A stretch of DNA of 64,000 bases from positions 1,302,001-1,366,000 of the forward strand of contig SCHM01000002.1 of NCBI GenBank assembly GCA_004123355.1. Reading direction: 5' to 3'. This DNA is from Amphirosellinia nigrospora. Lineage: Eukaryota > Ascomycota > Sordariomycetes > Xylariales > Xylariaceae. The notes beneath the pieces were generated by a model, which searched no databases, was not told the origin of the DNA, and saw only the letters and a list, made by a program, of their open reading frames with translations. The position numbers were made by a program, and so were the translations under genes. Shown here piece by piece: positions 1 through 64,000 of the stretch (position 1 is the first letter of the stretch; each line of letters begins with the position of its first letter).

Positions 1-1
1 G

Positions 2-301
2 ACGCGTAACTATCATCCTGACAGGATATCATCCTTGATAGAGTTAGCAAGATGCTATCAACTTCAGGGAAAGCTCAGTGAGAGCATAGAAGATGCGATG
101 AGGCGATTCAGGGTGGAAGAGATATCCGAAAGCCGGCACATATTTACGGAAACATTGACGGAAGCACGAGCACGAATGGTGGAATTGAAAGACGCCGATT
201 CCTCTGGAAAGGTAGCAGACGTGGTCGTAAAGTTTCCAGAGCATTTATTCAAACATATTAATAGAGAGCCCGGGGCTGGCTACTGGTTAATATGTCATTA
301 G
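2..301 (+). CDS. 3' end of a possible TPR-like protein (5' part outside window)
   Basis: An open frame runs in from the left edge and stops at 299-301. No start codon is needed inside the window. The first residues resemble a tetratricopeptide unit (HPDRISSLIELARCYQLQGK), a pattern common in the C-terminal repeats of fungal NB-ARC/NACHT-TPR proteins. The rest is charged and helical and I do not recognise it. Only about 100 codons are visible, so the TPR reading is an inference from one repeat-like segment. The frame could also be a gene remnant, since the next gene downstream is heavily broken. Confidence 0.35.
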   Translation, partial: TRNYHPDRISSLIELARCYQLQGKLSESIEDAMRRFRVEEISESRHIFTETLTEARARMVELKDADSSGKVADVVVKFPEHLFKHINREPGAGYWLICH

Positions 302-1445
302 GTTATTGGTTAGCAGGCAAATAAGCCGATGAGTATATAGCCGATAGGCCAACGAGGTCAAATAGTTGGATGGAGCTTAAGGGTATTTATGTATTAGTAT
401 ATAGTACGTAGTGTACGAGATGAGTAATTCACTAACTACGTTACCTGTCGATTCAGCGACAGAGCAAGATATGCTAGGTAAATTGTGACTAGTATCCATT
501 GGTTTTTTACCTGCATTGCCGAAATAAGAGATCATTCGTCGTCAAATACGAGAATTAGTGGGAAATTTCGTTAGTTTGGATTTTTATTCATCGCGAATCT
601 CTCAGCCATTCGTGAACGTTGAAGTAATAGCTAGGCTGGAAGCCCCTATTTAAATGAATATAGAGGATAGCAGGCCTATAAAAATAATGAAAGCATAGGC
701 ATCAGCCTGCATGAAGACGTAGTTTACACAGTTGATTGGCTATTCTCTCCTGTATCCCCTGTATGAACAGACTTTGGCTGTGCTGTAAGGTAACCACGTT
801 GCATAACATAGCCATCGCATATCCGATTTTCCCTGCTTATGGAAACCATTCCGTTCAGGGACTGGGGCAACTTGTCGGGTATTATGATGAAGACGAAGAA
901 GCAGGCTATGCGGGGTGGTATCCAAATGGTGTTGGGCTGACTTCACTGTAGGTCGATCCAAATAGGGTAGGTACATCGTTCCCATAGAGCAGGGCTGAAA
1001 TATCTTACTATTGGATTCAATGGCTCGTTTCAAACCCCTCCAGAGTTGTGTAGTTATTACTGAGAAGGCCTTGCTTTTGGCAGGCGAAGCTTGGGAAGTT
1101 TATTACTAGACTCCCTTGAACTTTGAATGTCTTTAAAATCAACAACCACTTATGACCTTGCTTAGTTGATCAAATGCTAGATCAAGACTCTAGAGTTAGG
1201 AAGAGAAGTTGAATCAAGGTCACCCTATAACACATCAAAATAATTCGCCCTCAAGCTGAGTCGAGCTCGCCAAAATCGAGTATATTTAATCCCCCAGGAC
1301 ACCCTGTCGCTTATGGTTGACATAGTTACTGGCCACAGACACCGCGCTGCACTACACCTTTTAGTCTTGGATCAAACAAGGTATGGTCCAGAGAATCATT
1401 GACTTAATCATTATATATGTCATCTTGGTACGCGACGAATCAGTA
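302..1445. other. gene-free stretch
   Basis: AT-rich DNA with only short, unsupported open frames on both strands. I see no RNA gene, no repeat and no coding similarity. It separates the TPR-like fragment from the NLR-like gene and should hold the latter's promoter. Confidence 0.5.
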
Positions 1446-4400
1446 ATGGCAACTTCAAATTACAAACCTATGAAGATTATACCGTTGGGTGGGTGTCGCA
1501 CTCCCAAAGGAGCAAACAGCGGCCGTCGCTATGCTGGACGAGAAACACGCCGACCTGCTAGGGTACTAAATGACGATAACACATATACTTTGGGATCTAT
1601 CGGGAATCATAACATCGTCGTGACATGTCTCCCTAAAGGGAAAATAGGCACAGTGTCTGCGACAACAGTAGCAACTCGGATGGCCAACGCTTTCCCGTCT
1701 ATCAAATTCGGTTTAAGTGAGTATTCTCAGCATACCTTTTGTTCGCCTGTTTCCGGACATTGAAGAGAATAAGGCGCCCTCTTAAGGCTCAGATCATCTC
1801 AAAAAAGCATAATCACGCACAAGGTGATGATGACTAACTCATAGTATTCCAGTGGTCGCATAGCTGGTGGCATCTCACTCAAAGTCAGACTAGGCGATGT
1901 TGTCGTTGGCACACCAAGCGGCCAATATCCCGGGTAGTACAGTGGGACTTAGGCAAAGAAGAAGGGGACAAGTTCAAACGAACGGAGCATTGAATAACAC
2001 CAGGTTTACTACTCGGTGCAGTATCAAAACTAGAAACGGAACATGACATGCAAGGGTCAAAGATACCGGTTTTTTGAATGAGATGGTTTCAAAATACCCT
2101 GCTCTGAGATCAAAATATATGAAGTCCGAATCACTTGTTGACCTACGCTTTAAGGCGAAATACGGCACAGGGACAGGAATGGAGGGCACGCTGCCTCAGA
2201 TGATGCTGACACATTCTTCGGTGGCGGAAGGTGAAGGTGAGGAGGAGGAGGAGGAGGAAGAAGAAGAGGAAGAGAGCTGCCGTTACTGTGACAAAACTCA
2301 AGTTGTGAAGAGAAAACCCGACCTGAAGGAACAGTTGTGCACTATGGCTTGATTGTATCTGGCAATAGTGTTATCAAGAATGCCAAGTTTCGAGACAAAC
2401 TCCGTCAAGACCGGGGAAGACGTGCTCTGTGTTGAAATGGAGGCGGCTGGGTTGATGGATCATTTTCCCTGTATCGTCATACGAGGCATCTGTGACTATG
2501 CGGATTCGCACAAGAACAAGGACTGGCAGGAGCACGCAGCCGCGGCAGCTGCTGCGTTTGCAAAAGAGCTTCTAGGTGTCCAGCCAAGCGACATCGACAG
2601 AGAACCAACGGCTAAGGACATGCTCAATAGCAGTTAGTTATATCCAAGTCTATTGCCGTTTAACTTGGTTCTCTTCTAATCATCTGTAGTCAACAAGATC
2701 GTGTCCTCTATCAGCGAAAATGTCACACACACAAGAGATTATTTGAACAAGGAAGAAGACATTAAATTCTCGACTGGCTCGCCAAGACTGATTACGGGCC
2801 TCAGCAAACTGACTATTTGAAAAGACAACAACCGGGTACAGGAAAATGGCTTCTCGACTGTAATGAGTATCGGGATTGGATAAAAGAACCAAAAAAGACT
2901 TTATTCTGTCCTGGCATACCCGGAGCTGGAAAAACAATCTTGACATCAATCGTAGTGAAACGACCTCGAAACCAAATTTGACCACGACAATACTGTTGCC
3001 ATAGCTTATGTATACTGTAATTACAAACGCCAAGAAGACCAAACTATCGAGAACCTGCTGTCAAGTCTGCTTAGACAGCTAGCCCAAAGTCAACCTTCTT
3101 TACCAGACAGCATTAAACAAATCCACGAGCAACACAAAACAAAATCTACCAGGCCCTCCTTCAACGAGATTTTGAGAGCACTCAAATCAGTCATTAGCCA
3201 GAGTCCAAAGACCTTTCTGTTGTCGACGCACTCGATGAATGCCTGTCTTCCGATAGTTGTCGTACGAAATTTCTGTCAGCAATCTTTGAGCTTCAGACTA
3301 TAGCAGAAGTGAACTTCCTAGCAACATCGAGACCTATACCAGAAATCGAAGAGCAATTCAAAGGAATAACGTCGATAGAGATCCGTGCAGCTGAAGACGA
3401 TATACACAGATATCTACATGGTCATTTTGGAGAATTACGGAGTTTCGTGGCCGATCGGACTGACCTTCAGGACAAAATCACGACAAGTATTACCAAGGCG
3501 GCCGATGGAATGTACGTCGAGATAGGTAACTTGATGATTAGCCATCTTGGACTAACTTTGACAGGTTTTTACTTGCGCAACTTTACTTTGATTCTTTGAA
3601 AGGCAAAGACACTCCCAAGGCCATACTCAATGCATTAAAGGAGCTGGAGATCCAGGCAAGGCCTCACGATAGCGCCGATAAACAAACCAAGAAATACGAC
3701 ATGGCTTACGACCACGCCATGGAGCGAATTGACGGGCAGCTTCAAGACCTGGCTGAACGCGCTAAACAAGTTCTGTCGTGGATAACTTGTGCAAAAACGC
3801 CGTTGACCAAGCTAGAGCTTCAGCATGCGCTTGCCGTAGAGGTCGATGAGCCTCAGTTCGATACCGAAAACATTCCGCAAGCGAGGGACTTGGTCTCCGT
3901 ATGTGCTGGATTAATAACGATTGACGAAGAAAGCGACATAGTCAGACTGGTTCACTACACAACACAAGATTATTTTGTACGAAACCAAGACAGATGGTTC
4001 CCCGACGCACATCTATCCATTGTAACAGTTTGTACCGTGTACCTCTCATATGAAAACTTTGGGAGCGGACAGTACAAATCAGAAGCGCAGTTGAAGCAAC
4101 GGGACTTAATACACCCTCTCTACCCTTATGCTGCTCATAACTGGGGACATCACGCTCGTGAAGTTGCTACATGCTCGAAAATTCCGTCTTTTCTCCGAAA
4201 GCCGGCCCAAGTGGTAGCAGCAAGTCAAGAACTCATGCCTCCTCGTGAGAACGACCCGAGGCAAACAAACGGGCTACACCTAGCGGCGTTTTTTGGCCTA
4301 GAAAAAATCATAAGGTTCATTATAGACGAATATGACGTGAATGCTACCGACAGCTCTGGCCGTACGGCGCTATGGTGGGCGACACAGAACGGGCACGAGG

Positions 4401-5290
4401 CAGTGGTCGAGCTACTTCTCACGAGTGAAGAAGTCGATCCTAATTTAAAGGACGAAGAATCCGGCAACACGCCGCTATATTTAGCAATTAGGAACCAGAG
4501 CGAATATATAGTTAAGCTACTCCTTACTGACAAGCGAGTCGACCCTGACCCAAGAAATGGCAAGGGGTCGACGCCGCTTATGGGGCAATAGCTAATGATC
4601 AAGAAGCCTTAGGTAAACTACTGCTTGCTAATGAGCAAGTCGATCCCAACCAAGAAAAATGCGAGCGAGAGCTGGACGCCGCTATTTGAAGCAGTGCATC
4701 GCCATCAAAAAGCCATTGTTAAGCTTCTACTTGCTCACGAGAATGTTGATCCCAACTTGAGAAATCGCGCTGGCTGGACGCCATTACTTAAAGCGGCTCA
4801 TACCGGCAACAAAGACATAGTTGAGCTGCTGCTAGCTGATAAGCGAGTCGATCCCAACTTGAGAAATAGCGCTGGCTGGACGCCATTACTTAAAGCGGCT
4901 CATACCGGCAACAAGGACATGGTTAAGCTGCTGCTAGCTGATAAGCGAGTCGATCTTGATATAAGAACTAGCGGTGGTAGGACGCTATTATTTAATGTAG
5001 TTTATTTCAAGGACGAGGAAATGACCAAGCTCTTACTCGCCGACGAGCGAGTCGATCCTAACCTAGGAAATAGCGATGGCAAGACGCCGTTGTTCATGGC
5101 AGCCCTGAGAAGAAGGGAGGCCGAAAAAGAAATGGCGCGAATGCTACTTATGGAGGCAATTTTTCAGGACGGACGCACTGCACTTGATGCCGTAATCAAT
5201 CATATAAAACGTCCATTGCCTAGACAAGAGGCTTCAATGCCGGTTGATTACGATAGAACCCAGCTAATGTTCTCCGACGATTTAGACTAG
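1446..5290 (+). pseudogene. broken NLR-like gene: PNP_UDP + NACHT + ankyrin repeats
   Basis: Fungal STAND/NLR-like receptor architecture. The N-terminal nucleoside-phosphorylase-like effector domain runs from about 1446 to 2640; DYTVGWV and [19 protein letters not shown] are landmarks. A NACHT NTPase follows at about 2690-3600, with P-loop GIPGAGKT at 2913-2936 and Walker B VDALDEC at 3222-3242. At least eight ankyrin repeats run from about 4261 to 5200. Two introns are clear: 1717-1852, and 3512-3564 (CTAAC branch site), the second restoring the expected GMFLLAQLYFDSLKG reading. Coding similarity hops between frames near 1470, 1490, 1560, 1860, 1936, 2000, 2070, 2315, 2415, 2961, 3221, 4585 and 4665. 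That is roughly three breaks per kb, denser than in neighbouring housekeeping genes. A glutamate run (GAG/GAA) lies at about 2236-2273. Such proteins act as intracellular sensors and in non-self recognition; this copy probably makes no full-length product, unless many breaks are sequence errors. Confidence 0.8.
4751..4954 (+). repeat. 102-bp near-identical tandem ankyrin units
   Basis: Two adjacent copies with a period of 102 bp (34 codons) start at 4751 and 4853. They differ at only a handful of bases (for example cgc/agc early in the unit and gttgag/gttaag late). The other ankyrin units are much more divergent, so this duplication is recent or has been homogenised. Confidence 0.85.
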
Positions 5291-5671
5291 ATAGATACTT
5301 CTCCTATATCAGTCACATTTATATTCAAATATAGCACCGTACGTGTGAATTTACATTGTACCGAAACACCGGTCTCGTAGCTTTAAAACGGCAGTTATCG
5401 AGAACATACAATCTTAATAAATATTCACACAATATCAATATATTCATCGGCCTGAGGGTCGTTTTACTTTCAAGGTTTTACAAGTGAAAATAACAAGCGA
5501 CTTAATTGAAGACTTCAGCGCCCTGGTAACCAGCACATAATATGAGGGCGTCTAATTCATCAACGCAAAGCGCGAAAGGGTATCTATGAACAACTAAACG
5601 AGCTCACCCCCTGAACGAAGGCGCGAGCGACAGGTTGCTAAAACAGTGTGCCCCAGATGCCCAGAGTCCAG
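5291..5671. other. intergenic, between convergent gene ends
   Basis: AT-rich 3' region shared by the NLR-like gene (+) and ARP10 (-). Nothing else is visible. Confidence 0.5.
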
Positions 5672-7441
5672 TTATTCGGCTGAGCCACCTGCCCTCGCAT
5701 CAACCCGCTGGGTCCCATGCTCTGTCTCTGTCCCGTCTTGATGTCCACTCGCCAGGCCGCGATGCCCGTTGACGCCCTGTTGCAGCCAGATCTCACGGTC
5801 TATCGTCGCCAGAGCCGGGATCTTCATCTGCGTTGCCAGGCTCCCACCACACCACGGCCCGAGAGAGTCGATGGCTCGGAGACGACCCCGCACTGAGGCT
5901 TTGTAGTTTCGTTCCTTCTTGATGTGGTTCTCCACGTGGTCTATTTCGTGGGGTGTGTCTGCGGCTCTTACTAGCCGTGGCGTTGCTTCGCCGTTGCCGT
6001 TTGTTGTGTCTGGTTGCCTTACGACAACGGGCACAGCCCCATTGGCTGCTTGACGACTGCGTTCACGTCTGCGATTTATGTTTGCTTTGTACTGTTCTCT
6101 CCCTTTCCTCTCACGGCGTCCCAACCGTGTTCTTCTGTTTGAATAGCAACCTCGTCGAAGATACGGTCCCTCAACCCGAAGATATTTGAACATCCTCCTG
6201 TAAAGATGATGCGTGACATACAAATAGCACGCACGTCCAAAGGTAGTTGTAGTAACGCTCGATAGACCAGAAGATGTATTGGCAACTCGTGGTCATCGAA
6301 GCATGATGGTGACAGTCGAGTCTCGAAGAACGTCGCCTCACAGGGCTCGGCCAACTGTGAAAAAGGTATTTCCACTGTCCTCGGAGGGTTACATGAATTC
6401 AACATAATGGCCATCGGTGAACGGTCCTCGATCGGTGATACTGCCTCCGCTTCCTCTTCCTCTTCTTCGTACTCGTGAACCGTTGGGAGGCCTTCTTCAG
6501 CCGTATTCCGGTGTGACTTTCCTGCTACTCCTTGCACCACAACACGCGAGTCGCGACTTCCTCACACTCCTCAAAGCTGAGGGATTCGTCCAGTAGCCTA
6601 TCTTCTATCCGCTCAGTGCGTTCCGAGGCTTGTCGTCCTTGAGCCGCTTGTAGCAATAATTCGTATGTCTCTTCCACAAGGAGCTTGCCAGCTCGGACAG
6701 TCCTCCAAGTTTGCACCTCCCGGTATTCGTACATGGCCGTGACTGTCGTTTCATGCCAGCCAAGATCTATCACCAAGGCGGACCGAGTGCCCGCAGCGAA
6801 GGCGGCCATGACCGGTGACGAGAAGATAGATATAGTGGGGGCTTGGAACTGGTGGAAGAGGACGTCGAGGGTTGATGATAGCAAAGGAATGGGTAGCGTT
6901 GGAGGCAGAACCAAGGTAACCTTCCTCGGTCTTGAATCGATAATCAGATACCTAAAGAAACAGTTGTCAGGCCACAAATATTATATATGATCTAGGGAAT
7001 GCGCAAACGTACTTGAAGAAAGCATCTCTCAACTCCCGTTCCAGCTTGTCCCCAACCAAGCCGAGATCTTGCCCCCGAAGGTCCAGCTGCCACAGCTCAT
7101 GGTCAGCGCCCCACGACTTCCCGAAGCTCTGGCGCGCCATTGATTCGAAAAGTCAGGCTCCCACACTCGAAAGTCGCCGGTGCGTCGCTGCTGCTCCGGG
7201 CTAAAGCCGGCGGTTCTCTTCGGGGGCGTCGCCTGCGAAGCCGATACGTAGCTTCCGGGAGCCGATTTCAATAACGATGGGATCGTCGTCGACTCGCGAG
7301 CTGCTGGAAGGAGAGCCAAACGTAGAAGTAATAGGCCGTGCCGGCGTCTGGGGAGGACCGGCGTGGTAGTTGGTTGGGCGCCAGCACGGATGCTCGACAC
7401 GGTCCGGTGGGGAGGGTTGTCGAGCCTATGTTAGACGACAT
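5672..7441 (-). CDS. ARP10: actin-related protein Arp10 (dynactin pointed-end complex)
   Basis: Arp10/Arp11 (Neurospora ro-7 type) sits at the pointed end of the Arp1 filament in dynactin, the activator of cytoplasmic dynein, and is needed for nuclear and vesicle transport in hyphae. The start at 7441 gives a Ser/Thr/Pro-rich leader, then the actin-fold opening IVIEIGSRKLRIGFAGD. The second ATPase-fold half includes AAFAAGTRSALVIDLGWHET. The C-terminal landmarks are RIIFTGGCSNIFGLRDR and DSLGPWCGGSLATQMKIPAL. One intron at 6952-7012 (GTACGT...TTTAG) joins DAFFK to YLIIDSR. An acidic low-complexity insert (Glu-rich) lies at about 6450-6480. Single-base frame breaks near 7200-7300, 7100, 6540 and 6110 split the reading. 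The gene is divergent from YEN1. Confidence 0.8.
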
Positions 7442-8135
7442 GTTTTCCTATTTAGAGCCTAATCATGTGCTCTCGCATATTCCCCCGAGGAAAGCGATCG
7501 CGACACTTAGAGGCTTACGCCTAAACAGTTTGATTTAGCACTCTCCAGCTCATACCATGTGCAGTGCTACGATACTCTTTAGTGCAAACGGACGAGTGAA
7601 GCCAAGCGCTAGCTCTCGTTGCCGCTAAAAATAAGGTACGGTGCTGTAGTCAAACATAGGTACCTCCACCCAGAAGAGAGCCGGAGTGAAACAGGCCCAC
7701 CTAGATACCTAATAGGACCGTACAGCTATATCTTACACATTCATGTTGATAACAATATTTTAACGCAGCAGGATATTTTAAAGATTGTTCAAGTATAGGT
7801 ATTTTAGTGTGTTCGTTCGAGATTCTAAGTATTTTAAGCTGATAGGTATGGGTAGGTATTAAGGCTTGGCCTGGGGACCCCTGCAAGTACATAATACATT
7901 CACGGTTGCTAGTGGATACCGAACTCCATCCAACACTCAAAAGTCAATACAACATTCCCATTACGTAGCACAACCATTCAAGAGATATTCAGCATATTGC
8001 CTCAACACGCCTCGACCATGCTGTAAATCGATTTGCTTAGAAAATAAGCGCTATTAATAATCACGTACCTACCGCACAACTCTCAGATGAATTGCCTCCA
8101 GTAGCTTTCGACGTAGGGTCGTGTGCGTCATCGAG
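7442..8135. promoter_or_regulatory. divergent intergenic region between ARP10 and YEN1
   Basis: About 690 bp with no supported open frame. It must contain both 5' leaders. Several TAGGTA-type motifs occur at about 7790-7860. No specific operator could be identified. Confidence 0.4.
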
Positions 8136-10800
8136 ATGGGGATTAAAGGGTGAGCAATGCTAACCTGGGTATAACTGCTCCGGCTATGATAATTGCTAAC
8201 ATTCGACATAGTATATATAAAGAGATCGGCTCTGGGAAGCGCATATCCCTTACAAAATCGCTGTTGAAAAGCTCGAGGAATCAGGCCGGCCTTTACGTAT
8301 TGCCATAGATATCTCCATATGGCAGTTTCAAGTCCAAGCAGCGAGAGGTGAGACAACTAAACACACATGGACCGTCACGTTTGCCACCTTATTAACAGCG
8401 CATAGGCGGCTCCAACCCCGCTATCCGCACTCTCTTTTACAGATTGCTTCGTCTTCTCAGCTCCGCCATCCAGCCCATTTTCGTGTTTGATGGTCCCAAC
8501 AAGCCTACTTTCAAGAGGAACAAACGTGCTGGACGAGGAGATGGCGTGGCGACGGCCATGGCCAAGCGACTGATTAGGCTCTTTGGCTTCATAGTTCACG
8601 ACGCGCCCGGCGAAGCTGAAGCCGAATGCGCTCTACTGCAGCAGAGCGGTATTGTGGATGCAGTACTAAGCGAGGATGTTGACACCATCATGTTTGGTTG
8701 CACCCGAACCTTGCGAAACTGGTCTTCGGAAGGCACCAAGGGCAGTAAAACGCCCACGCATGTTTCCATGTACGATAGCCAAGAGCTAGGTCAAGGCACC
8801 TCGGGCCTCGACCGCGAAGGCATGGTTCTCGTCGCTTTAATGAGCGGCGGTGACTATCTCCCCGAAGGTATACCCGGCGCTGGTGTCAAATTGGCTTGTG
8901 AAGCAGCCAGAGCTGGGTTTGGGAAGTCTCTGTGCCAAATCAAACGGGTTAATACCTCGGAATTGGCCAGTTGGAAGGAATGGCTGACATATGAGTTGAG
9001 GCATAACGAAAGCGGTTTCTTCAGGACGAGACACAAGGCTTTGACCATCCCCGACGACTTTCCAAACATGGAGATTCTTAGGTATTACACCCACCCGTAG
9101 TGTCGCCGGCGGCGACTCTGGACCGATTAAGACAACAAAGTTGGGATCAGCAGATTGATGTTCAAGGTCTTCGGGAGTTTGTACGCGAAACATTCGACTG
9201 GAGTTACCGAATAGGGGCGATCAAGTTCATCAGGGTCTTGGCGCCATGTCTGTTGGTACGCAAACTAATGCAACGCAAGCATGAGGGCAATAATGCGCCT
9301 AAGGACGCGGACGTGGCCGAAAATGAGGCATCTACACTCGTGAAATCCATCACAAACCGACGGGCTCATTTTAGCACAGACTCGACGCCGGAGCTACGTG
9401 TTTCTTTTATACCGACGAGCATCGTCGGCTACGACTTCCAAGAAGAGCCCGATGAAGTTATCGAGTTTGGCCGTGATGGCCTGGCACTCAATAGCGACCG
9501 ATGAGATAGAAGAATTAGCGGATGAAGTGGGGGATGAAGGCTCTACCGCAAAGTCAGGGGCACGAAAACCATTTAGCCCTACAGAGACGGATTTGCTCTG
9601 GGTCCCAGAAGTAGTAGCCAGAGCCGGCATACCTTTGATGGTTGAGGCCTGGGAAGAATCACAACGCGCAAAGGCCGTGGCTCGTTCCAAGCCAAAGACC
9701 TCGAAATCGAAAGCCAAAACCGGAACAGTGGCGGCTAGCTCTCTCGATAACTTTGTTAGAGTTACGAAGAACAATATGCCACCGGCAGCGGGGACCCAGA
9801 AAGCAATACCTCCAATATCAAGACTAGGGACATCACCAGTTCGAGTTCGTACCCCGTTGGATTCCCTCTCGGCTTCGTCTCAACCCAACCCACCAATGCC
9901 CTCATCCAGCCAATGCCCGCAGAGACCCCAACCCTCAAGACCTAGTAAGCCCCCCACGACTAGATCGTCCCGATCTAAGAGGAACCTCCCCAGCACACCC
10001 AAGGTGGATTCCAACACCAACCCCTGGACTATCGCCAGCTCACAAGGTAGTCCCAGGGTTACTAAACATAAAGCATCATCCACCAAGGCCCACGAGCCCA
10101 TTCTCATATCCTCTAGCCCGCCTGCGTCGCCTCCCAAGGGCGTTCATTCCCCCATAAGCTATACCCGGGATACTCACAACCATCATGATTCTTTCATGGC
10201 ACCGCCCATGAGCCTGGGGAAACGGCGGTCATTGACTCCGCCAAGACCTACGATAAACGAAGGCGTCCGAGCCCAAAGCCCCGCGCCAGCTTCCATCGAG
10301 AAGCCGCAGCGCAAAGCTCGCCCGGACAGAATCACTGCCCGCGGACTCGAGCCCTCGGAGACAAACAAGCCGATTGGCTCGAGCACAGACAGTCGCCGTG
10401 GAGACCATAACACTTGATTCCGAGGATGATGATGACGACGACGACGACGACGACGACGATGAGCTACCACCTCTGAGCACTCTGATAAGCAAACTCCCCA
10501 AAAGCAAAGCGATCGCGGAATCTCCTCATTCCTCCCCCAAGCAAAAGCCCCAGAACCCGAGCCGGCACGCCAACAGAGGCAGGCGACGCTAGAACAATCC
10601 TTCAGCGGCGCACCAGGATGACGAAGCTCTACGTGCCTCGCAAGAGTCAGGTCGGGTTCTTCAAGGAGATCGACGTCAGCGTCGACGAGGCGGATGCCCT
10701 AAAGGAGGAGTACGCCAAAGCTGGAGGCAGTGGCGGGCGGCGGGCGAATGTCTGGAGGCGGAGCGATGTCTCTTGTGTTGATCTTACGGGAGAAGACTAG
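8136..10800 (+). CDS. YEN1: XPG/Rad2-family Holliday-junction resolvase (Yen1/GEN1)
   Basis: Structure-selective endonuclease that cuts four-way junctions late in the cell cycle. The start at 8136 gives MGIKG, where Gly2 is the conserved N-terminal residue of the family. Two introns, 8150-8211 and 8348-8405, join the N-terminal nuclease block (IAIDISIWQFQ) to FVFDGPNKP. Acidic active-site blocks follow: APGEAEAECALLQ and LSEDVDTIMFG. The helix-two-turn-helix region begins LMSGGDYLPEGIPGAGVK. The C-terminal half is Ser/Pro-rich with an Asp run at about 10424-10461, probably the regulated tail. Frame breaks occur at about 8262, 9095, 9503, 10380, 10550 and 10612. Correcting them gives a whole number of codons (about 848 residues), so I treat the gene as intact with sequence errors. 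Confidence 0.85.
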
Positions 10801-11876
10801 GTTAGGATGGTCCGACATATATATAGCGTTGACTCTTTGCCTCCAGATTCTTGTCCTGGGTAAAATGGAATTCAATTGCATGGGTTAGGTGTTACGGTAG
10901 GCACATTAAGGGAAAGAATGCATGCATTGAAATAGAAATGGTGTTGTTGAGGCAAAGCTAGAAGCGTTGATGAAATGATATTTTCAACATAATTCGACAT
11001 CTTCTCGCAGCTCACTTGCATGTCATGGAACTGATAATTCACCCTCTTGTCGTGAGTTACGCTAGATAGGACTGGTCTTTCAAATTGACTCGAGTTTACA
11101 AGGCACCAGATTTAAACTACAAATACATAGATCATGTTATTCGCATCGTAGATATCTTCTGAGTGTGGGTGGTGTAATTACACTACGCAAGGACGAGGGA
11201 GAAGCCACATGCTCATCAGCGAAAAGACGGCCTCACGACTCGCAAGCAGAAACGCAACACTTTAACTAAGTAGGTAATCTATCGTAACCCCAATTTCGTT
11301 ACTTATCCACTCATTTCTTCATTCACACACTAATTCACCCATCAGATAAAACTCATACCTGGTCTTAATATCCGACTAAGTATACATACGGCGGCAAAGA
11401 CATAATATTCATATAAAAAAGTACTAAATAAAAGGGGTATCGTATCCAACAACCGTCCAACAACAGTACCTGAACAATACGAGTCGAAAAGTATGAGATC
11501 AAAAAAAAACCAGGGAAACGGGGAAAAAAATTATGCCACCCTTCATCTATCGTTTTCGTACCCAACAAATTTCCCTTGTATGAGGGAAGGAAGAAAGGAG
11601 CTCAAAACGCCAATACCTACTACCTAACTAAGTAATTCTTCAGATCCCGAAGACGAAGATGTACAAAGCGAGGGATAGAATAGCGCAACAAACAAGGAGG
11701 ACACACTATATGGATATAATAGCATGCATCAGAATTTCCCCCTTACATGTCCCGAGTCGTAGTCTCATCTCACATCGTCAAGCAAGCGTTCATAACTCAT
11801 CACACAATTATCTCGTTCACCTCTGGTCGTGCTACCACACCTCCACTAGCAAATAGACCCAACCAGTGATTGTTTA
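10801..11876. other. gene-free stretch between convergent genes
   Basis: AT-rich DNA forming the 3' regions of YEN1 (+) and the BTB gene (-). Short open frames here have no recognisable content. No repeat or RNA gene was seen. Confidence 0.5.
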
Positions 11877-13717
11877 TTACCCCTCCGCGTCCCAGGGTAG
11901 ATCCCTCCCCAGCACCTCGATACACGTGAGATAGCTCGTCACGTCTGCAGCAACTTCGTCAGCGCCGTTAGCGACCCTATCAAGCTCAAGCTCGAGCCCG
12001 GTGCCCATGAGGGGACGGACGATCTCGCGCGCCGCGTTCTTTAGCTGATCGATCCGCTTCTCAAAGCGTCTTAGATTGTCCCGCGTGTATAGCTCCGGCG
12101 ACAGCTTGAGAAAGCGCTTGCACTCATCGTGGCCCAGGTACTCGGCTCCTGTTGCGGACCCTAGCGTGCGGTATGTGCGGCCGACGGCTGCGAGTGTCGG
12201 GATCGTGGCTGTTGACAGAGCCGTGTTTGCCTGTGCCGGTGGCGGGGCCTGTCCCCAGCGTCACGGGGAAGACGGTCTGCAGCATGCTGTCTTGAACTGA
12301 AGGAAGAGGAGGAGTGAGGTGCTGGTGGAGGAGGGGGTACGGGCGGCGGGCTCGTGTGGTCAGCCAGCCACTGTCGAAATAGCGACACAGCCAGCCAGTC
12401 TAAATACGAATTCTGCACACGCTCACCCGAGAGTTTGTCAGATTGAGCCTGAATAACCGTCCCTCGATGCGGCTGACGGTTTCCTCAAGCTCCTCTACTT
12501 TGTCCTCGATGATGTCCAGTATCACCCCCGGAAATGATGCGCGGATGCTGCGTTCTCCGTTCGGCCACTGTCCCACAACATGGATTAAGGCTTCTTGGAA
12601 GATGATCTTACTACGACTGAGATATCCCAGTCGTAAATAGCTGATGGGGTATTTAGCAATCTGCTTCCAGAGCCGGCCCTGAAATTGCAGGAGATGGTGG
12701 TCGACACGCGGCCCCACGACAGCGAGGGCATCGTACTGATCTGCTAGCGTCAGCAGCGACTTGCACTGGACGTAGGCATCGATGATGCTGATGGCGTCGA
12801 GCACCGGCGGGTAGTTGTAGAATATGCGGAAAAGATTGTCGTAATCACGTAGTAGGTCTTCGTCGGCCTGTGAGAGAGGCGGCACATGATGGTTGTCTGT
12901 TTTCGGAGACGAGAGCGAGAGGTTTGCGACAGAACGGAAGAAGGAACCAGTCGAATGTGTGCGTGCGTGCTCTCCTTTGCTTCGTAGCCCGTTCGTGCTA
13001 GGTGCGCATCCCACCGCCGAAGAGCGAGGTTGTGGTTGCGGGCCGCGATGGCTTCTGATTTTTGCATGCCCGCTTGCGTTGGCTTCCTCTGTACCAACAT
13101 CGGTATGTCGTCTTTGTCCACGCCCGAATCTAACTCATACCGCCACCGTCTCCTCGGTGCCGGGGATGTCGCACCGGCTCTAGTAGTCACATCGCTCCCA
13201 CTATTGCTGCCCGCCTCTTCCCCTATTTTCGACAGTTCCCTCGACGACGGCTCTGGGAGCGCAGGCAGCACGGTGGCCTTGGACATTCCTGACTTGTACT
13301 CGCCTCGAAAAAGCCCGAGCATCTTGTCAAGGTATGCCGGTGCAGCAAGTACCTATGCTCCCTCCCACCAACAGCTATTATAATCTCAACATCGCCGGAG
13401 TGGCTGAAGATGGGGAACTCATTCTGCGGCACATAGGAGGTGCCCCGGCATGGGAGCGATTGTACCTCTTGCTTCGGGACGATGCATGCGGGCGAGGGAA
13501 TGTGCGAGCAGACCGGGTAGAGACGACAGAGGAGGGCCCGCGAAGGGCAAGGGAGGAGTGGTTGTACTCGGGTTGTGAGACCATGAATACGGAGTATGAA
13601 TGGGATTGTCGAGTAGGTTGGGGATATGGAGTTGGATGTGGATGAGGGCGAGGGCGAGGGCGAGGGCGAGGGCGAGGGCGAGGGCGAGGCTGTCGTCGAG
13701 TAGTGGTGATGATGCAC
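11877..13717 (-). CDS. BTB/POZ-domain protein
   Basis: The stop is at 11877-11879. The N-terminal half carries a BTB core beginning SGDVEIIIAVGGREHRYLLH and RHTLTRCSGFFEAS, a protein-interaction fold often found in Cullin-3 adaptors. The C-terminal half (about 12,430-12,900) is a long conserved helical region with YDNLFRIFYNYPPVLD, CKSLLTLADQYDALAVVGP and EDKVEELEETVSRIEGRLF. It is followed by a Pro-rich linker and a short conserved tail ending VLGRDLPWDAEG. Reading frames change at about 13,250, 12,940, 12,430 and 12,300. The one near 12,430 needs a single base to join RLFRLNLT to LSGERVQNSYLDW. The true start is uncertain: the 13717 ATG reads through a hexanucleotide repeat as (Ser-Pro)n, and a start downstream of that repeat is possible. 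Its partner and substrate are unknown. Confidence 0.7.
13644..13689. repeat. hexanucleotide tandem repeat (GAGGGC)n
   Basis: About 7.5 perfect copies of GAGGGC. On the minus strand it reads as Ser-Pro or Arg-Pro dipeptides, depending on frame, at the 5' end of the BTB gene. It is either in the 5' leader or in a variable-length N-terminus. Confidence 0.95.
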
Positions 13718-15846
13718 GGTAGTCTCGAGCGGTCTGGATCTAGTGTAGTAATTGACAAGTGGTCCCCCGGAGCTAGCCGTATGTGCAATATAAATAGGTT
13801 GAGGACGCGAAGGGGCGCTTCAGAGGCAGAGCGGTGGTTGTGGTGGTGTCAACACCGTCGCGTGCACAACCAGCGTACCTACCTTAGGCACTGTAGATGG
13901 TTGGTCCTCTCGTCCTCTTGTCCTCTTGTCCTCTTGTCTTGCAACCCGTCACCCTGTCCCTTGTCTGTATTCCGACGACAAGCCGATGGTGAGCGAACGA
14001 TGTGAGGGGCAGCTTTGCGACTGTTAGCGGATGTGGCTTGTGTCCCAGATATATTGGGTAAGCAGGGAATCCCAAATGTTTCTCGTTATCCTACAGATAT
14101 GGCAATATAGAAAATCTTTGACGGGCTATATATGGACACCTACTATAAGTAGAAGTAGATACTACCTGTCCATGCCGAATACTTTAGAGTGGACTACCTC
14201 CAAAGTGGACTAGCAGCGACCTTGCCTACATGTAGAGGTACTGCTGTATGTCAAGCAGGCTTGGAGCGGGGGGAACAGATTGAAACGAGTTATGGTGACA
14301 ACCTCGAAACCTCGAAAAAAACAAAGTTTACACGTACAGAAATTGACAGGTGCCTTATTAAGATCAAGCTTTAGTATGGTGCAGCAATCGTATTTGGGCC
14401 GCGGGACAACCTTGGTTGGGAGCTGCCAGCTGAATCCTGTGGGAAATGAGGCTGTGCTCTGGGTTCGCCACAGACCGTTTTGGGGGCCTTGTTGCTGTTG
14501 GGGATAGAAACCGGGAACTTCCACCTAGCAACCGGGAGTCGCTGCTGAGTGGGTGAGGGCCGTAGCCAGTCAGCTGTGTCTTTCTTCTGTTCTGAAAGAG
14601 AATGATACACAAAGGGTACCTAGGCAGATTAGGTAGGTAGGTAGGTGTTGATTAGTAACTTTCAGTACGCCTTAAAACAAGATTCGTTCGTGGAAGGCAA
14701 GGTATGATAAATTCCGACGAAATAAGCGAGATATTAAAAGAGAAATCAAACAGAGAAACAATACAAAGTTATCTTAAAGAGCGCGGTGTAATAAGCATAA
14801 ACATGGCAACACATATGCATAACAGGGTCCCTTGGGTAAACACAACCACCGCCTTGCATCCGTCTAGCTCGAGGCGACCGTCTCGCGTCGGCGCGTTCGA
14901 GTTCGCCTGGATGGACGCGGTGCAACCAGTATAAGCCATTGGGTATAACCCAGCATCCTAGGTTAGTTTGATGTCGAAGAGTTTCGTTACCGCCTTACAG
15001 ACATAATGGAAGAAGAGGACTTCAAATGCAAACCATCAACTTCGCAGCCTATCAAGTTCTAGCGATGCAGCTGTCTTGGATCGAGCCCTCTGAAGCGAAC
15101 CATCCTCGGCCATTATTACTAGGCCGCTAATTGAGTCGGATAGCTCCTGGCCAGTCATCAACTACGGCTACTCTATAATGCACTCGTATTTGTCCGTGGT
15201 GATGGGTTTGATTCGCTGGCTTAGAATCATTGGACAGGATGCAGTCTTAGGTACCCGTTCGGCCAATATCGTTTGGCCTGCCTTGGGGCGGGTACATTCA
15301 CCGTTGGCCACGCTGCTCATGCTGTGACCCAATCGTTGCCCAACCACGAACGATTCCAAGCCATCACAAATATAAAAGGCGGCCATGCCGCCGATTTGGC
15401 ATTGGTTAAAAAACAAACATGTCCCAAGTGCTCTGGCACAAATGGTAAAAAAAAGTTTCATTTTACCGGGCTTGAATACGACTATCGTACAAGTTACCCA
15501 CTAATTCATTCCTATTGATTTAACCCCCAGATTCCTAATCCGTTTTGATTGCACCGATTCCCGCTGGGATGAAAATAATGTATAAGACAACTGACGAAAA
15601 ATAGAGAAACCGGATTCGGCTCCCACGTAACCCAAATGCACCCCAAAAACAACGTCGCCAGTGCCACCAAATCACACTCAAGTCATCTTCGTGTTCCTCA
15701 TTTAGCTCATGTCCATTTCAATTGTTGTTGACCCCTGGGGTGTGGGCGCGTCAATGGGTCGTGGAGATTCGCCGCTGTCATCACCTGGAGGCCTCAAAGA
15801 TTGGTGGTGTCGACTTCAGATTGGCAAGGGTTTGGTCGACGTTCTA
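13718..15846. other. gene-free stretch
   Basis: Upstream DNA of the BTB gene and downstream DNA of the next minus-strand gene. A short tandem of the 9-mer TCCTCTTGT lies at about 13,907-13,940. A GGTAGGTA cluster lies at about 14,618-14,650. Open frames here, including overlapping ones at 14.2-14.6 kb, have no recognisable protein content. Confidence 0.5.
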
Positions 15847-16637
15847 CTAAAAGCTGACCCTGACGTAAATTCTCGGCAAATAGGAAAAGCCTTCAGAAGC
15901 TTCGACAAGATATGACTGTAGTCCCTTGCTCTCTAATTGAATTCGAGCGTTGGTTATGGGGAAATGGTTTTCGATATAGCGAGCCCAACCACGAGCAGCT
16001 GCTTGAATGTGCTCATCTTCACTGATGCGCCTCCATCCAATGCCTAGGTGGAGGTGAAGTTGTCGACAATGGTTGGCTACTGACGTCGGCAGATAATGCA
16101 GCTGTAGGCACAGCAGGGTCAGTGCCGCGGGCAGGACTAACTCGTCTCCTTTGGATCTCGGGGCCAGGTAGCGTCACCACGTTCATATCCAATCGTTGGG
16201 ATTACTGCTACGGAGTGATGGTCGCGCTTGTTGATTGATAGCGCGCGCCTCGTCATTCTTGCGCTTCTCTTCCGCGGTGGCCTTTTCTTCGACCCAAGTA
16301 CCGGATTGACTGCCGGCATTTGCGACATATGACGATGGCGACTTGATAAGCACCATACTTCGCCGTAAATCCACTCCTCTTCTGGCTCCTTGACGGGTTC
16401 AATGGTCTGAAGCTTGGCTTCCTCGACATCAAGGTTTACACCAGCTTCGTCTCTGGAGCGTTTACGGCCTGCCGTTGACGGGGCAGCAGCAAATTGGGAC
16501 AGACGTGATGAGGCTCCCATAGGATGGACACGACTAAATGGAGAGGACTGGTGTGAAAAGGAAGGCATGCCAAACGCGCCCTGGGGTACACTTGGGCCAT
16601 GGTGAGGACGGGAAGATGTGCGTTCGAAGAAAGACAT
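15847..16637 (-). CDS. conserved-looking fungal protein of unknown function
   Basis: The start at 16637 gives MSFFERTSSRPHHGPSVPQG. A low-complexity Ser/Pro N-terminus is followed by a charged segment (EEEWIYGE) and VLIKSPSSYVANAGSQSG. The C-terminal half, about 16,140-15,850, reads continuously through PAALTLLCLQLHYLPTSVAN, ARGWARYIENHFPITNARIQ and LVEASEGFSYL, and stops at 15847-15849. This C-terminal block has the composition of a folded helical domain, but I cannot name the family. Frame breaks at about 16,370 and about 16,200 separate the three coding segments. No signal peptide or membrane segment is visible. Orientation matches the BTB gene and the next gene, but fungal genes are not operonic, so this says little. 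Confidence 0.55.
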
Positions 16638-18846
16638 TATGATCTGTTTAGCACTATATTCACGGTAAGATTCAACAACTATGTTAGATGTTTGTGGGGA
16701 CTGTGTGGACAACGTGAGTAAGTATGCTGTGAGGAAGGATGTCACTATGCGGGCTGATCAATGACTGGCGTGGCCAGCGTATCGAAATGGACGGTTGGGT
16801 GGGCAGGACTAATTGATCTGGGAGAAGTGAGCAGAGGATATCGAGAGCGGTGCTCAACAAAGGCGGAGAAGAAGGAGGCTCCTGCGAATAGCAGAGTACG
16901 TAGGAGAGGAAGGATGTCGAGGTTGGCTGTCAGCGTCGTAGGTGACGGGTGTAAGTCAAGAGTGGGAGGGTTAGGTGGATAAGAGAGAGGATGGGAGAAT
17001 GGTGTGGGAGGAAGTGAATAAAAGGACGAGGATATGATGGGAACAATGGATGGACAGGTCTGGGTTGGATGTGGATGTGGATGGATGGGGCATGTTGGTG
17101 TGAGAAATGGTAGAATGCAGAGAGAGAGAGGCGGAAGTACTGTAGTCGAGCAGGCACAGCAAGCAGCCGTGGGAGCTTCGCATGCGCAGATGGGACTAGG
17201 ACGCGCAAAGAAGGGCGGCCAGGATCACCTGTCTTTGGACGTACCAAGGCGGACGGGCCTACACCACCTACACCACACTGCAGCAAGTCAGGCAGGCACA
17301 GCAGGACAGTGTCTGAGAATGTCTAGAGCTGGTGGAAATCGCCGGGTGCACACTGTGCTTGACTCGTTCAGCACCCGCGGTGTGAATCTATTAGAGGGGA
17401 CTTACTCCAATCCGCCTATTCCGTAAGAAGCCTAGCGGCGTTGGCAAGCTGAAAGAGTCTGAGACTTACACATCCATGTAACAGCCGACAGGATACATAC
17501 CTTACATGCGCTATAGTAACAGGAAATAAGTAGTAACACAAGTGACAAGTCGCTAAGAAGGAACATATCAAGATACCTACTGGTATCCCTTTTGTTTTTG
17601 TTTTTCTTTTTTTGGGGGGTTGTATTCAAGTTGTCTTACCCCAAAACGCCATCCCCTCACATCGTCAGTTTTATAATGGTTATCTCTCGATAGGATGATC
17701 ACAGACCACCTCACGACAACTACAAGAAAGTACAGCAGCATTGCTGTACCACCTAGCGTACATAGTGCTAGAAATCGAGCAAATCAAAGACGGTTTGGGA
17801 TGCTGCAGAGCACACTGCAGGAGGCATGCTAGAGCCAATGAAATCATAATAATCATAATCAGATCAAAAGACACGATTGGCTCAAAGATTGCGCTACGTC
17901 TATGCTTTGCGTGCCAGAAGTTCAGTGCGCCCCAGCCAGACCCAGCCCCTTCATCTTGGCAGATATGGGGCCAAAAAAGGGCAGACTAGAAGGGCTCGCA
18001 AAACATGCCTCTGATTGGCCATGGCAACCGGACCGGAAGAATCTGCACGGAAGATCATTTCTGACTCTGCTATTTCCTGGTCAACCGAATTCCGTCATCG
18101 ACTAGCCCAGTTAAGGAGCCGTTGTATAACCTGCATTACTTACCCTAGCCTGACTAAGTTGGATTGGAACTTAGCCCGAGGTCGGAAACCCCGGGACAAT
18201 TTTGGGCGTGGTGGCTAGATCGATAAAGAGGGGACTTGTCTTTACCGCATACGAAGCAGGCAAAACCTATGTATGCAGGGCAACCTCGCTTCACCTGATG
18301 CGGATTACCGAAATCCTTTCAATGGCCTGGTTGCTGTGGCATCAAGCGTTTCCGTCCGTGTCATTTGCGAAAAAGGGGCAAAGAAAATAGCATAATTGCT
18401 ATCATCACGGCACGAGCTTTTCTTTGATCGTTTTCAGTGTAATCTTTGTCCAAGGACCCAACGTCGACTATTCATGAATTGTTACACTTGATAATGGATA
18501 TCTACACGTGTAGCCCGGAGTTGCTTTGAGCTGACTTCTAATGTCATATCAATGCTCACTAAGCTCAGGTGATTAAGATAAGCTGACCCAGGTTGAGGGC
18601 TCGTCGTCAAGCTCCAGCATCGTCCATGAGCTGCAGTGAATCAGTTATGAATGACATCCCTAAAATTACAATCTTTTACAAGGTGTGATTGTGATACAAG
18701 CGCGTATGTGGCTGCCGGAATTCTCGTGGAACGTTCATATCCGCCATTCCAGAGCCTCATGCCATGTGAGGTGTCTCTACCTCTATGGAGACCTTAGAAT
18801 TTAGGCGCCACTGGGCGTAAACCCCATAGGCATCTTGGTGTATAAG
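16638..18846. other. gene-free stretch
   Basis: On the plus strand, 16.75-17.3 kb is strongly purine-rich (GGA/GTGG runs), probably promoter and leader DNA of the minus-strand gene ending at 16637. The remainder has only short unsupported frames. No RNA gene was found. Confidence 0.5.
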
Positions 18847-19997
18847 CTAACTAGCAGTTGATCGTTGTATAGGCTGTCTCGTCACAATAGCCCGCGCAGG
18901 AGCCGTGTGGTAACCGTATAGACGACTTCGGTGGCGCGCTTCGGGCAGATTCAACGGCGTCTGTGGCTGCAAGGAAGCTGGAAGAGAGTCGTCATAGACC
19001 CTAAATCTATGGCTGTTCATAACTGCACTGCCGGATTCGACTCTTCTCGACTGTGAGGTAATTTCTGCATCCCTTTCTTGCACATATGGCGTCGGAGAAC
19101 CATGCCTTGGAAAGCGCACAATGGACTCGACAAATCTTGCGGCAGAACTGAAAATTCGTGACCCGGTGCCACTAGACTATTGAGGTTCAGATCAGGTTAT
19201 GCTAGACGAAAAGAATGATAAACTCACTGGAGGGTGTTCATCTGGAGTTGACCGGGCCGACCCTTTCAAGCATGACCGTCTTGTTGGAGTAGCTGGCGGC
19301 TCTTGACCAACACTCTCCCGTTGTTCCTCTTGTCGATGTCCCTATTCAAGCGTTCCCGTCAGCATAAGGCAGTCTGTAAGGCGTGAGATGGGCACACCGA
19401 TGGAAGGGATTGGACATCAGAGACCACACGCCTCTCCAAGGAAAAAGGCGGAGGAAGAGCAATCGGCCGGCTCATATCCTCAGCTAAGCCTGAGCCGGCT
19501 GGGGTATTCGACGCTTGAGTCTGCGATGAGCGTGACTCGCTAGGGTTAATAGATCCCATAGACTCTCTCGTGTTTAGTGGAGTGCGTGGGGGGGAGAAAA
19601 GCAGCTTTAAATCTTCGTGCGTTGCTGTCGTCTTAGAAGGCTTGGGAACGATCACATGGTGTGTCTGTTCAGTCTCGCAATGTTCTGACCCCTGGCTGTT
19701 CTTCATAGGGGATACTACTTTCGGCCGAAGTGGGAGTTGCCCGAAGGCCTCCTCTTTGGCGAGATAACTCTTGAATCGACGGCGCCGCTCATACTCCTTC
19801 ACCTCTGTCATGGTGAGAGAGATTGTGGTTGGCGGTAGTCGTAGCATCTTGCAGAGACGATCTCGCAATTCAAGTCGTTGATCTAAGTATCTGCTTAGTA
19901 TCCCACCTTGGAGAGCGAATAGCGAGAGGTCCAATGTATCTGGAGGCGATGTCTCATCAGCTATATGTACAAATGGCCTAACGTTAAAAGCATCCAA
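18847..19997 (-). CDS. three-exon protein of unknown function
   Basis: The start at 19997 gives MDAFNVRPFVHIADETSPPD. A helical N-terminal segment follows (YLDQRLELRDRLCKMLRLPP), with EYERRRRFKSYLAKEEAFG after it. The middle is Ser/Thr/Pro-rich and probably disordered. Two introns fit well: 19342-19397 (joining QSLPS to GHRQEEQRES) and 19177-19227 (joining DEHPP to SSGTGSRIFSSAARFVES). The last exon is basic and Arg-rich and ends at 18847. The reading frame is intact across all three exons, unusual for this window. I do not recognise the family; it may be a rapidly evolving, lineage-restricted protein. No membrane segment or catalytic motif is visible. Confidence 0.6.
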
Positions 19998-21488
19998 AGT
20001 TGAATTTAATGAGGGGATTATTCAACCAATTTCTATCCGCTGATATTCTATTTCGTGGACGTCCGAGCCGACTTGACCTCAGTCCTTACGTGCGCCCGTT
20101 ACCTGAGACACGCCTCCCTCGAAGCTAACCTGGACAGAGCACATGGCAGGGACGCAAACTGGTACCACATTGTAGGATGGCGCAATGGGCGGCATGTGTT
20201 TTCGAAACCTAAAGTCTCGTAATAGTTAATAATAAGTAAGGTATCATGCTACAATCATATACCAGATAGGTTAAGTAGGTTATAAGTTCTAGCCCACTTT
20301 CCCTACTTCCTGCCACCGTTCCTTTTTACTCAGGTTACGTATTTATGCCACTATTCCTACATGGCTCCCGTATTCATCGCCTACTCTCCGTCAGGACGGA
20401 GAAGTACAACAAGCCAGTGCACGACCGTTTATTTTAAAACATAGTTTTTTTTTATGTTAATCAAGTGCATGTGTTCCTATTGGCCATGACTAAGCTAAGG
20501 ACTAAGAGCTAAAAGGGCAGCAGGAGTAGGCCTATGATTTGCTCACCCGCCACACAAGGAAGTGATGATGTGCGAAGCATAGATGTGCGAAGCATAGGCA
20601 TGTCGACACAGCATCGAGTTACGCCACACCGCATAAGATGAGCTTCTATTTTAACGTCCAGCTCTGCTAACTTATCGCCCCTTCGAGTAGATTTATTCGC
20701 ATGTTTGGAAGGCGACGTTTCGGATAGATAGTCTCCAGTATAGCGGTATAAGCTTAAGCCCGCACCTTTCCTCAGTCCTAGCATTGTTGGCACCTAGCCC
20801 ACATCCACAAATCGCATTCTCAGACAGTTAGCTCAGAGAAGCACATTATTTAGTGAGATGAAAAAAAAAAAAAAAAAAAAAGCTTTCGGGTAACATGATA
20901 TGCCTAAGAAAGTATGCTATCAGCAAGGGAGGAGGAGCGCCAGTCGCTGTTGTCGTCGTCGCCCCGATCATCCGGGGAATAGGGCTGTTACAGAGTGTAG
21001 TCAAATTGACAGCTATTCAAAGTCTATCTATTGCTGTGTGAAGACCAAGAAGCTGACCGTAAGACGGAGCCTGTTCTATTTATTAGCTACGATACCAAGT
21101 TTTAGTACATACACAACAACCAGTGGTGGCTAGGACCTTAGATAAAAAGGAGAAAGGAAAGTTTTCCTCAACAGATATGCGGTTTTGAACGCTCCTTCAA
21201 ACCATATCGAAAACCAATAAGTTATGATAGTCGCAGCGAGCCTTCTCGTCGCAAAGCCGAAGCTCTTGGGCTTCACATAAGTTATCACGCCTTAGTTGGA
21301 TTTCTAACCAGAATTTATCAAGGTCTTGACGGTTCTATATGTTTCATGTTATTAGGCCTAGTCCAACGTCTATGATGCTGGAACTATAATATTACTCGGG
21401 CGACAGACCCCTGGCTCACTGTAGTGGACTGGTCTATTAGCAATGATTATTTCCAGCCTCATTCCACCAACCCAGGGCTGACGCGGGT
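19998..21488. other. gene-free stretch
   Basis: AT-rich, with no recognisable coding content on either strand. A short direct repeat (GATGTGCGAAGCATAG) occurs twice at about 20,567-20,598. A poly-A run is listed separately. Confidence 0.5.
20861..20881. repeat. poly-A tract (21 nt)
   Basis: An uninterrupted run of 21 A residues. It could be a simple homopolymer or the tail of an old retroposed copy. I see no recognisable retroelement or gene immediately upstream. Confidence 0.9.
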
Positions 21489-23010
21489 TCAGAAGCTCTT
21501 CCAAGCACCCATAGTCCTGACATGTCCATTGAAATGGGCATAACCAAAAGGCACTATACCGACAGAATAGTCCGCAACGACGTAGGTAGCCTCAGATCGT
21601 CCTGTAGATGCCCCCATGAAGATGTCGAGGTCATACGTTCTCATGGCCGCATCGGTGCCAATATCTTCTGTGTGATTAAGGGGTGTCTTCTGATACTTGT
21701 CATATCATTCTCCCGTAAGCGAATCCCATGCCAGTGGCTGTCTATCCGAGAAATTCCTAGCGAGGGTTGTCTGACCAGGTACTATCAATTACCTATCTCG
21801 AAGTGCTTTAAACAGGTGGCTCGGCTCGACAAGCTCCTCCGCAAATTTGACAAACCCAGTTGCATAGCCATGATGCAAATGACTCTTAGTTATTAAGATA
21901 CGTATAAGACCGAGCAGTTAAGAGCAGTTTATGGACTCACAACTTGGAGCGTTGAGCATTTTGCCATCCTCCCTACTCGATCATCGAAGATCAGTATACA
22001 ACCACACCTACAAGAACAGCATGTCGTTGAACCTCGCTACATAGATTACCTAGCCAGCTCACTAAGTCGCATGTCTCGCTGATCGGCAAAAGGTAAGAGT
22101 TGCAAACCGTTTGCGGTATCCTTCGTTGAATTTGAACAAAGCTACCTACATCTAGTTGCCAATTCATCCAGTCCAAGAATGAAATCCTTAAGTCTGAGGG
22201 ATTGGGTCAAATATCTCGTGTAATAGTGATTACCGGAAACGACTTTCATCAGAAGAGCGGCGTTCTCGGCACATTTTACCATTTATCTAAATGGATCCCC
22301 GAAATCATTTGAACTCAGCATGCCTCTAGTCGAGGTAGAAGAAGGGGGAAATCGGATAGTGTAGAGCAATGCTCGATCAGCCGGGATCATAATGGAACCA
22401 TCAGTCTCGGTTGCAAGTGCAACGAGAGTTATGCCCACCGCTACGTCGACTGCACTCCCAGTTGGGGGACCTGCTGCAGTCTCTTGAAAAATCGGTAAAC
22501 AAGGCGTATGATGTCTAAGACGACGTAGCTTGATTATATATGGCCTAACAATACGTCAATTGTCATTCCTGTTTGGTACTTTTCACACAAGCGAGTTCCT
22601 TGAGCAAGTGTTAGCACACGACAGCATTGTGGGAGCTTGATTCCCATAGAGAGGTCAGTCTTGCTAATAAGTATCATACTAGCATCAATAAACTGTAGTC
22701 TGTTAAGGGGGTTGAGCGCAAAGTGAGGATGTATTTTCTGGGCGATACCAGCATTCTGTTTTCCGATCGATTTCTCGATCCATAAGTCATCTTATGCTCT
22801 CAACCACTCAGTTTCAGCGATATTGGCTGACTCGAGGTAGTTGGTTGGGATTGGGACCTTGGCTATAAAAGAAATGCCGTGGAGACTGTTATGGATCCCA
22901 CCCGCAACTCTTTCCTGCTCCATTTGCTCGCACTTTCAAGGACAGCATGGCACAACAGGTATGATGGTGTTCAACCTACGCTGGTCTTATTCTGCTTCTC
23001 GATCTGGGTG
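21489..23010 (-). pseudogene. decayed amidase-signature-family gene
   Basis: Reading the minus strand across shifting frames gives a chain of amidase landmarks in the right order. Near 23,000-22,880 come QIEKQNKTSVG, then HAVLESASKWSRKELRVGS, then SLHGISFIAK (family form PLHGIPILVKD). Near 22,660 is DASMILISKTDLS (family form GKTNLSE). Near 22,455-22,370 is the Gly/Ser-rich signature region, GSAVDVAVGITLVALATETD then GSIMIPADRALLYTIR. Near 21,630-21,560 is YDLDIFMGASTG and VGIVPFGYAHFNGH. Stop codons and frame changes occur throughout, and the middle section (22.2-21.7 kb) is barely recognisable. An intact amidase would hydrolyse amide bonds in small molecules or peptides. The lesion density is far above what consensus errors explain, so I call a true pseudogene. 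Ends are approximate. Confidence 0.7.
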
Positions 23011-24514
23011 TGACACTATTTGAAATACGAGGGCGACTCTGGGGTCTTCTTGTTCACGCAACGGGAGGGCGAGGGGGGCAGCCACGAGGGAAATCTCATC
23101 GGCTGTGTATTTGAAGCGCTATTTATTCTTGCCGAATCTTGCGAAAATTCCCTTACTTCTTAGACGAAGCATGAGAATCTTCACCGCTGTTCTTCATGAT
23201 GGGATAGGGCTCGTAAACTAGGCCTTTGATTTCCTCACGCAATATACCGATATCGCTAGTATACAACTAAGTACCTAGTTTTTCGAGGCACTTGGGAATT
23301 TTTCAGAAAAACAGCACTAAGAAGCGACCAACCCAATATCGCGGTGTCTTCGACCCTATGAACCTACAATGCGTGCGATAGTGATGCTAGCGATATTATA
23401 GGTGTAAGCTGAATTCAAATATAACGCTAGCACTTCTATTTTTACTACTAGGCACGTAATGCCGAAAACCACCGGCCACAGTTGAATCCTCTTATAATTA
23501 GAATGGCGAATTTTATTTTATTTGTGCAGCATAGCGAGTGGCTTGGCTTGTTTAGGTTGCAAGCTCTACCATGATAGTACCAAAATATATCATAGACCTC
23601 TCTCAATACGAGCCCATGTCATCCATTTAGATTAAAAGTGAGTTGAACGGCGACGTCGCTTGAAAAACTTAAAGAAAAGAATCTATCAGCTTTCAAGGCT
23701 TTCTTTCCGTCTCACTACCTAGGATGCACTACCAGGGATTGCCGGTAATGACTATAATATCATAGGCAAGGCTATCACCAATTTAGAAAGGGATGCGACA
23801 TGACAAAGTCATTTCTCTGCGCAAATCACCTTGTGCTCGGCTCTGGTGGGCCTCGACAGGAGAGCCGCAACTCGAATCAGGCCAAGGTACTTACCTGCAT
23901 AATAGGCGGGTACATACCTAGCATCTCACTACCTCCTACAGCAGCGTAAATCGTCGCCCTACCCCTAGCGCCTTGGTCGCATCGTTTCAATGGCTTAGCC
24001 GCTAACAAAGTTAAGTTTCAAGTCTTCACAAGCTGTACTCGAATTGTTTCCGCCAAGGCCCATATCTAGGTACTACAGTAGTACATACTTAGACATTATG
24101 AGGGCATCTAACACTGATGGTCGATACCTTATGCATAAGTACCCGCTCGGCTTCTTGTAGGTAGATTAGCACCGCCCATTCACTTAGTACTGAGCAGATA
24201 CTGTAGACCGCACAGCACCCACATCACACATTACCTATTGAATACACTACAATTGGACAGGCCAGACCGTGCCATCTTGCCCTAACACATGTAGTGAACA
24301 ACCTTCGTTTTTGCGAAACCTTATCTGCTTTCCGGCTGGCTGCTTTGGTTACGGCTATTGTGCCGTGTCGAAATTGCTTACGGACTGCTTGCGGGCCAGA
24401 CCTGCATCTATGTACCTACTTCACCACTTACCTTAGGTACCTTACCTTTAGGTAGGTAATCTACGGCCTTCACATCAGTTAGTTAGGTACCTGGTAGGCC
24501 GGTGCAGTGGTGCA

Positions 24515-24534
24515 GTGGTGCGGTGCCGCACCAC
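24515..24534. other. short perfect inverted repeat (9-bp arms)
   Basis: GTGGTGCGG at 24,515-24,523 and CCGCACCAC at 24,526-24,534, separated by two bases. It follows direct GTGCAGTG repeats. It may form a cruciform or be a dyad protein site; no function is known. Confidence 0.7.
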
Positions 24535-24852
24535 CACTAGCAACCCGTAGCTTAAGGTTAGGCAGGTACTGTAGGCAGGTACCACCTTATGCCCTGATAC
24601 ACTGATGCTGCACTGATGCCCTTATGCCGTTGTTCATTTCCCTCTCTCAACCGAGCTCAACGAACAACTCTTGGTCTGATGGTATGGTATGGCATGGTAT
24701 GGCCCTGCTGTCTGTCCACTCCACTAGCCCGCCGAAACGCTTCGCGTCAGCCACTCTCGTTGCTGCGCGCTGCCCGTGTTTGCCATCACCGCCGCTGCAT
24801 CTCGTATCCTGGTGCCTGGATAAGAGCCATCACAATCAGTATAGCGGCCCGC

Positions 24853-24887
24853 CCTCATCCTCGTCCTCGTCCTCGTCCTCGTTCTCG
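24853..24887. repeat. hexanucleotide repeat (CCTCGT)n
   Basis: Five to six copies of CCTCGT with two single-base variants, in the pyrimidine-rich region upstream of the kinase gene. Confidence 0.85.
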
Positions 24888-25168
24888 AGAACCCAACCAC
24901 CGGCCAGGGAACCGCCGTTCGTTTTATAGTTGCTCGTGGACTGCGTCGGCCAGTCCACGGCATCAATCGTTTGCAGGGCGGGAGAGCACACCGGACGAAT
25001 TCGCTAGTAGACGCACCTTAGTCCTTAGTCCTTAGTCCGCCCTGGGTCCTCGCGCTATGCCTGATCCCACCGCCTCCCATTACATCCACGTCCGACTGAA
25101 TTAGCTACAACGTGGCCATTTACCATCTCTACGCCTGTATCAGGCCATATTGTTCCCACGGTGCCACT

Positions 25169-27647
25169 ATGAGTAACGACCTGAGTCTCTCGAGGGCTCT
25201 TGGGGGCCTGCGTATCGCCAACCCGGACGATGCCACCCGAGTCCCCCAATCCTATCCTGCCGATGCTGAATCACCCAGTCCGGCCCAACCAAATATCAAC
25301 TCCTCCACCACCGACGCTGAGCTGCAGAAGACTCCGAATAGGCCACAGGCTACGGAATCACCCAGAAAGCCCATTGCTTCCGTGGAACAGGACCCCTCAA
25401 ACCCATCCTCTGCATACTCTCAAAATGGTTCAGTGCCCTACTCCAACATGTCCTCGCGCCCACCATCTGCTTTATATAACGCTGCCCAACAGCGGCCGTG
25501 AGAGACCAGGCCGCAAACTCTTACCACATTCTGAGAACGGACTTGTCGCGAGCCCCGGCTCCTAATGAGTCGGGAAGGGCAGTCCCAGAATACTCGCCCC
25601 CTTCCCAAGAGTCCAGTCATAGGGATCGCTCATATAACCAGAACCGCAACGGCCCTCCCCCCAGTGGAAACGGACCCCTGCCTCCCAGAAGGAGCTCAAA
25701 GGGAATGGGTGGTGGATATGCTTCTATCCCTGGCGTACCAGTAGCACCCGAGCCTCGTGGTCGCGGACCTGATCTACCGGGGTCAACGGGAAGCGAGGAG
25801 TGGAAAGACCGAGGGGCCGCTGTAGGCATGAGGAAAGAAGTCGACCCGAGCGGCAAGATGGTAATGAAACCGGTCAAGAAGGGAGTTCGTGACTTCGGGT
25901 TTGGAACAATTCTGGGTGAAGGATCGTACAGCAGCGTCTATCTTGCAACCGATCGGCAAACACTCAAGGAGTATGCAGTCAAAGTACTGGAAAAGAAGCA
26001 CATTATCAAGGAAAAGAAGATCAAATACGTCAACATTGAAAAGGACACTCTCAACCGCCTAACAGAGCACCCGGGCATCGTTCGTCTATACTATACCTTC
26101 CAAGACGAAAATAGCTTGTATTATGTGTTGGATCTCTGTAGTGGGGGGGAACTTCTTGGAGTGTTGAAGAAGACTGGCACCTTTGATGTCGAGTGTACAA
26201 GGTTCTTTGGCGCTCAGATCTTGGATGCTATTGAGTATATGCATTCTCGTGGTGTCATACACCGTGATCTCAAACCCGAAAACGTCCTCTTAGACGATCA
26301 AATGCATGTCAAGATTACTGATTTCGGCACGGCGAAATTACTAAGCGATCCAAGAACAGCACATGCACAGGCGAGAATCGAGGACATGGGCACGAGCTCT
26401 AGGGGCAAAGGGCAGGACGATGACCGAGCTGCTTCTTTTGTTGGTACGGCTGAGTACGTCAGCCCTGAGCTGCTTATGAACAAGAATGCTTGCAAGGCGA
26501 GTGATCTTTGGGCGTTTGGATGCATTATCTATCAATGTTGGCCGGCCGTCCCCTTCAAGGGTGGTTCGGAGTACTTGACATTCCAGAAAATCGTCGCCCT
26601 CGAGTATGACTTTCCGCCGGTTTCCCCCCTGCTGCACGAGATCTAGTCGAACGTTGCCTAGTTCTAGACCCTGCCCAGAGGCTCACAATCGAACACATAA
26701 AAAACCACGAGTTCTTTGATGGCCAACAGTTCGGCAAGATCTTATGGCGGACTAGAGCGCCACGGTTACGACCTTACGTGCCTCCGTCTCAAGAACCCAA
26801 GATCATACAACTGAATGGCATGTCTGGCCCGCAACAATCGAATACAGGGGCGAGGCCACACCGGCGGCAACGGGATCAATGGCGGCACACGCACGCCAGG
26901 ACGTCTTATCACCGATATACCACCACCTTCTCAACTGGATATCGAATGGTCTCCTGTGTTAACCAAACCAAACGAACGGATATTACGGCTTGGCGACCTC
27001 ATGGTCATGTCAGCTGCGATACCAAATAGCCCCTACAACAAGGGGGAAGAGGGTCACCGGAAGTTCACCCGATTTTTCGGTGGTAGTACTACGAAAAAGA
27101 GACAGAGGCTCGTTATGATCACTTCTAGTGGGAGAATCATCATAGCACCCGCAGGTGGCGAAGAGAAGAAGGCAAAACATGAAATATCTCTCCTTGCCCT
27201 GACTGCGCCTGGAAAACCCAAATCGATGCCAAAGGACAGGTGGTATGGTGCGTCGATTCGGTATGTATCATCGTCTGCTCTTATGCACATAGCTAACATA
27301 GACCAGGCTGGTTATCACTGGACTTTCGAGGACCTGAAAGCGCCCTCATCCCTCGATCCCTCGGGTCCTACTCCAGACGACTGGATCGAGACTCTACAGC
27401 AAGCTAAAGATTTTACCGTTTCTATGAATATGTCCGGTCCTACGCTAGCGAAAATGGCATTGGCGGGATACCATCGCACATGTCAAGTCCCGCAAGTACA
27501 TTCACTCCCGAAGGCTTCAACATAAACGATAGATCTCACCGCAATCCTTATAGCCGGAGTCAAGCAAGCCTGGAAGACACGACAATCACCAAGCGAAATC
27601 GGTTTAGCAAGAGGCAGTCTAAGCAGGGGCTGGGTTCGGCATTTTAA
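25169..27647 (+). CDS. PDK1-type AGC protein kinase with C-terminal PH domain (Pkh family)
   Basis: Master kinase that phosphorylates the activation loops of other AGC kinases and works in sphingolipid/TOR and cell-wall signalling. The start at 25169 (MSNDLSLSRALGGLR) leads a Ser/Pro-rich N-terminus of about 230 residues. Kinase landmarks in order: glycine loop GEGSYSSVYLA (about residue 249), YAVKVLEKKHIIKEKKIKYV, catalytic HRDLKPENVLLDD (about 365), DFGTAKLL, activation segment SFVGTAEYVSPELL, DLWAFGCIIYQ. The PIF-pocket region is conserved. A PH domain follows at about 26,950-27,480, beginning near KPNERILRLGDLMV, with an intron at 27,260-27,307 joining QVVWCVDS to AGYHWTFED. The tail ends KQSKQGLGSAF. 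Frame breaks lie at about 25,497, 26,615, 26,800-26,815, 27,205 and 27,465. Genes of this family are essential in yeasts, so these are probably sequence errors. Confidence 0.88.
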
Positions 27648-28874
27648 ATTCGTGATTGTAGAGGTGTTATCCTCACAGGATCAAGCAGGTCGACTATTTT
27701 GACTACATCACCAGCAGCGTTGTCGTGAGTTTCCCACAAGTCTTTTTCGGCATGTTTATAGCGAGGCGTCGGCTCCGGTACGTTGAGGAATCTTGGAAGA
27801 GATTCAGTTATGAAACAAAAATGCATACTTGGCAAGGATCTTGTTCTTTTTTTCCCTTTTTTCCCCCCAACACGGCAGCTGCAAGGTACTCGAAAGCATT
27901 CTCACTCTTGTTACCGCTTTCTAGACGGGTTAGAGGGGTTATACCACATTGCAAGGATATCGTAATACAGTTCATAATACACCATTAGTTAACTAGGTAC
28001 ATATATGTAGCACCTTCAAGGCATTACTTTACGACATCTACAGATGCCCATAGATATGTCGCATACCTAACATGAGGCAGCGCTGGCTTGCCTTCCCTCA
28101 AATCTCCGAAAGCGCCTACTTTATAAAGTCGGCGCTGGCAGGGAGGGGTTACAAGGCCTAGAGATAGGAGATAGGGTGAGGGAGAGGGAAGAGAAACTAG
28201 GTTACAAGATTAGAGTACGGGAAAGAAATACCAGTGCTCACACTCCTAGTCCAACCAAACACTGTAATTTAAGAGTCTGCGAATTAGGACTTGGATTTTG
28301 AGGCATTGATGGTCGATGACAGTATGGGTTTAGATAGTGAGATGGGAGGGGGTGAATGGACACTAGCCACAATTGAATGGCCAATGAGCTGACACTGAGC
28401 ACAGACAGCCCCTTTAATCCCCGATAGTTCAATGGTGCACCACTAGTACAGTAGACGCGAATGACATATCAGGTTAAGTGGGTTATCTAGCTCCAGGGTG
28501 TTGTTTGGTTGTCTGGTCCAAGCTGCTGGCAGACTGCAGTGCTCCACAACCAAGATCCTACAACCGGTTCAAGTGAGCGCGCAACGAGGCAGACGCGATT
28601 TGACGACAAGGCAAAATCTCCGGCCATAGTAGTCGCACGCTAGAGACCGTGGCCCAACCCCAGTTCTGTCTAACGCTCGCCCACTCGCCCATTCGCCCAT
28701 TCGCCCATTCCAGCAGGCATCGTCGACGGCTAAACCTTGTCGCCGCCGTTGGTGTTTGGCGTCGCACGCCATCGTCGCTTCCGGGCAATACGTCTCACAG
28801 ATAGGTCGCAGCATTGTAGAGTCAAGTCACAAGAGTCGCAGTCGCAGAGTCGCGAGACACAGCATCGCGCAGTC
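27648..28874. other. intergenic, upstream of SNF12
   Basis: No supported gene. A short tandem of CGCCCATT units (about four) lies at about 28,677-28,711. CAGAGTCGCG-type repeats precede the SNF12 start. Confidence 0.5.
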
Positions 28875-31197
28875 ATGATGCAGCCGAGCTACCGTCCTTA
28901 CCCGCAAGGGCAACCGCTGGTAGTGGCGCCCACCACAGCACATCCGCATCCGCATCAGCATCAGCATCCGCTCCAACACCAACAACACCAACACCAGCAA
29001 CAGCAGCAGCGGACGCCGCACCCTAGGGAGCCGCGACGCGGCGGCATTGGTATGTGCGATTCATATTCATATCTGGGTTCATTTCTCTCCATAGGCTGCG
29101 CAGCGAGCAAGGGTAGGTGTCGTGAGTGATAGATGACGGTGATCCATGGCGGGGCGGAGACGTGTCGATGCCGATAAATATCGATGATACGACGTGGCAT
29201 ACCATGGCACGGCACGGCATGGATGATGGGTGATGGATGGTGGATGATATATGACATATGATGGTGATATGGAGCAACTCGACTCGCAACCCGCAACCCG
29301 CAACCCGGACGCTCCAGCCCGCGCTTGTGATGTGCAAACCCCACAACGCGACACACTTGCAGCTCCACTGCCCGTTCCTTGGCTTCGGCTCTGGTTCTGG
29401 CTCTGGTCCTTTTTTTCCGGCCTGGTTTATCGTTGTCTCGTCTGCTCTGCCCATTGATGTCCACATATCATACCGCATACCCGGCACCTTATCCGTCTCA
29501 CCACCGTCCCGTCTATTGTTGCGCTGCGTGCTACCTGCCCCGACCTTGCCGTGGCCTTTGTACCCGCTTGGACACCATCCGCCTTTTGATCTCTTCTCAC
29601 CCCGGCGCCCACCGCTCCTTGAGTTTCTGTCTCTGATCGTCGGTAATGCAGGTCCCATGATGTCTTCCGGTCCGCACCACCAGCTCCCTGTGTCCCCGGC
29701 GCAGATGGCCCAGCAGCAACAAAATGCCGCCATACAGTTTGAGATGGCCAAGCGTCGAAGTCGCAAGCCGACAGACAAAAACCTACCCGATAATATCGAT
29801 GGTTGCTTAATAGGTGACGCGGCGCAAAGATATCGAGACCTGAGAGACTTTGAGCGAAGGCTGGATGCTACCATGACCAGGAAGCGTCTTGATATCGTCG
29901 ACGCTGTTACGCGTAGTGTCAAGGTTTGTACAGCACAGCTACGTCATCTGCTGTCCCCGTCGCTAACAACGAGCATCGCAGCGGTGGAAGACGCTTCGCA
30001 TATGGATAACCAACACGGCCGAAAACCAGGTCTGGCAAGGCAATGACCTTAATATGGAGACCTTCGACTTTAGCTCGAACCTGGAACCCACCTACCGTGT
30101 CAAGGTAGAAGCCCGGCTCCTGGACGACGACGACGATCTCGATAACGACGATGACTCCAAGGATGCAGAGAGTAGCTCCGACAACCCAGATCGAATGGAC
30201 GAAGACGGCCCATCCGAAACAGATCCCAAACCCACAAAACCCCCTAGATACCGTTTCTCGCATTTCTTCAAGGCACTTCACGTGGACTTCCCTGCAAGTA
30301 GAGGGGGTGCTGAACAGAGTGTTGAATGGAAGAAACCGGAGCGAGTCGGAGGCTCTCCAAACCTTCCAGCTGCCGCTGACTTTGATGAATTGACTTTCAA
30401 GCGCAATGGAGATGAGAACCTCAACATCACCATTAATCTTATCAGACATGAGGAACCCGAACGCTACGCCCTGAGCCCTGTGCTCGAAGATATCGTGGAC
30501 ATGCGCGAGGCGACACGGCAGGAGATTGTCATGGGGTCTGGGAATATATCAAAATGATGGGTTTACAAGAGGATGAGGAAAAGAGACATTTCCGCTGTGA
30601 CGACCTTCTACGAAGCGTAAGTTGCCACTAATACATGGGGCATATATGTGATGGCTGACAAGGACTTAGGCTTTCGGTATTGAAACGGGCGTCATTCCTG
30701 GCCTCGCAGACTATATCACCCCCCACATTCGACCCCTTTCTCCCTTACAGCTCCCCTACACCATCCGACTCGACGATGAGTTTCACAAAGACCCCCAGCC
30801 CACTATCTACGATGTTCGGGTAGCAGTCGATGACCCTTTACGAGACAAACTAAGTACCTTCTTAAACAACACGGGATATGCGAGCATGTTGAAAGAAGTT
30901 GCGTCGCTAGATGAGCAATTGGCGATTATCGTTCAGGCGGTTCATGTTTCTAAGGCGAAGCACGACTTCCTCAGCTCGTTGAGTGAGGATCCAGCCACGT
31001 TTGTGCGCAATTGGCTCAGCTCCCAGAAACGAGATCTCGAGGTGATCATGGGCGAGGCGATACGAGGTGGGGGTGAGGATGCAACTGGAGACGAGTGGCG
31101 CAAGGGCGGGAAAGATAGTATCTGGGGTACCGTCAATGCTCGTGAGAGTGTCACCTCTCTACTCTCCAAAATGCCCTCTCAGTCACAGGCAAGGTAA
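28875..31197 (+). CDS. SNF12: SWI/SNF-RSC chromatin-remodelling subunit (Snf12/Rsc6, SMARCD-like)
   Basis: Subunit of nuclear ATP-dependent chromatin-remodelling complexes. The start at 28875 opens a His/Gln-rich N-terminus. Four exons: 28875-29049, 29652-29923, 29982-30616 and 30670-31197, with GT-AG junctions that join in phase. Landmarks are RRSRKPTDKNLPDNIDGCLI, RDLRDFERRLDATMTRKRLD, LRIWITNTAENQVWQG, then an acidic linker. The SWIB-like region (about 30,480-30,790) follows, with KRHFRCDDLL. The C-terminal helical block contains SLSEDPATFVRNWLSSQKRD and ends SLLSKMPSQSQAR. A single break at about 30,538 sits where MGLWEYIKMMG is expected; adding one base makes the exon sum exactly 537 codons including stop. 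The 602-bp first intron is long for this genome. The 3' end converges with MRE11. Confidence 0.9.
29050..29651 (+). other. long first intron of SNF12
   Basis: GTATGT donor at 29,050 and GCAG acceptor ending at 29,651; the join gives an intact phase-1 glycine codon. It holds simple repeats: GATGG/GATGAT runs at about 29,220-29,265 and GCAACCC x3 at about 29,287-29,308. It is about ten times longer than other introns here. Confidence 0.8.
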
Positions 31198-31539
31198 TTT
31201 TTATAAAGGACAGATTTGTTATGAAGAATGTAATTTATCATGAAGAACGGGTACTTATGTGTTGGGTCTGTACTGGGATACCTATAATAATCGTCGCGTT
31301 TCCGACAGGACCAATCGTTCCCTATGTATCTAATATAGAGCAAATCCGTGCAACATGCTGAAATAACACGTAAGGCACTCAGTCTAACTCAGCTAAGTAG
31401 CAAGATATAATCCCGTCTCCCTCTCCCGCTCGCCATCAAACTCTTCATGTCGTATCTACGTAGCAACACATAGCGAAATCCGTGACGGTCAAAGATCCCA
31501 AAAATTGGAGAACGGGATGGCAAATAACCTAATGCTTGC
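31198..31539. other. intergenic, between SNF12 and MRE11 3' ends
   Basis: About 340 bp of AT-rich DNA between convergent stops. Nothing else is visible. Confidence 0.5.
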
Positions 31540-33864
31540 TTAACGCCTCCTAGCTCTCGCGGTCGGGGCTGACTCAAATGGGTCGTCGGAAATCTCATCG
31601 TCACTGATCTCTACCGGTTGCTTCTGAATTGCCTTCTGTGAGAAATTCAACCTCGTCTGTCGGGGTTTCGGCGCAGAAGTAGAAGCGGAAGGGGTTGCGC
31701 GTGAGGAAGTCTGTGATCTCGATGGCTGTGCTCGCGTAGCCGTGGCTCTAGTCGTTGTAGTGCGCTTCGGCGGTGGGGCGGGAGGATCGTAGTTATCATC
31801 GTTCATGACGACGTCGTCATCGTCGTCTTCATCTTCGTCTTGTTTGCGACCGCGGCCGCGACCCTTGGCTGGCGCCTTCTTGGCCGGCGCCTTGGGAGCA
31901 GCCCTGCCTCGCGTGGCCGCTGCTTTAGGCCGTCCTTTAGTTTTGGTTTGTGTGGCGTCTTCTGCGACATCATCCATCTCCTCATCTTCGTCATCCATGA
32001 ATCCTGTGCGTGTAGGCTTCCGGGCTCGGGCCTTGGACGGTGCGGGTTGTGGTGTCTCCTCTACTACTGGAACACGGCTAATTGCCTGAGGTTGATCCTC
32101 CCAATGACCGTCAAGGTCCGAGTCCCATTCATCCGGTTTCGGTTTGTACGAGAGTTTTGGGCCGCGTTTTAGTTGGCCAGTGGCAAATTGTTCCTCAAGC
32201 TTCTTCTTGATCCTCTCCATCGCGTTGTCAAGATCTTCCTCGTCATCGTTCAACGATAACATCTGTTTGACTTGGCCTGACAAAGATTCGGCGACGAACT
32301 GCTCCATAGCATGTTTATCGTCTTTGTCGACGAACTGTGTCACTGCGTCGCCAAACGGTGCCTGGGGAAGTATCTTCAGCGATTGGGCCTTCAAGTACTC
32401 CTCTACGAGCTTAGCAACTTTGACACTATCCATCTCGGCAAGGCTAGCGACAACCTCGTCCGACAATGCATTGGCGGCCGTAGTGCGTTCTATAATTCAT
32501 GTTAGTATCGTACCGACAATTGGCGAAAACGACGTGAGCCACATACTTTGCACCGTCTTCTTTCGATAGAAGTGGACTACATCATTTGTGTTGGCAACTT
32601 TGTCAGAGAATCGGTTAGAAAAACGCTGGGGTTCTCAATATCGTAGTGACCTCCATCCGGTGCCGAATATTCAACTTTGAGACGAACCAAAGGTCTCGGT
32701 CGTTCATTCTCGTCCACATCAACCTCTTGCAGAGACTCCCATTCTACATTAGCTTCCTCGATCATCTCCTCCACCACGGCCATCAATCTTTGGGTTAGCT
32801 CAGCTCGATTTTCCTTCTTCCTTTCTAGACCTTTGAACCTCTTATCGGTCGACAGCACAATCTCAGCAGTGACAAAAGGGCGAACGGACTTTAAGCGATG
32901 CGTCTCCACCTTGAAGTCTCTGCCAGTAACGCTCACCACGGCGACATGTTTCGGGACAGCTTCGCCCGGGACTAGTGATGTAGCGACAGATGAGCCGGGC
33001 TGCATGACATGAAACCCCGTTTCGGGATTTTGTCGAGGATTGATGAGACATTCGTGCTCGTGGCCCCAAACCACTAGATTAAGCCACTCTGGCAGCATGT
33101 TCTCAGGTAGATAACTGGTGGCAGTGTGGGCATGGTGGTTCTGGTGGACGGCAAGTAAGTTGAACCAATCTGTCGACTGCTGATTAGGTCGAAACCATTT
33201 CACTTTGTGATCACGAAAGTTCCGAAACATGCGTTCATCGCGCACGTTGCTGATCCCGTAGAGCGCCAGCTTGGTCTGGCCCTTCTGGAGTAAGACGGGT
33301 TTCACGTCGATCTCGTCAACCTTGGGGGTGCGGCCGTAGTAGTTCACAAGGCCGGCGACCTGAAGCAGGTCGAGTGAGCAGTAGTTGCCCTGGCCGCTGG
33401 GGTCGTCGTGGTTGCCATGAATAGAAAACACGGGGATGGAGATGTTAATATCCGGATCCTCATAGTTGACATGGCTGAAAGCACTCGCGAAGACCTCGTT
33501 GGCATCGCTGAGAAATTGGAGCTCGCATGGTTTCATACCGAGACAGTTCTTTCGGAGCGAACGCATAACATGGTACATGGATAGCCTCGAGGGCTTGTTG
33601 TCGTGGAAGAGGTCGCCAGCAAGCAAGACCATGTCGACGTCTTCTGTTCGTGCTAGGTTCATGATCTCATCAAACGTTTTCCAGCTGTCGTCCTTGCGAA
33701 TGGGGTCGCGCTCCTCGTAGCCCACATGATTATCAGTGGCAACAAGGATGCGAATTGTGTCCGCGACTGATGCTGTGTTAGAGAGGCACGACAAAATTCG
33801 GGCTGGGGTCTTGGGCGTAGGGAGAGATGGACCTACCGGTCATCTGGGATGAGGGTGAAGGCAT
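31540..33864 (-). CDS. MRE11: double-strand-break repair nuclease Mre11
   Basis: Nuclease of the MRX/MRN complex (with Rad50 and Nbs1/Xrs2) that senses and resects DNA breaks. The start is at 33864. The first intron, 33773-33836, joins MPSPSSQMT to ASVADTIRILVATDNH. Phosphodiesterase motifs appear in order: DNHVGY, GDLFHDN, IHGNHDDPSG, AVHQNHHAH and VWGHEHEC. The DNA-binding cap follows. The second intron, 32490-32546 (TACTAAC branch), joins FYRKKTVQ to RTTAANALS. The C-terminal tail has an acidic stretch, an Arg/Gly/Lys-rich segment (GRGRGRKQDEDEDDDDD) and a conserved end, SDDEISDDPFES. One break at about 32,620 separates the cap from the tail; restoring one base gives exactly 735 codons including stop, so the gene is intact. 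Genes of this family are conserved across eukaryotes. Confidence 0.95.
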
Positions 33865-34684
33865 TGCTATACTTGATGAGTACGTGCTAAATAAGGTTGG
33901 GTTTCGTATGAAAGTAGTGACATGAGGAATAAGCAAAGCTGTTGACCCTATTCCTGCTGTGGTTTGTTTAATAGGTACCTAAAGTAATAGTGGAAGTTGT
34001 AGGTATTCTGAGGTGTTGTTTTAGTGTAAGTGAGAAGGCAGTCTGGGTAACCAGGTACCTAACCTGCAGGACTGCCTGGTCAGGCAACCGCACAGGTATC
34101 TATAGACTTAACCTTACCTGAGGCTGGTGGTAAATGCTGGGCACTCTAGCTGTCAGGGAACAAAGACGCGTTAAGTTTGACCCTTGCTCCAGTTTCGCCC
34201 CGCGAAATCACGTGCCTCTTGAGTAGGTATCGTTTAGGTACCTCTGTTCCCTACCTTAGGTACTTGCAACTGCCTACATGGTGGCTCTAGCTTGAATGAT
34301 GCACAATAGAAATTACACTCGCGCATCGACGGATTAAAGGACTAGATATCATAGAGACGGCGGGGAATGGCCAGTCATTATAAGAAATGCTTAACGCATT
34401 CTTGAGCTACATCCAGAGGTAAATAGTCACCAGAGTTACACTTTTTTTCCAGTCCAGTTTTTTTAATCGAAAACGCTTCTTGATATAAGCAACGCTAATT
34501 GTTTCTAGATGATGCAAGCCAGCTGCGGGATAGCTACCTATGCAGGTGAATGTTCGTCTCAGCCCATGCGTAATGAAACCGGCAATCTTGGAGATATCCG
34601 AAGCCCTCCTCATTATGAACTATGCGTAATTTCATGCCCATCCCTTGAACGCCGGTCCCCTAACCCAAGCCAAAGCCAGATGTG
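33865..34684. other. intergenic, upstream of MRE11
   Basis: Contains a strong cluster of TAGGTACCTA/AGGTACCT motifs at about 33,970-34,265 and an imperfect palindrome near 34,065-34,090. No gene is supported. Confidence 0.5.
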
Positions 34685-37600
34685 CTAGTACAGATCCATG
34701 CAAAGTTGTAAACCCCCAGAAATGCACACGTGTTGATGCGATAATGTGACTACTCCGTCACTTCCGAATGCTAATGCAATCTCATGCTGTCGCTGTTTGG
34801 CGGCAGCCTCTTCTCGGTCCACCTTTGCAGAAACGCCTTCCCACCAAACTCCATGGGTATCTCGGTCAACACTCCCAACTCGACTAAGTTCATCGATCAT
34901 CTCTCGTACTCTCTCGACAAATTCTGGCAACCCTAACCCTGCTAGCTTCTCCCCAGCAGTGCTTGTGGCCTTGATCTTCTCGCTCGCAGAGCCGGCTTGT
35001 AGTCTCATGAGTATATGCCCCCTCACACGGGTAAGGAGAAGCCTCATTACTGGCTCCCTAGGCTCCGTGTTGTTACGCTTGGCGTCCACGCTGGCTTCTA
35101 GAACCCGCGTTACAAGAGCTTGTATATGCTTTTTCGTAGCCGCGGGCATAGAGCGCCCGGCTTCAAGAGCCGCCATGATGCCATGCACAGCTGTCGACTG
35201 ATTTAGAGCTTTGTTACTATCATCCATCGACTCGAGAAGGGTGAAGACCCGACCGGCCTCTGTTTTCCAAGGGGCCCGAACGTCGCGTTTCAACATGTTC
35301 TTACACTGCAGGAGAATAGCACCTGCAGTAACGATACGAAGTGTCTGGTGACCGAGACGGACCCGCCGCTTCTCGTCAAGAGTGAGAGGCTCTGGTAAAG
35401 TATCCGATGACGGTGAAGGTTCTGTGAATTGATCTACAAGCATTTGCCAGTAAATTTTGTCAGCCGTCGGCCGTAGTTTTGGGTGATTGATACCGTCGGG
35501 ATCACGCCGGTTTGCTTCGGCATGAACTTTGTTTCGGGCTTCCCGCCACGCAATCTCTGCGCGCACCAACGTAACAGCGCCGCTATCTAGATCCTCCGCA
35601 AACTTCTTCGCTTCATACGGAGAGGCATGCTCGGCGAGGTTAGGCGCTGCTGATTGTAGCATATAATTCGCATAGTCGTAAAGCATCACATCAATAAAAG
35701 AGATGAGTGCTTCGAAACGATCAACGATAGGGCCTTGGCCTAATTTGTTCTCCACTAGATCTTTGACTTCGTCATCCCGTACCGGGGCGCAAAGCTTAGG
35801 AAGAAGGGAGCCCATCGATGAAAAGAACTTTTCATAAGAAAAGCTGCCAGCCTGAAACTGGCGTCCGGCTACCTCTGTATCAAGCATTTCACCGATGAAA
35901 GTGTGTATTGTTGAACTGGGCTTGACGAGATGCTGCAGTCTATCCTTGATGTAATTGGCCATGATGACGAGATAATGAAATTCTGTTTCTTCGTTTCTTG
36001 GCCCTGACCGGAGATCCTTCAAGAGTGGCTCCATGCGTGACTTGTGCTGCTCTTGGAAGTGTTCAAATTCAATGCGATATTCCCGATTGATTGCCAGTTC
36101 GTGGATAATAACTCTGTTATCGGGCAGAATAGGAGGATATGTTGATTGGACCGTGGGTTGCCGCAATTCTTGTTTGCTGGGAGGTGTCGGCGGTGGTGTG
36201 AGTGTCTGTAGTTGAGATGAAATTACATGATCTGCGGTGGTATGATCGACCATTGAGCCCTGGGTGCCGAGGGAGTGTTCAGCAACCCGTGGTTTAGTGT
36301 CTCCTGCCGGTTTCTTCGCTGCCCTGGCTTTTCTCGCTTGCTTCACTGCCTCGAATATCCTCCTCTTTCCTTCTTGAGCCCCTGTGAGCTTCTTAATCCG
36401 CACCATAAGCATTAACTGATTATCCCTGATACTCTGTAGATAGGATTCGGTGACGGCTCCCTCTGTCAGATCTTTGACAGTTTGAAGGATAGCATCAAGC
36501 TCCACAAACTGCAATATCATTACTTCCACTAGTGCGTCCGAGTCGCGTGCCTTCCAAGCGATGAATGCGTTGTGAAAGGTCGCATAAACTTCTGGCAGGG
36601 CATCTTGCAAAGCCGGTGGTGGAGTATAGTTGTTAAATGAGGTTAACCGTGATAAATATTCTCGAAAGAGATCAGTAAGTCTCGTGCCTTGGCGACGAGG
36701 TCCTGTAATTGCGGATTAGCCAGATCATCACGAGGGATGGGTTGCCCTTGAGAGGACCCAACCTGCTCCTGTTCTCCTTTCTGGTCCTTATTGCTGAGGA
36801 CTTGAGTTGGATGTCCAAGAATGAGGAAAGCACTCAAAAATGTCCGCACAGCAGCCCATCTCAGTGACAGATCCAGAGTCACCCTCGCTCAAACCACATA
36901 TACGAAGGACTCGCGCCGTTACTAAGAGAACTTGTTCTTGGCCAAGTAGTTGGACAACCGTATCAAATGATGTCTCTCTAACTCCATCGATATTCAGGCC
37001 GATTTCCGCGAAATCGTGAACTGCGTTTCTCCTCAACAAACCTTTCCACCACCACTGTACCTTAGAAGCTGCGACGTCGTCGCTCATCGTGGTCTCGTCG
37101 TTTAGGCTTGCTGACTCTTGTTCGTCACCTTCTGACGCTGTAGAATCTCCCGCTGATTTCCGAGTCATCGTGCTGTGAGCTCGTGAGCGTCGTGTAGCCT
37201 GACGATTCCGGAGCTCTTCCCTCCTCTTCTCCGCCTCAGCAAGACGTTCTTCCATCTGCGACCTTAACTTGCGTATTTCCTGTTCCCTCTTCTCTTTCAT
37301 GTTCTCCGCAACTGCCTTGGCACGTTTGACTTCTTCGGCACAAGCTGCCACGATCTCAGCCAAGTTTTTCTCCCGTGCCTGAGCCGCAGCCAAGGCGCGA
37401 GCTTCGGAATTTGAGCTCTTCTGGTGGGCGGCTTTTGCTACGGCAGCCCTCAAGCGCACCTTCTCGGCATGGGCAGCCCTGTCGGCGAGACGTGCTTTGC
37501 GGTCTTCGAGGATGGAAGCACGGCGCATCTGTTGCGCAATGAATCTACTCTGGGGTCCGCCATGATGAGTGAAACCGTGCGACGAACGAGACTGGGCAGA

Positions 37601-37837
37601 GGCTATCGAGTTCCTGCGTGACGAAGAAGCAGCAGAGTCCTTTCGGCGGGTTTGCGTTGGGCGGTAGAAGCGGGCAGCAATGTGAGGAGGAGGTGTGTGG
37701 ATGCGGTGTTCCTCTTCTTCGGCTTGCAAAGTCATGTCGAGATCGAGATCGGGGTCTGGGATGGTGGGATTGGGGGCCCCGACAGACTCCTCGATGTTTC
37801 GAGCCGGGTCGGCCAGGTCTGTGGATGCGCGGCGCAT
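34685..37837 (-). CDS. SOK1: TCP11/SOK1-family protein
   Basis: T-complex-11 family protein. Yeast Sok1 is a dosage suppressor of protein-kinase-A loss, and fungal members are linked to cAMP signalling and growth. The start at 37837 gives MRRASTDLADPARNIEES. Residues about 100-215 form an Ala/Arg/Glu-rich coiled coil (EKREQEIRKLRSQMEERLAE). A short segment with a possible IQ-like motif follows (KVQWWWKGLLRRNAV). The Tcp11 domain then runs to the C-terminus, with RTFLSAFLILGHPTQVLSN, LPEVYATFHNAFIAWKARD and LRIVTAGAILLQCKNMLKRD. The last 641 codons are one intact frame. Breaks at about 36,870 and about 36,645 need one base each: the second joins KARDLLISFENI to SRLTSFNNYTPPPALQD. About 1,050 residues in all. 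No introns are evident. Confidence 0.85.
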
Positions 37838-40800
37838 GGTGATGGCGATTGCAGTGTTGATGTTGGCGGGGACAGTGCGCAGTTGGCGCTGGGCATTTCC
37901 GATTTCAGGCTTTACCGCTTACCGGAGACGGAAGAGAAACAAGCCCACAATGGTCCGAAATGGCACACAAAGAATCCGGTATCCTTTGATCGTGGGTGAC
38001 AAGAGGACTACTCGAGGTTGTTCTGAGACAGCCGGCACTGTAACCACACTAGGTAACTTATACAGGTGCAAGACGGTGGCGACGATGCTGTAGGATTGGG
38101 TTTCTAGTGTAGCGAACGGCGCCGATCTTTAGTGCCAAAGATAAGTGTCAAAAAAGCGGACAAGAATGTTTGGCAAAGAAATGAGGAGAAGGAAGGAATA
38201 TGTAGTGCGAAGAAATAGCCGGGAACCAAGATGACCTTAGATCGTGTTAGGACGGGCTCGGACGGGCTCGGACAGGCTCGAGTAAGGTCAGGCAGGTCGT
38301 CTGTCAGCAGAATCACAAAGTTACGGAGGTACTGCTGTACATCGGGTGTGGGAGGGAGATTGGAAACAATGGCGAGGGAGAGAGTGATACATGAGACAAG
38401 GATGGCAGCGTTCGGCTCCCAAGTTAATCAGAAAAAGTCTGTTGAAGAATGAATTGCCATGAGTGTATGAAGCCAGGGTGCAGCAGGATCAAGAAGTGAC
38501 GGGAAGACCGCGTGCCTTTCTGTTGCGTTGGGCTTTGGCTATGATGACACCAGAAGCCTGGAACGAAAGGTTACTTGGAGGTCAGAGGCCAGAGCCAGGC
38601 GGATGGAGCCCACTCAGGTGAAACGCTCAAGGGCAAGGTCTTTAAGGTTGCTGCCTCGATCAACCCCTAGCCACTACAAGCAGGTACTACTACAGAGACC
38701 TAACATTGAGCATAAGTATATTAGACGATGCTCCTGGGTGGCTGTAGGAAATTCGAGGATGCTGGTCCGGTATAAAGTCTATATGTTCTTCTATACTGTT
38801 ACTACCTACTCGCATCCATGTCAAACCTCACTTGCAGCAGGTGCCAGAACTCCCGCCAACGTCAGCCACCATGATAAGCAACGTCCACTTCCATCTTTGT
38901 CTTTCTGCTTCTGTCCAACCTTTGAATGGGTTCCAATCTGTTTTACTGCATGCTTAGGTACTTGAGGCCCACACGCGGCATTGGTAAGGTACTTAAGCGT
39001 ATGAGCAAGGTTAAGTAGTGGGATTCGACGCTAAAATGTTGTAGCATACCCAATCTGCTCCATCTCTCGTGAAGTCCGTCATTTTAGCGCTAAGTCTGCG
39101 ACCTCACCTCACTAGATGCTCGGCCCCGTCAGCTGCTGAAGCAATTCGTGACCCAACCATGGCAAAACTGCCACCACCATGTCGCAACGGCTCACACCCT
39201 GCCCTTGCTTGCTCAGGACCTGGTCTTTCCAATACTACCTTATATCTTGTACTGTGCCGATCACGGGAGACCGACTACCAACTTCTCTTGACCATTAGTG
39301 ATCATCATGAACTCTCCGGGTAACGATCTAATGCTGTGCAACACCGGTCTAGTATAGCTACCTGCACGAGTAGGTAGATTGCTGTCCGCACAGATCCGTT
39401 TATCCATGCTTAGATGGACGGGGTAGATAAAAGCAGTCGTTGCGAGAGGTTCCTGCAGTGGTACGGAAGATCGCCCGCTTGCCTCGTCCGCATCCCGGTC
39501 TATGCTCCCTGGCCGGATGCGGGGATATAACGTGCCATTTTTAGTCTCGTCCGACCAACCAACGTCTCACGCCGGCATACCCGGTGTGAGGTCCAGACTA
39601 ATGGGAAACTCTGCGGGACAATGCACATTGGAATGCACCATCTCGGGGCGTTATCCACGAGCCAAATCGTATTGGCTCCCGGGTGCAGCATGATAACGCC
39701 CTAAGATTTAATAGGGGGATATCGTAGGAAATTGCCGTTCATGCGAGTTGACTCGGCTACGTGTACTGTTGAATCCGTAATCTTAATGGCGAGTAAGAGG
39801 TTCAACTTGGGCTCCATCTGCCTTGAACAGATACCTATCACTTAGCGAGAATGAAAACCAGTCGTCCTCAGTAGACGGACTTGCCGTTTGTGTTTTTCAT
39901 TTTTGAATTGGTAGCGGTTCGAATCCAGGACAGAGAGCCCTATCGTGATAGCACTCAGTCATGGCCAACGCAATACCGAATAGTGATCAATTCATTGACG
40001 AGAATTGTTCATTAATCCTAGTTATCTTGTCATTCGAGGGCCTACGATACATGTCTTCATTAGCCAAGGCTATATCCTCAAGACTCGGAGACCGACCTTC
40101 AAATGGAATAATAATCAACCATAATTTACCGAAGAAGGAATCTTACAGATCCCATGAAGGCAATAAGCATCAATAATGAGATAAGAGGGCTTTGTTCAGT
40201 CGCAAGCTCCGTGGATAACAATTATATTCGATGCCAGTAGAGTAGCAACATCTATTCTCGTCACCAAAAACCAGAAGAGGCTTTTCATAGGTGAGATACT
40301 CTGAGTTGAGGGCGAGAGAATGGAAAAGCTAAAGGTGACTCAATCCATCACTAACTGCCCATAGCCCTAGCCAGGTATTGAATGAGGCAATGGCATGTTG
40401 TTGCTAAGATGAATGCATGCGAGTTAAAACGAAACACTCTCTATGTCAAACTGGTCTGCCTAGTCCTATAACAGAGGCACATGAGACAAAGAATCTGGAA
40501 CATTTCATGACAAGATGTTGTGGATATACCGTTGTCTACGAAAACAACTAATGCAGGTGTCTAAAACAGATTACTTCAGATATCACGTTGTCGAATGATT
40601 GGCTCAGAGACAATCTTGAGATTCTGTACAGCATCTAGCCGAGATCCTAAGTCGATCTATATGACGCGATCTAGCTAGCTACCGACGCAAGTTGTTCGTT
40701 AGTACCGATACTTCTGTGAAGAGAAGTCTTTGATCGACAAATGTTGGCCGAGTACAATTCGCGGAGGGGTGAGACGATCCGTTCCGTGAACCAGTACGTG

Positions 40801-41101
40801 ATGTGAGGGGTGGCCATCAGACTGCCGGAAATAATCGTGCGCATAGTGCGGCTAATCATTATTCAGGTTGTTTCTTTTATCTGGCTCTCCCAGAGATAGC
40901 ATGTAATATGGTTATCGAAAACAACATCACGACTGCTGGAAGAGGTATGTCAAAGAGAGCGGTGAGTGGCGTCGTAAGATCTCGGGTACCTGTTTGGGTA
41001 CCTGAGTATGACACGTTCCACACAGAAGCATCGCTGACTGGTTATACGTACGTAATCCTGTCTCCCTTTATTAGCTATATGTCTATAGGCAGAGAAGATT
41101 T
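37838..41101. other. gene-free stretch between SOK1 and the large TIR element
   Basis: Upstream DNA of SOK1 with a triple CGGGCTCGGA-type repeat at about 38,250-38,281. From 39.4 to 39.7 kb the sequence is locally GC-richer but carries no convincing reading frame. An imperfect hairpin, CTCGGGTACC...GGGTACCTGAG, lies at 40,981-41,006, about 95 bp outside the element's left end. No gene is supported. Confidence 0.5.
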
Positions 41102-41143
41102 AGTACCGTAGCGGGCCAGGGGGGTATACCAAATGATGGTAGA
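41102..41143 (+). repeat. left terminal inverted repeat
   Basis: Matches the reverse complement of 55,200-55,240 with a few mismatches and one gap in the G-run. The outermost 13 bases (AGTACCGTAGCGG) and an inner block of 13 (TATACCAAATGAT) are identical. Confidence 0.85.
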
Positions 41144-41457
41144 TAGAGTTTTTTGAATTAACACCATGATGTGCATATAATATGATTTTGTACAGGGGGA
41201 ATCGTGTCAGCTAGCCGTATCCAGATCTGACGATGTCGTGGTTCCACACTCAAATAAGTGCACAGTGATGACAGTGCTGAATGAATGTGGGGACAGTGTG
41301 CAATTGAACAATCTCACGATATGCGGAATGTGGGTTGCGACGCCACATATGCCTGGAGCGTCACATTGGGGGTCCCATCTGGGTTTTGAGCCACCTTGGG
41401 TCACAGAGCCAGTGTTGTTGGTCCACTCCTGTTACCAGACCCACATATCCCCCAGTA

Positions 41458-41640
41458 AATAATTGACGACTCCTATCCCTGTCTGGGATACTGAATGCGC
41501 TCCGTTTATGTCTTCATGTATATAACTGACGGTTCCCATCCCTGTCTAGGACACTGAACGTACTCCGTGTATGTCCCCAGGTATATAATCTACGGCTCCC
41601 ATCCATGTCTGGTATTCCAGGTGTACTGCTATGTTTGTTT
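41458..41640. repeat. three degenerate 63-bp tandem units
   Basis: Units start near 41,458, 41,521 and 41,584, each with a core like ATAA-TGACGGCTCCCATCC followed by a TGTCTGG-type block. The third unit diverges in its second half. Confidence 0.75.
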
Positions 41641-42607
41641 TTTGCCAATTTATCGCCTCCTAGTGCCAATGACGTCTTCCCAATTCATTTGGTCAATTCT
41701 TTTGGCATTCCCGGACATTTAGACGCTTTATTTATTGCTTACGTAATCTACTAGGTCTGGATATCTGATCTCTGGTCAGAAAATCATGGGGATACTGGCT
41801 GGAGCAAATATTTATCGTGGACAATGCTTGTGACTTACCAATTCTTGTGGGCTCCAAAAATTTTAAGCGGCAGACCATTTTGGGACAGAAATTATGTCTT
41901 GTTTCGGCCCTGAATCATTATTTAGTCAGGAATAATAGGTAAAATCATTCCAAGCATATAAAGCGAAACGGCAACTGAGAAAATGTATTAATATCTGGAC
42001 ATCTCAAGATGTCGGACTGGGCGAGGGATATTATCTGTGAGGGTGCGTTGTCGCATTACCTGCCTCGTTCTGACGAACTTTCTCACTTCAGGGGCTGCGA
42101 TCTATACGCGAGGTATAGTTACGTTCGCAGTATATAGGTTCTTGTTTCCTATTTATATAAGTTGGAATTTCTATTCAGCAATCTAAGTTGATAAATAATT
42201 GATCTTGTTTATAATAAGCAGGCTAGGATAGCTAAACTGTTTCCCAGTTATTCTAAGTTACGGATTGCTGATCTCATTAACGCTTATTTTTTGGGGAATA
42301 GCCTGATTGCATACTTATGCAAAACCTGACAACTTTCGGATGTCGAGATTCTATAGCCATATTCCTACTTAAGGCAGTCCTTTTTATGCACCAGGTGTCT
42401 TAACATATTTGACTTATTATGCTGGGAGCAACATAATGAAGTCTATGTTTCCCACTTCAGAAAACACTTAGATATCTTAGCACAGAGAGCTAGCAAACTT
42501 TTTTACAGTAATCTGACAATTTATTGGGGAAATCTGGGAATAAAACCTAGCTAAGGATTTTTAAAACCATTAAAAATGACCGCATTCCTTAAAGATGAGC
42601 TAGATAT

Positions 42608-42835
42608 AAGAACGTAATGCAACGCATAACTGGGAAATCGCAAACGTATCGCAAATCCGTGAAGTAAAAAGTCAACGCATAACTGTGAATGTCATCCAGC
42701 CTGTCCCGAGGATAAGCTATGATAAGAACGTAATGCAACGCACAACTGGGAAATCGCAAATGCATCGCAAATCCGTGAAGTCAAAAGTTGACGCATAACT
42801 GTGAATAGCATCCAGCCTATCCCATTTGATAGACA
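42608..42835. repeat. two 116-bp tandem units
   Basis: Copies starting at 42,608 and 42,724 each begin AAGAACGTAATGCAACGCA, contain ACTGGGAAA, and end with CATCCAGCCT. They are roughly 90 percent identical by eye. Confidence 0.85.
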
Positions 42836-43101
42836 ATATCCCATTACCTGCGTATGATGCCATGAAATCGATAACAGATGACTGGGAAACTATAAATACG
42901 TTAGGAATATGTATGCCTTACTTAGAACAACCGTAGATATAGAAACATACCTTAGGAGCAACGTGATAATAAAAATGAAAAGAAAAGTATGGAGTCCTAG
43001 GCTAGACACTTGTTCCCCTAGATCCATAGTCTGTAGATCCTATAAATATTAGCTTGTGTAAATTATTATAATAAAGTGAAACCTACTGTTGTATCAAGGA
43101 T

Positions 43102-44942
43102 TTAAAATTCTATGTCATCGCTTTCACCAGCAACATTGCTACCCCAACTAGGATAAGGAGCTATAGCACGGATGTCAAGTTCTACATAGAAAATTAGTAA
43201 CATACTGGGAAAAAGACAATATAATATTTACCCTCTTTGGCCTCTCTAAGGCCAGAATCTGATTGTTGAGCATCTGTAGTTTCGACTTGAGGATCTCCCG
43301 GATTAGTTACTGAGACTTCTGCATATAATATTAGCTGCGTACTGGGAAAATAATAATGGAGTATTTACCCTCTTTGCTCTTATCATCTGGTTCCGGTTGT
43401 TGAGTATCTGGTTGTTGAGCATCTGTAGTTTCGACTTGAGGATCTCCCGGATCAGTTACTGAGACTTCTGCATATAATATTAGCTGCGTACTGGGAAAAT
43501 GATAATGGAGTACTTACCCTCTTTGCTCTTATCATCTGGTTCTGGTTGTTGAGCATCTGATTGTTGAACATCCGCAGTATCATCTCGAGAACTTTCGGGC
43601 AGTAACTGGGACTTCTACAAATAATATTAGCTATATACTGGGAAAAGGATAATGGTGTACTTACCCTCCTTGCTCTCATCATCTGGTTCTGGTTGTTGAG
43701 CATCTGATTGTTGAACATCCGCAGTATCATCTCGAGAACTTTCCGGGGCAGCAACTGGGACTTCTACAAATAATATTAGTTATATACTGGGAAAAGGATA
43801 ATGGAGTGCCTACCCTCTTTGCTCTTATCATCTGATTCCGACTTTGGAGCATCTGATTGTTGAACATCCGTAGTATTATCTCGAGGACTTTCCGGGGCCT
43901 CAACTGGGACTTCTGCATACAATATTAGTCATGTACTGGGAAAAGGATAATGGAGTGCCTACCCTCTTTGCTCTCATCATTTGATCCATGAGCATCTGTA
44001 GTATTATTTTGAGGACTTCCCGGGGCCTCAACTGGGACTTCTGCATACAATATTAGTCATGTACTGGGAAAAGGATAATGAAATTCTTACCTTGGTCGTT
44101 TACGGGTGGATGCATGCCGAATTTTCGCTTAACTGGGTAAAGTTAGTACATTACTGGGAACTACACATCAACAACCCTTAGGAAAAATGTGATGAAACTT
44201 ACTTCTGGCTACGGATAGTTTCGATGGAGGCGCGTTGGCTATTAATCGTTAGTCTCGACTGTGAAAAGAAAATCATATCACGGACCTTTGCGCTTTATTC
44301 CTTTTTCTGTGCTTTCTCAACAACTTTGAGAACTTCTACCTCTGAACTTTCATCTCCATCGTCTTCTTGGATGGCCTTTCCCTTGTTCGTCTTGGCTTGG
44401 GAGGTATTCTTGCTGCTGCTGCTAGCGCCGTTCACATAGTGAAGTTTCACTTCATAGTCGAGGATTTCTAGCCCTCCGATACGTTCCGCCAGCCTGATTC
44501 GCTTTTTCACTTTTTTGAGGTCCTCAGTGGGAACCCGGAACTTCGTGCCGTCAGGCATATCCAAGCTGTGAGCGAATTGTCGGTATTGATTCACAAGGAC
44601 GCAATATAGCGGGTTTCCCTTGTAATGTGAATGGTAGTCCCCATATGCATTCCAGGATGCAAGGACTCGCGCCGGGAATTCAGACTCTGAATGGTTCGGC
44701 ATTATCATTAATGCACCGATGTAGGAGACAAGAGTTGGCGGATGCTGGGGATTATGTTCCCAAGCATTAACGCCATCCTGGAATGACCGGTAAAACGTGT
44801 CGGCCTTTGTAATATATTTGTCGGTACCGCTAGTATAATTATTTAGCTATAATCCAAGAATATTTAGTGAGAAATAAAACTAAAAAAACTTACGGGATCT
44901 TTTGTCATCATCCTCCTTTTTGTTTTTCGAGGAAGGTGCCAT
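43102..44942 (-). CDS. element accessory protein with tandem-exon acidic repeat tail
   Basis: The start at 44942 gives MAPSSKNKKEDDDKRS, followed by an intron (about 44,830-44,893). A globular-looking domain comes next, with KADTFYRSFQDGVNAWEHNP, ARVLASWNAYGDYHSHYKGN and RIRLAERIGGLEILDYEVKL. I do not recognise it. After a Ser/Lys-rich linker and introns at 44,239-44,285 and 44,133-44,202, a basic segment (SVARIKRKFGMHPPVNDQ) leads into a tandem array. There, short phase-1 exons encode an acidic repeat (EVPVxAPESSRDDTADVQQ, then SDAQQPEPDDESKE) separated by introns of exactly 50 nt. The protein stops at 43,102. A homopolymer break near 44,290 and a 2-nt deletion in one array exon (43,518-43,614) interrupt the frame. 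The basic plus acidic design suggests a nuclear DNA- or protein-binding helper of transposition, but this is inference. Confidence 0.65.
43182..44090 (-). repeat. tandem exon-intron array (149-bp unit)
   Basis: Seven introns, all 50 nt: 44,041-44,090; 43,913-43,962; 43,764-43,813; 43,615-43,664; 43,468-43,517; 43,319-43,368; 43,182-43,231. Each starts GTA and ends AG. Each contains TTTCCCAGTA, then a CTAAT-type branch site. Exons between them are 78, 99, 99, 97, 99 and 87 nt. All but the 97-nt one are multiples of three, and all are flanked by phase-1 introns, so units can be added or skipped without shifting frame. Confidence 0.88.
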
Positions 44943-46544
44943 GCTACGTATAATAGTAGCTTCAGCTTCGGGACTGGTTATAAATCAAGTTAGAAAAATA
45001 GCCTAGAGCAAGAAGTAGATGGGAGGTGCAATGCTTGAAGATAGTTCGCGTGGCCTGAGGCCAGTCGCTTCTGCCGTCGTAGATGGAAAGCGGAGTGATA
45101 TTTTAAATCAGAGCAGACGGTGATCGGCAGCTAGCTAGGAGTACGATGCACTTACCTCCTTGATTGGTTCAACTGACTTTGAAAAGAATGCTACTTAATA
45201 TTTCACAGTCAATGGTCTGTAAAGTGATCAAGGATGCCGGAGGTTGAGTGCTTAATGTCGATGCCTGGTCTTGGAGGGCTGTGGTTGTTGAGGATGGGGG
45301 AAGTTGTCGTGGACAGAAAGAGGTACGTTTCGCGATGAGGGATTGTTGTCCCGAGGTAACCGCACTTACCGATTGCGTTGGTGATCTACTTGTCGAGGTA
45401 GGATATGAGGTGAGATGCTTTCCAGTGTTAGGTCAGCCCAAATAAATAGAATCTTTCTCTCTAAGGATGCGACTTGCAGCAAGGCTAATGGCAGTAACGG
45501 GATAAGATCATGGGAGAGCATAGGGCCAAGATAGAGGAGGAGCTTACTTGATGCAATAGAGAAATGCTTTGCGCAAGGTGGCGATGCTGTCGTGGCTAGA
45601 GCTACTGGTGAGAAACCGCCGAGGTCGTGATAGCGGCGACGAAAAGATGTTGTAGTGGTGTGCGCAGAAGCTGAAGCTGAGAATGGCCGTGCACTGGTAA
45701 GTAAGGAAGTTTCGGAAACAGGCGTGCAGTGCGTGGTGAAGGCGGCTCCCTGGGAAAGAAGGGAGAGAGTGGGCGATATTGAGGATTGGATGAAGTAAGT
45801 AGCTAAAGTAGTTCCAGATAAAAAAGGTTACCTAGGCTATGTGTGCAGCAGAGAATGGTATCGATATGTCGACTTGGGTGAAGAGGTATGTGGTGAGACT
45901 TGGGTGAAGAGATATGTGGTGGGAAGGTATGTGGTGGAGAGCTTTAAGAAACACCGGGCTGGGAATAACCTCAAGGTGGCAAGAACACAAGATAGCATAT
46001 ATGGATTCAATCTGTTTGATTTTTTATAGCCCACGAATTAGCTATGTTATCTGCCTGGGAACTGACATCGACCGGTTTTCCCACTTAACAAACTATTGTA
46101 CTTAAGCATAGATTTGATTTTCCAGCAAGTAGTCAAATCATGTACTGGGAAATAACATGTGCTATATAGCAATCGTAAACATGACTTCGGGCCTTGTAAA
46201 TAATTTTAAGGATCGTATATTTGATTGTCTGTGAAATCTGAACATATTAGTCGTCTTGGCTAATAAACTAAATGTCTTGCTGATTGGGAACATACCAACT
46301 CAACCACAAATCATAAGGTACATACCCACCAAAACCCCCAGTTGTCGTGACCTGCATGATAGCATAAGGGACAGCAATGTGTTCGTGTCTTGTTCGCTGG
46401 GAACGCACTGGTTTGATTCCGAACCGAAAAAAAATCGTTATAGTATAATGGTCCTCCCCACTGGGAACAGTTTCATGGCAAGGCACATAAAACAGCTATG
46501 TCTTCTCCACTGGGAATCATGGCAAAGCCCGCACCCACGTAGAT
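44943..46544. other. non-coding interval inside the element
   Basis: Between the two minus-strand accessory genes. No supported frame. It holds one exact ACTGGGAAA at 46,144-46,152 and several CTGGGAAC variants at 46,270-46,520, near the 3' end of the upstream gene. Confidence 0.5.
45872..45938. repeat. 26-bp tandem repeat
   Basis: ACTTGGGTGAAGAGRTATGT at 45,872 and 45,898, followed by further GTATGTGGTGG copies. A small local duplication. Confidence 0.8.
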
Positions 46545-47706
46545 TTATGTAGTAGGGGTAGGCATGTCGCTGCCTGACTCGTCGTCGTCGGATTCGAGCA
46601 CGAAGAAGTCATTATCATCCGGCTTCTTATACCGATCCTTCTTGGCCTTCTTCTGGCGACGGTAACCTTCGACTCGCTGAATAAGCTTTATATCTTCTTG
46701 TTTTGGGATATGTCTTTCCCATTTTTTCGATAAAGTACAGTTCGCAACTCTCTCCGCAAAACCGCTTCGAGAATAATTGCTGACCTCAAGGCGTTTAGGA
46801 TCGTCCAGCCAGTTTAAATGCATCTTGGCGTATGAGCCGAGCTCTACATATAACACTGCTTAGGTTAGCAACAGATTTGACTTTTCACAGCGGTATTCCT
46901 AAACATACGCTTGCAGAACCGTTCAACCTTCTTGCTTGACGATCTGAGGTCGATATGTTTCCGCACGAAATCGAAGATCAGCGCGAATGCCTCAAGGTTG
47001 AACTTCTTTTCCAGTTCAGCTGCGACAACCGACTTGTGCTTAATTCGTTTGAACTCTGGCTCTGCGCGGTTGAGGTCTTTAATATGAGACTACTGTGAAT
47101 TAGCACTGACCTATTACTTCAGCTAAAAGAACTTACAATTAAATTCTCCAATGTGCGGTGTTTCCAGGTGTTAAAGTTCCCGGTGATCCGTTTGTATGCG
47201 GTATTCGACATCCAGGAGGTTAAATCCTTAGAACCCTTGAAATCTTTCATAAAATACTCATGCAAGTATTTTACCTGAGAGTTGTTCAAGTTAAGGAAGA
47301 ATGAAACTCTAGCACTTGTTTCCAGTTCTTTCAAGCGGCGACCGATAGCCTCAGTGTGATATGACGAGCGGGACTCGTACTGGCGTTTTCGTTTATTACC
47401 AGTAGTCACTTCTTCTGAGACCTCAGAGAAGACATCTTTGCCATATTTGCCAATCAGTCCATTCTGGTAAATGATTAGCTTGGATAGGCGTGCAGAGAAT
47501 CAGCATTATACATACTATGGCATTTTTGATGAGCTCCTCTTCAGCTTCCGTCAGGGGATCATTCCCGGGCTCTGCGAAATACTTATCAGTATGAGAGCAC
47601 TGTATATAGTAATACCGGAAATATTACCGTTGGGCTGAGTCTCCAACGACGGCTGCGTCCCTGTTGTGGATTGACCATCTAAGGTTGTGCTTGCAGAGCC
47701 TTCCAT
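46545..47706 (-). CDS. five-exon element accessory protein, unknown family
   Basis: The start at 47706 gives MEGSASTTLDGQSTTGTQPS. Exons are about 47,628-47,706, 47,516-47,571, 47,137-47,463, 46,909-47,076 and 46,545-46,843. Introns of 52-65 nt have GTAATA, GTATGT, GTAAGT and GTATGT donors. Landmarks: EPGNDPLTEAEEELIKNAI; a basic stretch KRKRQYESRSS; helical RISFFLNLNN-like region (SARVSFFLNLNNSQVKYLHE); NLEAFALIFDFVRKHIDLRS; a basic C-terminal block RRQKKAKKDRYKKP; an acidic end LESDDDESGSDMP. The exon 3-4 junction needs one base to stay in frame. It resembles a small nuclear DNA-binding protein, perhaps a Myb/SANT- or DEK-like helper, but no family can be named. It is transcribed divergently from the transposase-like gene. 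Confidence 0.65.
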
Positions 47707-48141
47707 TGCGGCTGCACCTTGGAAATGCACGCTTCTTCGAGAACGGATAAGAAATTAGAAGGAGAGGACTCGTCTAGAATTATAAATGTACGCCGACGCC
47801 AAATCATAAAAAGGAAACGAACACAAGCAAAAAGGCGCGACGAAATTGGATGGATGGAGTGATGGCCATGGGGAGTGGGGACGAAGTGCAGTGGACTAGA
47901 TGCATGTATGATGCATGGGACGTGGGGTAGCCGCCTAAACTCTCCGGTCGCAACTGCTGCCACCAAAAACCTTATCGGCTCAGTGCGATAAGAAATTTCC
48001 ATGTGGATAACAAGGGGTACTTGAGCTCCTTGTCACCACCTGAATCCTCCCAACATTATTTCCTGACCTGTCCATTCTCAGCTTCTCAGACCAGGCACTT
48101 GTTCGCTGTCGCCACGCCTCTCACCACATCTTGAATCCGCC
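47707..48141. promoter_or_regulatory. divergent promoter region inside the element
   Basis: 435 bp between the starts of the minus-strand accessory gene (47,706) and the plus-strand transposase-like gene (48,142). It must carry both promoters. The sequence just before 48,142 is pyrimidine-rich (CTCACCACATCTTGAATCC), typical of fungal leaders. No TTTCCCAGT copy was seen here, unlike in the arms. Confidence 0.5.
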
Positions 48142-51100
48142 ATGGCACGAAACGCTGCCTATATAGATTATTTGTTCGGAGACGAGGCGGAAAACACATT
48201 TCACAATCTACCACCTCTAAATCCTCTCGGGTTTCTAGATCTCATTCCCGCCCGAACGCCATCGCCAAACCCACAACCACGAAAGCGACGACAGCGACCG
48301 TCTACACAACCGCCGCAAGAGATTGACAGGATTAGGGATCAAGTTAATCAATGGTTAGGCGACGATGAGTTCGGTGCTGCCGGGGTCCCAGAACCCGAAC
48401 CCAACCTTGCCGACGTGACTGGGAACATGGTGGACACCGACATACCTACCGACGCCTACGAAAATACCCACGACCTCGTCGAGAACCTCCTAGCTGCACA
48501 TATTGAAGAAACCGAGCTGCCTCCGGTCGAGGAACCTCTGCCTCCTGATCCCATCGCCGAATCCATACTTCACAGTTCAAACACGGATATAAATGAAGAT
48601 ATAACAAATATTGATGACCAAGATGAGAACGCCATATTTGAAACGTCATCTACGTTGGTAGATGATACGGAGGAAATATTTCATATCCCTAAAGATCTAG
48701 AGTTATCGGATTTTCAGAATGCCTTAGGCCTCTGGGTCAACTTACACAGCATCTCCCGGTCCGCGTATTCCCATCTTATTGAGGTTTTCCAACTAGCTAA
48801 AGATCTCGACGACGTAAAAACGATTACGCCGCGGCACGCTAGTCTCAAAGCTCAAGTCCGGAAGTCTTTGCCCTTGGGTAAACTCAGACGGTCTACTGTG
48901 AACCTCGACATGTCTCGTTTACCTACCAGGTCTAAATGAAAATCCTAAGTATTGACTTGGAAGATACATTAAGTACATACCTCTCCTCTAAACGGGTATC
49001 CGATAAGATCTACAAGGGAATGGCTCACCGTACCGGCTCTCAAGTGCGAAATCCATGGGAAGCACCTTGGTGGGGAGAATCTGTCCGTACGTCGTCTGGG
49101 AAGTTCCATTATTATCCCAATGGAGATCCGATATTCCCTTCGACTTCGTAATATGGCAATGTCAAAGTGGTCTGACGGATCATGGTCCCGACCCATGTAC
49201 TGTTAACTGTGAACGCACCCATGTGGGACGTGTCGTCTGGTCTGGGCTGGACATGATTAACGTATCCAAGGATAGCGGTCAGTGCGGGAAACCGCTTCTC
49301 TTGGTGCAGAGGGTGTACCAACGAGGCTCACACATTCCTTTCCACTTAATTACCCTGACCGCCATGATGAGCATTTCCCGGTGTGCACCTACGGCTGAGG
49401 AGCTGGTGATTGTCGAAGACAGCATTATCCCCTACGACCAAACCAAATCATCCGCCGGTTGTCAGGAGTCCATCTCGATTACCAGTTCTCAACCAAAGAC
49501 TTCCGCGCAGAACCCCAACTCCTCACGGCGCCTTTCACTATACGATATATCTGGAATGAATCTAAAATGAATGTCCGAGAACTTAAATATTCATCACCCA
49601 CAGAGCCGAATTAGAACTACAAGCATTTGGGCGTCACCATTTCATAAAATATTTTGTAGGACGAAATATGTTTTCCCTGCCGTTGCAAATGTTTGTGGAT
49701 GCCTTTGGCCTTTTCAGAACCATGTATAGATCTATTGAAGGTATTTATTTCTTCCCGCAATTCTTTGATGCAGAAATTCGCAGCAAGAGATCAGCTGTCC
49801 TAACTGCGACACTTGGTCCCTACGGCGCACAACGAGCTGATGTGTTCAAGACCCTTTTTCGCACTACAAACCTTGACCGTGGAACCGAGTTAGTTGTGAA
49901 TGGTGAAAAGTTATTTGTGTGCTCGTTCGTATCGGCTGTTATTGGTGATATGCCATCCCAGCAAGAGTTGTCGGATGCCTAGGCCCGACTGCTAATTTCC
50001 CATGCCGGTATTGTCTTGTCCCAACACAAGAAAAAGGCGATATGCAATTTGATATCGATAGATTCGGGAAGTATCATAACCAAGTTCTTCATGATAGGGA
50101 ACGAATACTTAGTCAATCGAAAGTTACCAGTACCCGCAAAACAAAACTAGCTGGTCTTGGTCTTAGCGATAATGAATCATTGTTCTCAACAATGCGGTCT
50201 CTTTTCCCCGCACTGGACATCATTCGCAGTCGCCCTATCGATGCAGCCCATTCTGAATATGCTGGAATCTCAAAATATCTTCATCGACTTATTTTCAAGA
50301 AGCAGCCTCTCTACTAACTCGTGCGGCTGGCCAACAAGCAGCCGAAGTATTTCACAATTTCCCTACCCCCCCAGGTTGGCCTCGATTCCAGTCACCTCGC
50401 ACTCACCTCGATTCTTACTCCATGCAAGAATATGCTCGTGGAATTATTGTATTGCCTCTATTCCTGCGTTGCTGGCTCAAAGATCATCATATCAAACCTG
50501 ACCTCCACAAATATATCAAGTCAAGAGCCCGAGATTACCTCGACTACCGCGATCTCCCTATTACAGTTCATAACCATTTCTCAGTAGCCGACTTGGTAGT
50601 TGTCGCGGTCTGGGCAGTAACACGGTCTGTACTAACAACAAATAGCCGAATCAAATCCCAGGCTGAACTGGGAAACTACACTCCCAAATCCCCGAACGAA
50701 GTTCGCGATTATGTGGTCGCTGGCCGAAAAGCATTTCAACTTTTATGTCAGGTTCAGTCCGATGCTTTACAAACAAAGGCGTCAGTCCGGGCAGCCGCCC
50801 AGAATTCCAAAACCCAACAAGAGGTGCAAGGAGCAGGTCGTCGCCGTGGTCAAGTTCCTGGTCGCGCACTAAGCATCATTACTCAACTACAATCCGAAGC
50901 TGCTTTTTCTCAACAATCTTTTGGAGCACCTTCTGAATCACTTCGTACTACACCTACCGAAAAACGACGCCAAGCAAACCCAGAAGAAAAAATAAACCAG
51001 TTCTTACGCTGGAAACAATTGCCAAATGTTCACAGTGGCCTGCATCTCCCGGAAGTAGCCCGTGAGTACGGCAGCTGCACTATGGTTTTTACCCTACTCG

Positions 51101-51992
51101 GCGAGGACATGCACAAGTATGTGTTGCTATAGTTTCCCACTAGCAAGATGTTGCTAATAATATTTGAAGACAGTACAAAGCATTAATCTATAGTACGAAT
51201 TGTGTCGATGTAGCAGCCACTCTTGTTAGCACCAACAACCTCCAAAAACAATTGGCTTCCTCCTCGCCGGCTGTTATGAGAAACAGTTACCCCGACTTCA
51301 TGCTACCTACCAGAAACTCAGAAAGAATGTCCTCGGATGTCGCAAGCCCTGATCCATATTTAGGAGCAGAAGGAGAGGAGACGAGATGTTTCTTACCTGG
51401 AAATAAGTAGCGACCCGAGTCATAAAACACCACGTGCATTCCTTCACGTACCCAGGAGGGTAGTTGCTGCCAGAGAAGATCCGCTGCTCAATGTTGCTAC
51501 AGCCCAAGACATCAACTCCAACCGAGAATTCTTTGCCATGTTATGCAAGGCGTCGGGCGAACACTACAACATGCACATGATAGATCCCGGGCTAAGCGCA
51601 TTGCGGTGGTGGAGGAAGGTTGCTTTCACAACATCGTAAGTGATTTATGGCTCCGATGTCTCTCCCTAATGATTTTCCCACTAACTGTGAGTTAGGCACG
51701 GGGACCGCCAAACCTTAGGTGTTGGCGACTATGCCAAGTTCTATTCTAGTGACCGGTCTGTTTCCTCGATCGCCCGTATCGATGGAATCTTTACACACCA
51801 ACGAACGCTTTCGAATTATCTTTATTTCTTTGTCAGTTTCACAGTGGCTAGGAGCGGGACGGCGGGCACGATCCTGTTCTGAAGTTGCCATACTACGATA
51901 TCACCGGTGAACGTAGCATCATCGGCTGCCACAGCTTGGCGAGGAAAGGCTTTGGATGGTCGATTTATATGAAAAGGGAATCGTGCCTGTAG
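48142..51992 (+). CDS. transposase-like protein (probable DDE, tnp2/CACTA-related fungal family)
   Basis: The start at 48142 gives MARNAAYIDYLFGDEAENTF. The first 200 residues are acidic and low in complexity. The conserved body has ALGLWVNLHSISRSAYSHLI, SSGKFHYYPNGDPIFPS, and a core FSLPLQMFVDAFGLFRTMYR then GIYFFPQF. TATLGPYG, the motif SAVIGDMPSQQELSG, a Cys pair NFPCRYCLVPTQEKG, and RPIDAAHSEYAGISKYLHRL follow. The order acidic residue (VDAFG), then GDMPxQQ, then CxxC resembles the tnp2/CACTA transposase core, and I recall this as a widespread multicopy family of unnamed fungal proteins. Introns at 51,117-51,169 and 51,636-51,695 contain TTTCCCAC. The C-terminal part has HGDRQTLGVGDYAKFYS. 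Frame breaks at about 48,935, 49,150, 49,570-49,660, 49,975, 50,300 and 51,890 interrupt it. Whether an active protein is made is unclear. Confidence 0.6.
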
Positions 51993-54900
51993 AACACAAT
52001 GTGTACTTCATGTAGTAGATAGCTCCGAAGAACTATATTTCCCAGTTAGGAGCGTTACTATAAAGCCGCCAGAAGCAACCCAAGATGCGAGTTTTTAATT
52101 TACTAGTACTGAAAAAAAAAAAAAAAACTTTTTCCCAGTTGTCAACGTTAATATAAAAAGCCTAGTCTGTGAATTGGAAAAAAAATTGGCTTGTGGTATG
52201 ATTGATATGATTTCCCAGGACGGTATGTATTGGCCAGCAGTCGTTAACAGCTGGTCGGGCTACGCCAACTGGGGGGGGAATGCCTTCTAATTTTTCCCAC
52301 CCCACCACTTTACACCTCCTTCTTCCTTTATAAATATCATGTCTTGTTTTTCCCAGTACAAAAAACACCAAATCAGTCGTTTTACCCTTGAGTTCATCAG
52401 ACCAAATTTATTTTTTCCCACTTAAGTGCTGATTTTAGCAGTCTTTTTCACAGTCAAAATTTTTCAGAGGTTATTCTGGGATTCTTAGTCGATTTTGAGC
52501 CACCTACTACCTGTCAATCAGCCGTTTCCCAGTTAAGTCCTCATTTTGGCAGTGTTTTTCCCAGTCCGAATTTTATCCAATTGTCTTCGGGCTTCATTGT
52601 TACATCAAGTCTGCTTATGAATACATGTCCTGACTTTCCCAGTTTAAGAAGTATTCCTTGGTGTTGTCGTGAACTGGGTCGATATCGTCTTTTGCCCATC
52701 AGTCCTACGTTTCCCACTACAGGCACTATTCTGACATTTCCAATTCATCGATCAACAAAAATATTTTCTTACATTCCTGTCCTCTTTTCTCACTCTACCT
52801 ATCACTCATTAAGCCAATCTAACCAACCTAGATATCATTTTAGGGATCATCTGTCTTGCGTTTGCTGTCCATTGTCGGCCCAGACCGCCGGCATCATTAC
52901 TTTATTATCTCGCCCCCTACAACATCTCCACTGTCTCTATCCCAGGAGACAATTCGTTCTTTATTTTATTATTATTTTTTTCAACTGCTGGCTACCATAC
53001 TTTCTACTGCGGATAGCTAAATATTGACAAATCCATTTTTTATTCCAGGTTGTCCCGAATCCAGCCTACGAATCTAACACCACTGGGCAGGCTCTCAGGG
53101 TATGTATATACCTTTACCAAGTCATTGACCTAGCTACTCGTTGATAATCTCACTGGGAAATAGGGCCCTCGCCACTGCGAGATAGTTTATCATACCTTTG
53201 AGATGCCCCATCGCCATTTTTTAGGTGAGCAAATCTTAGCATATCAATCAACTTCCTGAGTTGAGCTTTTCAATAATATGTCTCCCGCTAAGTTCCCGGA
53301 AACCCCCTGTTGGCCTGCTCTAGGATTTTAGCATGCAATTTTCACAGTCATTCGCTTAGTCCATATCTGAAAAGATAGGTAGCCCACACTCCAAGCGGGA
53401 AAGCGGCTAGGGGTAGGTGTGAGTTAAGATGGAAATATGGTAAACTGCTAACACCAATCCTAGACTCACAATCATTCCAAAAAATAGGTGGGTGAGTTGC
53501 GATGATAGGTATCCCATGAATCAGAGAATATGGCATGCTCTGACCAATGGGAAAGTAGGTACCCGATCGGACAGCAACCGGATAGTATTGTCAAGTTGTA
53601 AAAGTTGACGTGAGTTGCCTCCTCGCCTCCCTCTCCCCTTTCAATCCGGTCATTACTTTTCCCAGCTTGGCTTGCTGTCGAAGGCGACTAGAGCATAGCA
53701 ATAATGTCAGTTTGGGCAATGATAATGATTCAGCGAGTAGCATAACATCAGGCCTGTTTGTCTTTTCACTGTTGCTGGATGAACAAGTGAGTAGCTATAT
53801 TGGGATTTCCCAGTCCTTACCTACCTGGTATTAGCACACGCTGACATGCATGCCTCGCATATGCTCCCGGATCTCGAGCGCTGCTATCCCCGTCCCGACC
53901 AACGGAGAACTTTCCCCGGTATGCCGACCTTTCTTTTCCCTCTTCCCAGAGACCACATCAGGGATTGCAAGATTGATAACACAAATCATAGTGTTTCGCA
54001 CTAGGATTATCGCGGGCGAAGTGAAACAAAGGTAGTGACAATGATGCTATATCTACTCGGGGGACATCAAAAGTTTGCACGACAGTTGATATGGATAGAT
54101 ACATACTACCTTGGGAGATGCAGTAAGTGTAATCCCTCGCGAACTCCCCATGTAGATCTTGACATTATTAGATGCGCGCACTCTGTTGAGAAATTGCCAG
54201 GTAAGTTTACAAGATGCAATGCTTCGCCGAATTCAATTGATTAATTGGTGTTCAAGTAGCATTAGGGATACAGGGAACGCCCACCTCGTTTCTCCCCACC
54301 TTATACTCATCGCTCCCCACCAACTAAATCAATATCGGTCGTCGGATTTTGATCTACCCCCAGCCTGAAAGTACAACTGGGAAGTAAGGCTTTCGACACA
54401 CTACACTTTATTCAGCATCAAGGCAAGTAGTAAGTATTGTTTCCCTGTCCAGGTGATGTCGCCGGTCTATATTTATGCCTAAGTCTGTTGACTGGTATAT
54501 GCTATAATCCTATCATATATTTGGCTACTATGAAACAGCCGCCTCATTATAACCAAGCTTAGAATAATTGAACATTTAATTTTCTCACTTGACCACAGGA
54601 GTTGCAGACATCATTTTATTTTTCCGTGCTCGTGTTAAGACTACATGCCTTGTAAGGACCTCTAGCCTGACAGATAGAAAAGAATGTCAGCCGCTTAAAA
54701 TTATTTTTGAATGCCAACTATGTCCGCTACATAATTATTTGACTAGGAAAAAGAGTTGCAATAGAAAACAACACTTCACCCTGCGAGAAGTGCGGGGTTA
54801 AAATAAGGGGGAGGTAAAAAGAGACGTAAGCTGAACAGAGACAGGGGCATAAGATGGATGGCCGGTCAAAAGGGATGTAGACTTAAAAAGAGTTGTAGAT

Positions 54901-55199
54901 TTAAAAAGAGATACGGCAGTAAAATCAACTGTAGTAAAACAGAATATAGGCTCAACAATACAAGCAAGCATAAAATACGTCTTATGGTAAACGGTCAATT
55001 TTTAGGTTACGACTCTTTTCTGGTCACATCTCTTTTGTGACACCGTTTCTTTCAACCCACACTTATTTTGCCAAGTCAATGACTGCGCCACGGACACAGT
55101 GCCAGAAATCCAAGACAGTGTGACATATAAAATAGACGCAGCCCAAAACTAGGTTATGATTAATGTGTCATAAAATAATTTTGAAATTTAAGAATAGTC
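51993..55199. other. right non-coding arm of the element
   Basis: No convincing gene. Exact TTTCCCAGT occurs at 52,038, 52,131, 52,349, 52,525, 52,557, 52,635 and 53,816, and inverted ACTGGGAAA at 53,152; near matches (TTTCCCACT, TTTCCCAGG) are frequent. A 16-nt poly-A run is near 52,112-52,127. At 54,840-54,990 the plus strand is purine-rich with repeated TTAAAAAGAG; a 60-codon basic frame there is probably chance. Confidence 0.6.
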
Positions 55200-55240
55200 T
55201 CTACTATCATTTGGTATACCCCCCCGTCCGCTACGGTACT
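55200..55240 (-). repeat. right terminal inverted repeat
   Basis: The reverse complement of this segment aligns with 41,102-41,143. It ends CCGCTACGGTACT at the outer boundary. The flanks (GAAGATTT on the left, CTTGATAG on the right) do not match as a target duplication. Confidence 0.85.
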
Positions 55241-56555
55241 CTTGATAGCTCAACCCGGCTTTGCCCTAGGATAAGCCCGTATGCCGCCCGAACGGGAGAT
55301 TGCTCATTATCCAAGGCCAGATGACGGCCTATAAAAAACAAAAGAACGGAACGTGGGGTTGCTCTTGTGTAGGGAAGAAATATAATCAACAGAACATATC
55401 CGAAGCGGTCAAGAAAGGATTCGCATCGGCCACGGGGAACCTGATAGTGATTGCATGGTAACGAAGCAGCCAGCCCAAGCCAGACCACCTGGCATTTGAT
55501 AAGAATGCCGTAGTAAGGTCTAACTTAGTAAAGGTGTAGAGTCGTAGTCCACAGAGTACAGTAGATAGCAATATCAAATTCCCGTCTACTCCCATATACA
55601 GGTAGACACAATAAGGGTGCAACTAACTACTCACGTCCCTACATGTAGCTACCTACTTGGTACCTACCTACTGTAGTCTTCGAATTACCCATACCTAAAT
55701 CCTCAGTTCTGTAGATATCAAGACGGAGAGAAAGGAGTCTTGAGCGACGCCAGACTATCAGTCGATTCGGACATGCAAATTCATGATAGATACTGGGATG
55801 TGGTACTGAGCACACCGACCTTCGTCAGCCCGCAGTATCTAGTTGGTGTAAGACTCGCTCTGCTTGGGGACTTGGTACAACGGACCCAACCTAGATAGTC
55901 TTGGCAAAGAACAAGTATGCCCAATATTAGCACGTGGGCGCGCGGCAGTTCACGCTGGTTTTCTCTAGGAAGATTGGGAAGATTGGGCGTTGCACTGGGC
56001 GGCCGTTATGCCGGCCAGTACCAGGCTTGAAACGGTACACGAGATGCAACCGGTCAAGCCAGTGCCACGGGAAGGTTAGAAGAGGGAGGGCGAGATAGGA
56101 GAGAATACATCGGCCGGCTTCTTGGGTACAGCGCTGTAGACGTCGGTACCCACCTGGTACCGCGCATCTGGCTAGTGGAGGAAATGGGGAACGGGGAGCC
56201 ATCTGGGCACCTAAGCATCTGCGCTAGCAGTGCCGGTATACCACCTGGCACGCTGGGATTCTGGGATATCGCAGGTGATGTTGAACAGGTACACAGTACC
56301 TACTTAACCTATCCTATTGTACCCACCCTACCACCTCCAGGTATGACGACGGGAGCATTGTGCCGTCCATGGCACAGAAGGTGCTTGGCTCCATACCAAA
56401 TTACACCTACACTACAACGAACGCCACCCCTCTACACACCACATGCATTCCGCTTCACCATTACCACACAATTCCCACCCTCGTCTTCGACATTTCGCTC
56501 GACCAATCTAACCCAACCTTGATTGAAGGCCATCCTTCCCCCAGATGTATACCTC
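55241..56555. other. gene-free stretch, upstream of KCS1
   Basis: A TACCTACCTAC/GGTACC cluster is at about 55,640-55,675. 56.3-56.5 kb is pyrimidine-rich leader DNA. No other gene is supported. Confidence 0.5.
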
Positions 56556-59500
56556 ATGTCCAGCCCTTTTTGTCAGCCCGAAAATGCCGCAAATGCTGCA
56601 CGGGTGAGCGAGTCCCTGCCAGTCACGCCAATCCCTCCTGGTGTCCCTGCTGCCGCTGCCGCTGTCACTGGTCCTACGACTGCGACTGCGACTACGACTG
56701 CGACTGACGAACAACCCTCCTCACCCACAGCTCCGACTGGTTCCCCTCCTATCCCCGACGCACGCCCTGCTACCGTCGTCTCTCCCCTTCATCGGGCCCC
56801 ATTAGCGTGCCCATCTCGCCCTCTACGTCTCCATCCTCGGCTATTTCCGCCAGCCATGGGGACCAGGTCAATAAAAGAGCAAGGCCGCCACTGGCCGTCA
56901 CCAGATCCAATGGACCTTCCTTGCTAACACAGGCTCTTGCTTCTGCGCGAGGCATCCCCCTTCCACCGCCCCTCCGACAGATCAACTCCAGCCCGACCAT
57001 CAGTACACACAACCCAATGACCCATCGCTCCGATCGCACCAATCCACCCATGTCTCTGCCAGCGTTCAAGAGTTGACACCCCTCGAGCTGCGCCATGATG
57101 CCCTAACGCATTGCTCGGACGTTTCTACGTTACCAGTTACTTCCCAGGGACGAATTGTCCCTCCCCGGACCATATCGTCGCCCACGTTTCACTCGCCATC
57201 ACATCCTGCCGTTTCTGCTGCGGATCCTGCCTCCATTTCGATGCCTGGCCTTATAGAGGTGTTCCCGCTCCTGAGGGATCACCCAGGCCCTCATTTCATG
57301 GGCCGGCCAAGAGGGAGGTCCCTTGAGCGCACAGAGAAGGAAGCTCGCTCGCATACATTGGATTAATGCGACCGACTTACCCTTGAATGGTGTTGGGAAA
57401 ACTGCGTACAACTGCGGCGATAGCGCCTTTTCTCGTTACAATGATTCGGAGGCCAACTCAGACTCGCGTGCTGAATACCGGGCATGGAGGACTGAGAGAA
57501 CTGTGTCAATGGGCCCGGAGAAAGCATGGTCCATTGGGACTGGGGACGTTGTTGGCCATCAGGATGGTCAAGTTGAAAAGTCAATTGCCGAAGTACTGGC
57601 TGGGATGGAACCAACAAGAAGCCGTAAGGCGAGCCATAGTCTCCGATTCTTCAAGGAAGGCCTCCCAGCGGACAAAGCTAAACGAAAAGAGCCGAAATCT
57701 AGCTCACAGCAGGAGGCAACATCACCATCAAAAGGACAACAGCAAATGCGCATCATGCCCCACCAACCCCCCAAGATTTTGACTTCACCACATCGATCTA
57801 TCGAAGTCGAGGATGTGCAGTCTTTGTCAAGTCCCGAATATTTACCACCTAGTACTCATGCCGCTGAGTCTCCCCTAGAGAAATTTGCCAAAGACGACTA
57901 CTTCTCCTTCAAAAAATCGAGCCCACAACAACTAAGCCTGCTAAATTCCATAAGATAATGAACAGTCTATACCATCGTCAGGGCTTACTAATAGGTCACG
58001 TATTGGAAGTCTGGAGATGGAAGTGCCTGGGAATTCGATACGCACGATCGAATGGTAATGGAAAATAATGATACGGGTGAAGCGGTTGAGGAAGGTGAGG
58101 AGTCCTCTGAAGAGAAGATTTCATCTGCGTTGTTCCTGCCACATCAGGGCTTGGAGGATTCTGCGGGAGAGGGATCTTGTTATTGAGAAGGTTGAACCCG
58201 AACATCCTAGTACTCGTTCCGCTTCCAAGAAGGAGTTCCACCCCTGGCTTGTGAAAGCAGATGAACTAGAAGCTGAAGGCGAAAGTCTAACTGATGTACA
58301 TCACGAAGACGTGTCCCAAGGTAGGAGAGACAGCATACTTCATGGTCGAGACTTCAACAAAGATCATGAAGAGGGTGTTCCAAATGAAAATGAACTTAAA
58401 ACGAAGCCATGTGACATACCCGCAATGGCCTCGCGTCCTGTATCGGGATATTACGAAGATATATTGCACGATCATCAACTAGAGCCTAAGGTACCCCTTG
58501 AAGCTATTGAGCTAATACCATACAAGCACCAGGTTGGGGGCCATACCACCATCTGGAGATTCTCCAAAAGAGCGGTTTGCAAGCAGCTTAATAACCGAAA
58601 AATGAGTTTTATGAGAAAATTGAACGATTTCACCGCGACCTTTTACCTTTCTTGCCCAGGTCTGTAAAAGCAATCTTTCTTTTATCGACGACATTGCCAC
58701 TGGTAATTGCTCAAACGATAGGGAATATATAACTAACATAGTTTCCAGGTACATCGGTGTTCTGAATGTTACATATCAGAAGCAGCCACGCAGGAAGTCT
58801 ATAGTGAGAAAAGACGAAAACGCTGGAGCCGAAAAGGTACCAGGTGAACCTGATGTTCAGTCCAATGGCACCGACGGCAGCACTAAGACTAGGATCCGTC
58901 GATCATCTAATGGTTATGATGAAGATAACCGCCGGCGAATTGTCAGCCAGTCTCTCCGATCTGGGCAAACTCCAGTCCCAACCGTTACATTCATGGATAA
59001 TCAACATATTCTACCTAGGAGTTGGCTCAAGCCTTCTTTATTTTCAGAAATCAAGGAGCGCCCAAGGAGCGCGTCCGCAGCTATGGTACAACCACGTACG
59101 GGCAATATCTCATCGCTAACCCCCGATCATGATGCTTCTGAAAGTGCTAGGCCTACGCTAGAGGATCGACATGCGAATAGCTGGGGGCAACAATGGTCAA
59201 TAAACGGTTGAGAAACGAAGTGTTCAACGACGCGTTTTTGAAGCAGCCTATTACTGTGCAGAAACACCGGAGACCTGCATCATATCACCGCTCAGTTCCT
59301 CGTCCCTCAGTATCACCTCGTCAATCGAAATCGGTGACCGGGTTTCCAACAATTAGGAGCGAAAACGACCAAACTTCATTGTCAAATGGATTAAGCGGCC
59401 TCAAAAACCAGGCAATTCTTCAACAAAGTCAGAGTGACCTAGGACCGACTGGAGATCGCCTGGTTGTGAGCCATGTAGACCATGTGAAAGATGTAACTGG

Positions 59501-60656
59501 TACCAGCGCTCCGGAAGCAGAGGTATTGGGTGAAAATTTTTCCCCGCGCGTACAAAAGCGCCGCTATTCCGGTAGCAAGTTGCGACGTAAGCCTCAAGAA
59601 GTTGGGGAGTCACGCGGTGACTTAAAATACTTTGAGGACGCAGACGACGTCAGATATGGAGGTGATGGTGAAGCGAAAGTATTCTCACCGCTTCTCAATG
59701 GCGCGGGTAAGAATGGGGAAGTCGTCTCAAAGGATACGGAATGTGACGGCATGGCAAAACCCGAGCTGCCGAAATACGAACTTTCTCCTGCAATATCTGG
59801 TTCAGAAATAGAGTTCAAGAGGGTTCCACGACCAGTCAATCCAAAAGAAGCTCAGACCCAACACCACTCGAGGGTTGAGTACTTCCTGTTGCTTGAAGAC
59901 CTCACAGCTGGGATGAAAAGACCCTGCATCATGGATCTGAAAATGGGTACCCGGCAGTATGGTGTTGACGCTGGCCCCAAAAAACGTGAATCTCAGCGCC
60001 GAAAATGTGCAGAGACGACATCCAGAGAATTAGGGGTCAGGGTGTGTGGTCTACAAACGTGGGACGCCAGATCGCACACATATGTGTTCCGAGACAAGTA
60101 CTACGGACGAGATATAAAGGCCGGAAAAGAGTTTCAAGACACACTCACCATGTTTCTCTATGATGGAGTGGATTATAGTAGTGTCCTAAAACATATACCC
60201 ACCATACTTCAAAAACTCAATCAACTGGAGGTAACCATTCGACGTCTGCGCGGGTACCGATTCTACGCTGCCAGTCTTCTGATGTTTTATGATGCCGGAA
60301 CATCCGCCGATGGCAACGATACAGCGGCCGAGGACTCCACCACGGACTTCGCAACAGACACAGAGGATGCAAGGGACGGAAGAAGACGTCGAAAGAGTAA
60401 AGTTGAAATCGATTTCAAGATGGCAGACTTCGCAAATAGCGTAACGGCTGGTGACTTGGCCACGGACAAACCATGTCCACCTACACATCCAGACGAGCCA
60501 GACCGGGGTTTCCTGCGGGGCCTCGCGACGCTTCGAGAATATTTCTTGCAGATACAGAAGGACGTGCGGCGGGAGATGGGGTTAAACCTACGTAAACATG
60601 ACGAAGATGCCCGAGCGGTGGAAGACGACTATGACGAGCTAAGCGTCAGCGAGTGA
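56556..60656 (+). CDS. KCS1: inositol hexakisphosphate kinase (Kcs1)
   Basis: Makes inositol pyrophosphate (5-InsP7) from InsP6; the product controls phosphate sensing, vacuole shape and telomere length. The start at 56556 gives MSSPFCQPENAANAARVSES. A long low-complexity N-terminus (Pro/Ser/Thr) includes a (CTGCGA)n-coded stretch at about 56,680-56,708. The first conserved block is PLEAIELIPYKHQVGGHTTI, then, after an intron at 58,660-58,748, YIGVLNVTYQKQPRRKS. The kinase core near the C-terminus has VEYFLLLEDLTAGMKRPCIM, the IPK signature PCIMDLKMGTRQYG, CGLQTWD, DKYYGRDIKAGKEF, FYAASLLMFYDAG and VEIDFKMADFANS. The last 487 codons are one intact frame. Frame breaks occur at about 56,800, 57,075, 57,365, 57,950-58,050, 58,185, 58,600-58,650 and 59,205. 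It is in the same orientation as ALG2. Confidence 0.9.
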
Positions 60657-61383
60657 GGCCAGACCCGGCGGCATGGCTTTCCGAGGTGCACGCGCACCAT
60701 TGGATGAGGAGCAGTGGTGATAGTTAGTTCGTATTCCTTACTTGGGAGTGATACCCTAGAATGGCGCAAGGAAAATATCCATTTGCTTTTTCACTTCCTT
60801 TCTTTCGCTTGGGGTTAGGGGCTCGGTCATGTTTCCCAAAATACCCTGCATATCTCGAGGCGTTTATTAGGAGGCGCAAAGACGAAGTGCCTAGATGGAT
60901 TCCAAACAGTAGTAATGATAGCTCGCTAAAGATTGTTCAACCCCTGTTTCTCGTGATTCTAGAGCCCTCAGGTTGTGTATGTCGACTAATGTGAGAAGCA
61001 CTTTAAGTAGAACTGCTTGTGGTTTTTGTAGGTCAGCAAACAAACTAAAGTAGTCGAAACCCCTCTGCAAATAGTATGTCTGCGCGTACATATAGAAGGA
61101 AAGTAGATCAGGGTTCAAGAAGTGGGACGAGAGTAAGTTAAGGATGAGCGGCGAGCGGGGCATGGTGGGGTAGGTAGTGAAGTGGAGCAGGGCGTAGGGG
61201 TCTGCGTAGGGCTGAATGTGACAGATATTGAACCCACAGGACCGACTGTAGTTGGATACGTGCGTCAGCGGCTAATTGCTTGATTGCTGTGAAGCACCCG
61301 CATCACCCAACCGCCCTTCTGCGCCCCTCGTCCCGCCAGGCTAGGCCAAGCAATGGCAGTGCTCCCAGCTAGCCTTTTTCCAC
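60657..61383. other. intergenic between KCS1 and ALG2
   Basis: About 730 bp with only unsupported short frames; it holds the KCS1 3' end and the ALG2 promoter. Confidence 0.5.
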
Positions 61384-62833
61384 ATGGCGAACAAGTCAGA
61401 TAACCACGGCAGGACAATAGTCTTCCTGCACCCCGACCTGGGCATCGGTGGTGCCGAAAGGCTCGTCGTCGACGCTGCCGTCGGCCTGCAGAAGCGAGGC
61501 CACAAGATCGTCATATTCACGAGCCATTGTGATCCAGGCCACTGTTTCGACGAGGCTCGAGATGGTGAGAGCTTGTCTGTTCCACGTTATCGCGATTCTT
61601 ACGTCGAATGCTAATTGCCGCGCTCTATAGGAACCCTAGACGTTCGTGTCCGCGGTAACACCGTCATCCCCCCTCGATTCTCGGACGATTCAGCATCCTC
61701 TGCGCCATTCTCCGCCAGCTTCACCTACTCCTCCAGATACACTTTACGTCGGAGCTCAGCCGTCTACGCCCCGATGCATATTTCGTCGATCAGCTCAGTG
61801 CCGGTCTGCCGCTCCTGCAGTACCTCCACCCACAGGGACGCATATTCTTCTACTGTCACTTTCCGGATCTGTTGCTAGCACAGGGCAGGCAGAGGTGGTG
61901 GAAGCGTCTGTACAGGGTGCCGTTCGACTTCTGGGAGCAGTGGAGCATGAGTTTCGCCGACGCCATTGCTGTCAACTCCAACTTTACAAAGGGTGTCGTT
62001 AGTCGGACATGGCCTGCACTCGCACGCCAAAAGGAGCTGTGGACCGTATATCCTTGCGTGGACACCAAATCCAAAACGAAGCACACGGATGAAAAACCGT
62101 TGTGGAATGGGATGAAGTATGTCTTGAGCATAAACCGCTTCGAACGCAAAAAGGACATCGCACTCGCTATCAAAGCCTTTGCTGGCCTGAGCAAGAAACA
62201 ACGTGCCGGGGCGAGGCTCGCTGTTGCTGGAGGCTACGATCCCCGCGTCTCTGAGAACGTCGGGTACCACAATGAACTAGTCAAGTTAGCCGAGTCTCTC
62301 GGCCTGAAGAACATGACAGTCAAGACGCCCCAAACAGCTCAGGCCGTGCCGCAGGACGTCGAGGTCTTGTTTCTCCAGAACGTGACTAACATATTGAAGG
62401 AGATGCTGTTATCATCGGCTCGTCTCCTAGTCTACACCCTGCGAACGAACATTTCGGTATTGTACCCCTCGAGGCTATGCTCAGCGGCATTCCTGTTCTT
62501 GCCGCCGACACAGGTGGCCCCGTAGAGACCGTCGTGGAAGGCAAGACCGGCTGGCTGCGCTCTCCTGATAACGTCGACGAATGGACCGCAGTTATGGACA
62601 AAGCTCTTCACCAGCTAAGCGCACAGGACCTAGCGGAAATGTCGAAGGCAGGTATCGAGCGGGTCAAGAATGGGTTTGGGGAGGCAGAGATGGCTCAGCG
62701 CTTAGACTCCATTTTTGATAAGATAATTGATATGGAGAGGCCTAATCGAAGCAGCATTATCACGATAGCTTTACTGGGAGGCTTGCTTGGCTTGGTTAGT
62801 GCTACGGCAGTTGCAGTCCAGGCATATTCATAA
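61384..62833 (+). CDS. ALG2: GDP-Man:Man1GlcNAc2-PP-dolichol mannosyltransferase (Alg2)
   Basis: Adds the second and third mannoses (alpha-1,3 and alpha-1,6) to the dolichol-linked N-glycan precursor on the cytosolic face of the ER. The start is at 61384. GT4/GT-B features: donor-side glycine loop [18 protein letters not shown] near residue 20, [37 protein letters not shown], and the EX7E motif [24 protein letters not shown]-like segment appears as [20 protein letters not shown]-terminal hydrophobic stretch ([20 protein letters not shown]) is probably a membrane anchor. One intron, 61,565-61,630, splits a glycine codon. Breaks at about 61,672 and about 62,443 each need one base; restoring them gives exactly 462 codons including stop, matching family length. 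Confidence 0.93.
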
Positions 62834-63767
62834 TGATTTGCAAAAGTAGTCGGCTTCGATGGTTCTAAGTGGGATGAATTCGAGACTGGCTTTGTATGAT
62901 ACCTAGGTAAACCATAGAAAACGAAGTGTTATATCTATACTCGTTGCCAAAAGCTACTGGTCAAAGCTAGGTTAGTCAGGCAAGACAATCAATATGAGCA
63001 AATAAATCACCAATCTAACAGCAGTATGTTGGCGGGTTGGCTGACGAGCGATGCACGCTCGTCCAGGCGGGTGTAGGGATTAGCAATTTCGGGTCTTTGT
63101 TACCGATGGAATAAGACTCCCCTAGTGTCCCACCCGCTCATTGCTTCACACCTATACTCAGTTCTTACCTACATACCTTGGTAGAGATATTACTGTCAGG
63201 TAGTTGAAACTCAGTGCTAGTTTCATCTAGCATGTTCTCGTATGAGGGATCCTTTAGTTGACGAGGGTGGCCTTTGCGAAGTCGGTTTAGCTGAAGCCTC
63301 GTGGAAGTCAGGTGGAACGAAACGGCGATGTTCACTCACCTCATTGTTCTGGCCAACAACTGCTACGGCACGTTTGTGCCTGGCTTACTTTGATAGGAAA
63401 ACTTGCGAAGTTAAAATGACACACATGCTCGGGGAAAATCTAGTCCGCGGCGCCGTGTGGTCACGTAGCGACACCAATCATTTCTTGCCCTGGGCTAATG
63501 AAGAGCTCGGAGTAACTTTCTTTGTCTTCTAAAATCGGTTGTTTATTTTATGCCTAGTGGGTTGAACCCCCTTTCGCAGATGGATGTTGTGATAAGTCCG
63601 AAAGGCATAGGTAGGTCGGGTCGCCTACATACCGAGGCTCGTTCTTTATGTATCGGGAATTTCAGAGGCGTTCTGCGGAAGCAAAAATATTGGCGATCTA
63701 TCTCGCCTTTGTCTTTTATCGTGCTCCCTTCTTGCATAGCTGTGCCTATATCTATTTGCTATCTTCC
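62834..63767. other. gene-free stretch
   Basis: Convergent 3' DNA between ALG2 and the edge gene. Short frames here have no recognisable content. Confidence 0.45.
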
Positions 63768-64000
63768 CTATGGATGAAAAGCTCTATTTCGCATCGCCAA
63801 CTCTGCGTCGAGCACCGCTTCGAATAAACCGGTTCTGACACGGCCCTCTGGACCAACAGCATATAGCCATTGTCGACTGATAACGACAACATGACCGTCG
63901 ATATGAGAGCGTTCAAGACTTGCGACAGCTGTCACAGGACACTTCGCACCGGAATGTTTGCCGATACACAGAGCCAGGAACTGGCCAGTGTATGTCGCTG
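63768..64000 (-). CDS. 3' end of an unidentified protein-coding gene (continues past window)
   Basis: On the minus strand an open frame enters from the right edge and stops at 63,768-63,770. It covers about 76 codons without interruption and has a coding-like composition, for example FLALCIGKHSGAKCPVTAVA and VVVISRQWLYAVGPEGRVRT, ending AELAMRNRAFHP. The alternating hydrophobic pattern suggests a folded beta-rich domain. I cannot identify the family from this fragment, and chance openness cannot be excluded. Confidence 0.4.
   Translation of the reverse strand, partial: ATYTGQFLALCIGKHSGAKCPVTAVASLERSHIDGHVVVISRQWLYAVGPEGRVRTGLFEAVLDAELAMRNRAFHP

Follow-up and report, generated by a model that had tools for sequence, protein, structure and literature searches.

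A probable large Plavaka-related transposon with two accessory genes and subterminal motif arrays in Amphirosellinia nigrospora

Two inverted repeats enclosing about 14 kb of multi-intron genes in Amphirosellinia nigrospora raise the question of whether repeats and genes together form a single mobile element and, if so, to which class it belongs. The window analysed here, a 64,000-nucleotide stretch, is part of contig C4 of a 48.1-Mb genome in 11 contigs. The best explanation, to which we assign a probability of roughly 0.85, is a full-length but inactive copy of a large Plavaka-related cut-and-paste transposon of the CACTA-Mirage-Chapaev-Transib (CMCT) clade, with arrays in its arms that would bind an element-encoded helper. 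A large three-gene element bounded by terminal inverted repeats had been proposed in an earlier note made from the sequence of the window, and this is supported in the form of one transposase gene accompanied by two accessory genes, termed A and B (Table 1).

Table 1. Features of the element, in positions of the window
Feature	Positions	Strand	Basis
Whole element, most likely limits CCGTAGCGG...CCGCTACGG	41106..55236	.	Seven-end alignment and sequence
Left terminal inverted repeat	41106..41143	+	Genome search with left end, repeat comparison
Right terminal inverted repeat	55200..55236	-	Genome search with left end, repeat comparison
TA, left copy of probable 2-bp target duplication	41104..41105	.	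Sequence and end alignment
TA, right copy of probable 2-bp target duplication	55237..55238	.	Sequence and end alignment
Left-arm ACTGGGAAA sites, 11 on +, 1 on -	42240..46152	.	Motif count
Accessory gene B, start and stop read from sequence	43102..44942	-	P0001, C9:1198k copy, frames and splicing, dN/dS
Seven 50-nt introns of gene B, each with TTTTCCCAGT	43182..44090	-	Sequence expression search
Accessory gene A, several exons, exon joins unconfirmed	46545..47706	-	C9 sister homologue, codon-position differences
Broken transposase gene, Plavaka-related (CMCT pattern)	48142..52012	+	Nine P0002 matches, stops, relatives
Right-arm ACTGGGAAA sites, 1 on +, 7 on -	52038..53814	.	Motif count

Ends and target site

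The inverted repeats were found 14.1 kb apart, at 41102-41143 and 55200-55240, and the outer AGTACCGTAGCGG and the inner TATACCAAATGAT are present in both ends as the earlier note gave them. A search of the whole 48.1-Mb genome with the left end as query recovered the right end with an E-value of 4.0e-7 and 90% identity. The window-type end also recurs at three unlinked places (C1:10137203, C5:6060533 and C6:486728), and these were aligned with both window ends and with both ends of a 10-kb sister element on contig C9 (~799.7-809.9 kb). The five window-type ends in this seven-end alignment are alike from CCGTAG inward and unlike outside it, and for this reason the window element most likely has the limits of Table 1, with flanking TA. 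The true terminus is probably CCGTAGCGG, and comparison with the other ends indicates that the AGTA placed at the outer end by the earlier note is probably mostly target sequence. The two bases before CCG are TA in four of the five window-type ends and AA in the C6 end, and it is probable, as judged from these alignments, that the window element made a 2-bp TA target duplication. The C9 sister has flanking AT at each end, in the same register as the TA of the window, this register being less certain because its outermost bases have diverged. Its two ends share an exact repeat of 20 bp, and a genome search for further copies of them returned only the sister itself.

Perfect 13-mers AGTACCGTAGCGG at C1:1794692 and C4:948789 were considered as further ends and set aside as chance, since four matches in total stand against five for a reversed control. 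Likewise, the 17-mer CCGTAGCGGGCCAGGGG with up to two mismatches gave eight matches in the genome and eight for the control; outside the window, only those at C1:10137185, C5:6060515 and C6:486711 were kept, as they are backed by the longer alignment.

A unique repeat pair or single-copy genes had been named by the earlier note as outcomes speaking against a transposon. This was not seen for the genes, which recur elsewhere; however, no second copy with both ends of exactly the window type was found in the assembly and no empty site was detected, a genome search with the left flank having returned the window locus alone.

Transposase gene, its decay and related copies

The transposase gene of the window gives nine matches to residues 1-1264 of P0002 (F5Y01DRAFT_267611 of Xylaria sp. 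FL0043, the reference for residue numbering) in changing frames and with internal stops, although some of the frame changes could be introns. In the same copy the first exon of gene B is out of frame with its main exon, and the identical exon join in the gene B copy at C9:1198k is in frame and yields a product like P0001, the database relative of B. The window copy is very probably unable to supply its own transposase, a defect that the earlier note does not mention. Repeat-induced point mutation was considered as the cause of this decay and is unsupported for the window copy, since element and flanks have similar indices (TA/AT, 0.84 and 0.83; (CA+TG)/(AC+GT), 1.18 and 1.15, respectively). 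The copy at 1198k differs from the window copy in having indices of 1.03 and 1.01, values that could fit repeat-induced point mutation.

A protein search with the joined transposase fragments, scored over the 7,999 candidates that had most words in common with them, returned 41 relatives, the closest among those scored being from Xylaria sp. FL0043 (73%), X. intraflava (67%) and Xylaria sp. CBS 124048 (63%). Thirteen of the 41 are named Xylaria, 'Xylariales sp.', Parahypoxylon, Jackrogersella or Annulohypoxylon, all of the order Xylariales, and nine bear other fungal names; the named relatives are ascomycetes. In a FastTree phylogeny that included the window pieces and the C9 sister besides the 41 relatives, the window copy grouped with four Xylaria proteins in a clade of five members (support 1.0), and the transposase of the C9 sister adjoined P0006 (support 0.82).

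Residues D528, D611, C630/C633, H972/H976 and E996 (P0002 numbering) are invariant in 21 aligned relatives. When all 41 were aligned, several of them partial, two D, two C and two H were at least 90% conserved, with the final E not among the 90%-conserved columns. The same residue words are found in the C9 sister transposase and, spread over separate pieces, in the window copy. As read from these alignments, the transposase keeps the D-D-C(2)C-H(3)H-E pattern of the CMCT clade, in which the conserved D and E would be the catalytic residues. The Pfam family Plavaka (PF18759) weakly matched five of the 41 relatives at E<=0.1, the best match reaching an E-value of 5.9e-6 and 26.2 bits against a curated cut-off of 26.3. 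The window pieces and their nearest relatives gave no convincing Pfam match and none to Plavaka itself, Transposase_21 (tnp2) was found neither in the window pieces (E<=1) nor among the families listed for the 41 relatives (E<=0.1), and a profile search of solved structures with the transposase returned none at E<=10.

Transposase matches lie in at least seven places of the genome, namely the window, C9 at ~320k, 489k, 533k, 803k and 1201k, and C7:1067k, counts that are lower bounds among the 31 matches listed. In the 533k copy, pieces of 88-97% with other sequence between them correspond to parts of the element's right half (element 8161-14018), and the transposase of this copy compared with that of the window gives a dN/dS of 0.45 over 888 codons. 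The left half (element 1251-7877) is matched in part by the 1198-1201k copy, with main pieces of 80-96%; this copy holds both accessory genes and the beginning of the transposase. The C9 sister has related ends, a transposase and gene A in the same order as in the window, with gene A leftward, the transposase rightward and the inverted ends outside, and gene B was absent from it in the genome search. The reading frame of the sister transposase stays open across P0002 27-794, and three more pieces come after it, one of them with a stop.

Gene A was found in the window and in the C9 sister, and two small pieces of it lie at C9:1200k. Gene A and its sister homologue share 40 of 104 aligned residues, with differences of 53/43/71 at the three codon positions over 104 codons. 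None of 2,394 database candidates proved to be a relative of gene A at E<=0.001, and neither A nor B showed a recognisable DNA-binding domain.

Motif arrays, gene B and competing readings

That the arms are full of one 9-mer and that the element contains local tandem repeats, both remarked on in the earlier note, was borne out. The motif ACTGGGAAA/TTTCCCAGT, the commonest 9-mer of the element, occurs 21 times inside it and nowhere in the rest of the window, against an expectation of 0.15 (first-order Markov) or 0.23 (second-order), and the tandem repeats are real, with spacings of 63, 116 and ~149 bp. Apart from the arm sites of Table 1, the 21st lies within the transposase gene; the density is greatest ~1-3 kb inside the element ends, and a third of the sites (7 of 21) sit in gene B introns. 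The two arms carry the motif in opposite orientation (Fisher p 0.0008, all sites). As seven left-arm copies form a single tandem array and are not independent, these tandem intron copies were also left out, which gave p 0.03, or 0.0007 with a looser motif.

These seven copies belong to a repetitive part of gene B. Its 3' part (minus strand) consists of repeat units of ~149 bp, in which an expression requiring a GTAA/GTAG start, TTTTCCCAG and a terminal AG, so that the motif was built in, found seven introns, all exactly 50 nt long, an equality not demanded by the search. In each intron TTTTCCCAGT is followed by CTAAT. The six exons between them measure 78, 99, 99, 97, 99 and 87 nt, and five of the six are multiples of three and translate to acidic repeats. 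A motif-free search of the 1198k copy yielded six intron-like stretches, of which three have a length of exactly 50 nt and belong to the gene B type, and one has the exact motif; the genome search found the exon-intron units in the window and 1198k copies only. From their sequence, we infer that the 50-nt introns are spliced.

Under the preferred reading, the DDE transposase of a working relative would cut at the CCGTAG ends, insertion would produce a short, probably 2-bp, target duplication, and the element family would thereby move by cut and paste. The oppositely oriented ACTGGGAAA arrays of the arms would be putative binding sites for an element-encoded helper, which would draw the two ends to each other in the manner of TNPA in Spm/En, a protein that recognises subterminal repeats (PMC2613891). 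On this analogy, helper binding is the likely role of the arrays, and the protein binding the 9-mer would be B or A. The product of gene B is suggested as the helper, because the window and 1198k copies have both B and the motif and the 10-kb sister without B has no ACTGGGAAA. Gene A as the binder is equally open, since the sister keeps gene A and contains the near variant A[CG]TGTGAAA six times, compared with once in the 19.8 kb that flank it, without a clear orientation. The 533k copy, with three exact ACTGGGAAA motifs, is uninformative on B because it covers the right half only.

A further proposal, which we hold to be doubtful, is that tandem duplication of the exon-intron unit adds ~33 acidic residues to B and, at the same time, one intronic ACTGGGAAA site bound by B or A. 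If true, part of a transposition-critical cis array would be kept inside the introns of the element's own helper gene, a coupling of helper repeats and binding array not found in searches of open-access literature.

A possible but rather unlikely alternative accepts the transposon and takes TTTCCCAGT as an intron-internal or splice-acceptor-like sequence, whose orientation follows transcription in each arm, instead of a helper site. The direction of the motif does follow the genes, with A and B leftward and the transposase rightward, seven copies lie in gene B introns, and TTTTCCCAG resembles the splice acceptor consensus. Moreover, the motif sites are not clearly conserved between copies above background in a small aligned sample: of the 27 A[CG]TGGGAAA sites, only seven and five fall in parts aligned with the 533k and 1198k copies, and two of four arm sites (0.46 expected) and two of five (0.21 expected), respectively, are identical to the window. 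This alternative is weakened by the right array, which extends over 52038-53814 and lies past the transposase gene, which ends at 52012. In addition, the motif is not the acceptor of the 50-nt introns, because it precedes CTAAT and the terminal AG.

It is improbable that the element is a composite, in which an old transposon later gained gene B and its tandem repeats by insertion or capture, B having no role in transposition. The 10-kb sister, with A and the transposase but without B, would fit such a history, as would the finding of a single relative of gene B among 91 candidates (P0001, F5Y01DRAFT_79561 of Xylaria sp. FL0043). Against this, B stands beside A and the transposase in the same order in two diverged copies, the window and C9:1198k, the two places of the genome at which it was found. 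Comparison of the main exons of these copies (dN 0.092, dS 0.58, dN/dS 0.16) shows that gene B evolved under purifying selection. Furthermore, P0001 and the nearest transposase, P0002, very probably share one contig of Xylaria sp. FL0043, as each is on a contig of 1,348,600 bases. Finally, that an inverted repeat surrounds ordinary host genes by chance, or that the locus is a conserved host one, is scarcely credible in view of the copies elsewhere in the genome: only one copy with both window-type ends was found in the assembly, but the genes occur together again at other loci, and the end is seen again at unlinked places.

Comparison with known systems

The preferred reading of a Plavaka-related transposon was set against described groups. 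KDZ (Kyakuja-Dileera-Zisupton) was rejected, with no KDZ family in the Pfam scans and no 7- or 8-bp repeat at the flanks, 7- or 8-bp duplications being reported for Kyakuja and Zisupton in the accessible part of PMC12730594. The accessible part of this survey (Kojima 2025, PMC12730594) describes Plavaka families reconstructed from Agaricomycotina, with TGT..ACA ends and 2-bp target duplications in PlavakaA and CATCA..TGATG ends and 2-3-bp duplications in PlavakaB; for the CMCT clade it gives mostly 5'-CA..TG-3' ends and duplications of 2-5 bp. The window element resembles Plavaka in a weak transposase family link, which runs through P0036, in the C(2)C and H(3)H between the second D and E, and in a probable 2-bp duplication as reported for PlavakaA. 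Its CCGTAG..CTACGG ends are neither of A nor of B type and, within that part of the survey, fit no CACTA or Plavaka subtype; it is called Plavaka-related, not PlavakaA or B, because the ends reported for the latter differ. Compared with the CMCT clade in general, the ends are CCG..CGG, not CA..TG, with a 2-bp TA flank that is probably a duplication. The same source reports ESTA with an EnSpm-like transposase and TA duplications, and a comparison of TA flanks and clade pattern shows a likeness to the window element in both. Animal TRC elements, in the accessible part of PMC1636069, are alike in ends beginning with CC, 2-bp direct repeats beside the ends and a CACTA-related transposase, and differ in CCC ends (CCG in the window), a Transposase_21 domain and a length of ~5 kb.

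The suggestion of an undescribed type holds in part: the transposase group, Plavaka/CMCT, is known, whereas the ends, accessory genes and motif-bearing introns were not found in searches of open-access literature, nor were motif arrays in duplicated introns or an ascomycete Plavaka-type element with described ends. The reported Plavaka families are from Agaricomycotina, in contrast to the named relatives of the window element, which are ascomycetes. For this Plavaka-related lineage, the element supplies ends, gene content and a probable target duplication.

There is also a likeness to CACTA/EnSpm elements (Spm/En, Tam1, Tgmt*; PMC2613891), with which the window element shares large size, a transposase of the same clade, subterminal motif arrays and a diverging accessory protein. 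It differs from them in having no CACTA/CAC ends, no Transposase_21 match and no apparent 3-bp duplication, by which standard CACTA is ruled out, in a motif lying partly in introns and in a helper that is putative here. The label CACTA-like is accordingly apt for the residue pattern and the motif arrays, and inapt for the ends, the domain and the duplication. The element would provide a second case of the Spm-like plan of transposase, diverging helper and motif arrays, with the array partly in duplicated introns, so that the joint evolution of a helper and its array could be tested in fungi that grow in culture.

Non-autonomous candidates and other possible ends

Two stretches, C1:10137020-10137203 (L051:7020-7203) and C5:6060233-6060533, are 93% identical to each other. 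In both, a right-type end of the window element comes first and then an almost perfect hairpin with arms of 43 nt (88%). Since none of the transposase matches listed for the genome lies at either place, these stretches may be non-autonomous derivatives. The 17-mer end search of the genome found CCGTAGCGCGCCAAGGG at both C5:7130470-7130486 and C6:2674912-2674928, which may represent ends of another, related family.

Setting of the window element

The window element seems to occupy an intergenic position, with the flanking open frames listed in the table. Within its right arm, a 211-codon open frame overlaps the array of repeated 9-mer sites.

Features in the window and on contig C9
Feature	Location	Strand	Remark
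211-codon open frame, stop to stop	window 52392-53027	+	open frame only, not called as a gene
Flanking open frame	window 32580-33839		presumably Mre11-like
Flanking open frame	window 59181-60653		presumably inositol polyphosphate kinase-like
Flanking open frame	window 61659-62522		presumably ALG2 mannosyltransferase-like
Transposase-match places	C9, about 320k, 489k, 533k, 803k, 1201k		transposase search of genome

Contig C9

In the region L042-L044 (C9:525476-549366), a different repeat stands in long inverted copies on the two sides of the partial element copy at 533k, with exact stretches of at most 86 bp; this arrangement suggests nested elements. Among the matches listed, five of at least seven genome places with transposase matches lie on C9 (1,326,445 bases). 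This small contig could represent an accessory chromosome or one rich in transposons.
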